Shown: positions 1 to 64,000 of the stretch, piece by piece
Layout of the letters: each line of letters begins with the position of its first letter
How positions within the stretch are numbered: the stretch's first letter is position 1
Source of the DNA: Auricularia sp. M13
Lineage: Eukaryota > Basidiomycota > Agaricomycetes > Auriculariales > Auriculariaceae
Direction: 5' to 3'
Assembly (NCBI GenBank): GCA_037042915.1
Contig: CM073199.1
Coordinates: 2,852,001-2,916,000, forward strand
DNA: 64,000 nucleotides
Made by a program: the position numbers and the translations under genes
The notes under the pieces: model-generated
What the model saw: only the letters and a program-made list of their open reading frames with translations
Database searches by the model: none
Told to the model about the DNA's origin: nothing

Positions 1-61
1 GGATGTATATAGAGTCCGATATATCTCTTTCCTCCGCTCCGTGACCACCGAGCCGCCCACA
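1..61 (+). repeat. 5' LTR, truncated by the window start
   Basis: Identical to 6609-6669. About 11 bases of the LTR start (seen at 6598-6608 in the 3' copy) are missing because the window begins inside it. The LTR ends with the CA expected of LTR termini at position 61. It contains an AT-rich TATATAG stretch that could serve as a TATA box. Confidence 0.85.
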
Positions 62-75
62 CGTGGTGACCGCTG
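62..75 (+). promoter_or_regulatory. possible primer binding site
   Basis: Two bases after the LTR end the sequence TGGTGACCGC begins at position 64. Primer binding sites normally start with TGG within a few bases of the LTR, complementary to the CCA end of a tRNA. The matching tRNA was not identified, so this rests on position and the TGG only. Confidence 0.4.
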
Positions 76-110
76 CAGTCCGAGCAACTGCGCGCCGCAC
101 ACAGCGCAAC

Positions 111-1552
111 ATGGTCCTCCAGAGTCCGTTTACACCGGCTCGCCCACGACGCAACTCGGCGCCTGACTCGGCGGCCCTGCATCGAGGTTCGCCACCGCAC
201 TTCAGTGCCAGCGGCTTGAATCTCGTCACGGCCGTTCCGGGACCCGCTGCGCCGATGCTGCCACCCTTTACAGGCGAGTCGGCGGCAGAGGCCCACCAAT
301 GGGTCGACCAGTTCGAGAAGATCATGATCCATCAAGTTATCAGTCTCGGTGCTCGGGCAGCAGACCAGCATCGGGCAAAATCCTTCGCACTCTACGTAGC
401 CGATGGCACACCCGCACACAAATGGTGGGAGGGCCTCGGCCGCGACGTTCAGGGATCAAGTGGATGCGCCCAAAGCCGCGGATGCCCAACAAGAACGACC
501 ACTGGCGCGACTTCCAGAACCTACGCGTATCGCTCGACGACCTCGTCCGGCTCGTGCCCATCGCGACGGGCGGTAGCCGCATGGGGTACCTGGACTGGAT
601 CGACAAGGTTCAGAACATCGGCGAGAAGTGCGGCACAGCGCACGAGGTCCTTATCTCGACGGTACACTCGGATTTGCTTCCCGCCGACGTATCCGACATC
701 GCGCCGGCCGTAGCGGACGACTGGGTCGCCTTCTGCGATGCGATACGCAACCAGCCCGCGGAGAACATTGTGCGCCAGGTCGACAAGGCGCGCCGCGCCC
801 GCGAACTCCAAGAGATGACAAGGGATCTCGAGGTGAAGTGGGCGGCCACGGAGGCGCGCCTCGCCGAGTACGAGCGCCTCTTCGCGTCCCCCAACTACCG
901 CGGCAGGGGTCGAGGGGCGCCCACCCCGCCTCCAGGATACCAGTCGCGCGAACAGAGCCAGAGCCCGCGGCGCCAGAACGACGGCTGGTATCTCGCACGC
1001 TGCGCGTCCCCACAGGCATCGCCGCCGCGCCGCACCACGCAGGTTCTTACGCCGGACCTGATGACGCCTCGCCCACATGCGTCACCTGCGGCTACGCCGC
1101 CACCGTCCACGCCGCGCCCACGGTGGGGTGCACCCGTCCCTCAAACGCCCGGTACGCTAGCGCCGGACGTCGGCTGCACGCGATGCGGGCAGGGCGAGCA
1201 CAGCACGTACACGTGCACGAACAAGCCGCTGCCTATGGCGGAACAGCAGTGGCGCGAGGCGGAGCGTAGGCGCGCATACCACCGCGCTCGTGCATCTGCC
1301 GTATCGCAGCAGCAGGCACTGCCGATGCACGAGCGTGTGCCCATCCCGCAGACGCCTGGATCCCCGTCGCCGGGTCCCCGTCCCCGCGCGGCGCAGCAAG
1401 CCCTCGTGGACGCGTACTACTACGAGGGCGACGACTTCCAGCCCGACTCGGTCTGCGTACTCAACGACGACGACGAGGAAGCCGATATGCTCGCGTACGT
1501 TCATGGGTATTATTACGACAGCCCGGGAAATGGGGGCGGGGCGACGCAGTGA
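111..1552 (+). pseudogene. Gag polyprotein, frameshifted
   Basis: The structural protein of the retrotransposon. The first ATG after the LTR is at 111. Reading frame 3 gives a Gag-like N-terminal half with LPPFTGE, HQWVDQFE and KWWEGL, typical of Ty3/gypsy capsid regions. Around 440-480 the coding potential moves to frame 2 and continues as RDFQNLRVSLDDLVRLV through a charged helical region to the stop at 1550-1552. A zinc knuckle of the CX2CX4HX4C type (CTRC..H....C) is encoded near 1174-1217. The frame change within capsid is best explained by an indel, since programmed frameshifting in this group occurs at the gag-pol junction. The C-terminal part is Pro- and acid-rich. Confidence 0.8.
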
Positions 1553-4500
1553 TTGAGCATGCGCCGTCCCACTCGCTCCCGCTCGATACGCTTGCCGCGG
1601 TGGCGCAGGACCCGACGCTACCCCGACGCCGCCGTGCGAGGAGGACCAGGAGAAAAGCATTGTCATTTACTCGGGGGTCGTGTACATACGGCCCCGCAAG
1701 GGGAGTTTTACAGTTGTTCGCGCTCGACACCAGGCTGAATGAAGAATTGTTCCCTTATTCGTGTGACAACGAAATCCCAGTCCTCCAGGTACTTGCAGAC
1801 ATCCGAGACGTGACGATCCCGTTTTGACATCCCGCCGCCATGACATGTGACGGTGGGTACTGGATGACGATAATGCCCACCGTGGATGGCGGTGGGATGC
1901 TTAACGTCATGGACCTGGCGTGCTACAAGGAGTACGCCGAGGCCCTCGGCCCTCTACTGCCGTCGCTGGCGCGCGCCCGGGTCGCAAACGGCGCGGTAAT
2001 ACCGTCCGTTGGGCGTGTCGTTGTCGCAGTGCAGCTTGGACCCGCCATTGCCATGGGCGGGTTCGAGGTATTCGACTCCCAGGGCAGCTTTGATGTGCTG
2101 CTGGGGAAACCATGGCTGCAGCGTGCAGGGCTCGCGCACGACTTTGCCGCCGATGAAATGGTCACCACCGACGGCCAGCATATCCGGAATGAACACGCTC
2201 GTGCGCGGCGGATGCGCGAGCGACGGGCGCAGGTAGACGATGCCAAGGAGGTGCTGGAGCTGACACCCCCGCCGTCTGCACCGCTGACCGCCGCACCGAC
2301 GGAGGTCTGGGTCACGCCAAGGACCGCCGTCGCTGCTCCCTCACCGATGCAACCACCGAGGGTGCCAGCGCCCGAGGTCGAGTTGTCGCATGCGATTGCG
2401 GAAGTGACGGGCATGACAGTCGGGCCCGGCGCCGACGATGGAGACTGCAAGTCGGAGGAGCCGCAGCAGCGGAAGCGCAACCGGTGGCACCGATACCGGC
2501 TGCGTGGTCGAGCACGCCGTGCTGCGCTGGAGGCCGAGGAGCTTGAGCATGCTGTGCTCGCGCAGGCACAACGGCGTGCACAGGAAATGCGCGAGGCGTA
2601 TACGCGCGACCTCCTCGCGGTATTCGACGATGACCCTGAGTTTGCAGCGGACGCCATACCGCCCGGCTGCGTCTCGGTGCTGGACGTGCTACCGCAGCTG
2701 CTAATGCTCGATCCGGAGATCGGTGGACCCGCCCGTGGCTCGGAGATGAGCATGGAGGAGCGCCTGCACCCGGAGCGAGCGCAGCGGGTGGCGGACACCG
2801 TCAAGGTCGGCAATGACCTTGAGGCCGACCAACGTGACCGCGTGCGCGCACTCGTTCTAGAGTATGCCGACATGTTCACGCTTGACATCAGCGAGGTCAG
2901 GTTGGTCGACTTCAAGACGCACAAGCTGGGAGTCCCGAGCGGCACAGAGGGTCCGCGCACGGCGAAGCAGAAGCCGCTGACGGAGGTGCAGCGCAGGTGG
3001 TTGTATGACCATCTGGATAAGCTCGAGCAACACGACGTCGTGTGCAGGATCCCAGCCAGCGCAGCCAAGTGGGTGTCTGCAATTACGTTGGCGCCCAAGG
3101 ATCAGGGCAAGAAGGGCTTGTCGTTGGAAGAGCTGCGGCGCCGGGCGAACACCGCGCTGGTTGAGGCAGGCTTGGAGCCGATGTTTGAGGACGTTCCCGA
3201 GGAGCCAGTGGAGACAAGCGCCGCTAGAACACAGGGGGGTGACGGAGCCACGAAACCCCCCGCAGATGTTAAGTGGCGACTGTGCCAGAACTTTATTGCG
3301 CTGAACAAAGTCTCGCGGCAGAACTCATTTCCCATGGGCGACCTGGAGTCCAAACACCAGAACGTTGCGGGCAAGCGCTGGATCTGTGTGGCTGACTTCA
3401 TGGCCGGGTTCAACGCGATCCCGGTTGCGGAGGAGGACATACCATATACAGCGTTTGCGGTGCCAGGACGCGGCATGTATGTGACGCCACGCATGCCGTT
3501 CGGTTTGACCGGCGCACCAAACACGTTTGGCGAAATGGTGGCCGAGGCACTGGACAAGCTCATCGGTACCGACGTAGAGCCGTGGGTGGACGACTGTGCG
3601 CTCGCCGACGATGACTTTGAGATGCTGATGGGGAAGCTGCGCCGCTTCTTCCAGCGGTGCCGGGATCGCAGGCTATCGCTCTCGGCGCCGAAGACGCAGC
3701 TCTTCATGTCCGAGGCTGTATTCGCGGGCGCGCGGATATCGGCCGCAGGCATTGCGTCTGACTTATGAAAGGTGTCGGCCATACTGGACTGGCCGGAGCC
3801 AAAGAACGCGCTGGAGGTGCTTGGGTTCACCGGGCTGACGGGCCATTTCCGCACGCTGATCAAGGACTACGCCAAGATCGCGCAGCCATTGACCGATCTC
3901 ACGCGTGACGTGCGCCCGGACCGTCCCAAGGGCGCCAAGCCCAGCCGTGGTGCGTACAAGAGGGCACTCTCGCGCGAAGACGTGTCATGGAAGTGGGGAG
4001 ATGCACAGCGCAAGTCCTTCGCGCGGCTCAAAGCAATCCTCACGACTGAACCGGTCCTGAAGCCACCCAAGTACGACCGCCCGTTCATCGTCACCACAGA
4101 CGGGTCGAAGGTTGGGTTCGGCGCGACGTTGACGCAGCGATGGACGGTCCGCAACGCCCGCGGTGAGGAGGTCGAGCGTGAGTTCCCGGTGGCGTATGCG
4201 TCCAAGCGTACGTCGCGCACAGAGGAGAAGTACACACCGTACCTCCTCGAGTTTGCAGCGCTGAAGTTCGCCCTGGACAAGTTCGACAAGATAGTCTTCG
4301 GCCAGCCGCTCGAGCTCGTCACCGACTGCAAGGCACTGCGCGATACGCTGAACTCCGAGACGCTGTCGTCGACGCACACCAGATGGATGGAGTCAGTCAT
4401 CGCACGGAACATCGTCGACGTACGCCATCGCCCAGGCGTGGACAATCAAGCCGATGGCCTCAGCCAGAAGTGGATCTCGCATGCAGACCGCGACGTCGAC

Positions 4501-5444
4501 GGTGGAAGGGAGAACGTCGTTGCCGACTGGGAAGCCAAAGACCTGGAACCCGACTTGTTCCAGATCGTTGCGGACGGGGACGACGCAGCAGCACTGCGCG
4601 AGCGATTCAAGGATGACCCACACCTGAAGGACGTCGTCGAGTGGTTGACCGCGTTACGCACGTCGGACTCACTCACACCAGCTCAGGCGAGACAGGCGCG
4701 ACAGCGCGCACGCGAGTATGTCGTCCAGGACGGCAAGCTCTGGCGTGTGCCGGGCCGCAGTGGGTACCGTACAGCACGTGTCGAGTGCGTGCCAGCCGCA
4801 GAAGGCGCACGCCTCGCGGCGGAGTGCCATGCAAGGGCACACTGGGGGCGCGACCTGTGCAAGACCGAGCTGCGTACCCGATACTTCTGGCCCAACATGC
4901 GCCGCGACGTCTGTGATGCCATCCAGCAGTGTTTGCCGTGCAAGGCGTTTGGCGCACGGCATATCACCAGCCTACTGCAGCCTGTGACACGCGCACGCCC
5001 GTTCCAGATGGTCGTGGCCGACTATCTGTCCATGCCGGTCGGCAAAGGCGGCTATCGGACATTGCTGTTGTTCGTGGACGTCTTCACCCAGTTCATCTGG
5101 GCATTCAAGACGACGCGCAAAGCCGGCACAGGCGCGTTTACCGTGGATTCACTGGATGCGCTCGTCGCACGCTGCACCAGGCCGGAGCTGTTCTTCACGG
5201 ACGGCGGCTCGCATTTCGACTGCGCTGAGGTACATGAGTATTGCGACAAGATGGGCATCGAGTATAGCAAGGCGCCGCCATACTCACCGTGGGCAAACGG
5301 GCTCGTGGAAGGGTCAAACCGCCTACTGCTCTCACGCCTCCGCAGATACTGCCAGCCTGACTTTGTCGAGGACGAGACGAGTATGTCCGCGGCTGAGCGG
5401 GCGAAGCGCTTGCCGTCCAAGTGGCCCGACTTCCTCGACAAAGC

Positions 5445-5930
5445 GAGAACCTTACTCTCCCCCACGTTTCCAGGTGGAATTCCAGGTGGAGTGACCTCCA
5501 AATTAAGAAAATTTGACCTAACCTAAATTAACCTAACCTAACCCCTAACCCATCCCCACACTAACCTAACCTAACCGAACACTGATGCCTGTGTTATAAC
5601 TCAATCAGTCCGCATTCCACATGGAATTTGGGAAGAAAACGTTCCCCAACCTAACCTAACCTAACCTAACCTAACCTAACCTAACCTAACACCTAACCTA
5701 ACCCCTAACCTAACCTAACCTAACCTCGATGCGCATGCCATGGCACTATTTGTGTTTACTCCACGTGGAATAGGTGGAACTAGGTGGAATAAAGTGCCGG
5801 AATCTCCACGTGGAATTCCACCTATTCCACCTGAGAAACTTTTCATATTTAGATGTTACACTTCATTTTTGACAACTTTTATTTTTGAGGTGGAATTACA
5901 CGTGGAATAGTGGGGGACAGTCACTTACAG
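5445..5930. mobile_element. 486-bp hAT-like MITE inside integrase, 8-bp TSD
   Basis: The integrase frame breaks off after FLDKA and resumes after an identical octamer: GACAAAGC occurs at 5437-5444 and again at 5931-5938. Removing the insert plus one octamer rejoins the integrase frame exactly. The ends form an imperfect terminal inverted repeat sharing TCCCCCAC followed by spaced TTCCA and AATTCCA blocks. The interior has no ORF; it consists of CCTAA tandem repeats and short palindromic GTGGAATTCCAC-type motifs. The 8-bp TSD fits the hAT superfamily, but the outermost bases are diverged and no transposase is present, so the family is an inference. Confidence 0.8.
5514..5727. repeat. (CCTAA)n-rich simple repeat within the MITE
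   Basis: Runs of CCTAACCTAA, imperfect and broken by a short unique stretch at about 5570-5650. The complementary strand reads TTAGG, the arthropod-type telomere repeat, rather than TTAGGG usual in fungi. It lies in the interior of a transposable element, so it is not evidence of a telomere. Confidence 0.85.
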
Positions 5931-6576
5931 GACAAAGCCATCGCCGACCTGAACTCGCGCATCCTGCCGGCCGTCTGCTACAGCCCGCGGGAACTGCTCT
6001 TTGGCATGGCTCTGGATGACGCCCGCGAGCTCCCAAGCACGATCCCGGAGGCGGATGAGGAAACGGTCGCGGGCCACCTGGCCTTCGTCGACTCGCTGCG
6101 TAGCGACGCGCACGCCCGTATTCTCGAGCACGCCGTTGCACGCAAGCGGCGCTTTGACGCGCACGTCAAGGAGGTCGAATACGAGACGGGCGACCTGGTA
6201 CAGATTTACCAGGACCGCCTCGACGGCACCCTGTCGACCGAGAAGAAGCTGGCGGCGCGCTGGTCGGGGCCGATGCGCGTCACAGGCAAGTACCTAGGAG
6301 CATGGGCGGTGAGCCCACTGAACGGTGATGGCACACTGCACGTGTCGGGCCGCAGGCTGCGCAGATGGATCCCGGCGCGGGGTACGGCCCTGCACAAACA
6401 GGCGCTTGAGCGTGAGAGGCTCAAATTACACGGCACTGGGATGGTGAAGGCGAAGGTGTAGAGGCTCGGTGCACAGGATTTGGTTTCTTTCTTTTTATGC
6501 TCCCTCAGATCTCACGGTTGACTTTCATCTCTTATGGCATGTTTCCTCTTTGTCTATGTTTTCGTCCCAGGAGGGA

Positions 6577-6597
6577 CTTGACTACAGGGGGGGCACC
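6577..6597 (+). promoter_or_regulatory. polypurine tract region
   Basis: A purine-rich stretch ending in CAGGGGGGGCACC sits immediately before the TG that opens the 3' LTR. This is the position of the plus-strand primer in LTR retrotransposons and supports placing the LTR start at 6598. Confidence 0.6.
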
Positions 6598-6669
6598 TGT
6601 GATAGGCCGGATGTATATAGAGTCCGATATATCTCTTTCCTCCGCTCCGTGACCACCGAGCCGCCCACA
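6598..6669 (+). repeat. 3' LTR, about 72 bp
   Basis: Starts TGTGATAGGCC right after the polypurine tract and ends CCGCCCACA, obeying the TG...CA rule. Bases 6609-6669 match 1-61 without a mismatch, suggesting a recent insertion or gene conversion despite the decayed coding region. At 72 bp it is far shorter than usual for Ty3/gypsy LTRs. The left edge is inferred from the polypurine tract, because the matching 5' copy is cut by the window. Confidence 0.7.
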
Positions 6670-9600
6670 ACGATCTGCCCAGCGAGCGTGGCCTGACCGC
6701 TTAGCATTACAATGTGTTTTCTCACCGTCAGGGGTCATCTGAATTCACTAGACACCACTCCGGTCTGCTGCGGAGGCCCCAGACACTGTCTGGAATTGCT
6801 GCTGCTTTCTCGCACCATCAAAGGCAGACGATCTGCCCAGCGAGCGTGGCCTGACCATGTCGCATTACAATGTGTTTTATCACCGTCACGGATCATCTGA
6901 ATTCACTAGACACCACTCCGGTCTGCAGCGGAGACCCCAGACAATGTCTGGAATTGCTGATGCTTTCTCGCAGCATCGACGGCAGACGATCAGCTCAGCG
7001 AGCGTGGCCGGACCATGTCGCATTACAATGTGTTTTATCACCGTCACGGATCATCTGAATTTACTAGACACCACTCCGGTCTGCAGCGGAGACCCCAGAC
7101 AATGTCTGGAATTGCTGTTGCTTTCTCTCACCATCGCTGGCAGACGATCTGCCCAGCGAGCGTGGCCTGACCATGTCGCATTACAATGTGTTTTATCACC
7201 GTCACGGATCATCTGAATTCACTAGACACCACTCCAGTCTGCAGCGGAGACCCCAGACACTGTCTGGAATTGCTGCTGCTTTCTCGCACCATCAAAGGCA
7301 GACGATCTGCCTAGCGAGCGTGGCCTGACCATGTCGCATTACAATGTGTTTTCTCACCGTCAGGGATCATCTGAATTCACTAGACACCACTCCGGTCTGC
7401 TGCGGAGACCCCAGGCAATGTGTGGAATTGCTGTTGCTTTCTCGCACCATCGACGGCAGACGATCTGCCTAGCGAGCGTGGCCTGACCTCTTAGCATTAC
7501 AATGTGTTTTCTCACCGTCACGGATCATCTGAATTCACTAGACACCACTCCGGTCTGCAGCGGAGACCCCAGACAATGTCTGGAATTGCTGTTGCTTTCT
7601 CGCAGCATCGACGGCAGACGATCTGCCTAGCGATCGTGGCCTGACCATGTCGCATTACAATGTGTTTTATCACCGTCACGGATCATCTGAATTCACTAGA
7701 CACCACTCCGGTCTGCAGCGGAGACCCCAGACAATGTCTGGAATTGCTGTTGCTTTCTCTCACCATCGATGGCAGACGATCTGCCCAGCGAGCGTGGCCT
7801 GACCATGTCGCATTACAATGTGTTTTATCACCGTCACGGATCATCTGAATTCACTAGACACCACTCCGGTCTGCAGCGGAGACCCCAGACAATGTCTGGA
7901 ATTGCTGTTGCTTTCTCGCACCATCAAAGGCAGACGATCCGCCCAGCGAGCGTGGCCTGACCGCTTAACATTACAATGTGTTTTCTCACCGTCAGGGGTC
8001 ATCTGAATTCAGTAGACACCACTCCGGTCTGCTGCGGAGGCCCCAGGCAATGTCTGGAATTGCTGCTGCTTTCTCGCACCATCGACGGCAGACGATCTGC
8101 CTAGCGAGCGTGGCCTGACCATGTCGCATTACAATGTGTTTTCTCACCGTCAGGGGTCATCTGAATTCACTAGACACCACTCCAGTCTGCTGCGGAGACC
8201 CCAGGCAATGTCTAGAATTGCTGTTGCTTTCTCGCAGCATCGATGGCAGACGATCTGCCCAGCGAGCGTGGCCTGACCGCTTAGCATTACAATGTGTTTT
8301 CTCACCGTCACGGATCATCTGAATTCACTAGACACCACTCCGGTCTGCTGCGGAGACCCCAGGCAATGTCTAGAATTGCTGTTGCTTTCTCGCAGCATCG
8401 ACGGCAGACGATTTGCCTAGCGAGCGTGGCCTGACCATGTCGCATTACAATGTGTTTTCTCACCTTCAGTGATCATCTGAATTCACTAGACACCACTCCG
8501 GTCTGCAGCGGAGACCCCAGACAATGTCTGGAATTGCTGTGGCTTTCTCGCACCATCGACGGCAGACGATCTGCCTAGCGAGCGTGGCCTGACCGCTTAG
8601 CATTACAATGTGTTTTCTCACCGTCAGGGATCATCTGAATTCACTAGACACCACTCCTGTCTGCTGCGGAGACCCCAGACAATGTCTAGAATTGCTGTTG
8701 CTTTCTCGCACCATCGACGGCAGACGATCTGCCTAGCGAGCGTGGCCTGACCATGTCGCATTACAATGTGTTTTCTCACCGTCAGGGATCATCTGAATTC
8801 ACTAGACACCACTCCAGTCTGCAGCGGAGACCCCAGACAATGTCTGGAATTGCTGTTGCTTTCTCTCACCATCGCTGGCAGACGATCTGCCCAGCGAGCG
8901 TGGCCTGACCATGTCGCATTACAATGTGTTTTATCACCGTCACGGATCATCTGAATTCACTAGACACCACTCCAGTCTGCAGCGGAGACCCCAGACAATG
9001 TCTGGAATTGCTGTTGCTTTCTTGCACCATCGACGGCAGACGATCTGCCCAGCGAGCGTGGCCTGACCATGTCGCATTACAATGTGTTTTATCACCGTCA
9101 CGGATCATCTGAATTCACTAGACACCACTCCAGTCTGCAGCGGAGACCCCAGACAATGTCTGGAATTGCTGATGCTTTCTCGCACCATCGATGGCAGACG
9201 ATCTGCCCAGCGAGTGTGGCCTGACCGCTTAGCATTACAATGTGTTATCTCACCTTCAGTGATCATCTGAATTCACTAGACACCACTCCAGTCTGCAGCG
9301 GAGACCCCAGGCAATGTCTGGAATTGCTGCTGCTTTCTTGCACCATCGACGGCAGACGATCTGCCCAGCGAGCGTGGCCTGACCGCTTAACATTACAATG
9401 TGTTTTGTCACCGTCAGGGGTCATCTGAATTCACTAGACACCACTCCGGTCTGCTGCGGAGGCCCCAGGCAATGTCTGGAATTGCTGCTGCTTTCTTGCA
9501 CCATCGACGGCAGACGAGCAGCCCAGCGAGCGTGGCCTGACCATGTCGCATTACAATGTGTTTTGTCACTGTCAGGGGTCATCTGAATTCACTAGACACC

Positions 9601-12600
9601 ACTCCGGTCTGCTGCGGAGGCCCCAGGCAATGTCTGGAATTGCTGCTGCTTTCTTGCACCATCGACGGCAGACGATCTGCCCAGCGAGCGTGGCCTGACC
9701 GCTTAGCATTACAATGTGTTTTCTCACCGTCACGGATCATCTGAATTCACTAGACACCACTTCGGTCTGCAGCGGAGACCCCAGACAATGTCTGGAATTG
9801 CTGATGCTTTCTCGCACCATCGACGGCAGACGATCTGCCCAGCGAGCGTGGCCTGACCGCTTAACATTACAATGTGTTTTCTCACCGTCAGGGGTCATCT
9901 GAATTGACTAGACACCACTCCAGTCTGCAGCGGAGACCCCAGACAATGTCTGGAATTGCTGTTGCTTTCTTGCACCATCGACGGCAGACGATCTGCCTAG
10001 CGAGCGTGGCCTGACCATGTCGCATTACAATGTGTTTTCTCACCGTCAGGGATCATCTGAATTCACTAGACACCACTCCAGTCTGCAGCGGAGACCCCAG
10101 ACAATGTCTGGAATTGCTGTTGCTTTCTCTCACCATCGCTGGCAGACGATCTGCCCAGCGAGCGTGGCCTGACCATGTCGCATTACAATGTGTTTTATCA
10201 CCGTCACGGATCATCTGAATTCACTAGACACCACTCCAGTCTGCAGCGGAGACCCCAGACACTGTCTGGAATTGCTGCTGCTTTCTCGCACCATCAAAGG
10301 CAGACGATCTGCCCAGCGAGCGTGGCCTGACCATGTCGCATTACAGTGTGTTTCCTCACCGTCAGGGGTCATCCGAATTCACTAGACACAACTCCAGTCT
10401 GCTGCGGAGGCCCCAGACAATGTCTGGAATTGCTGTTGCTTTCTTGCACCATCGACGGCAGACGATCTGCCCAGCGAGCGTGGCCTGACCGCTTAGCATT
10501 ACAATGTGTTTTCTCACCTTCAGTGATCATCTGAACTCACTAGACACCACTCCAGTCTGCTGCGGAGACCCCAGGCAATGTCTGGAATTGCTGTTGCTTT
10601 CTCTCACCATCGATGGCAGACGATCTGCCCAGTGAGCGTGGCCTGACCATGTCGCATTACAATGTGTTTTATCACCGTCAGGGTTCATCTGAATTCACTA
10701 GACACCACTCCAGTCTGCTGCGGAGACCCCAGGCAATGTCTAGAATTGCTGTTGCTTTCTCGCAGCATCGACGGCAGACGATCTGCCCAGCGAGCGTGGC
10801 CTGACCATGTCGCATTACAATGTGTTTTCTCACCTTCAGTGATCATCTGAATTCACTAGACACCACTCCAGTCTGCTGCGGAGACCCCAGGCAATGTCTG
10901 GAATTGCTGTTGCTTTCTCTCACCATCGATGGCAGACGATCTGCCCAGTGAGCGTGGCCTGACCATGTCGCATTACAATGTGTTTTATCACCGTCAGGGT
11001 TCATCTGAATTCACTAGACACCACTCCAGTCTGCTGCGGAGACCCCAGGCAATGTCTAGAATTGCCGTTGCTTTCTCGCAGCATCGACGGCAGACGATCT
11101 GCCCAGCGAGCGTGGCCTGACCATGTCGCATTACAATGTGTTTTCTCACCTTCAGTGATCATCTCAATTCACTAGACACCACTCCGGTCTGCTGCGGAGA
11201 CCCCAGACAATGTCTGGAATTGCTGTTGCTTTCTCGCACCATCGACGGCAGACGATCTGCCCAGCGAGCGTGGCCTGACCGCTTAACATTACAATGTGTT
11301 TTATCACCGTCAGGGGTCCTCTGAATTCACTAGACACCACTCCGGTCTGCTGCGGAGACCGCAGATAATGTCTGGAATTGCTGTTGCTTTCTCGCAGCAT
11401 CGACGGCAGACGATCTGCCTAGCGATCGTGGCCTGACCGCTTAGCATTGCAATGTGTTTTCTCACCGTCAGGGGTCATCTGAATTCACTAGACACAACTC
11501 CAGTCTGCAGCGGAGACCCCAGACAATGTCTGGAATTGCTGCTGCTTTCTCGCACCATCAAAGGCAGACGATCTGGCCAGCGAGCGTGGCCTGACCATGT
11601 CGCATTACAATGTGTTTTATCACCGTCAGGGGTCATCTGAATTCACTAGACACCACTCCAGTCTGCAGCGGAGACCCCAGACAATGTCTGGAATTGCTGT
11701 TGCTTTCTCGCAGCATCGACGGCAGACGATCTGCCTAGTGAGCGTGGCCTGACCGCTTAACATTACAATGTGCTTTCTCACCGTCAGGGATCATCTGAAT
11801 TCACTAGACACCACTCCGGTCTGCTGCGGAGACCCCAGGCAATGTCTGGAATTGCTGATGCTTTCTCGCAGCATCGACGGCAGAAGATCTGCCTAGCGAG
11901 CGTGGCCTGACCATGTCGCATTACAATGTGTTTTATCACCGTCAGGGTTCATCTGAATTCACTAGACACCACTCCAGTCTGCTGCGGAGACCCCAGACAA
12001 TGTCTGGAATTGCTGATGCTTTCTCGCACCATCGATGGCAGACGATCTGCCCAGCGAGCGTGGCCTGACCGCTTAGCATTACAATGTGTTTTCTCACCGT
12101 CAGGGGTCATCTGAATTCACTAGACACCACTCCGGTCTGCTGCGGAGACCGCAGATAATGTCTGGAATTGCTGTTGCTTTCTCGCAGCATCGACGGCAGA
12201 CGATCTGCCTAGCGATCGTGGCCTGACCGCTTAGCATTGCAATGTGTTTTCTCACCGTCAGGGGTCATCTGAATTCACTAGACACAACTCCAGTCTGCAG
12301 CGGAGACCCCAGACAATGTCTGGAATTGCTGATGCTTTCTCGCACCATCGATGGCAGACGATCTGCCCAGCGAGCGTGGCCTGACCGCTTAGCATTACAA
12401 TGTGTTTTCTCACCGTCAGGGGTCATCTGAATTCACTAGACACCACTCCGGTCTGCTGCGGAGACCGCAGATAATGTCTGGAATTGCTGTTGCTTTCTCG
12501 CAGCATCGACGGCAGACGATCTGCCTAGCGAGCGTGGCCTGACCAGGTCGCATTACAATGTGTTTTCTCTCCGTCAGGGAACATCTGAATTCACTAGACA

Positions 12601-15600
12601 CCACTCCAGTCTGCAGCGGAGACCCCAGGCAATGTCTAGAATTGCTGTTGCTTTCTCGCAGCATCGACGGCAGACGATCTGCCTAGCGAGCGTGGCCTGA
12701 CCAGGTCGCATTACAATGTGTTTTCTCTCCGTCAGGGAACATCTGAATTCACTAGACACCACTCCAGTCTGCAGCGGAGACCCCAGGCAATGTCTGGAAT
12801 TGCTGCTGCTTTCTTGCACCATCGACGGCAGACGATCAGCCCAGCGAGCGTGGCCTGACCATGTCGCATTACAATGTGTTTTATCACCGTCAGGGATCAT
12901 CTGAATTCACTAGACACCACTCCAGTCTGCAGCGGAGACCCCAGGCAATGTCTGGAATTGCTGCTGCTTTCTTGCACCATCGACGGCAGACGATCAGCCC
13001 AGCGAGCGTGGCCTGACCATGTCGCATTACAATGTGTTTTATCACGGTCAGGGATCATCTGAATTCACTAGACACCACTCCAGTCTGCTGCGGAGACCCC
13101 AGACAATGTCTGGAATTGCTGTTGCTTTCTCGCACCATCGACGGCAGACGATCAGCCCAGCGAGCGTGGCCTGACCATGTCGCATTACAATGTGTTTTAT
13201 CACGGTCAGGGATCATCTGAATTCACTAGACACCACTCCAGTCTGCTGCGGAGACCCCAGACAATGTCTGGAATTGCTGATGCTTTCTCGCACCATCGAT
13301 GGCAGACGATCTGCCCAGCGAGCGTGGCCTGACTGCTTAGCATTACAATGTGTTTTCTCACCGTCACGGATCATCTGAATTCACTAGACACCACTCCAGT
13401 CTGCAGCGGAGACCCCAGACAATGTCTGGAATTGCTGCTGCTTTCTCGCAGCATCGACGGCAGACGATCTGCCTAGTGAGCGTGGCCTGACCGCTTAACA
13501 TTACAATGTGCTTTCTCACCGTCAGGGATCATCTGAATTCACTAGACACCACTCCGGTCTGCTGCGGAGACCCCAGGCAATGTCTGGAATTGCTGATGCT
13601 TTCTCGCAGCATCGACGGCAGAAGATCTGCCTAGCGAGCGTGGCCTGACCAGGTCGCATTACAATGTGTTTTATCACCGTCAGGGAACATCTGAATTCAC
13701 TAGACACCACTCCAGTCTGCAGCGGAGACCCCAGACAATGTCTGGAATTGCTGTTGCTTTCTCGCAGCATCGACGGCAGACGATCTGCCCAGTGAGCGTG
13801 GCCTGACCATGTCGCATTACAATGTGTTTTATCACCGTCAGGGGTCATCTGAATTCACTAGACACCACTCCAGTCTGCTGCGGAGACCCCAGACAATGTC
13901 TGGAATTGCTGTTGCTTTCTCGCACCATCGACGGCAGACGATCAGCCCAGCGAGCGTGGCCTGACCATGTCGCATTACAATGTGTTTTCTCTCCGTCAGG
14001 GAACATCTGAATTCACTAGACACCACTCCAGTCTGCAGCGGAGACCCCAGGCAATGTCTGGAATTGCTGCTGCTTTCTTGCACCATCGACGGCAGACGAT
14101 CAGCCCAGCGAGCGTGGCCTGACCATGTCGCATTACAATGTGTTTTCTCACCGTCAGGGAACATCTGAATTCACTAGACACCACTCCAGTCTGCAGCGGA
14201 GACCCCAGGCAATGTCTGGAATTGCTGCTGCTTTCTTGCACCATCGACGGCAGACGATCAGCCCAGCGAGCGTGGCCTGACCATGTCGCATTACAATGTG
14301 TTTTATCACGGTCAGGGATCATCTGAATTCACTAGACACCACTCCAGTCTGCTGCGGAGACCCCAGGCAATGCCTAGAATTGCTGTTGCTTTCTCGCAGC
14401 ATCGACTGCAGACGATCTGCCTAGCGAGCGTGGCCTGACCTCTTAGCATTGCAATGTGTTTTCTCACCGTCCGGGGTCATCTGAATTCACTAGACACCAC
14501 TCCGGTCTGCTGCTGAGACCGCAGACAATGTCTGGAATTGCTGTTGCTTTCTTGCACCATCGACGGCAGACGATCTGCCCAGCGAGCGTGGCCTGACCAT
14601 GTCGCATTACAATGTGTTTTATCACCGTCAGGGTTCATCTGAATTCACTAGACACCACTCCGGTCTGCTGCGGAGACCGCAGATAATGTCTGGAATTGCT
14701 GTTGCTTTCTCGCAGCATCGACGGCAGACGATCTGCCTAGCGATCGTGGCCTGACCGCTTAGCATTGCAATGTGTTTTCTCACCGTCAGGGGTCATCTGA
14801 ATTCACTAGACACAACTCCAGTCTGCAGCGGAGACCCCAGACAATGTCTGGAATTGCTGCTCCTTTCTCGCACCATCAAAGGCAGACGATCTGCCTAGCG
14901 AGCGTGGCCTGACCATGTCGCATTACAATGTGTTTTATCACCGTCAGGGAACATCTGAATTCACTAGACACCACTCCAGTCTGCAGCGGAGACCCCAGAC
15001 AATGTCTGGAATTGCTGTTGCTTTCTCGCAGCATCGACGGCAGACGATCTGCCCAGTGAGCGTGGCCTGACCATGTCGCATTACAATGTGTTTTATCACC
15101 GTCAGGGGTCATCTGAATTCACTAGACACCACTCCAGTCTGCAGCGGAGACCCCAGACAATGTCTGGAATTGCTGTTGCTTTCTCGCACCATCGACGGCA
15201 GACGATCAGCCCAGCGAGCGTGGCCTGACCATGTCGCATTACAATGTCTTTTATCACGGTCAGGGATCATCCGAATTCACTAGACACCACTCCAGTCTGC
15301 AGCGGAGACCCCAGACAATGTCTGGAATTGCTGCTGCTTTCTCGCAGCATCGACGGCAGACGATCTGCCTAGCGATCGTGGCCTGACCGCTTAGCATTAC
15401 AATGTGTTTTCTCACCTTCAGTGATCATCTGAATTCACTAGACACCACTCCAGTCTGCAGCGGAGACCCCAGGCAATGTCTAGAATTGCTGTTGCTTTCT
15501 CGCAGCATCGACGGCAGACGATCTGCCTAGCGAGCGTGGCCTGACCAGGTCGCATTACAATGTGTTTTATCACCGTCAGGGAACATCTGAATTCACTAGA

Positions 15601-18600
15601 CACCACTCCAGTCTGCAGCGGAGACCCCAGACAATGTCTGGAATTGCTGTTGCTTTCTCGCACCATCGACGGCAGACGATCAGCCCAGCGAGCGTGGCCT
15701 GACCATGTCGCATTACAATGTCTTTTATCACGGTCAGGGATCATCCGAATTCACTAGACACCACTCCAGTCTGCAGCGGAGACCCCAGACAATGTCTGGA
15801 ATTGCTGCTGCTTTCTCGCAGCATCGACGGCAGACGATCTGCCTAGTGAGCGTGGCCTGACCGCTTAACATTACAATGTGCTTTCTCACCGTCCGGGGTC
15901 ATCTGAATTCACTAGACACCACTCCGGTCTGCTGCCGAGACCGCAGACAATGTCTGGAATTGCTGTTGCTTTCTCGCAGCATCGACGGCAGACGATCTGC
16001 CTAGCGAGCGTGGCCTGACCAGGTCGCATTACAATGTGTTTTCTCACCGTCAGGGAACATCTGAATTCACTAGACACCACTCCAGTCTGCAGCGGAGACC
16101 CCAGGCAATGTCTGGAATTGCTGCTGCTTTCTTGCACCATCGACGGCAGACGATCAGCCCAGCGAGCGTGGCCTGACCATGTCGCATTACAATGTGTTTT
16201 ATCACCGTCAGGGATCATCTGAATTCACTAGACACCACTCCAGTCTGCAGCGGAGACCCCAGGCAATGTCTGGAATTGCTGCTGCTTTCTTGCACCATCG
16301 ACGGCAGACGATCAGCCCAGCGAGCGTGGCCTGACCATGTCGCATTACAATGTGTTTTATCACGGTCAGGGATCATCTGAATTCACTAGACACCACTCCA
16401 GTCTGCTGCGGAGACCCCAGACAATGTCTGGAATTGCTGTTGCTTTCTCGCACCATCGACGGCAGACGATCAGCCCAGCGAGCGTGGCCTGACCATGTCG
16501 CATTACAATGTGTTTTATCACGGTCAGGGATCATCTGAATTCACTAGACACCACTCCAGTCTGCAGCGGAGACCCCAGACAATGTCTGGAATTGCTGCTG
16601 CTTTCTCGCAGCATCGACGGCAGACGATCTGCCTAGTGAGCGTGGCCTGACCACTTAACATTACAATGTGCTTTCTCACCGTCAGGGATCATCTGAATTC
16701 ACTAGACACCACTCCGGTCTGCTGCGGAGACCCCAGGCAATGTCTGGAATTGCTGATGCTTTCTCGCAGCATCGACGGCAGAAGATCTGCCTAGCGAGCG
16801 TGGCCTGACCAGGTCGCATTACAATGTGTTTTCTCACCGTCAGGGAACATCTGAATTCACTAGACACCACTCCAGTCTGCAGCGGAGACCCCAGGCAATG
16901 TCTGGAATTGCTGCTGCTTTCTTGCACCATCGACGGCAGACGATCAGCCCAGCGAGCGTGGCCTGACCATGTCGCATTACAATGTGTTTTATCACGGTCA
17001 GGGATCATCTGAATTCACTAGACACCACTCCAGTCTGCTGCGGAGACCCCAGGCAATGCCTAGAATTGCTGTTGCTTTCTCGCAGCATCGACTGCAGACG
17101 ATCTGCCTAGCGAGCGTGGCCTGACCTCTTAGCATTGCAATGTGTTTTCTCACCGTCCGGGGTCATCTGAATTCACTAGACACCACTCCGGTCTGCTGCC
17201 GAGACCGCAGACAATGTCTGGAATTGCTGTTGCTTTCTTGCACCATCGACGGCAGACGATCTGCCCAGCGAGCGTGGCCTGACCATGTCGCATTACAATG
17301 TGTTTTATCACCGTCAGGGAACATCTGAATTCACTAGACACCACTCCAGTCTGCAGCGGAGACCCCAGACAATGTCTGGAATTGCTGTTGCTTTCTCGCA
17401 GCATCGACGGCAGACGATCTGCCCAGTGAGCGTGGCCTGACCATGTCGCATTACAATGTGTTTTATCACCGTCAGGGGTCATCTGAATTCACTAGACACC
17501 ACTCCAGTCTGCTGCGGAGACCCCAGACAATGTCTGGAATTGCTGTTGCTTTCTCGCACCATCGACGGCAGACGATCTGCCTAGCGAGCGTGGCCTGACC
17601 ATGTCGCATTACAGTGTGTTTCCTCACTGTCAGGGGTCATCTGAATTCACTAGACACAACTCCAGTCTGCAGCGGAGACCCCAGGCAATGTCTGGAATTG
17701 CTGCTGCTTTCTCGCACCATCGACGGCAGACGATCTGCCTAGCGAGCGTGGCCTGACCATGTCGCATTACAATGTGTTTTATCACCGTCAGGGATCATCT
17801 GAATTCACTAGACACCACTCCAGTCTGCAGCGGAGACCCCAGACAATGTCTGGAATTGCTGTTGCTTTCTCGCAGCATCGACGGCAGACGATCTGCCCAG
17901 TGAGCGTGGCCTGACCATGTCGCATTACAGTGTGTTTCCTCACCGTCAGGGGTCATCTGAATTCACTAGACACCACTCCGGTCTGCTGCGGAGATCCCAG
18001 GCAATGTCTGGAATTGCTGCTGCTTTCTCGCAGCATCGACGGCAGACGATCTGCCTAGCGAGCGTGGCCTGACTGCTGTGCATTACAGTGTGTTTTCTCG
18101 CCGTCAGGGATCATCTGAATTCACTAGACACCACTCCAGTCTGCAGCGGAGGCCCCAGGCAATGTCTGGAATTGCTGTTGCTTTCTCGCACCATCGACGG
18201 CAGACGATCTGCCTCGCGAGCGTGGCCTGACCTCTTAGCATTGCAATGTGTTTTCTCACCGTCAGGGGTCATCTGAATTCACTAGACACCACTCCAGTCT
18301 GCTGCGGAGACCCCAGGCAATGTCTGGAATTGCTGATGCTTTCTCGCACCATCGATGGCAGACGATCTGCCTAGCGAGCGTGGCCTGACTGCTGTGCATT
18401 ACAGTGTGTTTTCTCGCCTTCAGGGGTCATCTGAATTCACTAGACACCACTCCAGTCTGCTGCGGAGACCCCAGGCAATGTCTGGAATTGCTGTTGCTTT
18501 CTCGCAGCATCGACGGCAGACGATCTGCCCAGCGAGCGTGGCCTGACCTCTTAGCATTACAGTGTGTTTCCTCACCGTCAGGGGTCATCCGAATTCACTA

Positions 18601-21600
18601 GACACCACTCCGGTCTGCTGCGGAGGCCCCAGGCAATGTCTGGAATTGCTGCTGCTTTCTCGCACCATCAAAGGCAGACGATCTGCCCAGCGAGCGTGGC
18701 CTGACCATGTCGCATTACAATGTGTTTTATCACCGTCAGGGGTCATCTGAATTCACTAGACACCACTCCGGTCTGCTGCGGAGGCCCCAGGCAATGTCTG
18801 GAATTGCTGCTGCTTTCTCGCACCATCGACGGCAGACGATCTGCCTAGCGAGCGTGGCCTGACCATGTCGCATTACAATGTGTTTTCTCACCGTCAGGGG
18901 TCATCTGAATTCACTAGACACCACTCCGGTCTGCTGCGGAGGCCCCAGGCAATGTCTGGAATTGCTGCTGCTTTCTCGCACCATCAAAGGCAGACGATCT
19001 GCCTAGCGAGCGTGGCCTGACTGCTGTGCATTACAGTGTGTTTTCTCGCCTTCAGGGATCATCTGAATTCACTAGACACAACTCCAGTCTGCTGCGGAGA
19101 CCGCAGATAATGTCTGGAATTGCTGCTGCTTTCTCGCACCATCAAAGGCAGACGATCTGCCCAGCCAGCGTGGCCTGACCATGTCGCATTACAGTGTGTT
19201 TCCTCACCGTCAGGGGTCATCTGAATTCACTAGACACCACTCCGGTCTGCTGCGGAGGCCCCAGGCAATGTCTGGAATTGCTGCTGCTTTCTCGCAGCAT
19301 CGATGGCAGACGATCTGCCTAGCGAGCGTGGCCTGACCTCTTAGCATTACAGTGTGTTTCCTCACCGTCAGGGGTCATCCGAATTCACTAGACACCACTC
19401 CGGTCTGCTGCGGAGGCCCCAGGCAATGTCTGGAATTGCTGCTGCTTTCTCGCAGCATCGACGGCAGACGATCTGCCTAGCGAGCGTGGCCTGACCTCTT
19501 AGCATTGCAATGTGTTTTCTCACCGTCAGGGAACATCTGAATTCACTAGACACCACTCCAGTCTGCAGCGGAGACCCCAGACAATGTCTGGAATTGCTGT
19601 TGCTTTCTCGCACCATCGACGGCAGACGATCTGCCTAGCGAGCGTGGCCTGACCATGTCGCATTACAATGTGTTTTCTCACCGTCAGGGATCATCTGAAT
19701 TCACTAGACACCACTCCGGTCTGCTGCGGAGGCCCCAGGCAATGTCTGGAATTGCTGCTGCTTTCTCGCACCATCGACGGCAGACGATCTGCCTAGCGAG
19801 CGTGGCCTGACCATGTCGCATTACAATGTGTTTTCTCACCGTCAGGGAACATCTGAATTCACTAGACACCACTCCAGTCTGCTGCGGAGACCCCAGGCAA
19901 TGTCTGGAATTGCTGCTGCTTTCTCGCAGCATCGACGGCAGACGATCTGCCTAGCGAGCGTGGCCTGACCTCTTAGCATTGCAATGTGTTTTCTCACCGT
20001 CAGGGAACATCTGAATTCACTAGACACCACTCCAGTCTGCTGCGGAGACCCCAGGCAATGTCTGGAATTGCTGATGCTTTCTCGCACCATCGATGGCAGA
20101 CGATCTGCCCAGCGAGCGTGGCCTGACCATGTCGCATTACAATGTGTTTTATCACCGTCAGGGGTCATCTGAATTCACTAGACACAACTCCAGTCTGCAG
20201 CGGAGACCCCAGACAATGTCTGGAATTGCTGTTGCTTTCTCGCACCATCGACGGCAGACGATCTGCCTAGCGAGCGTGGCCTGACCTCTTAGCATTGCAA
20301 TGTGTTTTCTCACCGTCAGGGGTCATCTGAATTCACTAGACACCACTCCGGTCTGCTGCGGAGGCCCCAGGCAATGTCTGGAATTGCTGCTGCTTTCTCG
20401 CACCATCGATGGCAGACGATCTGCCTAGCGAGCGTGGCCTGACCTCTTAGCATTACAGTGTGTTTCCTCACCGTCAGGGGTCATCCGAATTCACTAGACA
20501 CCACTCCGGTCTGCTGCGGAGGCCCCAGGCAATGTCTGGAATTGCTGCTGCTTTCTCGCAGCATCGACGGCAGACGATCTGCCTAGCGAGCGTGGCCTGA
20601 CCTCTTAGCATTGCAATGTGTTTTCTCACCGTCAGGGAACATCTGAATTCACTAGACACCACTCCAGTCTGCAGCGGAGACCCCAGACAATGTCTGGAAT
20701 TGCTGTTGCTTTCTCGCACCATCGACGGCAGACGATCTGCCTAGCGAGCGTGGCCTGACCATGTCGCATTACAATGTGTTTTCTCACCGTCAGGGATCAT
20801 CTGAATTCACTAGACACCACTCCGGTCTGCTGCGGAGGCCCCAGGCAATGTCTGGAATTGCTGCTGCTTTCTCGCAGCATCGACGGCAGACGATCTGCCT
20901 AGCGAGCGTGGCCTGACCTCTTAGCATTGCAATGTGTTTTCTCACCGTCAGGGAACATCTGAATTCACTAGACACCACTCCAGTCTGCTGCGGAGGCCCC
21001 AGGCAATGTCTGGAATTGCTGCTGCTTTCTCGCACCATCAAAGGCAGACGATCTGCCCAGCGAGCGTGGCCTGACCTCTTAGCATTACAGTGTGTTTCCT
21101 CACCGTCAGGGGTCATCCGAATTCACTAGACACCACTCCGGTCTGCTGCGGAGACCCCAGGCAATGTCTGGAATTGCTGATGCTTTCTCGCACCATCAAA
21201 GGCAGACGATCTGCCTAGCGAGCGTGGCCTGACCATGTCGCATTACAGTGTGTTTCCTCACCGTCAGGGGTCATCTGAATTCACTAGACACCACTCCGGT
21301 CTGCTGCGGAGACCCCAGGCAATGTCTGGAATTGCTGATGCTTTCTCGCACCATCGATGGCAGACGATCTGCCTAGCGAGCGTGGCCTGACCATGTCGCA
21401 TTACAATGTGTTTCCTCACCGTCAGGGGTCATCCGAATTCACTAGACACCACTCCGGTCTGCTGCGGAGACCCCAGACAATGTCTGGAGTTGCTGTTGCT
21501 TTCTCGCACCATCGACGGCAGACGATCTGCCTAGCGAGCGTGGCCTGACCATGTCGCATTACAGTGTGTTTCCTCACTGTCAGGGGTCATCTGAATTCAC

Positions 21601-24600
21601 TAGACACAACTCCAGTCTGCAGCGGAGACCCCAGACAATGTCTGGAATTGCTGTTGCTTTCTCGCACCATCGACGGCAGACGATCTGCCTAGCGAGCGTG
21701 GCCTGACCATGTCGCATTACAATGTGTTTTCTCACCGTCAGGGATCATCTGAATTCACTAGACACCACTCCAGTCTGCAGCGGAGACCCCAGACAATGTC
21801 TGGAATTGCTGTTGCTTTCTCGCACCATCGACGGCAGACGCTCTGCCTAGCGAGTGTGGCCTGACCTCTTAGCATTGCAATGTGTTTTCTCAGCGTCAGG
21901 GAACATCTGAATTCACTAGACACCACTCCAGTCTGCAGCGGAGACCCCAGGCAATGTCTGGAATTGCTGCTGCTTTCTCGCAGCATCGACGGCAGACGAT
22001 CTGCCTAGCGAGCGTGGCCTGACCATGTCGCATTACAATGTGTTTTCTCACCGTCAGGGATCATCTGAATTCACTAGACACCACTCCAGTCTGCAGCGGA
22101 GACCCCAGACAATGTCTGGAATTGCTGATGCTTTCTCGCACCATCGATGGCAGACGATCTGCCTAGCGAGCGTGGCCTGACCATGTCGCATTACAATGTG
22201 TTTTCTCACCGTCAGGGGTCATCTGAATTCACTAGACACCACTCCGGTCTGCTGCGGAGGCCCCAGGCAATGTCTGGAATTGCTGCTGCTTTCTCGCACC
22301 ATCAAAGGCAGACGATCTGCCTAGCGAGCGTGGCCTGACCATGTCGCATTACAATGTGTTTTCTCACCGTCAGGGATCATCTGAATTCACTAGACACCAC
22401 TCCAGTCTGCAGCGGAGACCCCAGACAATGTCTGGAATTGCTGTTGCTTTCTCGCAGCATCGACGGCAGACGATCTGCCCAGCGAGCGTGGCCTGACCTC
22501 TTAGCATTACAGTGTGTTTCCTCACCGTCAGGGGTCATCCGAATTCACTAGACACCACTCCGGTCTGCTGCGGAGACCCCAGGCAATGTCTGGAATTGCT
22601 GATGCTTTCTCGCACCATCGATGGCAGACGATCTGCCTAGCGAGCGTGGCCTGACCATGTCGCATTACAATGTGTTTTCTCACCGTCAGGGATCATCTGA
22701 ATTCACTAGACACCACTCCAGTCTGCTGCGGAGACCCCAGGCAATGTCTGGAATTGCTGCTGCTTTCTCGCACCATCAAAGGCAGACGATCTGCCTAGCG
22801 AGCGTGGCCTGACCATGTCGCATTACAGTGTGTTTCCTCACCGTCAGGGGTCATCTGAATTCACTAGACACCACTCCGGTCTGCTGCGGAGACCCCAGGC
22901 AATGTCTGGAATTGCTGATGCTTTCTCGCACCATCGATGGCAGACGATCTGCCTAGCGAGCGTGGCCTGACCATGTCGCATTACAATGTGTTTCCTCACC
23001 GTCAGGGGTCATCCGAATTCACTAGACACCACTCCGGTCTGCTGCGGAGACCCCAGACAATGTCTGGAGTTGCTGTTGCTTTCTCGCACCATCGACGGCA
23101 GACGATCTGCCTAGCGAGCGTGGCCTGACCATGTCGCATTACAATGTGTTTCCTCACTGTCAGGGGTCATCTGAATTCACTAGACACCACTCCGGTCTGC
23201 TGCGGAGGCCCCAGGCAATGTCTGGAATTGCTGATGCTTTCTCGCACCATCGATGGCAGACGATCTGCCTAGCGAGCGTGGCCTGACCATGTCGCATTAC
23301 AATGTGTTTTCTCACCGTCAGGGATCATCTGAATTCACTAGACACCACTCCAGTCTGCTGCGGAGACCCCAGGCAATGTCTGGAATTGCTGCTGCTTTCT
23401 CGCACCATCAAAGGCAGACGATCTGCCTAGCGAGCGTGGCCTGACCATGTCGCATTACAATGTGTTTTCTCACCGTCAGGGGTCATCTGAATTCACTAGA
23501 CACCACTCCGGTCTGCTGCGGAGGCCCCAGGCAATGTCTGGAATTGCTGCTGCTTTCTCGCACCATCAAAGGCAGACGATCTGCCTAGCGAGCGTGGCCT
23601 GACCATGTCGCATTACAATGTGTTTCCTCACCGTCAGGGGTCATCCGAATTCACTAGACACCACTCCAGTCTGCTGCGGAGACCCCAGGCAATGTCTGGA
23701 ATTGCTGTTGCTTTCTCGCACCATCAAAGGCAGACGATCTGCCTAGCGAGCGTGGCCTGACCTCTTAGCATTGCAATGTGTTTTCTCACCGTCAGGGATC
23801 ATCTGAATTCACTAGACACCACTCCAGTCTGCAGCGGAGACCCCAGACAATGTCTGGAATTGCTGATGCTTTCTCGCACCATCGATGGCAGACGATCTGC
23901 CTAGCGAGCGTGGCCTGACCATGTCGCATTACAATGTGTTTTCTCACCGTCAGGGGTCATCTGAATTCACTAGACACCACTCCGGTCTGCTGCGGAGGCC
24001 CCAGGCAATGTCTGGAATTGCTGCTGCTTTCTCGCACCATCAAAGGCAGACGATCTGCCTAGCGAGCGTGGCCTGACCATGTCGCATTACAATGTGTTTT
24101 CTCACCGTCAGGGATCATCTGAATTCACTAGACACTACTCCAGTCTGCAGCGGAGACCCCAGACAATGTCTGGAATTGCTGTTGCTTTCTCGCACCATCG
24201 ACGGCAGACGATCTGCCCAGCGAGCGTGGCCTGACCTCTTAGCATTACAGTGTGTTTCCTCACCGTCAGGGGTCATCCAAATTCACTAGACACCACTCCG
24301 GTCTGCTGCGGAGACCCCAGGCAATGTCTGGAATTGCTGATGCTTTCTCGCACCATCGATGGCAGACGATCTGCCTAGCGAGCGTGGCCTGACCATGTCG
24401 CATTACAATGTGTTTCCTCACCGTCAGGGGTCATCCGAATTCACTAGACACCACTCCGGTCTGCTGCGGAGACCCCAGACAATGTCTGGAATTGCTGTTG
24501 CTTTCTCGCACCATCGACGGCAGACGATCTGCCTAGCGAGCGTGGCCTGACCATGTCGCATTACAATGTGTTTTCTCACCGTCAGGGATCATCTGAATTC

Positions 24601-24948
24601 ACTAGACACCACTCCAGTCTGCAGCGGAGACCCCAGACAATGTCTGGAATTGCTGATGCTTTCTCGCACCATCGATGGCAGACGATCTGCCTAGCGAGCG
24701 TGGCCTGACCATGTCGCATTACAATGTGTTTCCTCACCGTCAGGGGTCATCCGAATTCACTAGACACCACTCCGGTCTGCTGCGGAGACCCCAGACAATG
24801 TCTGGAGTTGCTGTTGCTTTCTCGCACCATCAAAGGCAGACGATCTGCCTAGCGAGCGTGGCCTGACCATGTCGCATTACAATGTGTTTTCTCACCGTCA
24901 GGGATCATCTGAATTCACTAGACACCACTCCAGTCTGCAGCGGAGACC
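6670..24948. repeat. 158-bp satellite array, left block (about 116 copies)
   Basis: Head-to-tail units of 158 bp, each with one GAATTC site, continuing without other sequence from the 3' LTR to the giant palindrome. Each unit has three short dyads: CCAGACA-a-TGTCTGG, GGCAGA-cga-TCTGCC and GGTCT-n7-AGACC. Units fall into subfamilies, most easily told by the segment before GCATTAC/GCATTGC (ccatgtc, ccgctta, cctctta, ctgctgt, ccaggtc) and by CAGCGG versus TGCGGAG. Unit length is not a multiple of three, and the recurrent 62-residue (+) and 108-residue (-) ORFs are by-products of periodicity. No gene is seen inside. Confidence 0.97.
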
Positions 24949-27321
24949 CACCCCAGGCAATCTGTTTGTGACCCCTCGGGCCTCTAAGCGAGACCACTGA
25001 TGGCTGACCCAAGGGGTCACACCAAACAATGTCCCTTTGCACAGCCACCCCTCTCGGTCACCTCCAGCAGCACTGGCCAATGCATTACTGCGCTGAAAGC
25101 AATCTGGCGCATTCCCAGCGTGTTCAGATGGTCCACTGGTATTGCCCCATCACAAATAGCTTCTAGAATTTGTTCCCTAGGTGCCTCTGAGCATGCTGCA
25201 CACTGGCAGCTGCAGCAGCAAATGCAGCTGCAGCTGCAGTGATGCTCCTCGTCGTTCTGGTTGTGCGCAGCAGTCTAGAATGTAATTTAGCGATGTAATA
25301 CACTATTCCTTGCAGAGAGCGGCTGCCACATTGAGCTACACATGGAGTACATTGTTTTCACGGTCGCCGCGAAAATCAGCACAGCCACAGCGTCGCATCA
25401 CAGCCAGCAGCATTGAATGCAGCACAGCGGTAATGCGAGCAGCCTAGGGCACTAGTTGTGCATTAAGGAGGTCTACATGTGTTATCCCATTTCTATAGTG
25501 CAAGGAAAAGTGTCTACTGAGCTGTCCCTTACAGGCTGTTGGCTGTTGGTAGCAGCAGCAATGGCGCAGTAGCACCAGCAGCGGCAGAGGGTGTTCTGGT
25601 CGCGCACCATGTTGGAAAACACAATTCTCTATTGCTAGACACTATTCCACATCAGGGGGACATGCTATACTATGCACTATATCGACGGCATCAATTTCGC
25701 GGCGACCGCGAAATCTGCACAGCCACATCTCACGGTCACCGCCAGCAGCGGCAAGCACTGCGTTGCAGCACTGCAAATGGTCTGGCACACCTGTAGCAAG
25801 CTTAGGGTGTCTCCCGCCATGATACAAGCTCATCGCATTGTACATAACAGTGTTCTTAGCACTGATGGATAGGACTGCTCGCTGTCAACGGCAGCAGCAA
25901 CAGTGCAGCAGCACTGGCAAACCTCAAATGGTGTACTGATCGCGCGCTAGGCTCAGGAACACATCTTCTCATTGCTAGACAGTATCCCTTGCGATTCCAA
26001 AGTGCTGTGCTGTACTGTACGTCAATGATGTCGATTTCGCGGCCGCCGCGAAACCTGCACAGCCACAGGTTCGCGGTCACCGCCAGCAGCAGTGAGCACT
26101 ATGTAGCGGCACTGCAAGCGATCTGGCGCATTGGCAGCAGGCTTGGGGTGTCTTCTAGTATTGTAAAAACTCAAAAGCTAATAGAAAGCAGTGTTCTCAA
26201 CATTGCTAGACAGGCTGCTCACTGCCTGCAGCAGCGGCGAGGGTGCAGTGACAGCAGCAACGCTTGTTGTTGTTCTGACTGTGCAGTATGCCTTGGAATG
26301 CTATTCCGCACCGCCAGACACTGTTTTGAGCAAGGGAGAGTGTCCTGGGCGAGCTGAACACCAAGAGTGTCGATTTATCGGTCGCCGCGAATCCTGCACA
26401 GCCACATTCCCGCAGTTGCCTGCAGCAGCATGAACACCTTGTTGGAGCATCAGGAATGTTGCAGTGCATGGCCAGTAGGTTTGTACAGTCTAAAAAGGAC
26501 ATCCCCTGCGAAAGAATTGAGTTGAATGACCTTCTGGATGTCCCTGAGTGTGGTGCTCACTGTCTGCCAACAGTAGGACCACTTCCGGCAGCAGCGACGA
26601 GTGCAGACACTGCAAAAACACTCTATTGTAATCATCTGTGACCCTTGAAACCTTCCCCTGCACAAAGGGCTCCTAGGGCAAGTCCCTGAGCATGTTGCAG
26701 GCTCAAGGGCCAGTTTATCGGCCGCCGCGAGATTTTGCACAGCCACTGATATCCATCGATCAATCCGGACTTAAGGCCGCTTTTGCCCTAACCTAAGTGC
26801 ATTTTGGGCATGGGAATTTCGAGGAAATGAGACTGGCTTATGATTCATTACATTAGGACAGTCTCAATGGCGCAATTCCAGGTGCCTGGAGTGCCTGGAA
26901 GGTGTGCAGTGAGCCAAATATACCTCCAGAATGCGAGCATAATAGCACCTCAGTCTTGGCTCTAATCCATTGGGTGTGATAGTGAAAACCACTTGGTTTT
27001 ACGTCTAGATCATACTCCTAAAAGCCCTCACAAATGCATTCAGAACTGGGAGCTGGGTGCAAGTGCACATTTCCTGATGGGGCAAGCATTTGCACCCAGC
27101 TCTGTAGACATCTCCAATGCGCATGGGACTTTGGGATTACCTTCTCTGAGTATATCTAAGCATATTCCGTGCATGTGCCTGGTGGGATATAACAATGGAA
27201 GCGTCCCAGAAGCGAAGCAACTGGAGCTCAGGGTAGCATAAACTCCCATGAATTCCCCACTATCCCTCGCATTCCAGCTCGGAATTTCAATGCGGACTAT
27301 CTCAGGGGTACTCTATGCATG
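24949..27321 (+). repeat. left arm of giant palindrome
   Basis: Pairs base for base, apart from minor indels, with the right arm read in reverse. Contains degenerate subrepeats about 340 bp apart, marked by GCACAGCCAC at about 25039, 25379, 25717, 26057, 26395 and 26736. The outer two thirds are rich in GCAGCAGC runs; the inner ~600 bp (from about 26760) is AT-richer unique sequence. Confidence 0.9.
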
Positions 27322-27467
27322 ATTTCCAACAGTTTTCTGGTGGATTAAACTTGATTCCACCAAAAGATACATGTTCACTCATGTTTGCTGAATGTTCACT
27401 AAGATTGCATAGACAACCTACTTGACCTTCCAGTTCGGAGTTTTCCGGCGTGATTTTGACTGGTATA
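27322..27467. other. asymmetric centre (spacer) of the palindrome
   Basis: About 146 bp that are not inverted copies of each other lie between the inner arm ends (left ends in CTCTATGCATG, right begins with CATGCATAGAG). No ORF or known motif is seen. A non-palindromic loop argues that the structure is a real element rather than a template-switch artefact. Confidence 0.8.
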
Positions 27468-29838
27468 CATGCATAGAGTACCCCTGAGATAGTCCGCATT
27501 GAAATTCCGAGCTGGAATGCGAGGGATAGTGGGGAATTCATGGGAGTTTATGCTACCCTGAGCTCCAGTTGCTTCGCTTCTGGGACGCTTCCATTGTTAT
27601 ATCCCACCAGGCACATGCACGGAATATGCTTAGATATACTCAGAGAAGGTAATCCCAAAGTCCCATGCGCATTGGAGATGTCTACAGAGCTGGGTGCAAA
27701 TGCTTGCCCCATCAGGAAATGTGCACTTGCACCCAGCTCCCAGTTCTGAATGCATTTGTGAGGGCTTTTAGGAGTATGATCTAGACGTAAAACCAAGTGG
27801 TTTTCACTATCACACCCAATGGATTAGAGCCAAGACTGAGGTGCTATTATGCTCGCATTCTGGAGGTATATTTGGCTCACTGCACACCTTCCAGGCACTC
27901 CAGGCACCTGGAATTGCGCCATTGAGACTGTCCTAATGTAATGAATCATAAGCCAGTCTCATTTCCTCGAAATTCCCATGCCCAAAATGCACTTAGGTTA
28001 GGGCAAAAGCGGCCTTAAGTCCGGATTGATCGATGGATATCAGTGGCTGTGCAAAATCTCGCGGCGGCCGATAAACTGGCCCTTGAGCCTGCAACATGCT
28101 CAGGGACTTGCCCTAGGAGCCCTTTGTGCAGGGGAAGGTTTCAAGGGTCACAGATGATTACAATAGAGTGTTTTTGCAGTGTCTGCACTGTCGCTGCTGC
28201 CGGAAGTGGTCCTACTGTTGGCAGACAGTGAGCACCACACTCAGGGACATCCAGAAGGTCATTCAACTCAATTCTTTCGCAGGGGATGTCCTTTTTAGAC
28301 TGTACAAACCTACTGGCCATGCACTGCAACATTCCTGATGCTCCAACAAGGTGTTCATGCTGCTGCAGGCAACTGCGGGAATGTGGCTGTGCAGGATTCG
28401 CGGCGACCGATAAATCGACACTCTTGGTGTTCAGCTCGCCCAGGACACTCTCCCTTGCTCAAAACAGTGTCTGGCGGTGCGGAATAGCATTCCAAGGCAT
28501 ACTGCACAGTCAGAACAACAACAAGCGTTGCTGCTGTCACTGCACCCTCGCCGCTGCTGCAGGCAGTGAGCAGCCTGTCTAGCAATGTTGAGAACACTGC
28601 TTTCTATTAGCTTTTGAGTTTTTACAATACTAGAAGACACCCCAAGCCTGCTGCCAATGCGCCAGATCGCTTGCAGTGCCGCTACATAGTGCTCACTGCT
28701 GCTGGCGGTGACCGCGAACCTGTGGCTGTGCAGGTTTCGCGGCGGCCGCGAAATCGACATCATTGACGTACAGTACAGCACAGCACTTTGGAATCGCAAG
28801 GGATACTGTCTAGCAATGAGAAGATGTGTTCCTGAGCCTAGCGCGCGATCAGTACACCATTTGAGGTTTGCCAGTGCTGCTGCACTGTTGCTGCTGCCGT
28901 TGACAGCGAGCAGTCCTATCCATCAGTGCTAAGAACACTGTTATGTACAATGCGATGAGCTTGTATCATGGCGGAGACACCCTAAGCTTGCTACAGGTGT
29001 GCCAGACCATTTGCAGTGCTGCAACGCAGTGCTTGCCGCTGCTGGCGGTGACCGTGAGATGTGGCTGTGCAGATTTCGCGGTCGCCGCGAAATTGATGCC
29101 GTCGATATAGTGCATAGTATAGCATGTCCCCCTGATGTGGAATAGTGTCTAGCAATAGAGAATTGTGTTTTCCAACATGGTGCGCGACCAGAACACCCTC
29201 TGCCGCTGCTGGTGCTACTGCGCCATTGCTGCTGCTACCAACAGCCAACAGCCTGTAAGGGACAGCTCAGTAGACACTTTTCCTTGCACTATAGAAATGG
29301 GATAACACATGTAGACCTCCTTAATGCACAACTAGTGCCCTAGGCTGCTCGCATTACCGCTGTGCTGCATTCAATGCTGCTGGCTGTGATGCGACGCTGT
29401 GGCTGTGCTGATTTTCGCGGCGACCGCGAAAACAATGTACTCCATGTGTAGCTCAATGTGGCAGCCGCTCTCTGCAAGGAATAGTGTATTACATCGCTAA
29501 ATTACATTCTAGACTGCTGCGCGCAACCAGAACGACGCGAAGCATCGCTGCTGCTGCAGCTGCATTTGCTGCTGCAGCTGCCAGTAAGCAGCATGCTCAG
29601 AGGCACCCAGGGAACTGTTTCTAGAAGATATTTGTGATGGGGCAATACCAGTGGACCATCTGAACACGCTGGGAACACGCCAGATTGCTTTCAGTGCAGT
29701 AATGCATTGGCCAGTGCTGCTGGAGGTGACCGAGAGGGGTGGCTGTGCAAAGGGACATTGTTTGGTGTGACCCCTTGGGTCAGCCATCAGTGGTCTCGCT
29801 TAGAGGCCTGAGGGGTCACAAACAGATTGCCTGGGGTG
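27468..29838 (-). repeat. right arm of giant palindrome
   Basis: Inverted copy of the left arm, 2,371 bp against 2,373 bp. Ends in CAGATTGCCTGGGGTG directly before the second CGGAGACC. Carries the same subrepeats and hairpins in mirror order. Confidence 0.9.
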
Positions 29839-31833
29839 CGGAGACCCCAGACAATGTCTGGAATTGCTGATGCTTTCTCGCACCATCGATGGCAGACGAT
29901 CTGCCTAGCGAGCGTGGCCTGACCATGTCGCATTACAATGTGTTTCCTCACCGTCAGGGGTCATCCGAATTCACTAGACACCACTCCGGTCTGCTGCGGA
30001 GACCCCAGACAATGTCTGGAGTTGCTGTTGCTTTCTCGCACCATCGACGGCAGACGATCTGCCTAGCGAGCGTGGCCTGACCATGTCGCATTACAATGTG
30101 TTTCCTCACTGTCAGGGGTCATCTGAATTCACTAGACACAACTCCAGTCTGCAGCGGAGACCCCAGACAATGTCTGGAATTGCTGTTGCTTTCTCGCACC
30201 ATCGACGGCAGACGATCTGCCTAGCGAGCGTGGCCTGACCATGTCGCATTACAATGTGTTTCCTCACCGTCAGGGGTCATCCGAATTCACTAGACACCAC
30301 TCCAGTCTGCTGCGGAGACCCCAGGCAATGTCTGGAATTGCTGTTGCTTTCTCGCACCATCAAAGGCAGACGATCTGCCTAGCGAGCGTGGCCTGACCTC
30401 TTAGCATTGCAATGTGTTTTCTCACCGTCAGGGAACATCTGAATTCACTAGACACCACTCCAGTCTGCTGCGGAGACCCCAGGCAATGTCTGGAATTGCT
30501 GATGCTTTCTCGCACCATCGATGGCAGACGATCTGCCCAGCGAGCGTGGCCTGACCATGTCGCATTACAATGTGTTTTATCACCGTCAGGGGTCATCTGA
30601 ATTCACTAGACACCACTCCAGTCTGCTGCGGAGACCCCAGACAATGTCTGGAATTGCTGATGCTTTCTCGCACCATCGATGGCAGACGATCTGCCTAGCG
30701 AGCGTGGCCTGACCGCTTAGCATTACAATGTGTTTTCTCACCGTCAGGGGTCATCTGAATTCACTAGACACCACTCCGGTCTGCTGCGGAGGCCCCAGGC
30801 AATGTCTGGAATTGCTGCTGCTTTCTCGCACCATCAAAGGCAGACGATCTGCCCAGCGAGCGTGACCTGACCATGTCGCATTACAGTGTGTTTCCTCACT
30901 GTCAGGGGTCATCTGAATTCACTAGACACAACTCCAGTCTGCAGCGGAGACCCCAGACAATGTCTGGAATTGCTGCTGCTTTCTCGCAGCATCGACGGCA
31001 GACGATCTGCCTAGCGAGCGTGGCCTGACCATGTCGCATTACAATGTGTTTTCTCACCGTCAGGGATCATCTGAATTCACTAGACACCACTCCAGTCTGC
31101 AGCGGAGACCCCAGACAATGTCTGGAATTGCTGTTGCTTTCTCGCACCATCGACGGCAGACGATCTGCCTAGCGAGTGTGGCCTGACCTCTTAGCATTGC
31201 AATGTGTTTTCTCACCGTCAGGGAACATCTGAATTCACTAGACACCACTCCGGTCTGCTGCGGAGGCCCCAGGCAATGTCTGGAATTGCTGCTACTTTCT
31301 CGCACCATCAAAGGCAGACGATCTGCCCAGCGAGCGTGGCCTGACCATGTCGCATTACAGTGTGTTTCCTCACTGTCAGGGGTCATCTGAATTCACTAGA
31401 CACAACTCCAGTCTGCAGCGGAGGCCCCAGGCAATGTCTGGAATTGCTGATGCTTTCTCGCACCATCGATGGCAGACGATCTGCCTAGCGAGCGTGGCCT
31501 GACTGCTGTGCATTACAGTGTGTTTTCTCGCCTTCAGGGGTCATCTGAATTCACTAGACACCACTCCAGTCTGCTGCGGAGACCCCAGGCAATGTCTGGA
31601 ATTGCTGTTGCTTTCTCGCACCATCAAAGGCAGACGATCTGCCTAGCGAGCGTGGCCTGACCACTTAGCATTGCAATGTGTTTTCTCACCGTCAGGGGTC
31701 ATCCGAATTCACTAGACACAACTCCAGTCTGCAGCGGAGGCCCCAGGCAATGTCTGGAATTGCTGCTGCTTTCTCGCAGCATCGACGGCAGACGATCTGC
31801 CTAGCGAGCGTGGCCTGACCTCTTAGCATTGCA

Positions 31834-32654
31834 ATGTGTTTTCTCACCGTCAGGGAACATCTGAATTCACTAGACACCACTCCGGTCTGCTGCGGAGGCC
31901 CCAGGCAATGTCTGGAATTGCTGCTGCTTTCTCGCACCATCAAAGGCAGACGATCTGCCCAGCGAGCGTGGCCTGACCATGTCGCATTACAGTGTGTTTC
32001 CTCACTGTCAGGGGTCATCTGAATTCACTAGACACAACTCCAGTCTGCAGCGGAGGCCCCAGGCAATGTCTGGAATTGCTGCTGCTTTCTCGCAGCATCG
32101 ACGGCAGACGATCTGCCTAGCGAGCGTGGCCTGACCTCTTAGCATTGCAATGTGTTTTCTCACCGTCAGGGAACATCTGAATTCACTAGACACCACTCCA
32201 GTCTGCTGCGGAGACCCCAGGCAATGTCTGGAATTGCTGCTGCTTTCTCGCACCATCAAAGGCAGACGATCTGCCCAGCGAGCGTGGCCTGACCATGTCG
32301 CATTACAGTGTGTTTCCTCACTGTCAGGGGTCATCTGAATTCACTAGACACAACTCCAGTCTGCAGCGGAGGCCCCAGGCAATGTCTGGAATTGCTGCTG
32401 CTTTCTCGCAGCATCGACGGCAGACGATCTGCCTAGCGAGCGTGGCCTGACCTCTTAGCATTGCAATGTGTTTTCTCACCGTCAGGGAACATCTGAATTC
32501 ACTAGACACCACTCCGGTCTGCTGCGGAGGCCCCAGGCAATGTCTGGAATTGCTGCTGCTTTCTCGCACCATCAAAGGCAGACGATCTGCCCAGCGAGCG
32601 TGGCCTGACCATGTCGCATTACAATGTGTTTTATCACCGTCAGGGGTCATCTGA
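31834..32654. repeat. 316-bp dimeric higher-order repeat
   Basis: Two unit types alternate with a 316-bp period: one with CTCTTAGCATTGC and GGGAACATC, the next with ATGTCGCATTACAGTG and CACTGTCAGGGG. The first type recurs at 31834, 32150 and 32466. Confidence 0.75.
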
Positions 32655-34044
32655 ATTCACTAGACACCACTCCAGTCTGCTGCGGAGACCCCAGACAATG
32701 TCTGGAATTGCTGATGCTTTCTCGCACCATCGATGGCAGACGATCTGCCTAGCGAGCGTGGCCTGACCGCTTAGCATTACAATGTGTTTTCTCACCGTCA
32801 GGGGTCATCTGAATTCACTAGACACCACTCCGGTCTGCTGCGGAGGCCCCAGGCAATGTCTGGAATTGCTGCTGCTTTCTCGCACCATCAAAGGCAGACG
32901 ATCTGCCCAGCGAGCGTGACCTGACCATGTCGCATTACAGTGTGTTTCCTCACTGTCAGGGGTCATCTGAATTCACTAGACACAACTCCAGTCTGCAGCG
33001 GAGACCCCAGACAATGTCTGGAATTGCTGTTGCTTTCTCGCACCATCGACGGCAGACGATCTGCCTAGCGAGTGTGGCCTGACCTCTTAGCATTGCAATG
33101 TGTTTTCTCACCGTCAGGGAACATCTGAATTCACTAGACACCACTCCGGTCTGCTGCGGAGGCCCCAGGCAATGTCTGGAATTGCTGCTGCTTTCTCGCA
33201 CCATCAAAGGCAGACGATCTGCCCAGCGAGCGTGGCCTGACCATGTCGCATTACAGTGTGTTTCCTCACTGTCAGGGGTCATCTGAATTCACTAGACACA
33301 ACTCCAGTCTGCAGCGGAGGCCCCAGGCAATGTCTGGAATTGCTGCTGCTTTCTCGCAGCATCGACGGCAGACGATCTGCCTAGCGAGCGTGGCCTGACC
33401 TCTTAGCATTGCAATGTGTTTTCTCACCGTCAGGGAACATCTGAATTCACTAGACACCACTCCAGTCTGCTGCAGAGACCCCAGGCAATGTCTGGAATTG
33501 CTGATGCTTTTCGCACCATCGACGGCAGACGATCTGCCCAGCGAGCGTGGCCTGACCATGTCGCATTACAATGTGTTTTATCACCGTCAGGGGTCATCTG
33601 AATTCACTAGACACCACTCCAGTCTGCTGCGGAGACCCCAGACAATGTCTGGAATTGCTGATGCTTTCTCGCACCATCGATGGCAGACGATCTGCCTAGC
33701 GAGCGTGGCCTGACCGCTTAGCATTACAATGTGTTTTCTCACCGTCAGGGGTCATCTGAATTCACTAGACACCACTCCGGTCTGCTGCGGAGGCCCCAGG
33801 CAATGTCTGGAATTGCTGCTGCTTTCTCGCACCATCAAAGGCAGACGATCTGCCCAGCGAGCGTGGCCTGACCATGTCGCATTACAGTGTGTTTCCTCAC
33901 TGTCAGGGGTCATCTGAATTCACTAGACACAACTCCAGTCTGCAGCGGAGGCCCCAGGCAATGTCTGGAATTGCTGCTGCTTTCTCGCAGCATCGACGGC
34001 AGACGATCTGCCTAGCGAGCGTGGCCTGACCTCTTAGCATTGCA

Positions 34045-37000
34045 ATGTGTTTTCTCACCGTCAGGGAACATCTGAATTCACTAGACACCACTCCAGTCTG
34101 CTGCAGAGACCCCAGGCAATGTCTGGAATTGCTGATGCTTTCTCGCACCATCGACGGCAGACGATCTGCCCAGCGAGCGTGGCCTGACCATGTCGCATTA
34201 CAATGTGTTTTATCACCGTCAGGGGTCATCTGAATTCACTAGACACCACTCCAGTCTGCTGCGGAGACCCCAGACAATGTCTGGAATTGCTGATGCTTTC
34301 GCACCATCGATGGCAGACGATCTGCCTAGCGAGCGTGGCCTGACCGCTTAGCATTACAATGTGTTTTCTCACCGTCAGGGGTCATCTGAATTCACTAGAC
34401 ACCACTCCGGTCTGCTGCGGAGGCCCCAGGCAATGTCTGGAATTGCTGCTGCTTTCTCGCACCATCAAAGGCAGACGATCTGCCCAGCGAGCGTGACCTG
34501 ACCATGTCGCATTACAGTGTGTTTCCTCACTGTCAGGGGTCATCTGAATTCACTAGACACAACTCCAGTCTGCAGCGGAGACCCCAGACAATGTCTGGAA
34601 TTGCTGTTGCTTTCTCGCACCATCGACGGCAGACGATCTGCCTAGCGAGCGTGGCCTGACCATGTCGCATTACAATGTGTTTTCTCACCGTCAGGGATCA
34701 TCTGAATTCACTAGACACCACTCCAGTCTGCAGCGGAGACCCCAGACAATGTCTGGAATTGCTGTTGCTTTCTCGCACCATCGACGGCAGACGATCTGCC
34801 TAGCGAGTGTGGCCTGACCTCTTAGCATTGCAATGTGTTTTCTCACCGTCAGGGAACATCTGAATTCACTAGACACCACTCCAGTCTGCTGCAGAGACCC
34901 CAGGCAATGTCTGGAATTGCTGCTGCTTTCTCGCACCATCCAAGGCAGACGATCTGCCCAGCGAGCGTGGCCTGACCATGTCGCATTACAATGTGTTTTA
35001 TCACCGTCAGGGGTCATCTGAATTCACTAGACACCACTCCAGTCTGCTGCGGAGACCCCAGACAATGTCTGGAATTGCTGATGCTTTCTCGCACCATCGA
35101 TGGCAGACGATCTGCCTAGCGAGCGTGGCCTGACCGCTTAGCATTACAATGTGTTTTCTCACCGTCAGGGGTCATCTGAATTCACTAGACACCACTCCGG
35201 TCTGCTGCGGAGGCCCCAGGCAATGTCTGGAATTGCTGCTGCTTTCTCGCACCATCAAAGGCAGACGATCTGCCCAGCGAGCGTGACCTGACCATGTCGC
35301 ATTACAGTGTGTTTCCTCACTGTCAGGGGTCATCTGAATTCACTAGACACAACTCCAGTCTGCAGCGGAGACCCCAGACAATGTCTGGAATTACTGTTGC
35401 TTTCTCGCACCATCGACGGCAGACGATCTGCCTAGCGAGCGTGGCCTGACCATGTCGCATTACAATGTGTTTTCTCACCGTCAGGGATCATCTGAATTCA
35501 CTAGACACCACTCCAGTCTGCAGCGGAGACCCCAGACAATGTCTGGAATTGCTGTTGCTTTCTCGCACCATCGACGGCAGACGATCTGCCTAGCGAGCGT
35601 GGCCTGACCTCTTAGCATTGCAATGTGTTTTCTCACCGTCAGGGAACATCTGAATTCACTAGACACCACTCCAGTCTGCTGCAGAGACCCCAGGCAATGT
35701 CTGGAATTGCTGCTGCTTTCTCGCACCATCAAAGGCAGACGATCTGCCCAGCGAGCGTGGCCTGACCATGTCGCATTACAATGTGTTTTATCACCGTCAG
35801 GGGTCATCTGAATTCACTAGACACCACTCCAGTCTGCTGCGGAGACCCCAGACAATGTCTGGAATTGCTGATGCTTTCTCGCACCATCGATGGCAGACGA
35901 TCTGCCTAGCGAGCGTGGCCTGACCGCTTAGCATTACAATGTGTTTTCTCACCGTCAGGGGTCATCTGAATTCACTAGACACCACTCCGGTCTGCTGCGG
36001 AGGCCCCAGGCAATGTCTGGAATTGCTGCTGCTTTCTCGCACCATCAAAGGCAGACGATCTGCCCAGCGAGCGTGACCTGACCATGTCGCATTACAGTGT
36101 GTTTCCTCACTGTCAGGGGTCATCTGAATTCACTAGACACAACTCCAGTCTGCAGCGGAGACCCCAGACAATGTCTGGAATTGCTGTTGCTTTCTCGCAC
36201 CATCGACGGCAGACGATCTGCCTAGCGAGCGTGGCCTGACCATGTCGCATTACAATGTGTTTTCTCACCGTCAGGGATCATCTGAATTCACTAGACACCA
36301 CTCCAGTCTGCAGCGGAGACCCCAGACAATGTCTGGAATTGCTGTTGCTTTCTCGCACCATCGACGGCAGACGATCTGCCTAGCGAGTGTGGCCTGACCT
36401 CTTAGCATTGCAATGTGTTTTCTCACCGTCAGGGAACATCTGAATTCACTAGACACCACTCCAGTCTGCTGCAGAGACCCCAGGCAATGTCTGGAATTGC
36501 TGCTGCTTTCTCGCACCATCAAAGGCAGACGATCTGCCCAGCGAGCGTGGCCTGACCATGTCGCATTACAATGTGTTTTATCACCGTCAGGGGTCATCTG
36601 AATTCACTAGACACCACTCCAGTCTGCTGCGGAGACCCCAGACAATGTCTGGAATTGCTGATGCTTTCTCGCACCATCGATGGCAGACGATCTGCCTAGC
36701 GAGCGTGGCCTGACCGCTTAGCATTACAATGTGTTTTCTCACCGTCAGGGGTCATCTGAATTCACTAGACACCACTCCGGTCTGCTGCGGAGGCCCCAGG
36801 CAATGTCTGGAATTGCTGCTGCTTTCTCGCACCATCAAAGGCAGACGATCTGCCCAGCGAGCGTGACCTGACCATGTCGCATTACAGTGTGTTTCCTCAC
36901 TGTCAGGGGTCATCTGAATTCACTAGACACAACTCCAGTCTGCAGCGGAGACCCCAGACAATGTCTGGAATTACTGTTGCTTTCTCGCACCATCGACGGC

Positions 37001-38180
37001 AGACGATCTGCCTAGCGAGCGTGGCCTGACCATGTCGCATTACAATGTGTTTTCTCACCGTCAGGGATCATCTGAATTCACTAGACACCACTCCAGTCTG
37101 CAGCGGAGACCCCAGACAATGTCTGGAATTGCTGTTGCTTTCTCGCACCATCGACGGCAGACGATCTGCCTAGCGAGCGTGGCCTGACCTCTTAGCATTG
37201 CAATGTGTTTTCTCACCGTCAGGGAACATCTGAATTCACTAGACACCACTCCAGTCTGCTGCAGAGACCCCAGGCAATGTCTGGAATTGCTGCTGCTTTC
37301 TCGCACCATCAAAGGCAGACGATCTGCCCAGCGAGCGTGGCCTGACCATGTCGCATTACAATGTGTTTTATCACCGTCAGGGGTCATCTGAATTCACTAG
37401 ACACCACTCCAGTCTGCTGCGGAGACCCCAGACAATGTCTGGAATTGCTGATGCTTTCTCGCACCATCGATGGCAGACGATCTGCCTAGCGAGCGTGGCC
37501 TGACCGCTTAGCATTACAATGTGTTTTCTCACCGTCAGGGGTCATCTGAATTCACTAGACACCACTCCGGTCTGCTGCGGAGGCCCCAGGCAATGTCTGG
37601 AATTGCTGCTGCTTTCTCGCACCATCAAAGGCAGACGATCTGCCCAGCGAGCGTGACCTGACCATGTCGCATTACAGTGTGTTTCCTCACTGTCAGGGGT
37701 CATCTGAATTCACTAGACACCACTCCGGTCTGCTGCGGAGGCCCCAGGCAATGTCTGGAATTGCTGCTGCTTTCTCGCACCATCAAAGGCAGACGATCTG
37801 CCCAGCGAGCGTGGCCTGACCATGTCGCATTACAGTGTGTTTCCTCACTGTCAGGGGTCATCTGAATTCACTAGACACAACTCCAGTCTGCAGCGGTGGC
37901 CCCAGGCAATGTCTGGAATTGCTGCTGCTTTCTCGCAGCATCGACGGCAGACGATCTGCCTAGCGAGCGTGGCCTGACCTCTTAGCATTGCAATGTGTTT
38001 TCTCACCGTCAGGGAACATCTGAATTCACTAGACACCACTCCAGTCTGCTGCAGAGACCCCAGGCAATGTCTGGAATTGCTGATGCTTTCTCGCACCATC
38101 GACGGCAGACGATCTGCCCAGCGAGCGTGGCCTGACCATGTCGCATTACAATGTGTTTTATCACCGTCAGGGGTCATCTG
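34045..38180. repeat. 790-bp higher-order repeat (5 x 158 bp)
   Basis: The same ordered set of five unit variants recurs every 790 bp. A marker unit carrying TGCAGAGACC plus GGGAACATC recurs at about 34045, 34833, 35623, 36413, 37203 and 37993 (the first step is 788 because of a 2-bp deletion). Full pentamers from about 34833 to 37990 are nearly identical, and the flanking ones are partly rearranged. This indicates recent local amplification of a five-unit block. Confidence 0.88.
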
Positions 38181-41100
38181 AATTCACTAGACACCACTCC
38201 AGTCTGCTGCGGAGACCCCAGACAATGTCTGGAATTGCTGATGCTTTCTCGCACCATCGATGGCAGACGATCTGCCTAGCGAGCGTGGCCTGACCGCTTA
38301 GCATTACAATGTGTTTTCTCACCGTCAGGGGTCATCTGAATTCACTAGACACCACTCCGGTCTGCTGCGGAGGCCCCAGGCAATGTCTGGAATTGCTGCT
38401 GCTTTCTCGCACCATCAAAGGCAGACGATCTGCCCAGCGAGCGTGACCTGACCATGTCGCATTACAGTGTGTTTCCTCACTGTCAGGGGTCATCTGAATT
38501 CACTAGACACAACTCCAGTCTGCAGCGGAGACCCCAGACAATGTCTGGAATTGCTGTTGCTTTCTCGCACCATCGACGGCAGACGATCTGCCTAGCGAGC
38601 GTGGCCTGACCATATCACATTACAATGTGTTTTCTCACCGTCAGGGATCATCTGAATTCACTAGACACCACTCCAGTCTGCAGCGGAGACCCCAGACAAT
38701 GTCTGGAATTGCTGTTGCTTTCTCGCACCATCGACGGCAGACGATCTGCCTAGCGAGTGTGGCCTGACCTCTTAGCATTGCAATGTGTTTTCTCACCGTC
38801 AGGGAACATCTGAATTCACTAGACACCACTCCGGTCTGCTGCGGAGGCCCCAGGCAATGTCTGGAATTGCTGCTGCTTTCTCGCACCATCAAAGGCAGAC
38901 GATCTGCCCAGCGAGCGTGACCTGACCATGTCGCATTACAGTGTGTTTCCTCACTGTCAGGGGTCATCTGAATTCACTAGACACAACTCCAGTCTGCAGC
39001 GGAGACCCCAGACAATGTCTGGAATTGCTGTTGCTTTCTCGCACCATCGACGGCAGACGATCTGCCTAGCGAGCGTGGCCTGACCATATCACATTACAAT
39101 GTGTTTTCTCACCGTCAGGGATCATCTGAATTCACTAGACACCACTCCAGTCTGCAGCGGAGACCCCAGACAATGTCTGGAATTGCTGTTGCTTTCTCGC
39201 ACCATCGACGGCAGACGATCTGCCTAGCGAGTGTGGCCTGACCTCTTAGCATTGCAATGTGTTTTCTCACCGTCAGGGAACATCTGAATTCACTAGACAC
39301 CACTCCGGTCTGCTGCGGAGGCCCCAGGCAATGTCTGGAATTGCTGCTACTTTCTCGCACCATCAAAGGCAGACGATCTGCCCAGCGAGCGTGGCCTGAC
39401 CATATCACATTACAATGTGTTTTCTCACCGTCAGGGGTCATCTGAATTCACTAGAGACCACTCCAGTCTGCTGCGGAGACCCCAGGCAATGTCTGGAATT
39501 GCTGTTGCTTTCTCGCACCATCAAAGGCAGACGATCTGCCTAGCGAGCGTGGCCTGACCTCTTAGCATTGCAATGTGTTTTCTCACCGTCAGGGGTCATC
39601 TGAATTCACTAGACACCACTCCGGTCTGCTGCGGAGGCCCCAGGCAATGTCTGGAATTGCTGCTGCTTTTCGCACCATCAAAGGCAGACGATCTGCCCAG
39701 CGAGCGTGGCCTGACCATGTCGCATTACAGTGTGTTTCCTCACTGTCAGGGGTCATCTGAATTCACTAGACACAACTCCAGTCTGCAGCGGAGACCCCAG
39801 ACAATGTCTGGAATTGCTGTTGCTTTCTCGCACCATCGACGGCAGACGATCTGCCTAGCGAGCGTGGCCTGACCTCTTAGCATTACAGTGTGTTTCCTCA
39901 CCGTCAGGGGTCATCTGAATTCACTAGACACCACTCCGGTCTGCTGCGGAGGCCCCAGGCAATGTCTGGAATTGCTGCTGCTTTCTCGCACCATCAAAGG
40001 CAGACGATCTGCCCAGCGAGCGTGGCCTGACCATGTCGCATTACAGTGTGTTTCCTCACTGTCAGGGGTCATCTGAATTCACTAGACACAACTCCAGTCT
40101 GCAGCGGAGACCCCAGACAATGTCTGGAATTGCTGTTGCTTTCTCGCACCATCGACGGCAGACGATCTGCCTAGCGAGCGTGGCCTGACCTCTTAGCATT
40201 ACAGTGTGTTTCCTCACCGTCAGGGGTCATCCGAATTCACTAGACACCACTCCGGTCTGCTGCGGAGGCCCCAGGCAATGTCTGGAATTGCTGCTGCTTT
40301 CTCGCAGCATCGACGGCAGACGATCTGCCTAGCGAGCGTTGCCTGACCTCTTAGCATTGCAATGTGTTTTCTCACCGTCAGGGAACATCTGAATTCACTA
40401 GACACCACTCCGGTCTGCTGCGGAGGCCCCAGGCAATGTCTGGAATTGCTGCTGCTTTCTCGCACCATCAAAGGCAGACGATCTGCCCAGCGAGCGTGGC
40501 CTGACCATGTCGCATTACAGTGTGTTTCCTCACTGTCAGGGGTCATCTGAATTCACTAGACACAACTCCAGTCTGCTGCGGAGACCCCAGGCAATGTCTG
40601 GAATTGCTGATGCTTTCTCGCACCATCGACGGCAGACGATCTGCCTAGCGAGCGTGGCCTGACCTCTTAGCATTGCAATGTGTTTTCTCACCGTCAGGGA
40701 ACATCTGAATTCACTAGACACCACTCCGGTCTGCTGCGGAGGCCCCAGGCAATGTCTGGAATTGCTGCTGCTTTCTCGCACCATCAAAGGCAGACGATCT
40801 GCCCAGCGAGCGTGGCCTGACCATGTCGCATTACAGTGTGTTTCCTCACTGTCAGGGGTCATCTGAATTCACTAGACACAACTCCAGTCTGCTGCGGAGA
40901 CCCCAGGCAATGTCTGGAATTGCTGATGCTTTCTCGCACCATCGACGGCAGACGATCTGCCTAGCGAGCGTGGCCTGACCTCTTAGCATTGCAATGTGTT
41001 TTCTCACCGTCAGGGAACATCTGAATTCACTAGACACCACTCCAGTCTGCTGCGGAGACCCCAGGCAATGTCTGGAATTGCTGATGCTTTCTCGCACCAT

Positions 41101-44014
41101 CGATGGCAGACGATCTGCCTAGCGAGCGTGGCCTGACCGCTTAGCATTACAATGTGTTTTCTCACCGTCAGGGGTCATCTGAATTCACTAGACACCACTC
41201 CGGTCTGCTGCGGAGGCCCCAGGCAATGTCTGGAATTGCTGCTGCTTTCTCGCACCATCAAAGGCAGACGATCTGCCCAGCGAGCGTGGCCTGACCATGT
41301 CGCATTACAGTGTGTTTCCTCACTGTCAGGGGTCATCTGAATTCACTAGACACCACTCCGGTCTGCTGCGGAGGCCCCAGGCAATGTCTGGAATTGCTGC
41401 TGCTTTCTCGCAGCATCGACGGCAGACGATCTGCCTAGCGAGCGTGGCCTGACCGCTTAGCATTACAATGTGTTTTCTCACCGTCAGGGGTCATCTGAAT
41501 TCACTAGACACCACTCCGGTCTGCTGCGGAGGCCCCAGGCAATGTCTGGAATTGCTGCTGCTTTCTCGCACCATCAAAGGCAGACGATCTGCCTAGCGAG
41601 CGTGGCCTGACCGCTTAGCATTACAATGTGTTTGCTCACCGTCAGGGAACATCTGAATTCACTAGACACCACTCCGGTCTGCTGCGGAGACCCCAGGCAA
41701 TGTCTGGAATTGCTGATGCTTTCTCGCACCATCAAAGGCAGACGATCTGCCCAGCGAGCGTGGCCTGACCATGTCGCATTACAGTGTGTTTCCTCACTGT
41801 CAGGGGTCATCTGAATTCACTAGACACAACTCCAGTCTGCAGCGGAGGCCCCAGGCAATGTCTGGAATTGCTGATGCTTTCTCGCACCATCGATGGCAGA
41901 CGATCTGCCTAGCGAGCGTGGCCTGACTGCTGTGCATTACAGTGTGTTTTCTCGCCTTCAGGGGTCATCTGAATTCACTAGACACCACTCCAGTCTGCTG
42001 CGGAGACCCCAGGCAATGTCTGGAATTGCTGTTGCTTTCTCGCACCATCGACGGCAGACGATCTGCCCAGCGAGCGTGGCCTGACCATGTCGCATTACAA
42101 TGTGTTTTCTCACCGTCAGGGATCATCTGAATTCACTAGACACCACTCCAGTCTGCAGCGGAGACCCCAGGCAATGTGTGGAATTGCTGTTGCTTTCTCG
42201 CACCATCGACGGCAGACGATCTGCCTAGCGAGCGTGGCCTGACCTCTTAGCATTGCAATGTGTTTTCTCACCGTCAGGGAACATCTGAATTCACTAGACA
42301 CCACTCCGGTCTGCTGCGGAGGCCCCAGGCAATGTCTGGAATTGCTGCTACTTTCTCGCAGCATCGACGGCAGACGATCTGCCTAGCGAGCGTGGCCTTA
42401 CCTCTTAGCATTGCAATGTGTTTTCTCACCGTCAGGGAACATCTGAATTCACTAGACACCACTCCAGTCTGCTGCAGAGACCCCAGGAAATGTCTGGAAT
42501 TGCTGATGCTTTCTCGCAGCATCGACGGCAGACGATCTGCCCAGCGAGCGTGGCCTGACCATGTCGCATTACAGTGTGTTTCCTCACTGTCAGGGGTCAT
42601 CTGAATTCACTAGACACAACTCCAGTCTGCAGCGGAGGCCCCAGGCAATGTCTGGAATTGCTGATGCTTTCTCGCACCATCGATGGCAGACGATCTGCCT
42701 AGCGAGCGTGGCCTGACCTCTTAGCATTGCAATGTGTTTTCTCACCGTCAGGGAACATCTGAATTCACTAGACACCACTCCAGTCTGCAGCGGAGACCCC
42801 AGGCAATGTGTGGAATTGCTGTTGCTTTCTCGCACCATCGACGGCAGACGATCTGCCTAGCGAGCGTGGCCTGACCGCTTAGCATTACAATGTGTTTTCT
42901 CACCGTCAGGGGTCATCTGAATTCACTAGACACCACTCCGGTCTGCTGCGGAGGCCCCAGGCAATGTCTGGAATTGCTGCTACTTTCTCGCACCATCAAA
43001 GGCAGACGATCTGCCCAGCGAGCGTGACCTGACCATGTCGCATTACAGTGTGTTTCCTCACTGTCAGGGGTCATCTGAATTCACTAGACACAACTCCAGT
43101 CTGCAGCGGAGGCCCCAGGCAATGTCTGGAATTGCTGATGCTTTCTCGCACCATCGATGGCAGACGATCTGCCTAGCGAGCGTGGCCTGACCTCTTAGCA
43201 TTGCAATGTGTTTTCTCACCGTCAGGGAACATCTGAATTCACTAGACACAACTCCAGTCTGCAGCGGAGGCCCCAGGCAATGTCTGGAATTGCTGCTGCT
43301 TTCTCGCAGCATCGACGGCAGACGATCTGCCTAGCGAGCGTGGCCTTACCTCTTAGCATTGCAATGTGTTTTCTCACCGTCAGGGAACATCTGAATTCAC
43401 TAGACACCACTCCAGTCTGCTGCAGAGACCCCAGGCAATGTCTGGAATTGCTGATGCTTTCTCGCACCATCGACGGCAGACGATCTGCCCAGCGAGCGTG
43501 GCCTGACCTCTTAGCATTGCAATGTGTTTTCTCACCGTCAGGGGTCATCTGAATTCACTAGACACCACTCCAGTCTGCTGCGGAGACCCCAGGAAATGTC
43601 TGGAATTGCTGATGCTTTCTCGCACCATCGATGGCAGACGATCTGCCTAGCGAGCGTGGCCTGACTGCTGTGCATTACAGTGTGTTTTCTCGCCTTCAGG
43701 GGTCATCTGAATTCACTAGACACCACTCCAGTCTGCTGCGGAGACCGCAGATAATGTCTGGAATTGCTGTTGCTTTCTCGCACCATCAAAGGCAGACGAT
43801 CTGCCCAGCGAGCGTGGCCTGACCATGTCGCATTACAGTGTGTTTCCTCACCATCTGGGGTCATCTGAATTCACTAGACACCACCCCGGTCTGCAGCGGA
43901 GACCCCAGACAATGTCTGGAATTGCTACTGCTTTCTCGCACCATGGATGGCAGACGATCTGCCCGGCGAGCGCGGCCTGACCCCCGTGCATTACAGTGTG
44001 ATTTCTCAGTGTCA

Positions 44015-44462
44015 TTCGGAACCGAAGCCCTTGCATTTGGGTGCATCTTCAGGCTACTGTGCAGACAGACCGCTGTCGACTGATGTGCGTTGATCCCCTT
44101 GACGAGGTGTCAATGCCCTTGAAATGCTCATCGAAACCTCGTTTTGGTTACCTGCATCTCCGTGTACGTACTGCTTGCTCAAACGCCGTACCAGTCTGAA
44201 GTAACCTGCATTGCGGGTAATAACGCATCAATGTATACTCTAATGCCCCAAAGTGCTTCATATACTACAATAGTAGTACTCGCATTTGCCGAGTAAATGA
44301 GTTGCTTCTCGGTGCACCAATGTGCCAGACAGCCGTCTGCATCGCAACGAAGTCTCGCTCGAAAAAATGTTCATATTATGTTTCCAATGGGTTTGTATAG
44401 CATACGGAATGTGAAACACAAAGTATCTTTAGCTGGAGAATAGGATGGGTTCCGGCTCTACC
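44015..44462. other. satellite edge to MITE, no gene seen
   Basis: AT-richer unique sequence with no convincing ORF, RNA gene or repeat on either strand. Confidence 0.6.
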
Positions 44463-44745
44463 AGGCCCCCGGAAAGCTCCGATAAAGGTCCGATCCGCTA
44501 GGCCCACACATCAGAGGCGATTTTGAGGGCACTTTTTTCAGAACCGCTGGCCTGGCAGGAATTGTTTTACTGTAGCTGTATGTGAAATGAATGGATCATG
44601 ACATTCCTGCACTTTAGAGGCAAAAGCTCAAAAACTGGCTGAGATATGCAATCACACCTTCCTTATAAGGCACTTTCCGGCGGAGATTAGGCCCACATAT
44701 CGGCCGATTTTGGGATCGGACCTCAGATGGACCTTTCCGGGGCCT
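44463..44745. mobile_element. 283-bp MITE with 8-bp TSD
   Basis: The octamer GCTCTACC occurs at 44455-44462 and at 44746-44753. Between them the ends are inverted repeats: AGGCCCCCGGAAAG from the left and AGGCCCCGGAAAGG from the right, and both reach GGTCCGATCC about 30 bp in. No ORF. Size, TIR and 8-bp TSD fit a non-autonomous hAT-type MITE. Its TIR is unrelated to those of the element in the retrotransposon and of the giant palindrome. Confidence 0.75.
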
Positions 44746-44753
44746 GCTCTACC

Positions 44754-45322
44754 GGATTGCTCCAGGCCCCTCTCGGTGCGCGCATATGTCCGGCCAAACA
44801 TTGGCAATCACGAGGAACGAATGTCTGCCTGGCCGCGCGCACCGTACGAGGGCCTGATCATCCAGGCTAGTGCATGGCGGTCCGCCGCTTGGCAGCCACG
44901 ACGGCTGCGACGGCCCCGAGCTCGGCTTGTGTGGAGAAGCGACTGGGCTCGGGCTGATGCCGGCTTGCCGCATCAGGCGACACCGGCGGCCCCGCCTGAT
45001 GATTCTCCAACTTCAAGAGGTCGTCCCGTCACATCAAAGTCCATGGAGCAGCAGTTCTCGGAGTTCCGCGAAGTGACATCCGGGTGAACATCACACAAGT
45101 CTGTCGACGTCGCGGGAACCAACACTCTGGTTTGACAGTACAGACAATCGGGTATCCCATTCAAATGCCCGACAAGTCGGCTTAGCCTGTGGTAATAAGT
45201 ACCGGCGAGCCTGGTTTGATATTGCGTGCGGGACGCGGTCGATCCCCGCGCGTGTTCGCAGTCTCCATGCTCTGGATGAGGACGAGGAGGACTGGTCGCA
45301 CGTCGATGACTGGGACATCGAG
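44754..45322. other. 5' region of kinase-like fragment, unresolved
   Basis: An ORF in the frame of the following kinase-like CDS is open from 45077 without a stop, but has no good ATG before 45323 and no glycine-rich loop. Another frame is open for 44710-45087 and could hold an upstream exon. The exon structure here could not be settled. Confidence 0.4.
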
Positions 45323-46075
45323 ATGTTCCGCTGGGACCGCTTGACGAGGATGCGACAGAGAGAGGAGCAGGCATATCGACGCCTGCGGCCGCTCTGGGGC
45401 CAGGGGATTCCGACTTTCTACGGCACGGTCGAACTGGAACTTGAACGTGAACTCGGGCGCTCATCTGAGGCCCACGCCTCGATCAAATCCGTCTTTGGCA
45501 TCGTGCTTGAGTATCTCGAAGGCGAGAGCCTCGACCTGCTTCCCGATTCTGATCAGAGCGTCGCTCCCACCGAGCAGGATCAAGCTCGCGGGCACAACGC
45601 ACTGAACATTCTGCGACGCGCGCACGCTCTGGGCGTCGCGCATCGCGACGTGGTCTGGCAGAACGTCCTGAGACGCCCGGACGGCGAATATGCGCTCATC
45701 GACTGGGGCTTCGCGCTCGTGCGCGCCGCAGGGGACTCCGACGCCGAGTGGCTGGCCAAGCTCGCGGAGTGCCACGACCTCTTCCGCCTGCGCAACGTGC
45801 TGTGTCAGAAGGGCTACTATGACCCCAGCCCCGTCGACATCGACGTGCCCGATAGGAGACTCGGTTTCATGCAGGTCAATAATTCAGCAACGGACGTGAA
45901 GTGCCCGCGCCGACGAGAAGCTTGGTTCGAACGTGTTCCGTATCCCGCCCCTGGTTGGAAGGAAGTTCGCCTTCCCGGGGACAAAGGTGAATATACCTGG
46001 GAGTACCGGAAGTATCGTGTACGGCCAGGTGTCCGACAGTGCGACATGCACAATGGTAAATATGTACGTATGTGA
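45323..46075 (+). CDS. protein-kinase-like domain, N-lobe apparently missing
   Basis: The 250-residue ORF carries the later part of a eukaryotic protein kinase fold: an alpha-C-like REEQAYRRL, a hinge-like GIVLEYLEGESL, a catalytic loop AHRDVVWQN (HRD followed by the metal-binding Asn at the right spacing) and ALIDWGFA in place of DFG. HRD and Asp remain, so it could be active if completed. The nucleotide-binding loop and VAIK lysine are not seen in the ORF or its in-frame extension to 45077. It resembles the expanded kinase-like families of basidiomycetes. The residues after about 160 do not look like a kinase C-lobe; GEYTWEYRKYR near 45985-46017 recalls the start of some DUF6535 proteins, so the last part may belong to the next gene. 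Start and end are provisional. Confidence 0.5.
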   Translation: MFRWDRLTRMRQREEQAYRRLRPLWGQGIPTFYGTVELELERELGRSSEAHASIKSVFGIVLEYLEGESLDLLPDSDQSVAPTEQDQARGHNALNILRRAHALGVAHRDVVWQNVLRRPDGEYALIDWGFALVRAAGDSDAEWLAKLAECHDLFRLRNVLCQKGYYDPSPVDIDVPDRRLGFMQVNNSATDVKCPRRREAWFERVPYPAPGWKEVRLPGDKGEYTWEYRKYRVRPGVRQCDMHNGKYVRM

Positions 46076-46565
46076 TCTGAGTGTTTTACTACGTCGTCTG
46101 CGCTCACCAAAGAACAGTTATGATGCTGACGGCGGTATAGCGCGCCACAGGTCCGGTTCCTACGGACAACTGAAGTCGATAGAGACCGTAACAGAGGTTG
46201 GTCAACAGAGTTTTTGGTGCAGATATCTTTTGCCTGTCTTGGCCCTCGACGTCGCGCTCGTGGCACCGCAGGCGCCCAGAGTCGCGCAGAGAGAGCGCGA
46301 CGTGACTGGACATCCCAGCTGCCGCGCGCTGATGCGATTCCCTGAACCATTCCAATCGGGTTCTGTACGGATGTCTGTCCGTGCTGCCGTGACGCGACAA
46401 CATGAGGCAGAGGCGTGTGTATGATGCTGTTTATCCCGCCTTTCATCCTCTTCTCTACCTTCCTATGGTCAGTGCATGCATTTTCATTGACCTACTGCTT
46501 AATGTTACGCCCAGGACTACTATCAGGGAGAGGTTTCTGTTCCAGCCAAGGAGTACAAGCTCCCG
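46076..46565. other. between kinase-like ORF and DUF6535 gene
   Basis: No clear complete gene. An acceptor-like CCCAG just before about 46515 opens a short in-frame stretch (YYQGEVSVPAKEYKLP) leading into the ATG at 46566, so the DUF6535 gene may have an upstream exon in this region or further left. Confidence 0.4.
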
Positions 46566-49162
46566 ATGGGCGAACTTGATACCGACTTCAAGAAAGAGTT
46601 CCCACCGGACCCGCACCTCGGTCACGAACTCGATGACGGGGCACGCGTTTGGAAAGTGTACCGCAAGGAGGCGACCGCCTACGATAACGACATGCTCGAC
46701 GGCTGGAGCGGCACGCTGGACATTCTCCTCATTTTCGTAAGTACTGAAACTACTGGCAGCTCGGAGAGTTGAGCACTGAGACTCCTTAGGCTGGTCTCTT
46801 CTCGGCGGTTGTCACCGCCTTCGTAATCGAGAGCTATGCGCTGCTCCAGCCCGACAACACCGCGTACATGGCAGCTGCGCTGTACATCATCGCGTCGGCG
46901 AACAACGCTTCTGCTAGCTTGGTGCTGCCACCACCGCCCTCGCTGGAGCTTTCCCCATCCCGTTCATCACGTTGGATCAATGGACTTTGGTTCACCAGTC
47001 TCTTGCTCTCGATCACCGTGGCGTTCCTCTGCATTCTCATCAAGCAGTGGATCCGCGAGTACAAGTCCCGTAACACCGCGTCCGCTCAGAGCCCGAGACA
47101 CTGGGCCCGCCGCCGGGAGATATTCTTCAAGGCGCTCAAGGACTGGCCTATCGGAGAACTGGTCTCCGTTCTCCCCGTTCTCCTCCACCTCTCGCTGTTC
47201 CTTTTTTTTGCAGGCATCATCGCGTTGCTGTGGCCTCTGGATAGGGCCATTGGCATCTGGATTGTCGTCCTTGCCCTGATTTTGGCTGTGTTCTATGCTG
47301 GCTGCACGCTGATTCCCGTGTGGATACCTGAGTGCCCAACATCGACTCCACTCGCGCACATGGTACGCAAGCAGCTAATCCCTGTGGCGCTGCTCGTTCT
47401 TCGCACCTACGCTCGCGCACTTCCGCGACTACAGCAGTACGGATCTGGTGCGCTGGATATCCTGTCACGACTAGTGCCGCGTCTCGGGTCGCTGAATGCT
47501 ACCATTGCTCCGTCCCGTCTGAGCGCAGAGAGCATCGCTATGTCCCGCCTAAGCACGCGCTTAGACGGCTTGCATACCGTTTCGTCTTCCCGGCGACCTC
47601 GAGCTTCTCGCCTACAATCTATCATCGGCACGCTCGAGGCCCAGAGATCGGCGGACACCTACTTTTCTCGATGGTCAAAAAGCAACAGTGATGCTCTTGA
47701 CGCGGCGGCCCTGCAGTGGGCAATCCTCGAAATATCGGATAGTGATTCCGTCGCTGTTGGGCTGCAAGCCCTGGGCGCCCTCCCGTTGGACTCAGCTCTC
47801 GCGTGCCTGCTGCGGCAGGAACCCCGATTGCGCACATTCACTGCTGATACTGCTCTTACGAGGACATCTGGTATGTATAATGCTGCAGAGGCTCTCCGTG
47901 TCGTACGCAGTCTGTTATGCATGCAAGGCGCAGAATATAAAAACGACACTCGCCTTCGCCGTGATATCGCTTCTCTGGACGATAACGTGCTCTCCAAAGC
48001 CGACTATCCAGACGCCACTCTCGCGCACGCGTTCTTCAATTGGGGAATATTCTATGTGGCCGAGAATGCTACGGCGTGGCGCACGGCCTCGCCTACGTTG
48101 ACATCGACTGCCATGCTTCTCATGCAAATGGCAGACTCAGAAGATCTAATCATCCCCCTTCTGCTGTGTTGCGACTTAAAGCAGTTGCTCGATGTCGATT
48201 GGCTTTACATCATACACAATCTCTCCCTGTTTCTTGCTATTTCGCAGTTCGCTGGTGGCCGCCACTTTGGCCTGAGATCTAAGGAGATCTCAGTCGCGGA
48301 GCTTGTAGCCACGGCTGTCTTCAAGCGCGACAGTCTCACGGATCTCCCGACAGCCGCGGCGGACATCATCGGTCGCCTTCTACTGCAGATTCCCCACACT
48401 GACCACGCTCTCATCGCACAATGTCCCTCCCTACTGGAGTGCATGGCCGATGGGCGGTTCTTCTCTCCAGAAATCGACGTGGAAAAGCTTGTCGAAGTTC
48501 TTCGCATCATCGGAATGTGTTTGCCTAAGGATCAGCCTAGGCAGCTGTGGCACGCGGTAGCGCATGCCATCCACAAATTACTTCCCACCGTGACCAATCC
48601 CTGGATGGTCTACAGCCATACACATCACTTTTGCGAGAATGCGTTACATGCAGCGCTGGCAGCACCTCTCCAGGAACGAGATTCGAGACTGAGCGAATCA
48701 TTGGATCTCATCCTATACCCCATGAATATTCCTGATATCAACCGGTCCATTTGGTCGATGCTCAGCATTGAGGATTCGTCGCGCACCTGCGGGATTCCCT
48801 GGCTCAGACTCGCCGACACTCTTTCAAATGCTCTTTGTGCCCAAGAGCTTAACGATTCGCACAATGCTGCTTACTTTGCGGAGTGTAACGGCGCCAACTT
48901 CCTGGCGGCAACATCGAGCTTATACAGCACGAACGAGTCACGGGAGGTGCCCGTGCGTGTCATTCAGCACAATGTCGAATTACGGTCTCGGTGGTGGCAG
49001 GACATCCTCGATTCTCAGCTTGAGAACAACGCCTACACAGAGATAATACGGGCGTTGGACAAGGAGTTTAGGCGTGCGCCCGTATGCAATAACATATGGT
49101 GTGCTGTCCGTCGGCTGCATGTTCCTCAAAGTTCGGTCGAACTTCAAGTTGGCAGCACCTGA
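46566..49162 (+). CDS. DUF6535 domain membrane protein
   Basis: Two exons, 46566-46736 and 46790-49162, give 847 residues. The 53-bp intron (GTAAGT...CTTAG) splits IF/AGLFSAVVTAF in phase 0. The N-terminal 200 residues show the DUF6535 pattern known from mushroom-forming fungi: ARVWKVYRKEA, YDNDMLDGWSGTLDILLIF, AGLFSAVVTAFVIES, then WINGLWFTSLLLSITVAFL and KQWIREY. Four hydrophobic segments are visible: one spanning the splice junction, one after WINGLWF, one at SVLPVLLHLSLFLFFAGIIALLW and one at IGIWIVVLALILAVFYAG. The remaining ~600 residues look helical and soluble and match nothing recognised. Function of the family is unknown. The first exon may extend upstream. Confidence 0.88.
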
Positions 49163-49639
49163 TATATATCCCCCACGATTTACTGCTGCTATGAATGTAT
49201 ATAACATACTGTGAAATATGCATAATTAGCGCTCTCTATTGCCGATTCGGGCGGGATGACTGGGTGACCAAGTTGACCGACGTGGCGCGCGAGTGACTCG
49301 TTGATAATGACGCAGAAAATATCCACTGAAATATTTTCAGGCCTGCGAACGCAGGAGAAAAAAGCGCTGGGAGAGACAAAGTATTCGGGCAGAGGCGTAG
49401 ACGTCGTTGAGGAAGGGTTTCAGTATGCACGCGTCGAGCGGAGGGGACAAGAAGAACAAGGGAGGGAAACCCGGACAGTTCCGAAATCCTTCTGCCCGCG
49501 TCCTGGAAGTTCAGCATGAGAGAAATATGTATGGGCTAAAGGCGCATGAATACGGAGTGCATAATGTTCATTGCAGATCGTACAAGTACAAGTATCATAC
49601 ACAATAACGTACGTACACAGAGCGGCGGAAACATGACGG
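49163..49639. other. convergent intergenic region
   Basis: Lies between the 3' ends of two convergent genes. Only short ORFs; nothing recognised. Confidence 0.6.
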
Positions 49640-51475
49640 TCAAACCATTTCGAACTCGTCAGTCCGCTGCAAGGGGGGAGACGACTCGGACTGCACGTCA
49701 GTCGAGGAGGGGGGTGCATCTGAGCGCTCGGTGACAGCGATGTCGTGCGAATGCGACGGCGAGTCGGAAGCGTCGATGTGGATACGAACAGGCTGCGCGT
49801 CGACGACAGGGACGGACTGAGCCTCCGCATACGCAGGAGCACCTTGCGTGATGGATATACGGACGGGTTCGGACGCGTCGGGGGCAGAGGGTGGAGTGGG
49901 CTCGACGTCCATGCTGTCGTGCGAGTTGTCCAGAGAGACGGCGGGGTCCGAGCTGCCCGCAGGTTGAGAGGACGCAGACGACGCGGGCGACGGCTCGACG
50001 TCCATCGCATGGGGAGCTGCAGACTGGCTCTCCTCCTGCGCAGAAGACGATGGCGACGGCTCTGCTGCAGGGGTGGCAGCCGCGGGCTCTACCGCTGGTT
50101 CGACCTCCATTGGATGGCTAGCAGAGGATCGACCGGCGGCGGCACCCGTGCTTGAAGCTGGTGACGAATCCGACGATTCTGAGGCAGGCTCGACGGCGAC
50201 GTGCTCGGCGTTGGCGGGCTCGACGACGGTGGGCTGGGAGGAAGGCACCTCCGCGGCAGCGGGCTCGACGTCCATGCGGTCCTCGGCAGGCGCGGCATCG
50301 GCATGCTCGACGTCCATCTTCTCGTCGTCGTCCTTCGCCTCCTCCTCGGGGTGCGTCTTCCTCCACTCCTCGGCCAACTTCTGCTCAAGCTCGCCAAGCG
50401 CGCCCTCGACGAGCTCGACGACGCGTTTGCGCTCCTTGCGGATTTCCGCGACGCCCGCGCTCTCGACCTCGTCGAGCTTCTCGAGCAGCTTGCCCAGCTC
50501 GTACTCGTACGCGCGCACGGGCGCGTTGGTCATCGAGAAGCTGAGCTCGCGCGGCGCCTTGAACTCGAGCTGGGATGGCAGGGAGAACGCTTCGCGTAGC
50601 TTGGAGAGCGTGGACTCGACGGCGGCAATGGCGGTGAGTGCGGTTGTTGGCTCGGGCGTAGCAGGTGCAGGCTCGGGCTCGGGCTTGGATGTCGCAGTGG
50701 GCTGAGCGGGACTGGGAGCGGGAGCGGGGCGCGGGGGCGAGCGAGAGCGGATGGGAATGCGGACGGGCGTCGACTGCTTCTCTTGGACAGGTCGCACATC
50801 CGGCGTGACACGGCCGAGCTTGCGATTGGACTGCTTTGAGTTCATCTGCTGGGAACGTGGAATTAATACCAGCATGACAACGACAGAATATAGACATACC
50901 TTCTGCTGAAGCGCATCAGCGTAAGCCTGGGCCTGCTTGTAGGCATGAGCCTGGCGGCGCTGCTCTTCGGCGGCAGCGAGCGCGCGCTGGCGCTCCTGCT
51001 CTGCCGCGAGCTGAGCCGCACGAAGACGCTGGCGCTCGTGCTCCGCGGCAATCTCGCGTGCGCGTTCCTGTTCGAGGGCACGTGCGCGTTCCTGCTCAAG
51101 AGCACGGGCACGGATGGCGTCCGACCATTTGTCGTAGTGCGCGTGGCGGGCATAGTCCTCGTCCTCCTCGTCCTCCTCGGGCTCATCAAAGTAACGCTGC
51201 TGGAACCGAGGGCGCTGCGTAGCCGGGAAGCCGTAGCGAGCGTATGGGTCTTCAGCGCCGTACTGCTCCTCCATGCGCCGCAGCTCGCGCTCGGCGACAG
51301 CATCAGCGTATGCCTTGCGGGCCGCCTGTTGCTCGCGGAGGGCCTTCAGGTATCGTTCGCGCGCGAGCTCTTCTTGTGAGATGCGAGGCTCGGGCTCAGG
51401 CTGGGCGTAGTAGGACGAGCCGGGGTAGGCGTAGCGAGGCGCGTAGTACGGGTGGTTAGGCCGGACGTAGAACAT
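49640..51475 (-). CDS. BAG-domain protein, heat-shock type
   Basis: Exons 51475-50900 and 50848-49640 (minus strand), 594 residues. The 51-bp intron (GTATGT...CCCAG, 50849-50899) contains no stop and keeps frame. ATG 51475 (MFYVRPNHPYY) is chosen over an upstream ATG at 51670 because the TATA box and heat-shock elements lie between them. Tyr/Pro-rich N-terminus, then a long coiled coil rich in EQERAR and AAEQERQR, then a BAG domain from ALTAIAAVESTLSKL through FSMTNAPVRAYEYELGKLLEKLDEVES to RKRVVELVEGAL. BAG domains bind the Hsp70 ATPase domain and act as nucleotide-exchange factors. The C-terminal third is acidic and low-complexity with repeated MDVEP motifs. HSEs in the promoter agree with an Hsp70 co-chaperone role. 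Confidence 0.88.
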   Translation of the reverse strand: MFYVRPNHPYYAPRYAYPGSSYYAQPEPEPRISQEELARERYLKALREQQAARKAYADAVAERELRRMEEQYGAEDPYARYGFPATQRPRFQQRYFDEPEEDEEDEDYARHAHYDKWSDAIRARALEQERARALEQERAREIAAEHERQRLRAAQLAAEQERQRALAAAEEQRRQAHAYKQAQAYADALQQKVCLYSVVVMLVLIPRSQQMNSKQSNRKLGRVTPDVRPVQEKQSTPVRIPIRSRSPPRPAPAPSPAQPTATSKPEPEPAPATPEPTTALTAIAAVESTLSKLREAFSLPSQLEFKAPRELSFSMTNAPVRAYEYELGKLLEKLDEVESAGVAEIRKERKRVVELVEGALGELEQKLAEEWRKTHPEEEAKDDDEKMDVEHADAAPAEDRMDVEPAAAEVPSSQPTVVEPANAEHVAVEPASESSDSSPASSTGAAAGRSSASHPMEVEPAVEPAAATPAAEPSPSSSAQEESQSAAPHAMDVEPSPASSASSQPAGSSDPAVSLDNSHDSMDVEPTPPSAPDASEPVRISITQGAPAYAEAQSVPVVDAQPVRIHIDASDSPSHSHDIAVTERSDAPPSSTDVQSESSPPLQRTDEFEMV

Positions 51476-51530
51476 GGCGTAGTGGTAGGTGGTACTGGTG
51501 TATTGACTCCATGCGGGGCGGGACGCGCTG

Positions 51531-51538
51531 TATTTATG
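51531..51538 (-). promoter_or_regulatory. TATA box of BAG gene
   Basis: CATAAATA on the minus strand, about 56 bases upstream of the chosen ATG at 51475 and downstream of the heat-shock elements. Confidence 0.6.
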
Positions 51539-51577
51539 ACTGCGCGGGGAGCGTTCGAGAGTGTTCGCGACAGCAGC

Positions 51578-51621
51578 GAAGCATGTTCCAGAACTCGCCG
51601 TGGCCGCGGAATGTTCCCGAA
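51578..51621. promoter_or_regulatory. heat-shock elements
   Basis: A perfect three-box HSE, GAATGTTCCCGAA, at 51609-51621 (GAAnnTTCnnGAA), and a second site with TTCCAGAA at 51586-51593 preceded by GAA at 51578-51580. Heat-shock factor binds alternating GAA/TTC pentamers. The cluster is 100-150 bases upstream of the BAG gene ATG. Confidence 0.75.
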
Positions 51622-51731
51622 CGCTGTGCACCGCCACGGCCACAACTCCCGCATCAGGCACCCATGGCATCCTGTGCGAAGATAATTAATGGCAGCAGTT
51701 GCCCGCGCACGCTGCGGCGCTGGCGGGTGCT

Positions 51732-52029
51732 ATAAATCTAAATTTCAAGCTAAGCAACTCAGAGAACCGCTAACAACCAAGCAATTACTCACCGTCCGAG
51801 CTCCAACATCGTCTCCCTAGTTCACGAGCTATCACAATCAGTAGTGCCTGCTGCTGGAACGCCCCCAGATCGTCGACCATGAGTCACATCGAGCGCTCAA
51901 ACCGAGCAAGCAAGAGGCCTTCGACTTCTGCATCGATTGTGCGAGGTGTCAGGCCCTGGACAATTCATATTCAGATGCCACTGTTGACCCCCGTATATGG
52001 CTGCAGGCCCTTCAGCAAGCGATTGTGAT
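51732..52029 (+). other. possible divergent transcript
   Basis: A TATAAATC motif at about 51731 on the plus strand is followed by a 5'UTR-like sequence and an ATG at 51880 in fair context. It opens a 49-codon ORF beginning MSHIERSNRASKRPSTSA. No homology is recognised. It could be the first exon of a gene diverging from the BAG gene and sharing its heat-shock elements, or chance. Confidence 0.25.
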
Positions 52030-52410
52030 TCAGTGGAAGAACGCCGTGTGGCGAGTAGATCGGAGGCGGGCGCAGTTCCCATCGCCATTAAGGGCGGCGT
52101 GGAAACAAGCCAGACGGTAGACAAATCCCAGTTGCTGCTCGAAACGGCAAGATAGCTCAGTCCACGCGTGAAGAGACTCTAGAAGAGGTAATTAACGACG
52201 GCCATCGCCATGTGCGCCGCTGAATCTGCGAGTGTTCGTGCGAAACGAGCCAATTCGGGATACTGTAGCTCGGAACCGCCCGCAGTCTGCCTGGCAGTTT
52301 GACGTGAGCCATGGGTGGGTTGCGCGGGTCGTAAAAGTGGCCGAGCCGCTCGAGAAGTTCATAAAGGCAGCGCCAAAGTAGGGGAGCAGCTAGCAACAAC
52401 ACACGGAAGA

Positions 52411-52572
52411 ATGCGCTTCACCGCGTCCGTCGTCCTCGTCCTCATCGTCGCCTTGGCGGGCGCCTTACCGCAAGACCAGCGCGCGACAACACCATCCCGC
52501 AGGGAGGCCATAGTGTCGGATGTTCGAGGAGACCACCAGGTAGTGACTCTCCCCTGCTTCTGCAGCCCTTGA
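52411..52572 (+). CDS. candidate secreted protein, first exon, structure unresolved
   Basis: The ATG at 52411 opens MRFTASVVLVLIVALAGALP, a good secretion signal with an AGALP-like cleavage site, followed by QDQRATTPSRREAIVSDVRGDHQ and a stop at 52570-52572. The gene probably continues by splicing: a GT follows GDHQ, and the region to about 53.8 kb has several plausible acceptors and one clear small intron, 53431-53481 (GGTGAGTG...TTCACAG). That intron joins SSSFITFLNG to IQLGLNKMIPYFRVP. No complete model could be built and no family is recognised. Confidence 0.35.
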   Translation: MRFTASVVLVLIVALAGALPQDQRATTPSRREAIVSDVRGDHQVVTLPCFCSP

Positions 52573-53948
52573 TGACCGACCGTACAGAGCGCGAAGCGTC
52601 AAGAGAAACTGGGTTCTGGAGACTGGCCACCCCGGTCTTGATCTGGTCCTCGTCGGGAGACGCCAGACTTCGGGCAGTCTGTCGAGCGAAGCAAACGCGC
52701 GTGTGGTGATTATGGTGCTTGTGGCTCCAAGGACATGGCGCAGAGACTCCCTTTGGCTGTTCTGGTAAATGGTCTCGAGATGTGTTGCATTCTGCGTTTA
52801 TGAAGGTTTTCCACGCCCGAAGTGTTTGGAGTCCATCGGCGCCCGTCAGCTCCTGTATAGGTACCGTGTTAATCAGACCCTTAACAGGAAAGATCGTACA
52901 CATTGGACGTGAGAGTCAGTAAAGCAAACTGGAACTGAGCGGCCGGCGTCGCTTCCTGACAGTGTCATTCAGGCGGTCGTTGGTCAAGTTTGCGGAGTTT
53001 TTGAAAACTCAGGGCCCGGGCTCTTCTCTTCCCAACCATTTAACTGATTCGACACTTCCGGATTTCAGAGGCGCGAGATTGCAGGCCGCGGCTTGAGTAC
53101 TTGGAGAATGCTCCAGATTGCAGCGATAATATCTCCTCGGTTTTCGTTTCATCGCAACTATCTCCATCCTTCTGTCATGCTTGCTGTGGCCACATTGTCC
53201 AACTTCCCGGGGTTACGACCCTATACGCGCGTTGTCTGCGGCCATATCAACGCGGAGATGGTCACAATACGACGCCAATGCTGACGAAGCCCACCCAGTG
53301 CAAATCAACCACTTCTTCCCGACAAGCAACACGCTGGTGAAAAGAAGCTTTCAGGTCTCGCGCACTCGAACGGGGTCCGTGAAACTGTGTTGATATGTCT
53401 TGCAGCAGTCCAGCAGCTTCATTACCTTCCTGAACGGTGAGTGATGTTATCGTCGTCCACAAGCCTTGTTCAACGCGTTCACAGGTATTCAACTAGGACT
53501 CAACAAAATGATACCATACTTCCGAGTCCCGAAGCGCGCTGTAGGTTTATATTTCGCGTGTCTGCGCGCCCAGTTGCGCGGAGCGCCCTGAGTCCATTCA
53601 TGCCACGGTGCCGTGTCAGCCGGCGCACAAGTGCAGATCCATGATTGACTTTTACTGTGTTTGCAGGAAAACATTCTGCGGATACCGCGGGGTCGTCGAG
53701 CAACATCCTGCAGAGCTCTCGTTACTGTTTGGTCCTATGGTCGTCGTCTCCGCCTGTGGGCTTTGCAGCTGCGCCAACTCACTGATACGTGTTTTCTACT
53801 TAGTGGGAAGGCAATAAACCTTCCCCTTGGCTGGCTGCGGGCGGAGCCCGCCTGGTATGAGCCTGCGTGGCCCTAACCTACGGCTCCGGGTGTCAACGCC
53901 GTCTACTTCTCGGCAAAGTCCTCTGTTACCGTTCTTTCCTCCTCTGAC
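52573..53948. other. region with possible small exons, no resolved gene
   Basis: No long ORF on either strand. Short open stretches with splice-like borders occur on the plus strand (for example around 53410-53600 and 53668 onward), possibly exons of the candidate secreted-protein gene that starts at 52411. Confidence 0.3.
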
Positions 53949-55343
53949 ATGTCCTCCCACTATACCATGTGGACTCTCCTCGCCAGTGCGACAATTGCTA
54001 TTAGTCGAGCTGCAGTTGTGGTGGGTCGGATGAACAACTACGGCCGCTGATCATACTCATTGATTCTTCCGCTTTTAAGGATGTAATATTCCCCCCGCAA
54101 CTAGAAGAGCGGCCGCGCGAGATTGGGACGGTCTTCATCAAGGTCTCCAAGGGAGATGTTATTCGCTGGAAATTCAACGAGACCGACAAGTAAGGGGACA
54201 TTGCACCGCTTCCTCCTCGAGATTTCCAAAGACGATTTAATTCCATTACAGGGCCGGGAACCACTCTGTAATCCAGGTGTCGTTTGATAATCCATGCACG
54301 CCATTGCCAAATGGATTTGCGTCGCCTGTCGGGGCTCTGAATACGAATAACGAATTCTCAATCACTATCGACGACGACTCTACTCGTCAGTCTCGTCATT
54401 CACACAAAGCCAGGCTCACTTACACCTATGTACTACAGCCATTTACTGGACTTGCTCCTCAACAAGCTCAGATCCGACTCATGATCACTGCCAGGAGGGG
54501 GAAGTCGGGATCCTTTCCGCGCTCGATATCTCGGACAACGACCGCAATCAAGTGCACATTAATGCCCACGCATCTGCTCATACCGGCGCTCTCGGGCGTG
54601 TGGCTGCAACTTTACTTGGTTCGGGGACCGGTGGTGCGCGTGTGAGCAATACATCTGCAGTTGGAAACCCGAACGCCAGCTCTAGCACCAACCCGTCAGG
54701 ATCAGCATCTCCTTCTTCCTCCGGCTCCGGTACACCCGAGGCGTCAGCGCCTTCATCCACGACCGAACGTCCACAACCGAACGACGGAACCGGCGATTCC
54801 GCCGCACCTCATCACTCCACCTCCCTGGCCATATACATCGTGCCCGCATTGCTTGGCACTGCTGTCCTCGGCGGTCTCGTCTATCTAATCATATTCATCA
54901 GACGACGGAGGCGCGCCGCGCGCGAAGTGCCAGTAACGCCTTTGGCGGCAAACTCGACGCAAACATACGGCATCGTCTCGCAGCCGGAATCTCTAGGCTG
55001 GGATGGCACCAGTAGTCAACGCGGTACCAGTTCGGACGCGACCGTTCAACATTCTCCGCGTGTAGCAAAGGCCAAGGCATTGGGCATGCTCCGGTCGAGC
55101 GGAACCTGGACTGACGGCAGCAGCACATCGCGAGGCTTCAGTTCAGCAACCGACGCCAGGTCAAATCAGCCTGAGCCGGACGTCGACGGCTTGCACTGGC
55201 AGGCCGTCCACCAAGCTGCTCGCGGTGCAGGATTCACGCCACAGGCTCTCCTGGCGTCTCTGACTCGGGTCCAGCACCCTGAGCATGCACATGCGGGTTC
55301 TGAGTTGGAGGCGGAGACTCTGCCACCGCGGTATGATGGCTGA
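53949..55343 (+). CDS. cupredoxin (phytocyanin-like) domain, single-pass membrane protein
   Basis: Four exons: 53949-54020, 54080-54189, 54252-54385 and 54439-55343, giving 406 residues; introns of 59, 62 and 53 bp keep phase throughout. The N-terminus (MWTLLASATIAIS from the second ATG at 53967) is a signal peptide. The ectodomain has the fungal extracellular cupredoxin pattern: KVSKGDVIRWKF, then KAGNHSVIQVSFDNPCTPLPNGF, then PIYWTC and HDHCQEGE. The His of GNHS, the Cys of WTC and the His of DHC are candidate type-1 copper ligands; Met/Gln at the axial position seems to be Glu. A Ser/Thr/Pro-rich stalk is followed by a membrane helix (LAIYIVPALLGTAVLGGLVYLIIFI), an RRRRR stop-transfer and a cytoplasmic tail of about 140 residues. 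The role is unknown. Confidence 0.85.
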
Positions 55344-55831
55344 AGGACTTGGTTTCGTTCCTTTTTCTATATCGACTGTGCTTGTTCTGCTACCTTGCCT
55401 CGATTGGTAGACACATTAATTGGAGGGCCATCGATGGGGCGTCACGCAGATCTTGACGAGTGCATGCATCTGCAACCGCCGCCGCCAACGCTGACATGCG
55501 TTCCTGCCAAGCAGTATATGCCAACGTACATGTCTATGTCATTGCTGTGGTTATACAATTCCAAATTTTCGCAGCGACATACCCGAGCTCACCATGATGA
55601 CGACTCGGAGAGCAAGGGCTTGACATGATCAGCCCCTTATGCTTGTATTAGTAGCGTCGTAAAGTTCAAAGCGTTACAGAGCCGGGCGTAGAGTGACTAG
55701 CAGCGGTACCCCACAAATCAAAAGTATATCCAGGTGTAGATGACAGCGGCTGTAAGCAACGATATACACGGCGATGACATCCGCAGCCTGGTTAAACCGC
55801 ACAGCTCCCAGAGGTCTCGCGGCAATGCGGG
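55344..55831. other. convergent intergenic region
   Basis: Between 3' ends of convergent genes. Nothing recognised beyond short ORFs. Confidence 0.6.
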
Positions 55832-57308
55832 CTAGACCTTGTGGATAGCATCTTCGCTCGAATCTGAATGCTTGTACCCCGAGCCCATCATGACGACCGT
55901 CGTCGACCCAGGGTAAGCATATGGATTCCCAGGCGCGACAGTCTTCAAGGCATTGAACATGGACGTCCCAGTCTGGACACCCGTTGTAGCCGCCGTGTCA
56001 TCGGTGAGAATATTGCTCTCGTAGAAAAGGAACGCAGTGACGGCCGTCGGATAGAGGCCCTTCGAGCGCTGAGCTACAGGAGCATAACAAAGTCGCGAGT
56101 GATACTTACCACAAGTTGGTATAACATGGCCTCGATGATTTGTGTCGCGTATGTCACCTTCGAAGGGAGTGGATTCAGATTCGGGTTCGCGAACGACGTC
56201 AATCGTGGAAGCTGCAAGAGAATCGTCAGCGATAATCAAAAACGCTGCTCCGTCGTGCATGTTCTCACCCCGAGAAGGAAGTAGATGCATCCGGAAACGA
56301 CGAGGACATGCAGGACGCGTTTGACCTTGCTTTTCTTGGTTACGTCTTGAATCCTGTTTGCCCTGCGGAGCAGCCTAATAGTAGATGATCAACACCTGGC
56401 TTTGGCATGCCGAAGGGGCCCGAGACGAGTTACCAGGCGATACGGGCAAGAAGGAGAGTCGCCAGGCCGTTGAAAACCAGTGAAATGACCCAACTGGTAT
56501 TCTCGAGTGTTGTGCAAAGCCGTGGCAGATCTCCAGTGAGTGCAAAGTTGCTGTGTACCACACAGCCGATGAGGCCAAATCCGGTAGCTAAGGACCGTCA
56601 ACCGGTTCAAGCGTTTCAAAAGATGATCTACTGACCGAAGGACCCAAGCCAGAGAGCGAACATGGTGATCGTCGTCCAGATTACCCACTGCGAAAGCACA
56701 AGGACGCGCCACTAGGTCGCGGTAAGCAACCCGCGGACGTTTTCGAGTCATAGCCTACGGCAATTATTGCGTCTCCAATCAAGTACTATTTGCGCATGAG
56801 TGACCCGAGCGACAAGAGTGCAAGCAGGATGCTTACCGACACGACAAACATTATGTCGCTCATGTATCTTAGCTTGGCCGTCGATGTGTTGGCTATCCTA
56901 ATCCTCTTCACGATGTCCAGATCCGTGCGGACAAAAACAAGGTTCATTCTTTGGACTAGAACAGCGATGTTTGACGCCCAGAGGAAAGTCGATATGGTGA
57001 ACGTCCCCAGAGTGATCGCTGCAAAGACGAGGGCAAAGCGCTGGATATTCCTCCTCTTCCTGCATGGATCATTAGAACCGAACGGGCTTCGATGCCAGGA
57101 AGACTGACAGGAAGTTGTACGATGCCACGGAGAACACAATGAGGTATGTCCCTGCCTCATCGTGAGCAAGAAGCAACGAGGACTGTCACTGCGGCAGCAA
57201 TCACATACCGTAGAGAACCGACTGCGCGATTATAGACGCGATGTCCCGCATGATGGCGGTCATCAGGCGAGGGAGTAGGTCTTCAATGGTTTGAGGCTGG
57301 GGGGACAT
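55832..57308 (-). CDS. multi-pass membrane protein of a fungal 7TM-type family
   Basis: Nine exons on the minus strand: 57308-57209, 57151-57109, 57059-56837, 56785-56759, 56687-56636, 56587-56434, 56374-56269, 56211-56110 and 56068-55832; total 347 residues. All eight introns (41-71 bp) are GT-AG and phases agree. Hydrophobic segments: YLIVFSVASYNFL, FALVFAAITLGTFTISTFLWA, VSYLIGDAIIA, WTTITMFALWLGSFGATGFGLIGCV, WVISLVFNGLATLLLARIAW, VLHVLVVSGCIYFLLG and GLYPTAVTAFLFYES. The DIMFVVSYLIGDAIIAW block, the late RSKGLYPT motif and the short polar C-tail recall a membrane family expanded in Agaricomycetes, whose function is not known. Exon 4 is only 27 bp. The acceptor at 56069 (CTCAG) was chosen over GTAG five bases earlier because only it keeps frame. 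Confidence 0.82.
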
Positions 57309-58869
57309 GACTGTGAGCCACTGATCAGGAGGTTGCGCGGATTGGCTGCATATTTCAAGGACTGGACTCCAGATAGACCCTGAGGCTGTTCCTGGGCCAA
57401 CGAATCTACAGGCAAGGCGCTAATGCCACGGATCGGAGCCGGGGCCACATCCATCTGTGGCGTGTTTAACAAGTTGCTGTCGCGTTTCTGGGGGGAGTCC
57501 TGCAGATACATATGAGCGCGGATCGAGCGCTATAGCCAGCATGCTTATACTAGTATAGAAAAAGCTCTGCGCTGCCCAGGGCTAAGGGAACGACGGCATG
57601 CAGCAAGGGGCCGGGCAGCAGTGCAGTCGTGCGCAAGGGGTCTACAAGTCAGCAATCCGGGGCGCTCATTCAGATAAGGGCACAGCGCAGTTCAGAACAG
57701 GGCAGACCCGGCAGAGCTGTCGTTGCGAGCAAGAGTGACGGTTGTCTGATCGTAAACAGCTCCAGACCTAGGGGCCAAAGCGCACGTCACGTCCAGAGAC
57801 TAAGTAAATGCGCGCGGGAAAGGAACAGGAGATAGGTCAGGAATATCGTCGGCATTGCACACGTTGGGTGAAGAAAAGCAGTTGGCGGAGTTTAGATGCC
57901 AGCGCCGGGTTTGCACTGTGCATGAGCAGTGCCAGTTCATAGTCTCATCTCTCAGAGTCATAGTAACTCCGTATAGGGGCTTAATATTGATGCTATTAAC
58001 AGGTGAAATTCTCAGAATCAATTGCAATGAAGCTGCTTTTTGCACGGCCAAACAAGGATACAGATACAGTATGTAGTCTCCACAGCGCAAAAAGGATCAT
58101 CTATGTCTGCAGCTGGAGGGCTACGTGTCGGGATGAAAGCGTAGATGAGGAACTAACACTGGCGGCAGCCTGGCAGGCTTGGGAGACAATTCGGGGAGGA
58201 CGCTCCGAATAAGAAGCAGTGTATGTCCGCTATATTTTTTCCATTGGAGCGATTGTTTCGCGGTTCTGAATATGTGCCGAACATCCTGCAGGCTCGATTT
58301 TTGGACTACAGATGGTCGGGACAGCAGACAGCGATTTTATCGGGAAATCCCGCACCTCTTCCTCCTTTTGTCCACCTTCCCACGGGCCACGTTCCCTCGT
58401 CGCAGAACACGTGTTCTTCCCGTGCCCTCGCTGCTCCACGCGTACACCCAGTGCGATACGATTGACCACGTTGCTCATTCCATCCCGACACGTTCAGAGG
58501 CACAGTCGGAATTGCTACTTCGTCCCCGAGTGTCCGGCATTCAAAGCAATATTTCCTGATTCAACACCTGCTGGTCATGCGTCCGACCACCGCACTTTCT
58601 ATTCGCTGCTGCTGCAGCTTGAATCAGAATGGCACCATTTTCTCTGCTGTCCTTGGCACGGGCACTTGTCTCCAACCTTGTCGGACGTTCTGGACCTTGT
58701 GATCCATGCGGCGTAGCTCTGTCCGCGCCGCAAGGAGGACTGCGCCTCCGGTGCCGAATTCGGCATGACTTGGAGTCTTTGGAGTATAAAAGGCTGGGTG
58801 TCTGAGTCTCCAGCACCCCCGCTTTCGAGCACCTTGCCCTAGTCCTTTGATTAGTGTTATCCCAGCATT
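57309..58869. other. divergent intergenic region
   Basis: About 1.56 kb between divergent start codons. No convincing gene; ORFs up to 134 codons on the plus strand (58312-58716) lack recognisable features. Confidence 0.5.
58785..58792 (+). promoter_or_regulatory. TATA box
   Basis: TATAAAAG, 85 bases upstream of the ATG at 58870; the intervening sequence is pyrimidine-rich, as in fungal 5' leaders. Confidence 0.65.
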
Positions 58870-60804
58870 ATGTTGCCTACCCCGGCTTACACCTACCCTC
58901 AGGCCAGGCGCCCGTCGCCTGTGTTTGCCGATAGGCCTTGCCCTCCCGTTGACCCTGTAATCCAAGGTCTTCGTCGCTTCGAATCCAGCTTTTCTAGTAT
59001 CGAGCAGCAGGATTCTGGCACCCACCCCTTCACCAATGCCATTGACAATCCCATGGTTGGAAACACACGTATTCTCGGCGATGCTGTCGCTGAGTTCAGG
59101 CGTGCCGTTACTCGTAAGAGGCTCGTTATTGACGCGATAATGAGGAATCTGGGTACTGGAGACACTGCGGCAGTCAATCGCATTGCGAACTGGGTTCGCG
59201 ACGTCGCGCAGCAGACTCAAGACCCACCGTTCATCAGGCCTGCCCGAGAGTGTGACGCACCCCCCCTCTTCCCACGGCCTCGTCGTGTGAGTTACTTCAG
59301 GCTCCACACCAACGTCGCTCACCTTTCATTCGCCCAGCATACTCGCCATCCATCTCTTCGGCCCACTGTCGCAGAGGGCTACGTACCGTGCCCCCTTAGG
59401 GACACAGCATTGACCAGGCCCTCGACCCCGTCCACCGCGGCCGCGCTTACCCCGGCTCTGGCACTTGCGCCGACTTTGAGGACCGAGCGCCCCGCTGGCA
59501 ATCTCCCCGGCATTCAGGTCACCGTCGACAAGCTCGCTGACATCGGACGACTCGAGCGCAAGTTCGACCGTGCTCAAGCGCTTCCTGTGCACTCCAGCGA
59601 CCGGCTGGATATGCTGTGCGGCATACTCGAGGCGCTGGACGGTATGGTCGTCCATGGGGACAGACTCGTGCGCTATGCGCGCCGCCGACTTCTCCTGCGT
59701 GTGCTTCCCGCACTGGGAATCGACAGCGCGGCGCCGACGCCCGCTACCGCTGCCACTGCAGGTGCGCTCGATCGCATCGCTCACCTGGAGCGCGTCTTCG
59801 AATATATCATGGCGACGCCGACCCGGACTCGTGCCCGGCAGTACGGTCTGATCATCCCCGCCCTGGACGATATTCCTTCCGGTGGTGCCGCAGAGGTCCG
59901 TCGCGCCCGTCGCCGCCTCGTGCGTCGTATTCTCGAGGCACTCGGGGACCGCCGCCCAGCCCCACCGTTCGACACCGTCGCCACCGCCAGGGCGCTGTCC
60001 GATATTGCTGCGATTGAGCGTCACGTCGCGCGCATTGCCTCGCGGCCTCCTACGCCTTCGAATCCCTACAGGAAGGCGCTCGCCATCCAAGCGAAGAATC
60101 TCACAGCGGTCAAGATCGGCGGCGTCCCGGAAGTGCGCGAGGCGGCCGAGCGCGTCCGGCGGCTCATCATCGACGCCCTCAAACGGACGCGCCGTGTCAG
60201 GTTTGCGCCGGACACGCCCTCCCTCGATGGGCAGCAGCCGCGCATCCAATCGCCTCCTCCGCCGTACGGCTCGCCCGTGCCTCGCAGGATGGTGGGCCGG
60301 TCGCCGTTTGGCCCGCTCCCTCCAAGCCCCACCCCGACCAGCTCGTCGCGCTTCCTCGAGGTTCCGCGGCTCCCGATGCACCACGCAGCTCCAGCGAGGA
60401 TGCGCGGGCCGCACCATCCTCCATCTCCCAGTGGCGCGCCTCACTCGGTGGTCTACTTCGGCCAGATTCCTGTCCTAGTTTTCCCACCTCGCGCGGCGCT
60501 ACTGGAGATGGAAAACGGCATGGAGCACGTCGTCCCCACCCTGGTCATCACCCCACCCGAGGAAACAGCACCCGCTGTACCCATCGCCCGCGATGGAGCG
60601 GTCCGCGTGGCCGCTTCCTCGTCCTTCATCCGGGTTGCTTCGCCGGTCGAGAGCGCCCCGTCTCGCACGCCTCTCCAGCTGATCGACGGCGCCGCACCCA
60701 TCGATACACGCACCACCGATACGTTGGTGTCCTCTTCGGACTCGGACTGGGAGGACGTTGAGGAGAAGGCCGACACCGACTCGGACGGCTTTGAGGTCGT
60801 CTAA
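58870..60804 (+). CDS. protein with four tandem BAG-like repeats
   Basis: An uninterrupted 644-residue ORF behind a TATA box. Four ~65-residue segments share a three-helix pattern: residues about 29-94, 218-283, 298-359 and 373-438. Each has a helix with an IxxLExxF-type spacing, a middle helix with LDxI or LDxM followed by Gly, and a basic last helix such as EVRRARRRLVRRILEAL. The same pattern appears in the BAG domain of the gene at 49.6-51.5 kb (ALTAIAAVES..., LEKLDEVESAG, RKRVVELVEGAL). This suggests tandem, diverged BAG domains, which would contact Hsp70, but the assignment is by eye. The 440-560 region is Pro-rich; the C-terminus is acidic (SSDSDWEDVEEKADTDSDG). No signal peptide or membrane helix. 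Confidence 0.7.
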   Translation: MLPTPAYTYPQARRPSPVFADRPCPPVDPVIQGLRRFESSFSSIEQQDSGTHPFTNAIDNPMVGNTRILGDAVAEFRRAVTRKRLVIDAIMRNLGTGDTAAVNRIANWVRDVAQQTQDPPFIRPARECDAPPLFPRPRRVSYFRLHTNVAHLSFAQHTRHPSLRPTVAEGYVPCPLRDTALTRPSTPSTAAALTPALALAPTLRTERPAGNLPGIQVTVDKLADIGRLERKFDRAQALPVHSSDRLDMLCGILEALDGMVVHGDRLVRYARRRLLLRVLPALGIDSAAPTPATAATAGALDRIAHLERVFEYIMATPTRTRARQYGLIIPALDDIPSGGAAEVRRARRRLVRRILEALGDRRPAPPFDTVATARALSDIAAIERHVARIASRPPTPSNPYRKALAIQAKNLTAVKIGGVPEVREAAERVRRLIIDALKRTRRVRFAPDTPSLDGQQPRIQSPPPPYGSPVPRRMVGRSPFGPLPPSPTPTSSSRFLEVPRLPMHHAAPARMRGPHHPPSPSGAPHSVVYFGQIPVLVFPPRAALLEMENGMEHVVPTLVITPPEETAPAVPIARDGAVRVAASSSFIRVASPVESAPSRTPLQLIDGAAPIDTRTTDTLVSSSDSDWEDVEEKADTDSDGFEVV

Positions 60805-61452
60805 ATTTCTGTAGAACGTTTCTTTCTTTCTTTTATTTTGCGCTTGTTTCTTAGAGCGCCGTCCCGTAGCAGCCTGATGTACTTATTCGCCTTCTGACCA
60901 GCCTTCTTTTAGTATTTCGTCCTCCGTGCAAGCATGTAGCATGTATCCAAGTAGCACCTCAATCGAATTATAGATTATATTTATGGAAAACTGGCGTGCA
61001 GACCGAAGTAATTTGAAAGCGCAAGTACGACGAGCGCGTGACGGAGAAAGCAGAGCGTCGGAGCGCAAACGCGCTTCAGAAGCGGAAGAAACAAATGATC
61101 ACGTGATGTTTGACTCTTTCATATTGCAAGCATTTGCGACGTCTCTAGCATTCTAAAGGATGGATATGAAGCGAAAATATCAGACTCCCTTTCTAGAGCT
61201 TCACGAAGCCGAGTCGAAGGGTCCACAGCGCGTCTCGGACTCGCATTTCGTCTACATTCCGTCGTGATCATCTTCAGTGGTCGTGGATAAAAGCAAACAC
61301 TACGAGGGCAAATTTCAGCTCCTATAGCACAAACGAGGCTACTCAGATCCACGCACGCTGCGAAGTGACAGCCTTGGACGTTGATCCGCGCATCCGGCCC
61401 ATCTGGCCTGGCGGCGCGGTAGGCGTCACGTCAGCTCGACAAGGAAGCATTA
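60805..61452. other. convergent intergenic region
   Basis: Between 3' ends of convergent genes. Only short ORFs; nothing recognised. Confidence 0.6.
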
Positions 61453-63175
61453 TTATCCATACGCACCGAGTATGACGCCCCAGTGTCCAACCTCCTCGTA
61501 CACGCTGAGTCTCACGTCGCGCAGCCCAATTCCGCGCAGAAGCTCCTTGGTGATCTCCGACTGCACATGCTCGACGCTCTGGTCGAGCCCTCTGGAAACC
61601 GTGTCAGCATCTGCGGCCGAGAAAGTAGTGCTCATGATCATCGTACCCGTGGAGTAGCATCACACGCGGCGGCAGCCGTCGCTTCACATCGAAGTTTCGT
61701 GACGCATAAAGCAAGTGGCTAGGCTTCGGTAAACGGGTCAGTCCCTTGCCCTGCCAGTTCAAAGTAGCCGCGTGCATACCGAGTGCTGCAAGCTCGTCAC
61801 CTGAGTCGGCCCGCACACGCGGCGCACAAGGCTGATATTATGCACGCCCTGCACGCTTTCGTGGATGATATGCTTGTCCACGTCGGCAATCGGCGCGAAC
61901 CTCCGTGAAATCCCTTCCGCGTCAGCTTCGTCCAGAAAACCAGATAGGTCGCACTCACAAAATCAGACCCGCGAGATCCGGGATGATGACCTCCCTCGCA
62001 TAAATACTCAGATCGCGGATGCCGTTGGGCACCTCCAAAGTCTTCTTGGACCGCGTCCTAGGCGCGCTCTCCTGCATGTCCCGCGCATGCACCACAGCCT
62101 GCTGCACAGGCACCAACAGCGCGAGCAACCCGCTGAGTCCATGACCCGCGAGGAACACCCGTCGGCCGCCGGATCCTGGCTGGGTCTCTGCCCCGTCACC
62201 TGCGCTACCGTAGCGTTCGGCGACCCAGCGCAGCACAAGTCGCGTATCCTCGATCTGCTGCGGCAGTCGTCCCGAGGGGTACGTCGCAATGTCGGGTACG
62301 ACGACGATGCATTTGAGCGATGCGCTGAGGTTGCGGCCGAGTGAGGCGAAGAGGGTGCGCCCGCGCGGGAGGAAGCGCAGTTGTGGCGGGAGGAAGACGA
62401 GTACTGGCATCTTCTCCGTGTCTGTGTACGAGGTGCAGAGGGGTGTGTAGACGTCTAGACGCATGTTGGGCCGCGGGGAGCCGTAGTGGATGTTGCGCCT
62501 ATTGCGAGGAGCGTTAGCAGTTCTCCGAAAGCGCAGATAAAGAATAATGAAGGCAGCATACGCTATGGTGACCTTGGACCGCGCAATCTTGCGGTAGAAC
62601 CAGTCCGTCCAGAGCAGCGCGAGGAAGCGCGCACCCTCGCGGAGATACATAAACACCGCGCGATCGACGAGCAAGCATCGCGTCCAGTCCCAGGCCAAGA
62701 AGGGAAGAGCGCGTTTCGGCGGCGCGTCCTGCTGCGCGAGGAGCAAGTATGCGAGGTGAGAGATGCCGTAGACGAGAGCTTAGTGGCCCCATGTGATATT
62801 ATGAGACCATGTAGACAGGGGAGCACTCAGAGTTTTAATCCTCACCTGCAGCGAGCGCAGCCAAAGCTGGAAGTATAAGAAAGCCGAGAATGGGTACTTG
62901 ACAGTGGCACAAATGGTCAGCAGGTTTGTGGAGAGCACACAGCTTGGAGACTTACTGAAGCATAGCAGGAGGAGCATAGGCAGGCTGAGCGTGCCGCCAG
63001 ATACAAAAGCCCACGCTAGGACACGGCTTACCCTCGTGCGCAACGGCTCGTGAGTGCGCACGGGGTGTTCTGGTGTTGTGTTGCGGCGCGGGACGACGGT
63101 CGCGTCCGAGGCGCCAGATAGGTCGCGCGTGTGCGCGTGCAGGTACTCCATCGTCTCGACCTCGATGCTGCTCAT
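61453..63175 (-). CDS. membrane-anchored alpha/beta-hydrolase-fold protein
   Basis: Six exons on the minus strand: 63175-62956, 62896-62846, 62778-61959, 61900-61801, 61750-61647 and 61591-61453; 477 residues. Five GT-AG introns (50-67 bp) with matching phases. The N-terminus has two adjacent membrane segments (VLAWAFVSGGTLSLPMLLLLCF; ILGFLILPALAALAALVYGISHLAYLLL), then DAPPKRALPFLAWDWTRCLLVDRAVFMYLREG. The hydrolase part begins NIHYGSPRPNMRLDVYTPL and MPVLVFLPP, as in the esterase/formamidase branch. The expected nucleophile elbow reads AGHGLSG, with Gly at the usual Ser position. An Asp (LLHGGLDQS) and a His (EVGHWG) occupy the places of the other triad members. The 55-bp last intron, with branch-like CTGAC, is needed to form HGGLDQS. 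The molecule may be a hydrolase with a shifted Ser or a non-catalytic relative. Confidence 0.82.
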
Positions 63176-63704
63176 CTTATCAATTCGTAATAAAGGGCTG
63201 TAGAGTATTGGGAAGATAGAGTGGAGGAGAAAAGACAAGCGACGGTTCCTAATCTGTGGCCAGATTCCGTGATAAGCGACTGTACACAGCTCCGGGAACC
63301 CGGCGGCGCACATGATTTTGACAGCTCATGACATTGAGAGATCTGAGGATTTGCCAATGCTGGAGTGTGAAGCGCCTGTCGCGCCGCAAGTCTGAGCTTC
63401 GCGACGCGACAGTTCCTGGGGACGAGATGAGAGGGTCAATCGCTGGAGGAAGCTGTGGGGGAAGCTCGGAGCCGTCGCGTTGACGATGCAGGTCCCAGGG
63501 ACCCAACTACCTGACTCAGGAAATGACCACGGCAGCGCAATGCAGCGGTTGGAAAGACGGCCCCGTGTTGGACCTCCCGGTGTGCGGTAGCACAGCGACT
63601 GAGCAAGGGCTCAGGCAAGGAATGCATAGGAAAATACAACAGAGCTCCAATCCACAATATACAGAAATATACAAGGGTTCCATAGATACTGCAATCAGAT
63701 AGAA
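63176..63704. other. intergenic region
   Basis: Contains the presumed promoter of the hydrolase gene and the 3' region of the next minus-strand gene. No TATA box or gene was recognised. Confidence 0.5.
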
Positions 63705-64000
63705 CTAACGGTAAGCGGGCGGACTCGAGAAGGGGTCGTCCTGCGAGTCTACGGTCGGCCGCCGCTTGCGGTCGGGCGAGAAAGATGGGTTGCTCATAAC
63801 GTGTATCGATTGCGTTGTCGCGCTCGCGTTCGACCGGCTGCGCGCAGCAATGATTTGCATTGCTGCCTCCAGCTCAGGGTCGTACGTTGGACCGCTTGAG
63901 TGCGAGTCGAAGGAGGGGCCTCTGCTCGCTGTATAGGACGATATTAGCCTGTGGGAAATGGATGCAATGGAATCGAGGGACTGACAGCTGTGACCGGGAC
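63705..64000 (-). CDS. 3' end of a gene running in from the right, unknown product
   Basis: The last exon is 63928-63705 on the minus strand, ending in TAG. It is preceded by a 57-bp intron (63929-63985, GTCAGT...TACAG) and the last 15 bases of another exon at the window edge. The exon encodes SRGPSFDSHSSGPTYDPELEAAMQIIAARS and later SNPSFSPDRKRRPT, ending DDPFSSPPAYR: a hydrophilic Ser/Pro-rich tail with a basic DRKRR patch. No domain can be named from this fragment. Confidence 0.55.
   Translation of the reverse strand, partial: PGHSCQSLDSIASISHRLISSYTASRGPSFDSHSSGPTYDPELEAAMQIIAARSRSNASATTQSIHVMSNPSFSPDRKRRPTVDSQDDPFSSPPAYR

What the first reader, a model, noticed from the sequence alone, without database searches (positions are those of the whole stretch)
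24949..29838. Giant 4.9-kb palindromic foldback element inserted in a satellite
Arms of about 2.37 kb are inverted copies around a 146-bp asymmetric centre, and the whole is flanked by the 8-bp duplication CGGAGACC that occurs once in the uninterrupted satellite unit. That is the signature of a transposed unit, yet no transposase is present. Foldback elements are known mainly from animals and plants; a basidiomycete one with kilobase arms and an 8-bp TSD may be undescribed. The arms differ by scattered changes, so it has existed for some time.
Basis: partly seen in the sequence, partly recalled or inferred. Interest (0 to 1): 0.82.

Follow-up and report, generated by a model that had tools for sequence, protein, structure and literature searches.

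The report
KDZ-linked palindromic foldback transposon, fungus
A 4.9-kb piece of fungal DNA that reads almost the same forwards and backwards is a gene-less jumping element, which appears to be moved by large KDZ-type transposons in the same genome and whose two halves seem to be copied over each other.

Summary
The palindrome is real: arms of 2,373 and 2,371 bp (99.2% identical) around a 146-bp asymmetric centre, with a perfect 8-bp duplication CGGAGACC in a satellite. The same palindrome lies at two other loci with different 8-bp duplications (one interrupted by nested insertions), and a diverged subfamily has two more copies.

The same ends (about 68 bp, CACCYYAGGC...) bound four 9-17 kb elements with KDZ (Kyakuja-Dileera-Zisupton) transposase domains, three of which have 8-bp duplications. 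KDZ elements and foldbacks also share subterminal arrays of CGGYCRCC, a candidate transposase-binding site.

I read it as a non-autonomous foldback moved in trans by KDZ transposase. Arm identity is patchy: this copy differs by substitutions only in its outer 412 bp, while the C1 copy is identical in its outer 827 bp and about 10% different inside. C8 and C1 share left-arm alleles that C7 lacks. This fits one ancestral palindrome that moved whole, followed by arm-to-arm conversion.

Foldbacks are known. Nine searches of the held library showed no KDZ-linked one. New variant of a known kind.

The parts
24941..24948 (.). left target-site duplication CGGAGACC
24949..27321 (+). left arm, 2,373 bp
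24949..25026 (+). left terminal repeat shared with KDZ-coding elements (CACCCCAGGCAATCTGTTT...; 77-87% over 78-87 bp)
25038..26483 (+). diverged tandem units, period about 340 bp (60-64% identical in the self-matches), a further weak unit to about 26746; CGGYCRCC sites recur in them, and TGCACAGCCAC at five places of the arm
25055..26726 (+). eight CGGYCRCC-type sites (either orientation; starting 25055, 25361, 25701, 25733, 26040, 26074, 26379, 26719), candidate transposase-binding sites
26680..27321 (+). inner non-coding arm region, also found (about 76%) at C10 and C2 and, in part, (about 60-66%) in the 3.5/12.4-kb subfamily
27322..27467 (.). 146-bp asymmetric centre, shared with the C8 and C1 copies
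27468..29838 (-). right arm, 2,371 bp, inverted copy
28063..29732 (-). eight CGGYCRCC-type sites, mirror of the left arm
29761..29838 (-). right terminal repeat
29839..29846 (.). right target-site duplication CGGAGACC
6670..44008 (.). 158-bp satellite array that is the insertion target (the range includes the insert)

Best explanation
The palindrome is a non-autonomous foldback transposon. KDZ transposase made by large elements elsewhere in the genome recognises its ~68-bp ends (and probably the CGGYCRCC arrays inside the arms), cuts it out whole and inserts it with an 8-bp target duplication. Its arms are modular: a KDZ-type terminus, then about 340-bp subterminal units in tandem, then an inner non-coding region, mirrored around a small unique centre. 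After insertion the arms are homogenised in patches by arm-to-arm gene conversion (or another hairpin-templated repair), which keeps the palindrome near-perfect. Shown: the shared ends, the TSDs, the motif arrays, KDZ domains within the same ends, one palindrome with one centre at three loci, and patchy arm identity. Inferred: that KDZ transposase binds and moves it, that the patches are due to conversion, and its biochemical route.
For: Ends: a search of the window's own genome for CACCYYAGGCRATCWRTTT gave 33 sites with up to 2 mismatches (3 for the reversed control). Of the 21 exact ones, 18 form 9 inverted pairs, and 8 of these 9 pairs have perfect 8-bp TSDs, all of different sequence. Partner: 4 of the 9 pairs enclose KDZ domain matches over the Pfam cut-off (C2 17.1 kb, C1 16.2 kb twice, C5 9.1 kb). 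The C2 element also has a CxC1 domain over the cut-off beside KDZ. The two 16.2-kb copies are 99.83% identical with different TSDs, which suggests recent movement. Binding-site signature: CGGYCRCC occurs 16 times in the palindrome (0.3 expected from dinucleotide shuffles) and 31, 39 and 28 times in three KDZ elements (4.2, 3.7, 3.3 expected), against 2 and 7 in two stretches of the window (2.5, 4.3 expected). One form of it, CGGCCGCC, is the commonest 8-mer in KDZ subterminal sequence counted alone, three elements, first 130 bp left out. Its first copy starts 105-107 bp from the left end in all 8 elements of this end type that one search listed, and at the mirror position at the right end. Whole-unit movement and conversion: the palindromes at C7, C8 and C1 share the centre but have different TSDs, and arm differences are blocky.
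Against: No transposition or binding was observed. Homology between the palindrome and the four KDZ-coding elements is confined to the first 78-87 bp, the motif and one weak 90-bp match in C5. L025 extends it to 330 bp at 87% beside a KDZ fragment, but that is a lone end. Two of 10 paired elements examined lack a TSD (C5, C10). The C10 relative shares only the first bases of the end, then has other terminal repeats, and no CGGYCRCC site. The motif was picked from the arms after looking. Between-copy differences are also uneven along the arm, though less than within-copy ones. The arm patterns could in part be polishing artefacts, since no reads were available.
Confidence: 0.92

Rival explanations
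1. A Mutator-type (or hAT-type) foldback, as most described foldbacks are held to be Mutator relatives.
For: 8-bp TSDs are usual for hAT (passage), and Tetris, placed in Mutator, has 8-10 bp TSDs.
Against: All four elements with the same ends in which a transposase was recognised carry KDZ. No hAT or Mutator domain turned up in 30 of the 77 frames of 150 aa or more listed for L009-L012 and L018 (frames; scans). The genome was not searched for those families.
Confidence: 0.03
2. An assembly or library artefact (chimeric hairpin reads).
For: Near-perfect kilobase palindromes are a common form of artefact (general knowledge).
Against: Three loci with different TSDs, 3.7-9.8% apart in the arm pairs computed, share one centre, and the flanks restore the satellite exactly.
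Confidence: 0.01
3. Arms are alike because each palindrome was made anew by inverted duplication, not because of conversion.
For: C7 arms are 99.2% identical, closer to each other than to those of C8.
Against: The copies share one centre, and C8R and C1a share 14 alleles at arm positions 994-1159 in the same (left) position, so a two-armed ancestor seems to predate them. C1 has no arm difference in its outer 827 bp and about 10% inside. Exchange between the C8 and C1 copies could also explain the shared alleles.
Confidence: 0.08
4. The palindrome serves as a hairpin-RNA trigger that silences KDZ elements (as Mu killer does in maize, recalled). This could hold together with the best explanation.
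For: A read-through transcript would fold into a duplex of about 2.37 kb, and the arms include the KDZ terminus.
Against: No transcript or small-RNA data; only 78-87 bp is shared with the KDZ-coding elements.
Confidence: 0.1

Closest known systems
KDZ transposons (Kyakuja-Dileera-Zisupton; Cryptococcus KDZ1-3, PMC12810828, passages; PMC12730594, abstract, passages and one section)
   Same: Terminal inverted repeats and 8-bp TSDs (KDZ1; Zisupton); KDZ transposase with CxC1, as in the C2 partner element
   Different: The palindrome has no recognised gene. Described KDZ1-3 are about 9-11 kb with TIRs of 139-241 bp, not 2.37-kb arms; KDZ2 and KDZ3 insertions gave 4-8 bp TSDs. TET-bearing Kyakuja have 7-bp TSDs and no TIRs.
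Galileo foldback (Drosophila, P superfamily; PMC3573991, abstract and passages)
   Same: Long TIRs with internal tandem repeats proposed to hold secondary transposase sites; two-TIR copies without transposase; chimeric copies without matching TSDs
   Different: P superfamily, 7-bp target sequences; TIR lengths quoted in the passages seen reach about 1.26 kb.
Tetris foldback (Drosophila virilis; PMC4079207, abstract and one section)
   Same: Non-autonomous foldback, three structurally complete copies, TIRs with ~220-bp tandem repeats, a link to satellite DNA
   Different: Placed in Mutator from TSD size and earlier suggestions; its transposase was not found, whereas here a candidate helper is found. 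Its own repeats feed a satellite; here the element sits inside one.

Membership tests
Foldback element (structural class) | long inverted arms making up most of the element, little or no coding capacity | tested here: met
   arms 4,744 of 4,890 bp; longest frame 163 aa; 10 of 25 frames scanned, no Pfam match over cut-off
Foldback element (structural class) | internal tandem repeats in the arms | tested here: met
   self-matches at an offset of 340 bp and multiples, 60-64% identity
Foldback element (structural class) | transposed as a unit with TSD | tested here: met
   3 loci of this palindrome, 3 different 8-bp TSDs
KDZ superfamily, non-autonomous member | ends shared with elements that encode KDZ transposase | tested here: met
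   4 of 9 end pairs enclose KDZ matches over cut-off
KDZ superfamily, non-autonomous member | 8-bp TSD | tested here: met
   8 of 9 exact end pairs
KDZ superfamily, non-autonomous member | mobilised in trans by KDZ transposase | not testable with these tools
   needs an excision assay
KDZ superfamily, non-autonomous member | sub-lineage (Kyakuja, Dileera or Zisupton) | not tested
   no reference transposases at hand; TIRs and 8-bp TSDs do not fit the TIR-less, 7-bp TET-bearing Kyakuja
Mutator (MULE) foldback | MULE transposase within the same ends | tested here: inconclusive
   none in 30 of 77 frames of the KDZ-element loci; the genome was not searched for MULE

The most novel reading that the evidence does not exclude
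KDZ foldbacks are self-correcting gene-less transposons: arm-to-arm copying through a cruciform or hairpin keeps kilobase arms, with their arrays of transposase sites, near-identical. They may act both as high-affinity sponges for KDZ transposase and as hairpin-RNA sources that silence it.
Probability: 0.15. Interest if true: 0.75.

Novelty: new variant of a known kind. Interest (0 to 1): 0.52.

Why it matters
Foldback elements can be orphans whose transposase is guessed from TSD size, as with Tetris. Here three copies of one palindrome, a second subfamily and a likely helper with a near-identical pair sit in one assembled genome. If right, it places foldbacks in the KDZ superfamily and gives a fungal system in which palindrome maintenance by arm conversion can be measured. 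It also suggests a recognition motif (CGGYCRCC) for KDZ transposase that can be tested.

Tried and rejected
Chimeric assembly: rejected on three loci with different TSDs. Coding function of the inner region: mismatches between C7 and C10 fall evenly over the three phases (51, 51 and 48, of 216 each) and all six frames have stops in both, so rejected. Known RNA family: no match over gathering score in the window. TET/JBP inside the partner elements: 19 matches listed in the genome, none within the nine end pairs. Subtelomeric ends CACCTCAGGCATTCTATTT: the three copies fetched, of four, have the same 10-bp flank, so they look like duplications and not separate insertions. Satellite derived from the element's end: the satellite consensus and the end share a 12-mer (0 of 400 shuffles), but the wider local alignment is not significant (23 of 400), so left open. 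L025: a lone end near a KDZ fragment, no second end found in 27 kb; lone ends at C11 and C7:2323425 likewise. Species: not identified; 16 Peroxidase_ext matches and 149 listed KDZ matches suggest an agaricomycete (inference). Literature: nine searches, some listings cut (for example 30 of 65 papers, 15 of 26). I opened six papers: abstract and/or passages or one section each (PMC12730594, PMC12810828, PMC3573991, PMC4079207, PMC12477816, PMC8290104). Most subscription papers are not held. Bohne et al. 2012 (Zisupton) and Iyer et al. 2014 (KDZ) were seen only as citations, and the supplementary figure on KDZ/Plavaka TIR motifs mentioned in PMC8290104 was not seen.

Faults of my own found on checking: the left end of C10 was set one base late; one search shows the true flanks, which also do not match. 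One search scored 3 of 8 candidates and did not list the window's own satellite array, so it does not show where else the satellite lies. In one search the expected counts come from single-base shuffles; one search repeats most of them with dinucleotide shuffles.

Full report
Observation. The inverted repeat is there as described: arms 24949-27321 and 27468-29838, 99.2% identical over 2,373 columns, centre 27322-27467, duplication CGGAGACC on both sides. The flanks joined give a 40-mer found exactly 45 times in the window, so the insertion broke an ordinary satellite unit. The 17 substitutions between the arms all lie between positions 30 and 412; the rest of the arms differ by two 1-bp indels.

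Copies. The left arm was searched against the window's own genome (52.1 Mb, 14 contigs; window = C7:2852001-2916000). It found a second complete palindrome of 4,891 bp at C8:3319494-3324384 (95.6% to C7 through the centre) and a third at C1:2153068-2163881, 10.8 kb long because other sequence is nested in it. Their duplications are ACCTCGGC and TTCGCCGG. A diverged subfamily has a 3.5-kb copy (C1:4403684-4407182, GTTTTACA) and a 12.4-kb copy with further sequence inside (C1:5110449-5122819, AGCTACAG); the aligned blocks of the two are 87-98% identical. In the 3.5-kb copy the outer arms are 97-99% identical, but its centre of about 0.9 kb is only partly palindromic. The inner arm region is also kept, at about 76%, in an element at C10:2008157-2010988 that has different terminal repeats after the first bases and no TSD, and in a broken relic at C2:1912-1914 kb.

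Partner. The end pattern CACCYYAGGCRATCWRTTT has 33 matches with up to two mismatches in the genome, and the reversed control has 3. Of the 21 exact matches, 18 form nine inverted pairs and three stand alone. Eight of the nine pairs have perfect 8-bp TSDs, all different; the C5 pair has none. Four pairs enclose matches to the KDZ transposase model PF18758 over its cut-off: C2:5047463-5064563, C1:2664111-2680306, C1:2693247-2709449 and C5:3016988-3026079. None of the other five pairs encloses any of the 149 matches listed (150 of 163 candidates scored). The C2 element also has CxC1, a cysteine cluster associated with KDZ transposases. The C1:2693247 element shows Ulp1-protease and cyclin-like domains as well, and the C5 element has Gypsy-type integrase domains, read as a nested retroelement (inference). 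The two C1 elements lie in opposite orientation about 13 kb apart, are 99.83% identical over 16.2 kb and have different TSDs, which suggests recent movement.

Shared anatomy. The first ~68 bp align across foldbacks and KDZ elements. The motif CGGYCRCC, noticed in the arms, is enriched in the four foldback copies counted (C7, C8 and the 3.5- and 12.4-kb copies: 16, 15, 17 and 17 sites against 0.3, 0.3, 0.3 and 3.0 expected) and in three KDZ elements, where it lies mostly within 3.1 kb of the ends (24 of 31, 27 of 39 and 25 of 28 sites in C2, C1a and C5). Two stretches of the window show 2 and 7 sites against 2.5 and 4.3 expected. The motif was chosen from the arms, so I also counted 8-mers in KDZ subterminal DNA alone: CGGCCGCC came first (40, against 4 in the interiors), and CGGTCGCC was in the top 15 (26 against 12); several other top words overlap it in sequence or are simply GC-rich. 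The C10 relative has none. The near-identical second C1 element was left out of the count (39 sites), and the 10.8-kb C1 palindrome was not counted.

Homogenisation. Orienting the copies by their shared centre makes C7L, C8R and C1a positional counterparts. Differences between the two arms of a copy come in blocks: C7 has 16 of 18 in the first 400 columns; C8 has 23 of 76 in 1001-1200 and none in 201-600 or 1201-1600; C1 has none in 1-800 and 7-13% in each 200-column window from 1001 to 2200. None of 20,000 random placements was as uneven for any of the three. The five between-copy comparisons tested are also uneven, but less so (p from 0.00015 to 0.043). Fifteen sites carry an allele found only in C8R and C1a, 14 of them in 994-1159; both are left-position arms, while C7L has the other allele. 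Against this, four sites pair C8R with C1b and one pairs C8L with C1a (25 commonest site classes printed, gapped columns left out). The simplest account is that the ancestral palindrome already had slightly different arms, moved as a whole, and C7 later had its left arm overwritten by its right. Exchange between the C8 and C1 copies is not excluded. The route (cruciform, hairpin or gap repair) is inference.

Known kinds. [quoted passage not shown] Cryptococcus KDZ1-3 are 9-11 kb with 139-241 bp TIRs; KDZ1 gives 8-bp TSDs, KDZ2 and KDZ3 4-8 bp (passages). Nine searches of the held library showed no KDZ-linked foldback in their listings; the library lacks most subscription papers and some listings were cut, so this is weak evidence of novelty.

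Verdict. A known kind of thing (a foldback) in what appears to be an undescribed superfamily setting, with a likely helper identified and a trace of arm conversion. The mobilisation step itself is inferred.

Noticed in passing
6670-44008: The 158-bp satellite also matches elsewhere on contig C7 (34 places listed, near 2.50-2.52 and 2.79 Mb). That search scored 3 of 8 candidates and did not even list the window's own array, so other sites are not excluded.
   Followed up: partly
24946-24948 and the satellite units: The satellite consensus shares the 12-mer ACCCCAGGCAAT with the KDZ/foldback end, overlapping the end of the target duplication (0 of 400 shuffles reach 12; wider alignment 23 of 400). 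The unit right after the insert has one mismatch. Target resemblance, common origin or chance.
   Followed up: partly
L021/L022 (C1 copy of the palindrome): Two identical copies of an 865-bp element that is itself a palindrome (380-bp arms, TA flanks, ends CAGTGACGGAAAAAA) are nested there; looks like a Tc1/mariner-type MITE (recalled).
   Followed up: no
24970-25018: The terminal repeat holds a small inverted repeat (GACCCCT...AGGGGTC). It is kept, with changes that extend the pairing, in the C5 KDZ end, but not in the C2 and C1 KDZ ends.
   Followed up: no
G000:C8:3325614-3326021: A TET/JBP dioxygenase match lies about 1.2 kb from the C8 palindrome.
   Followed up: no
L012: The 16.2-kb KDZ element shows cyclin-like and Ulp1-protease domains.
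   Followed up: no
5516-5726: Short ACCTA/AACCT tandem repeats about 1 kb before the satellite array.
   Followed up: no
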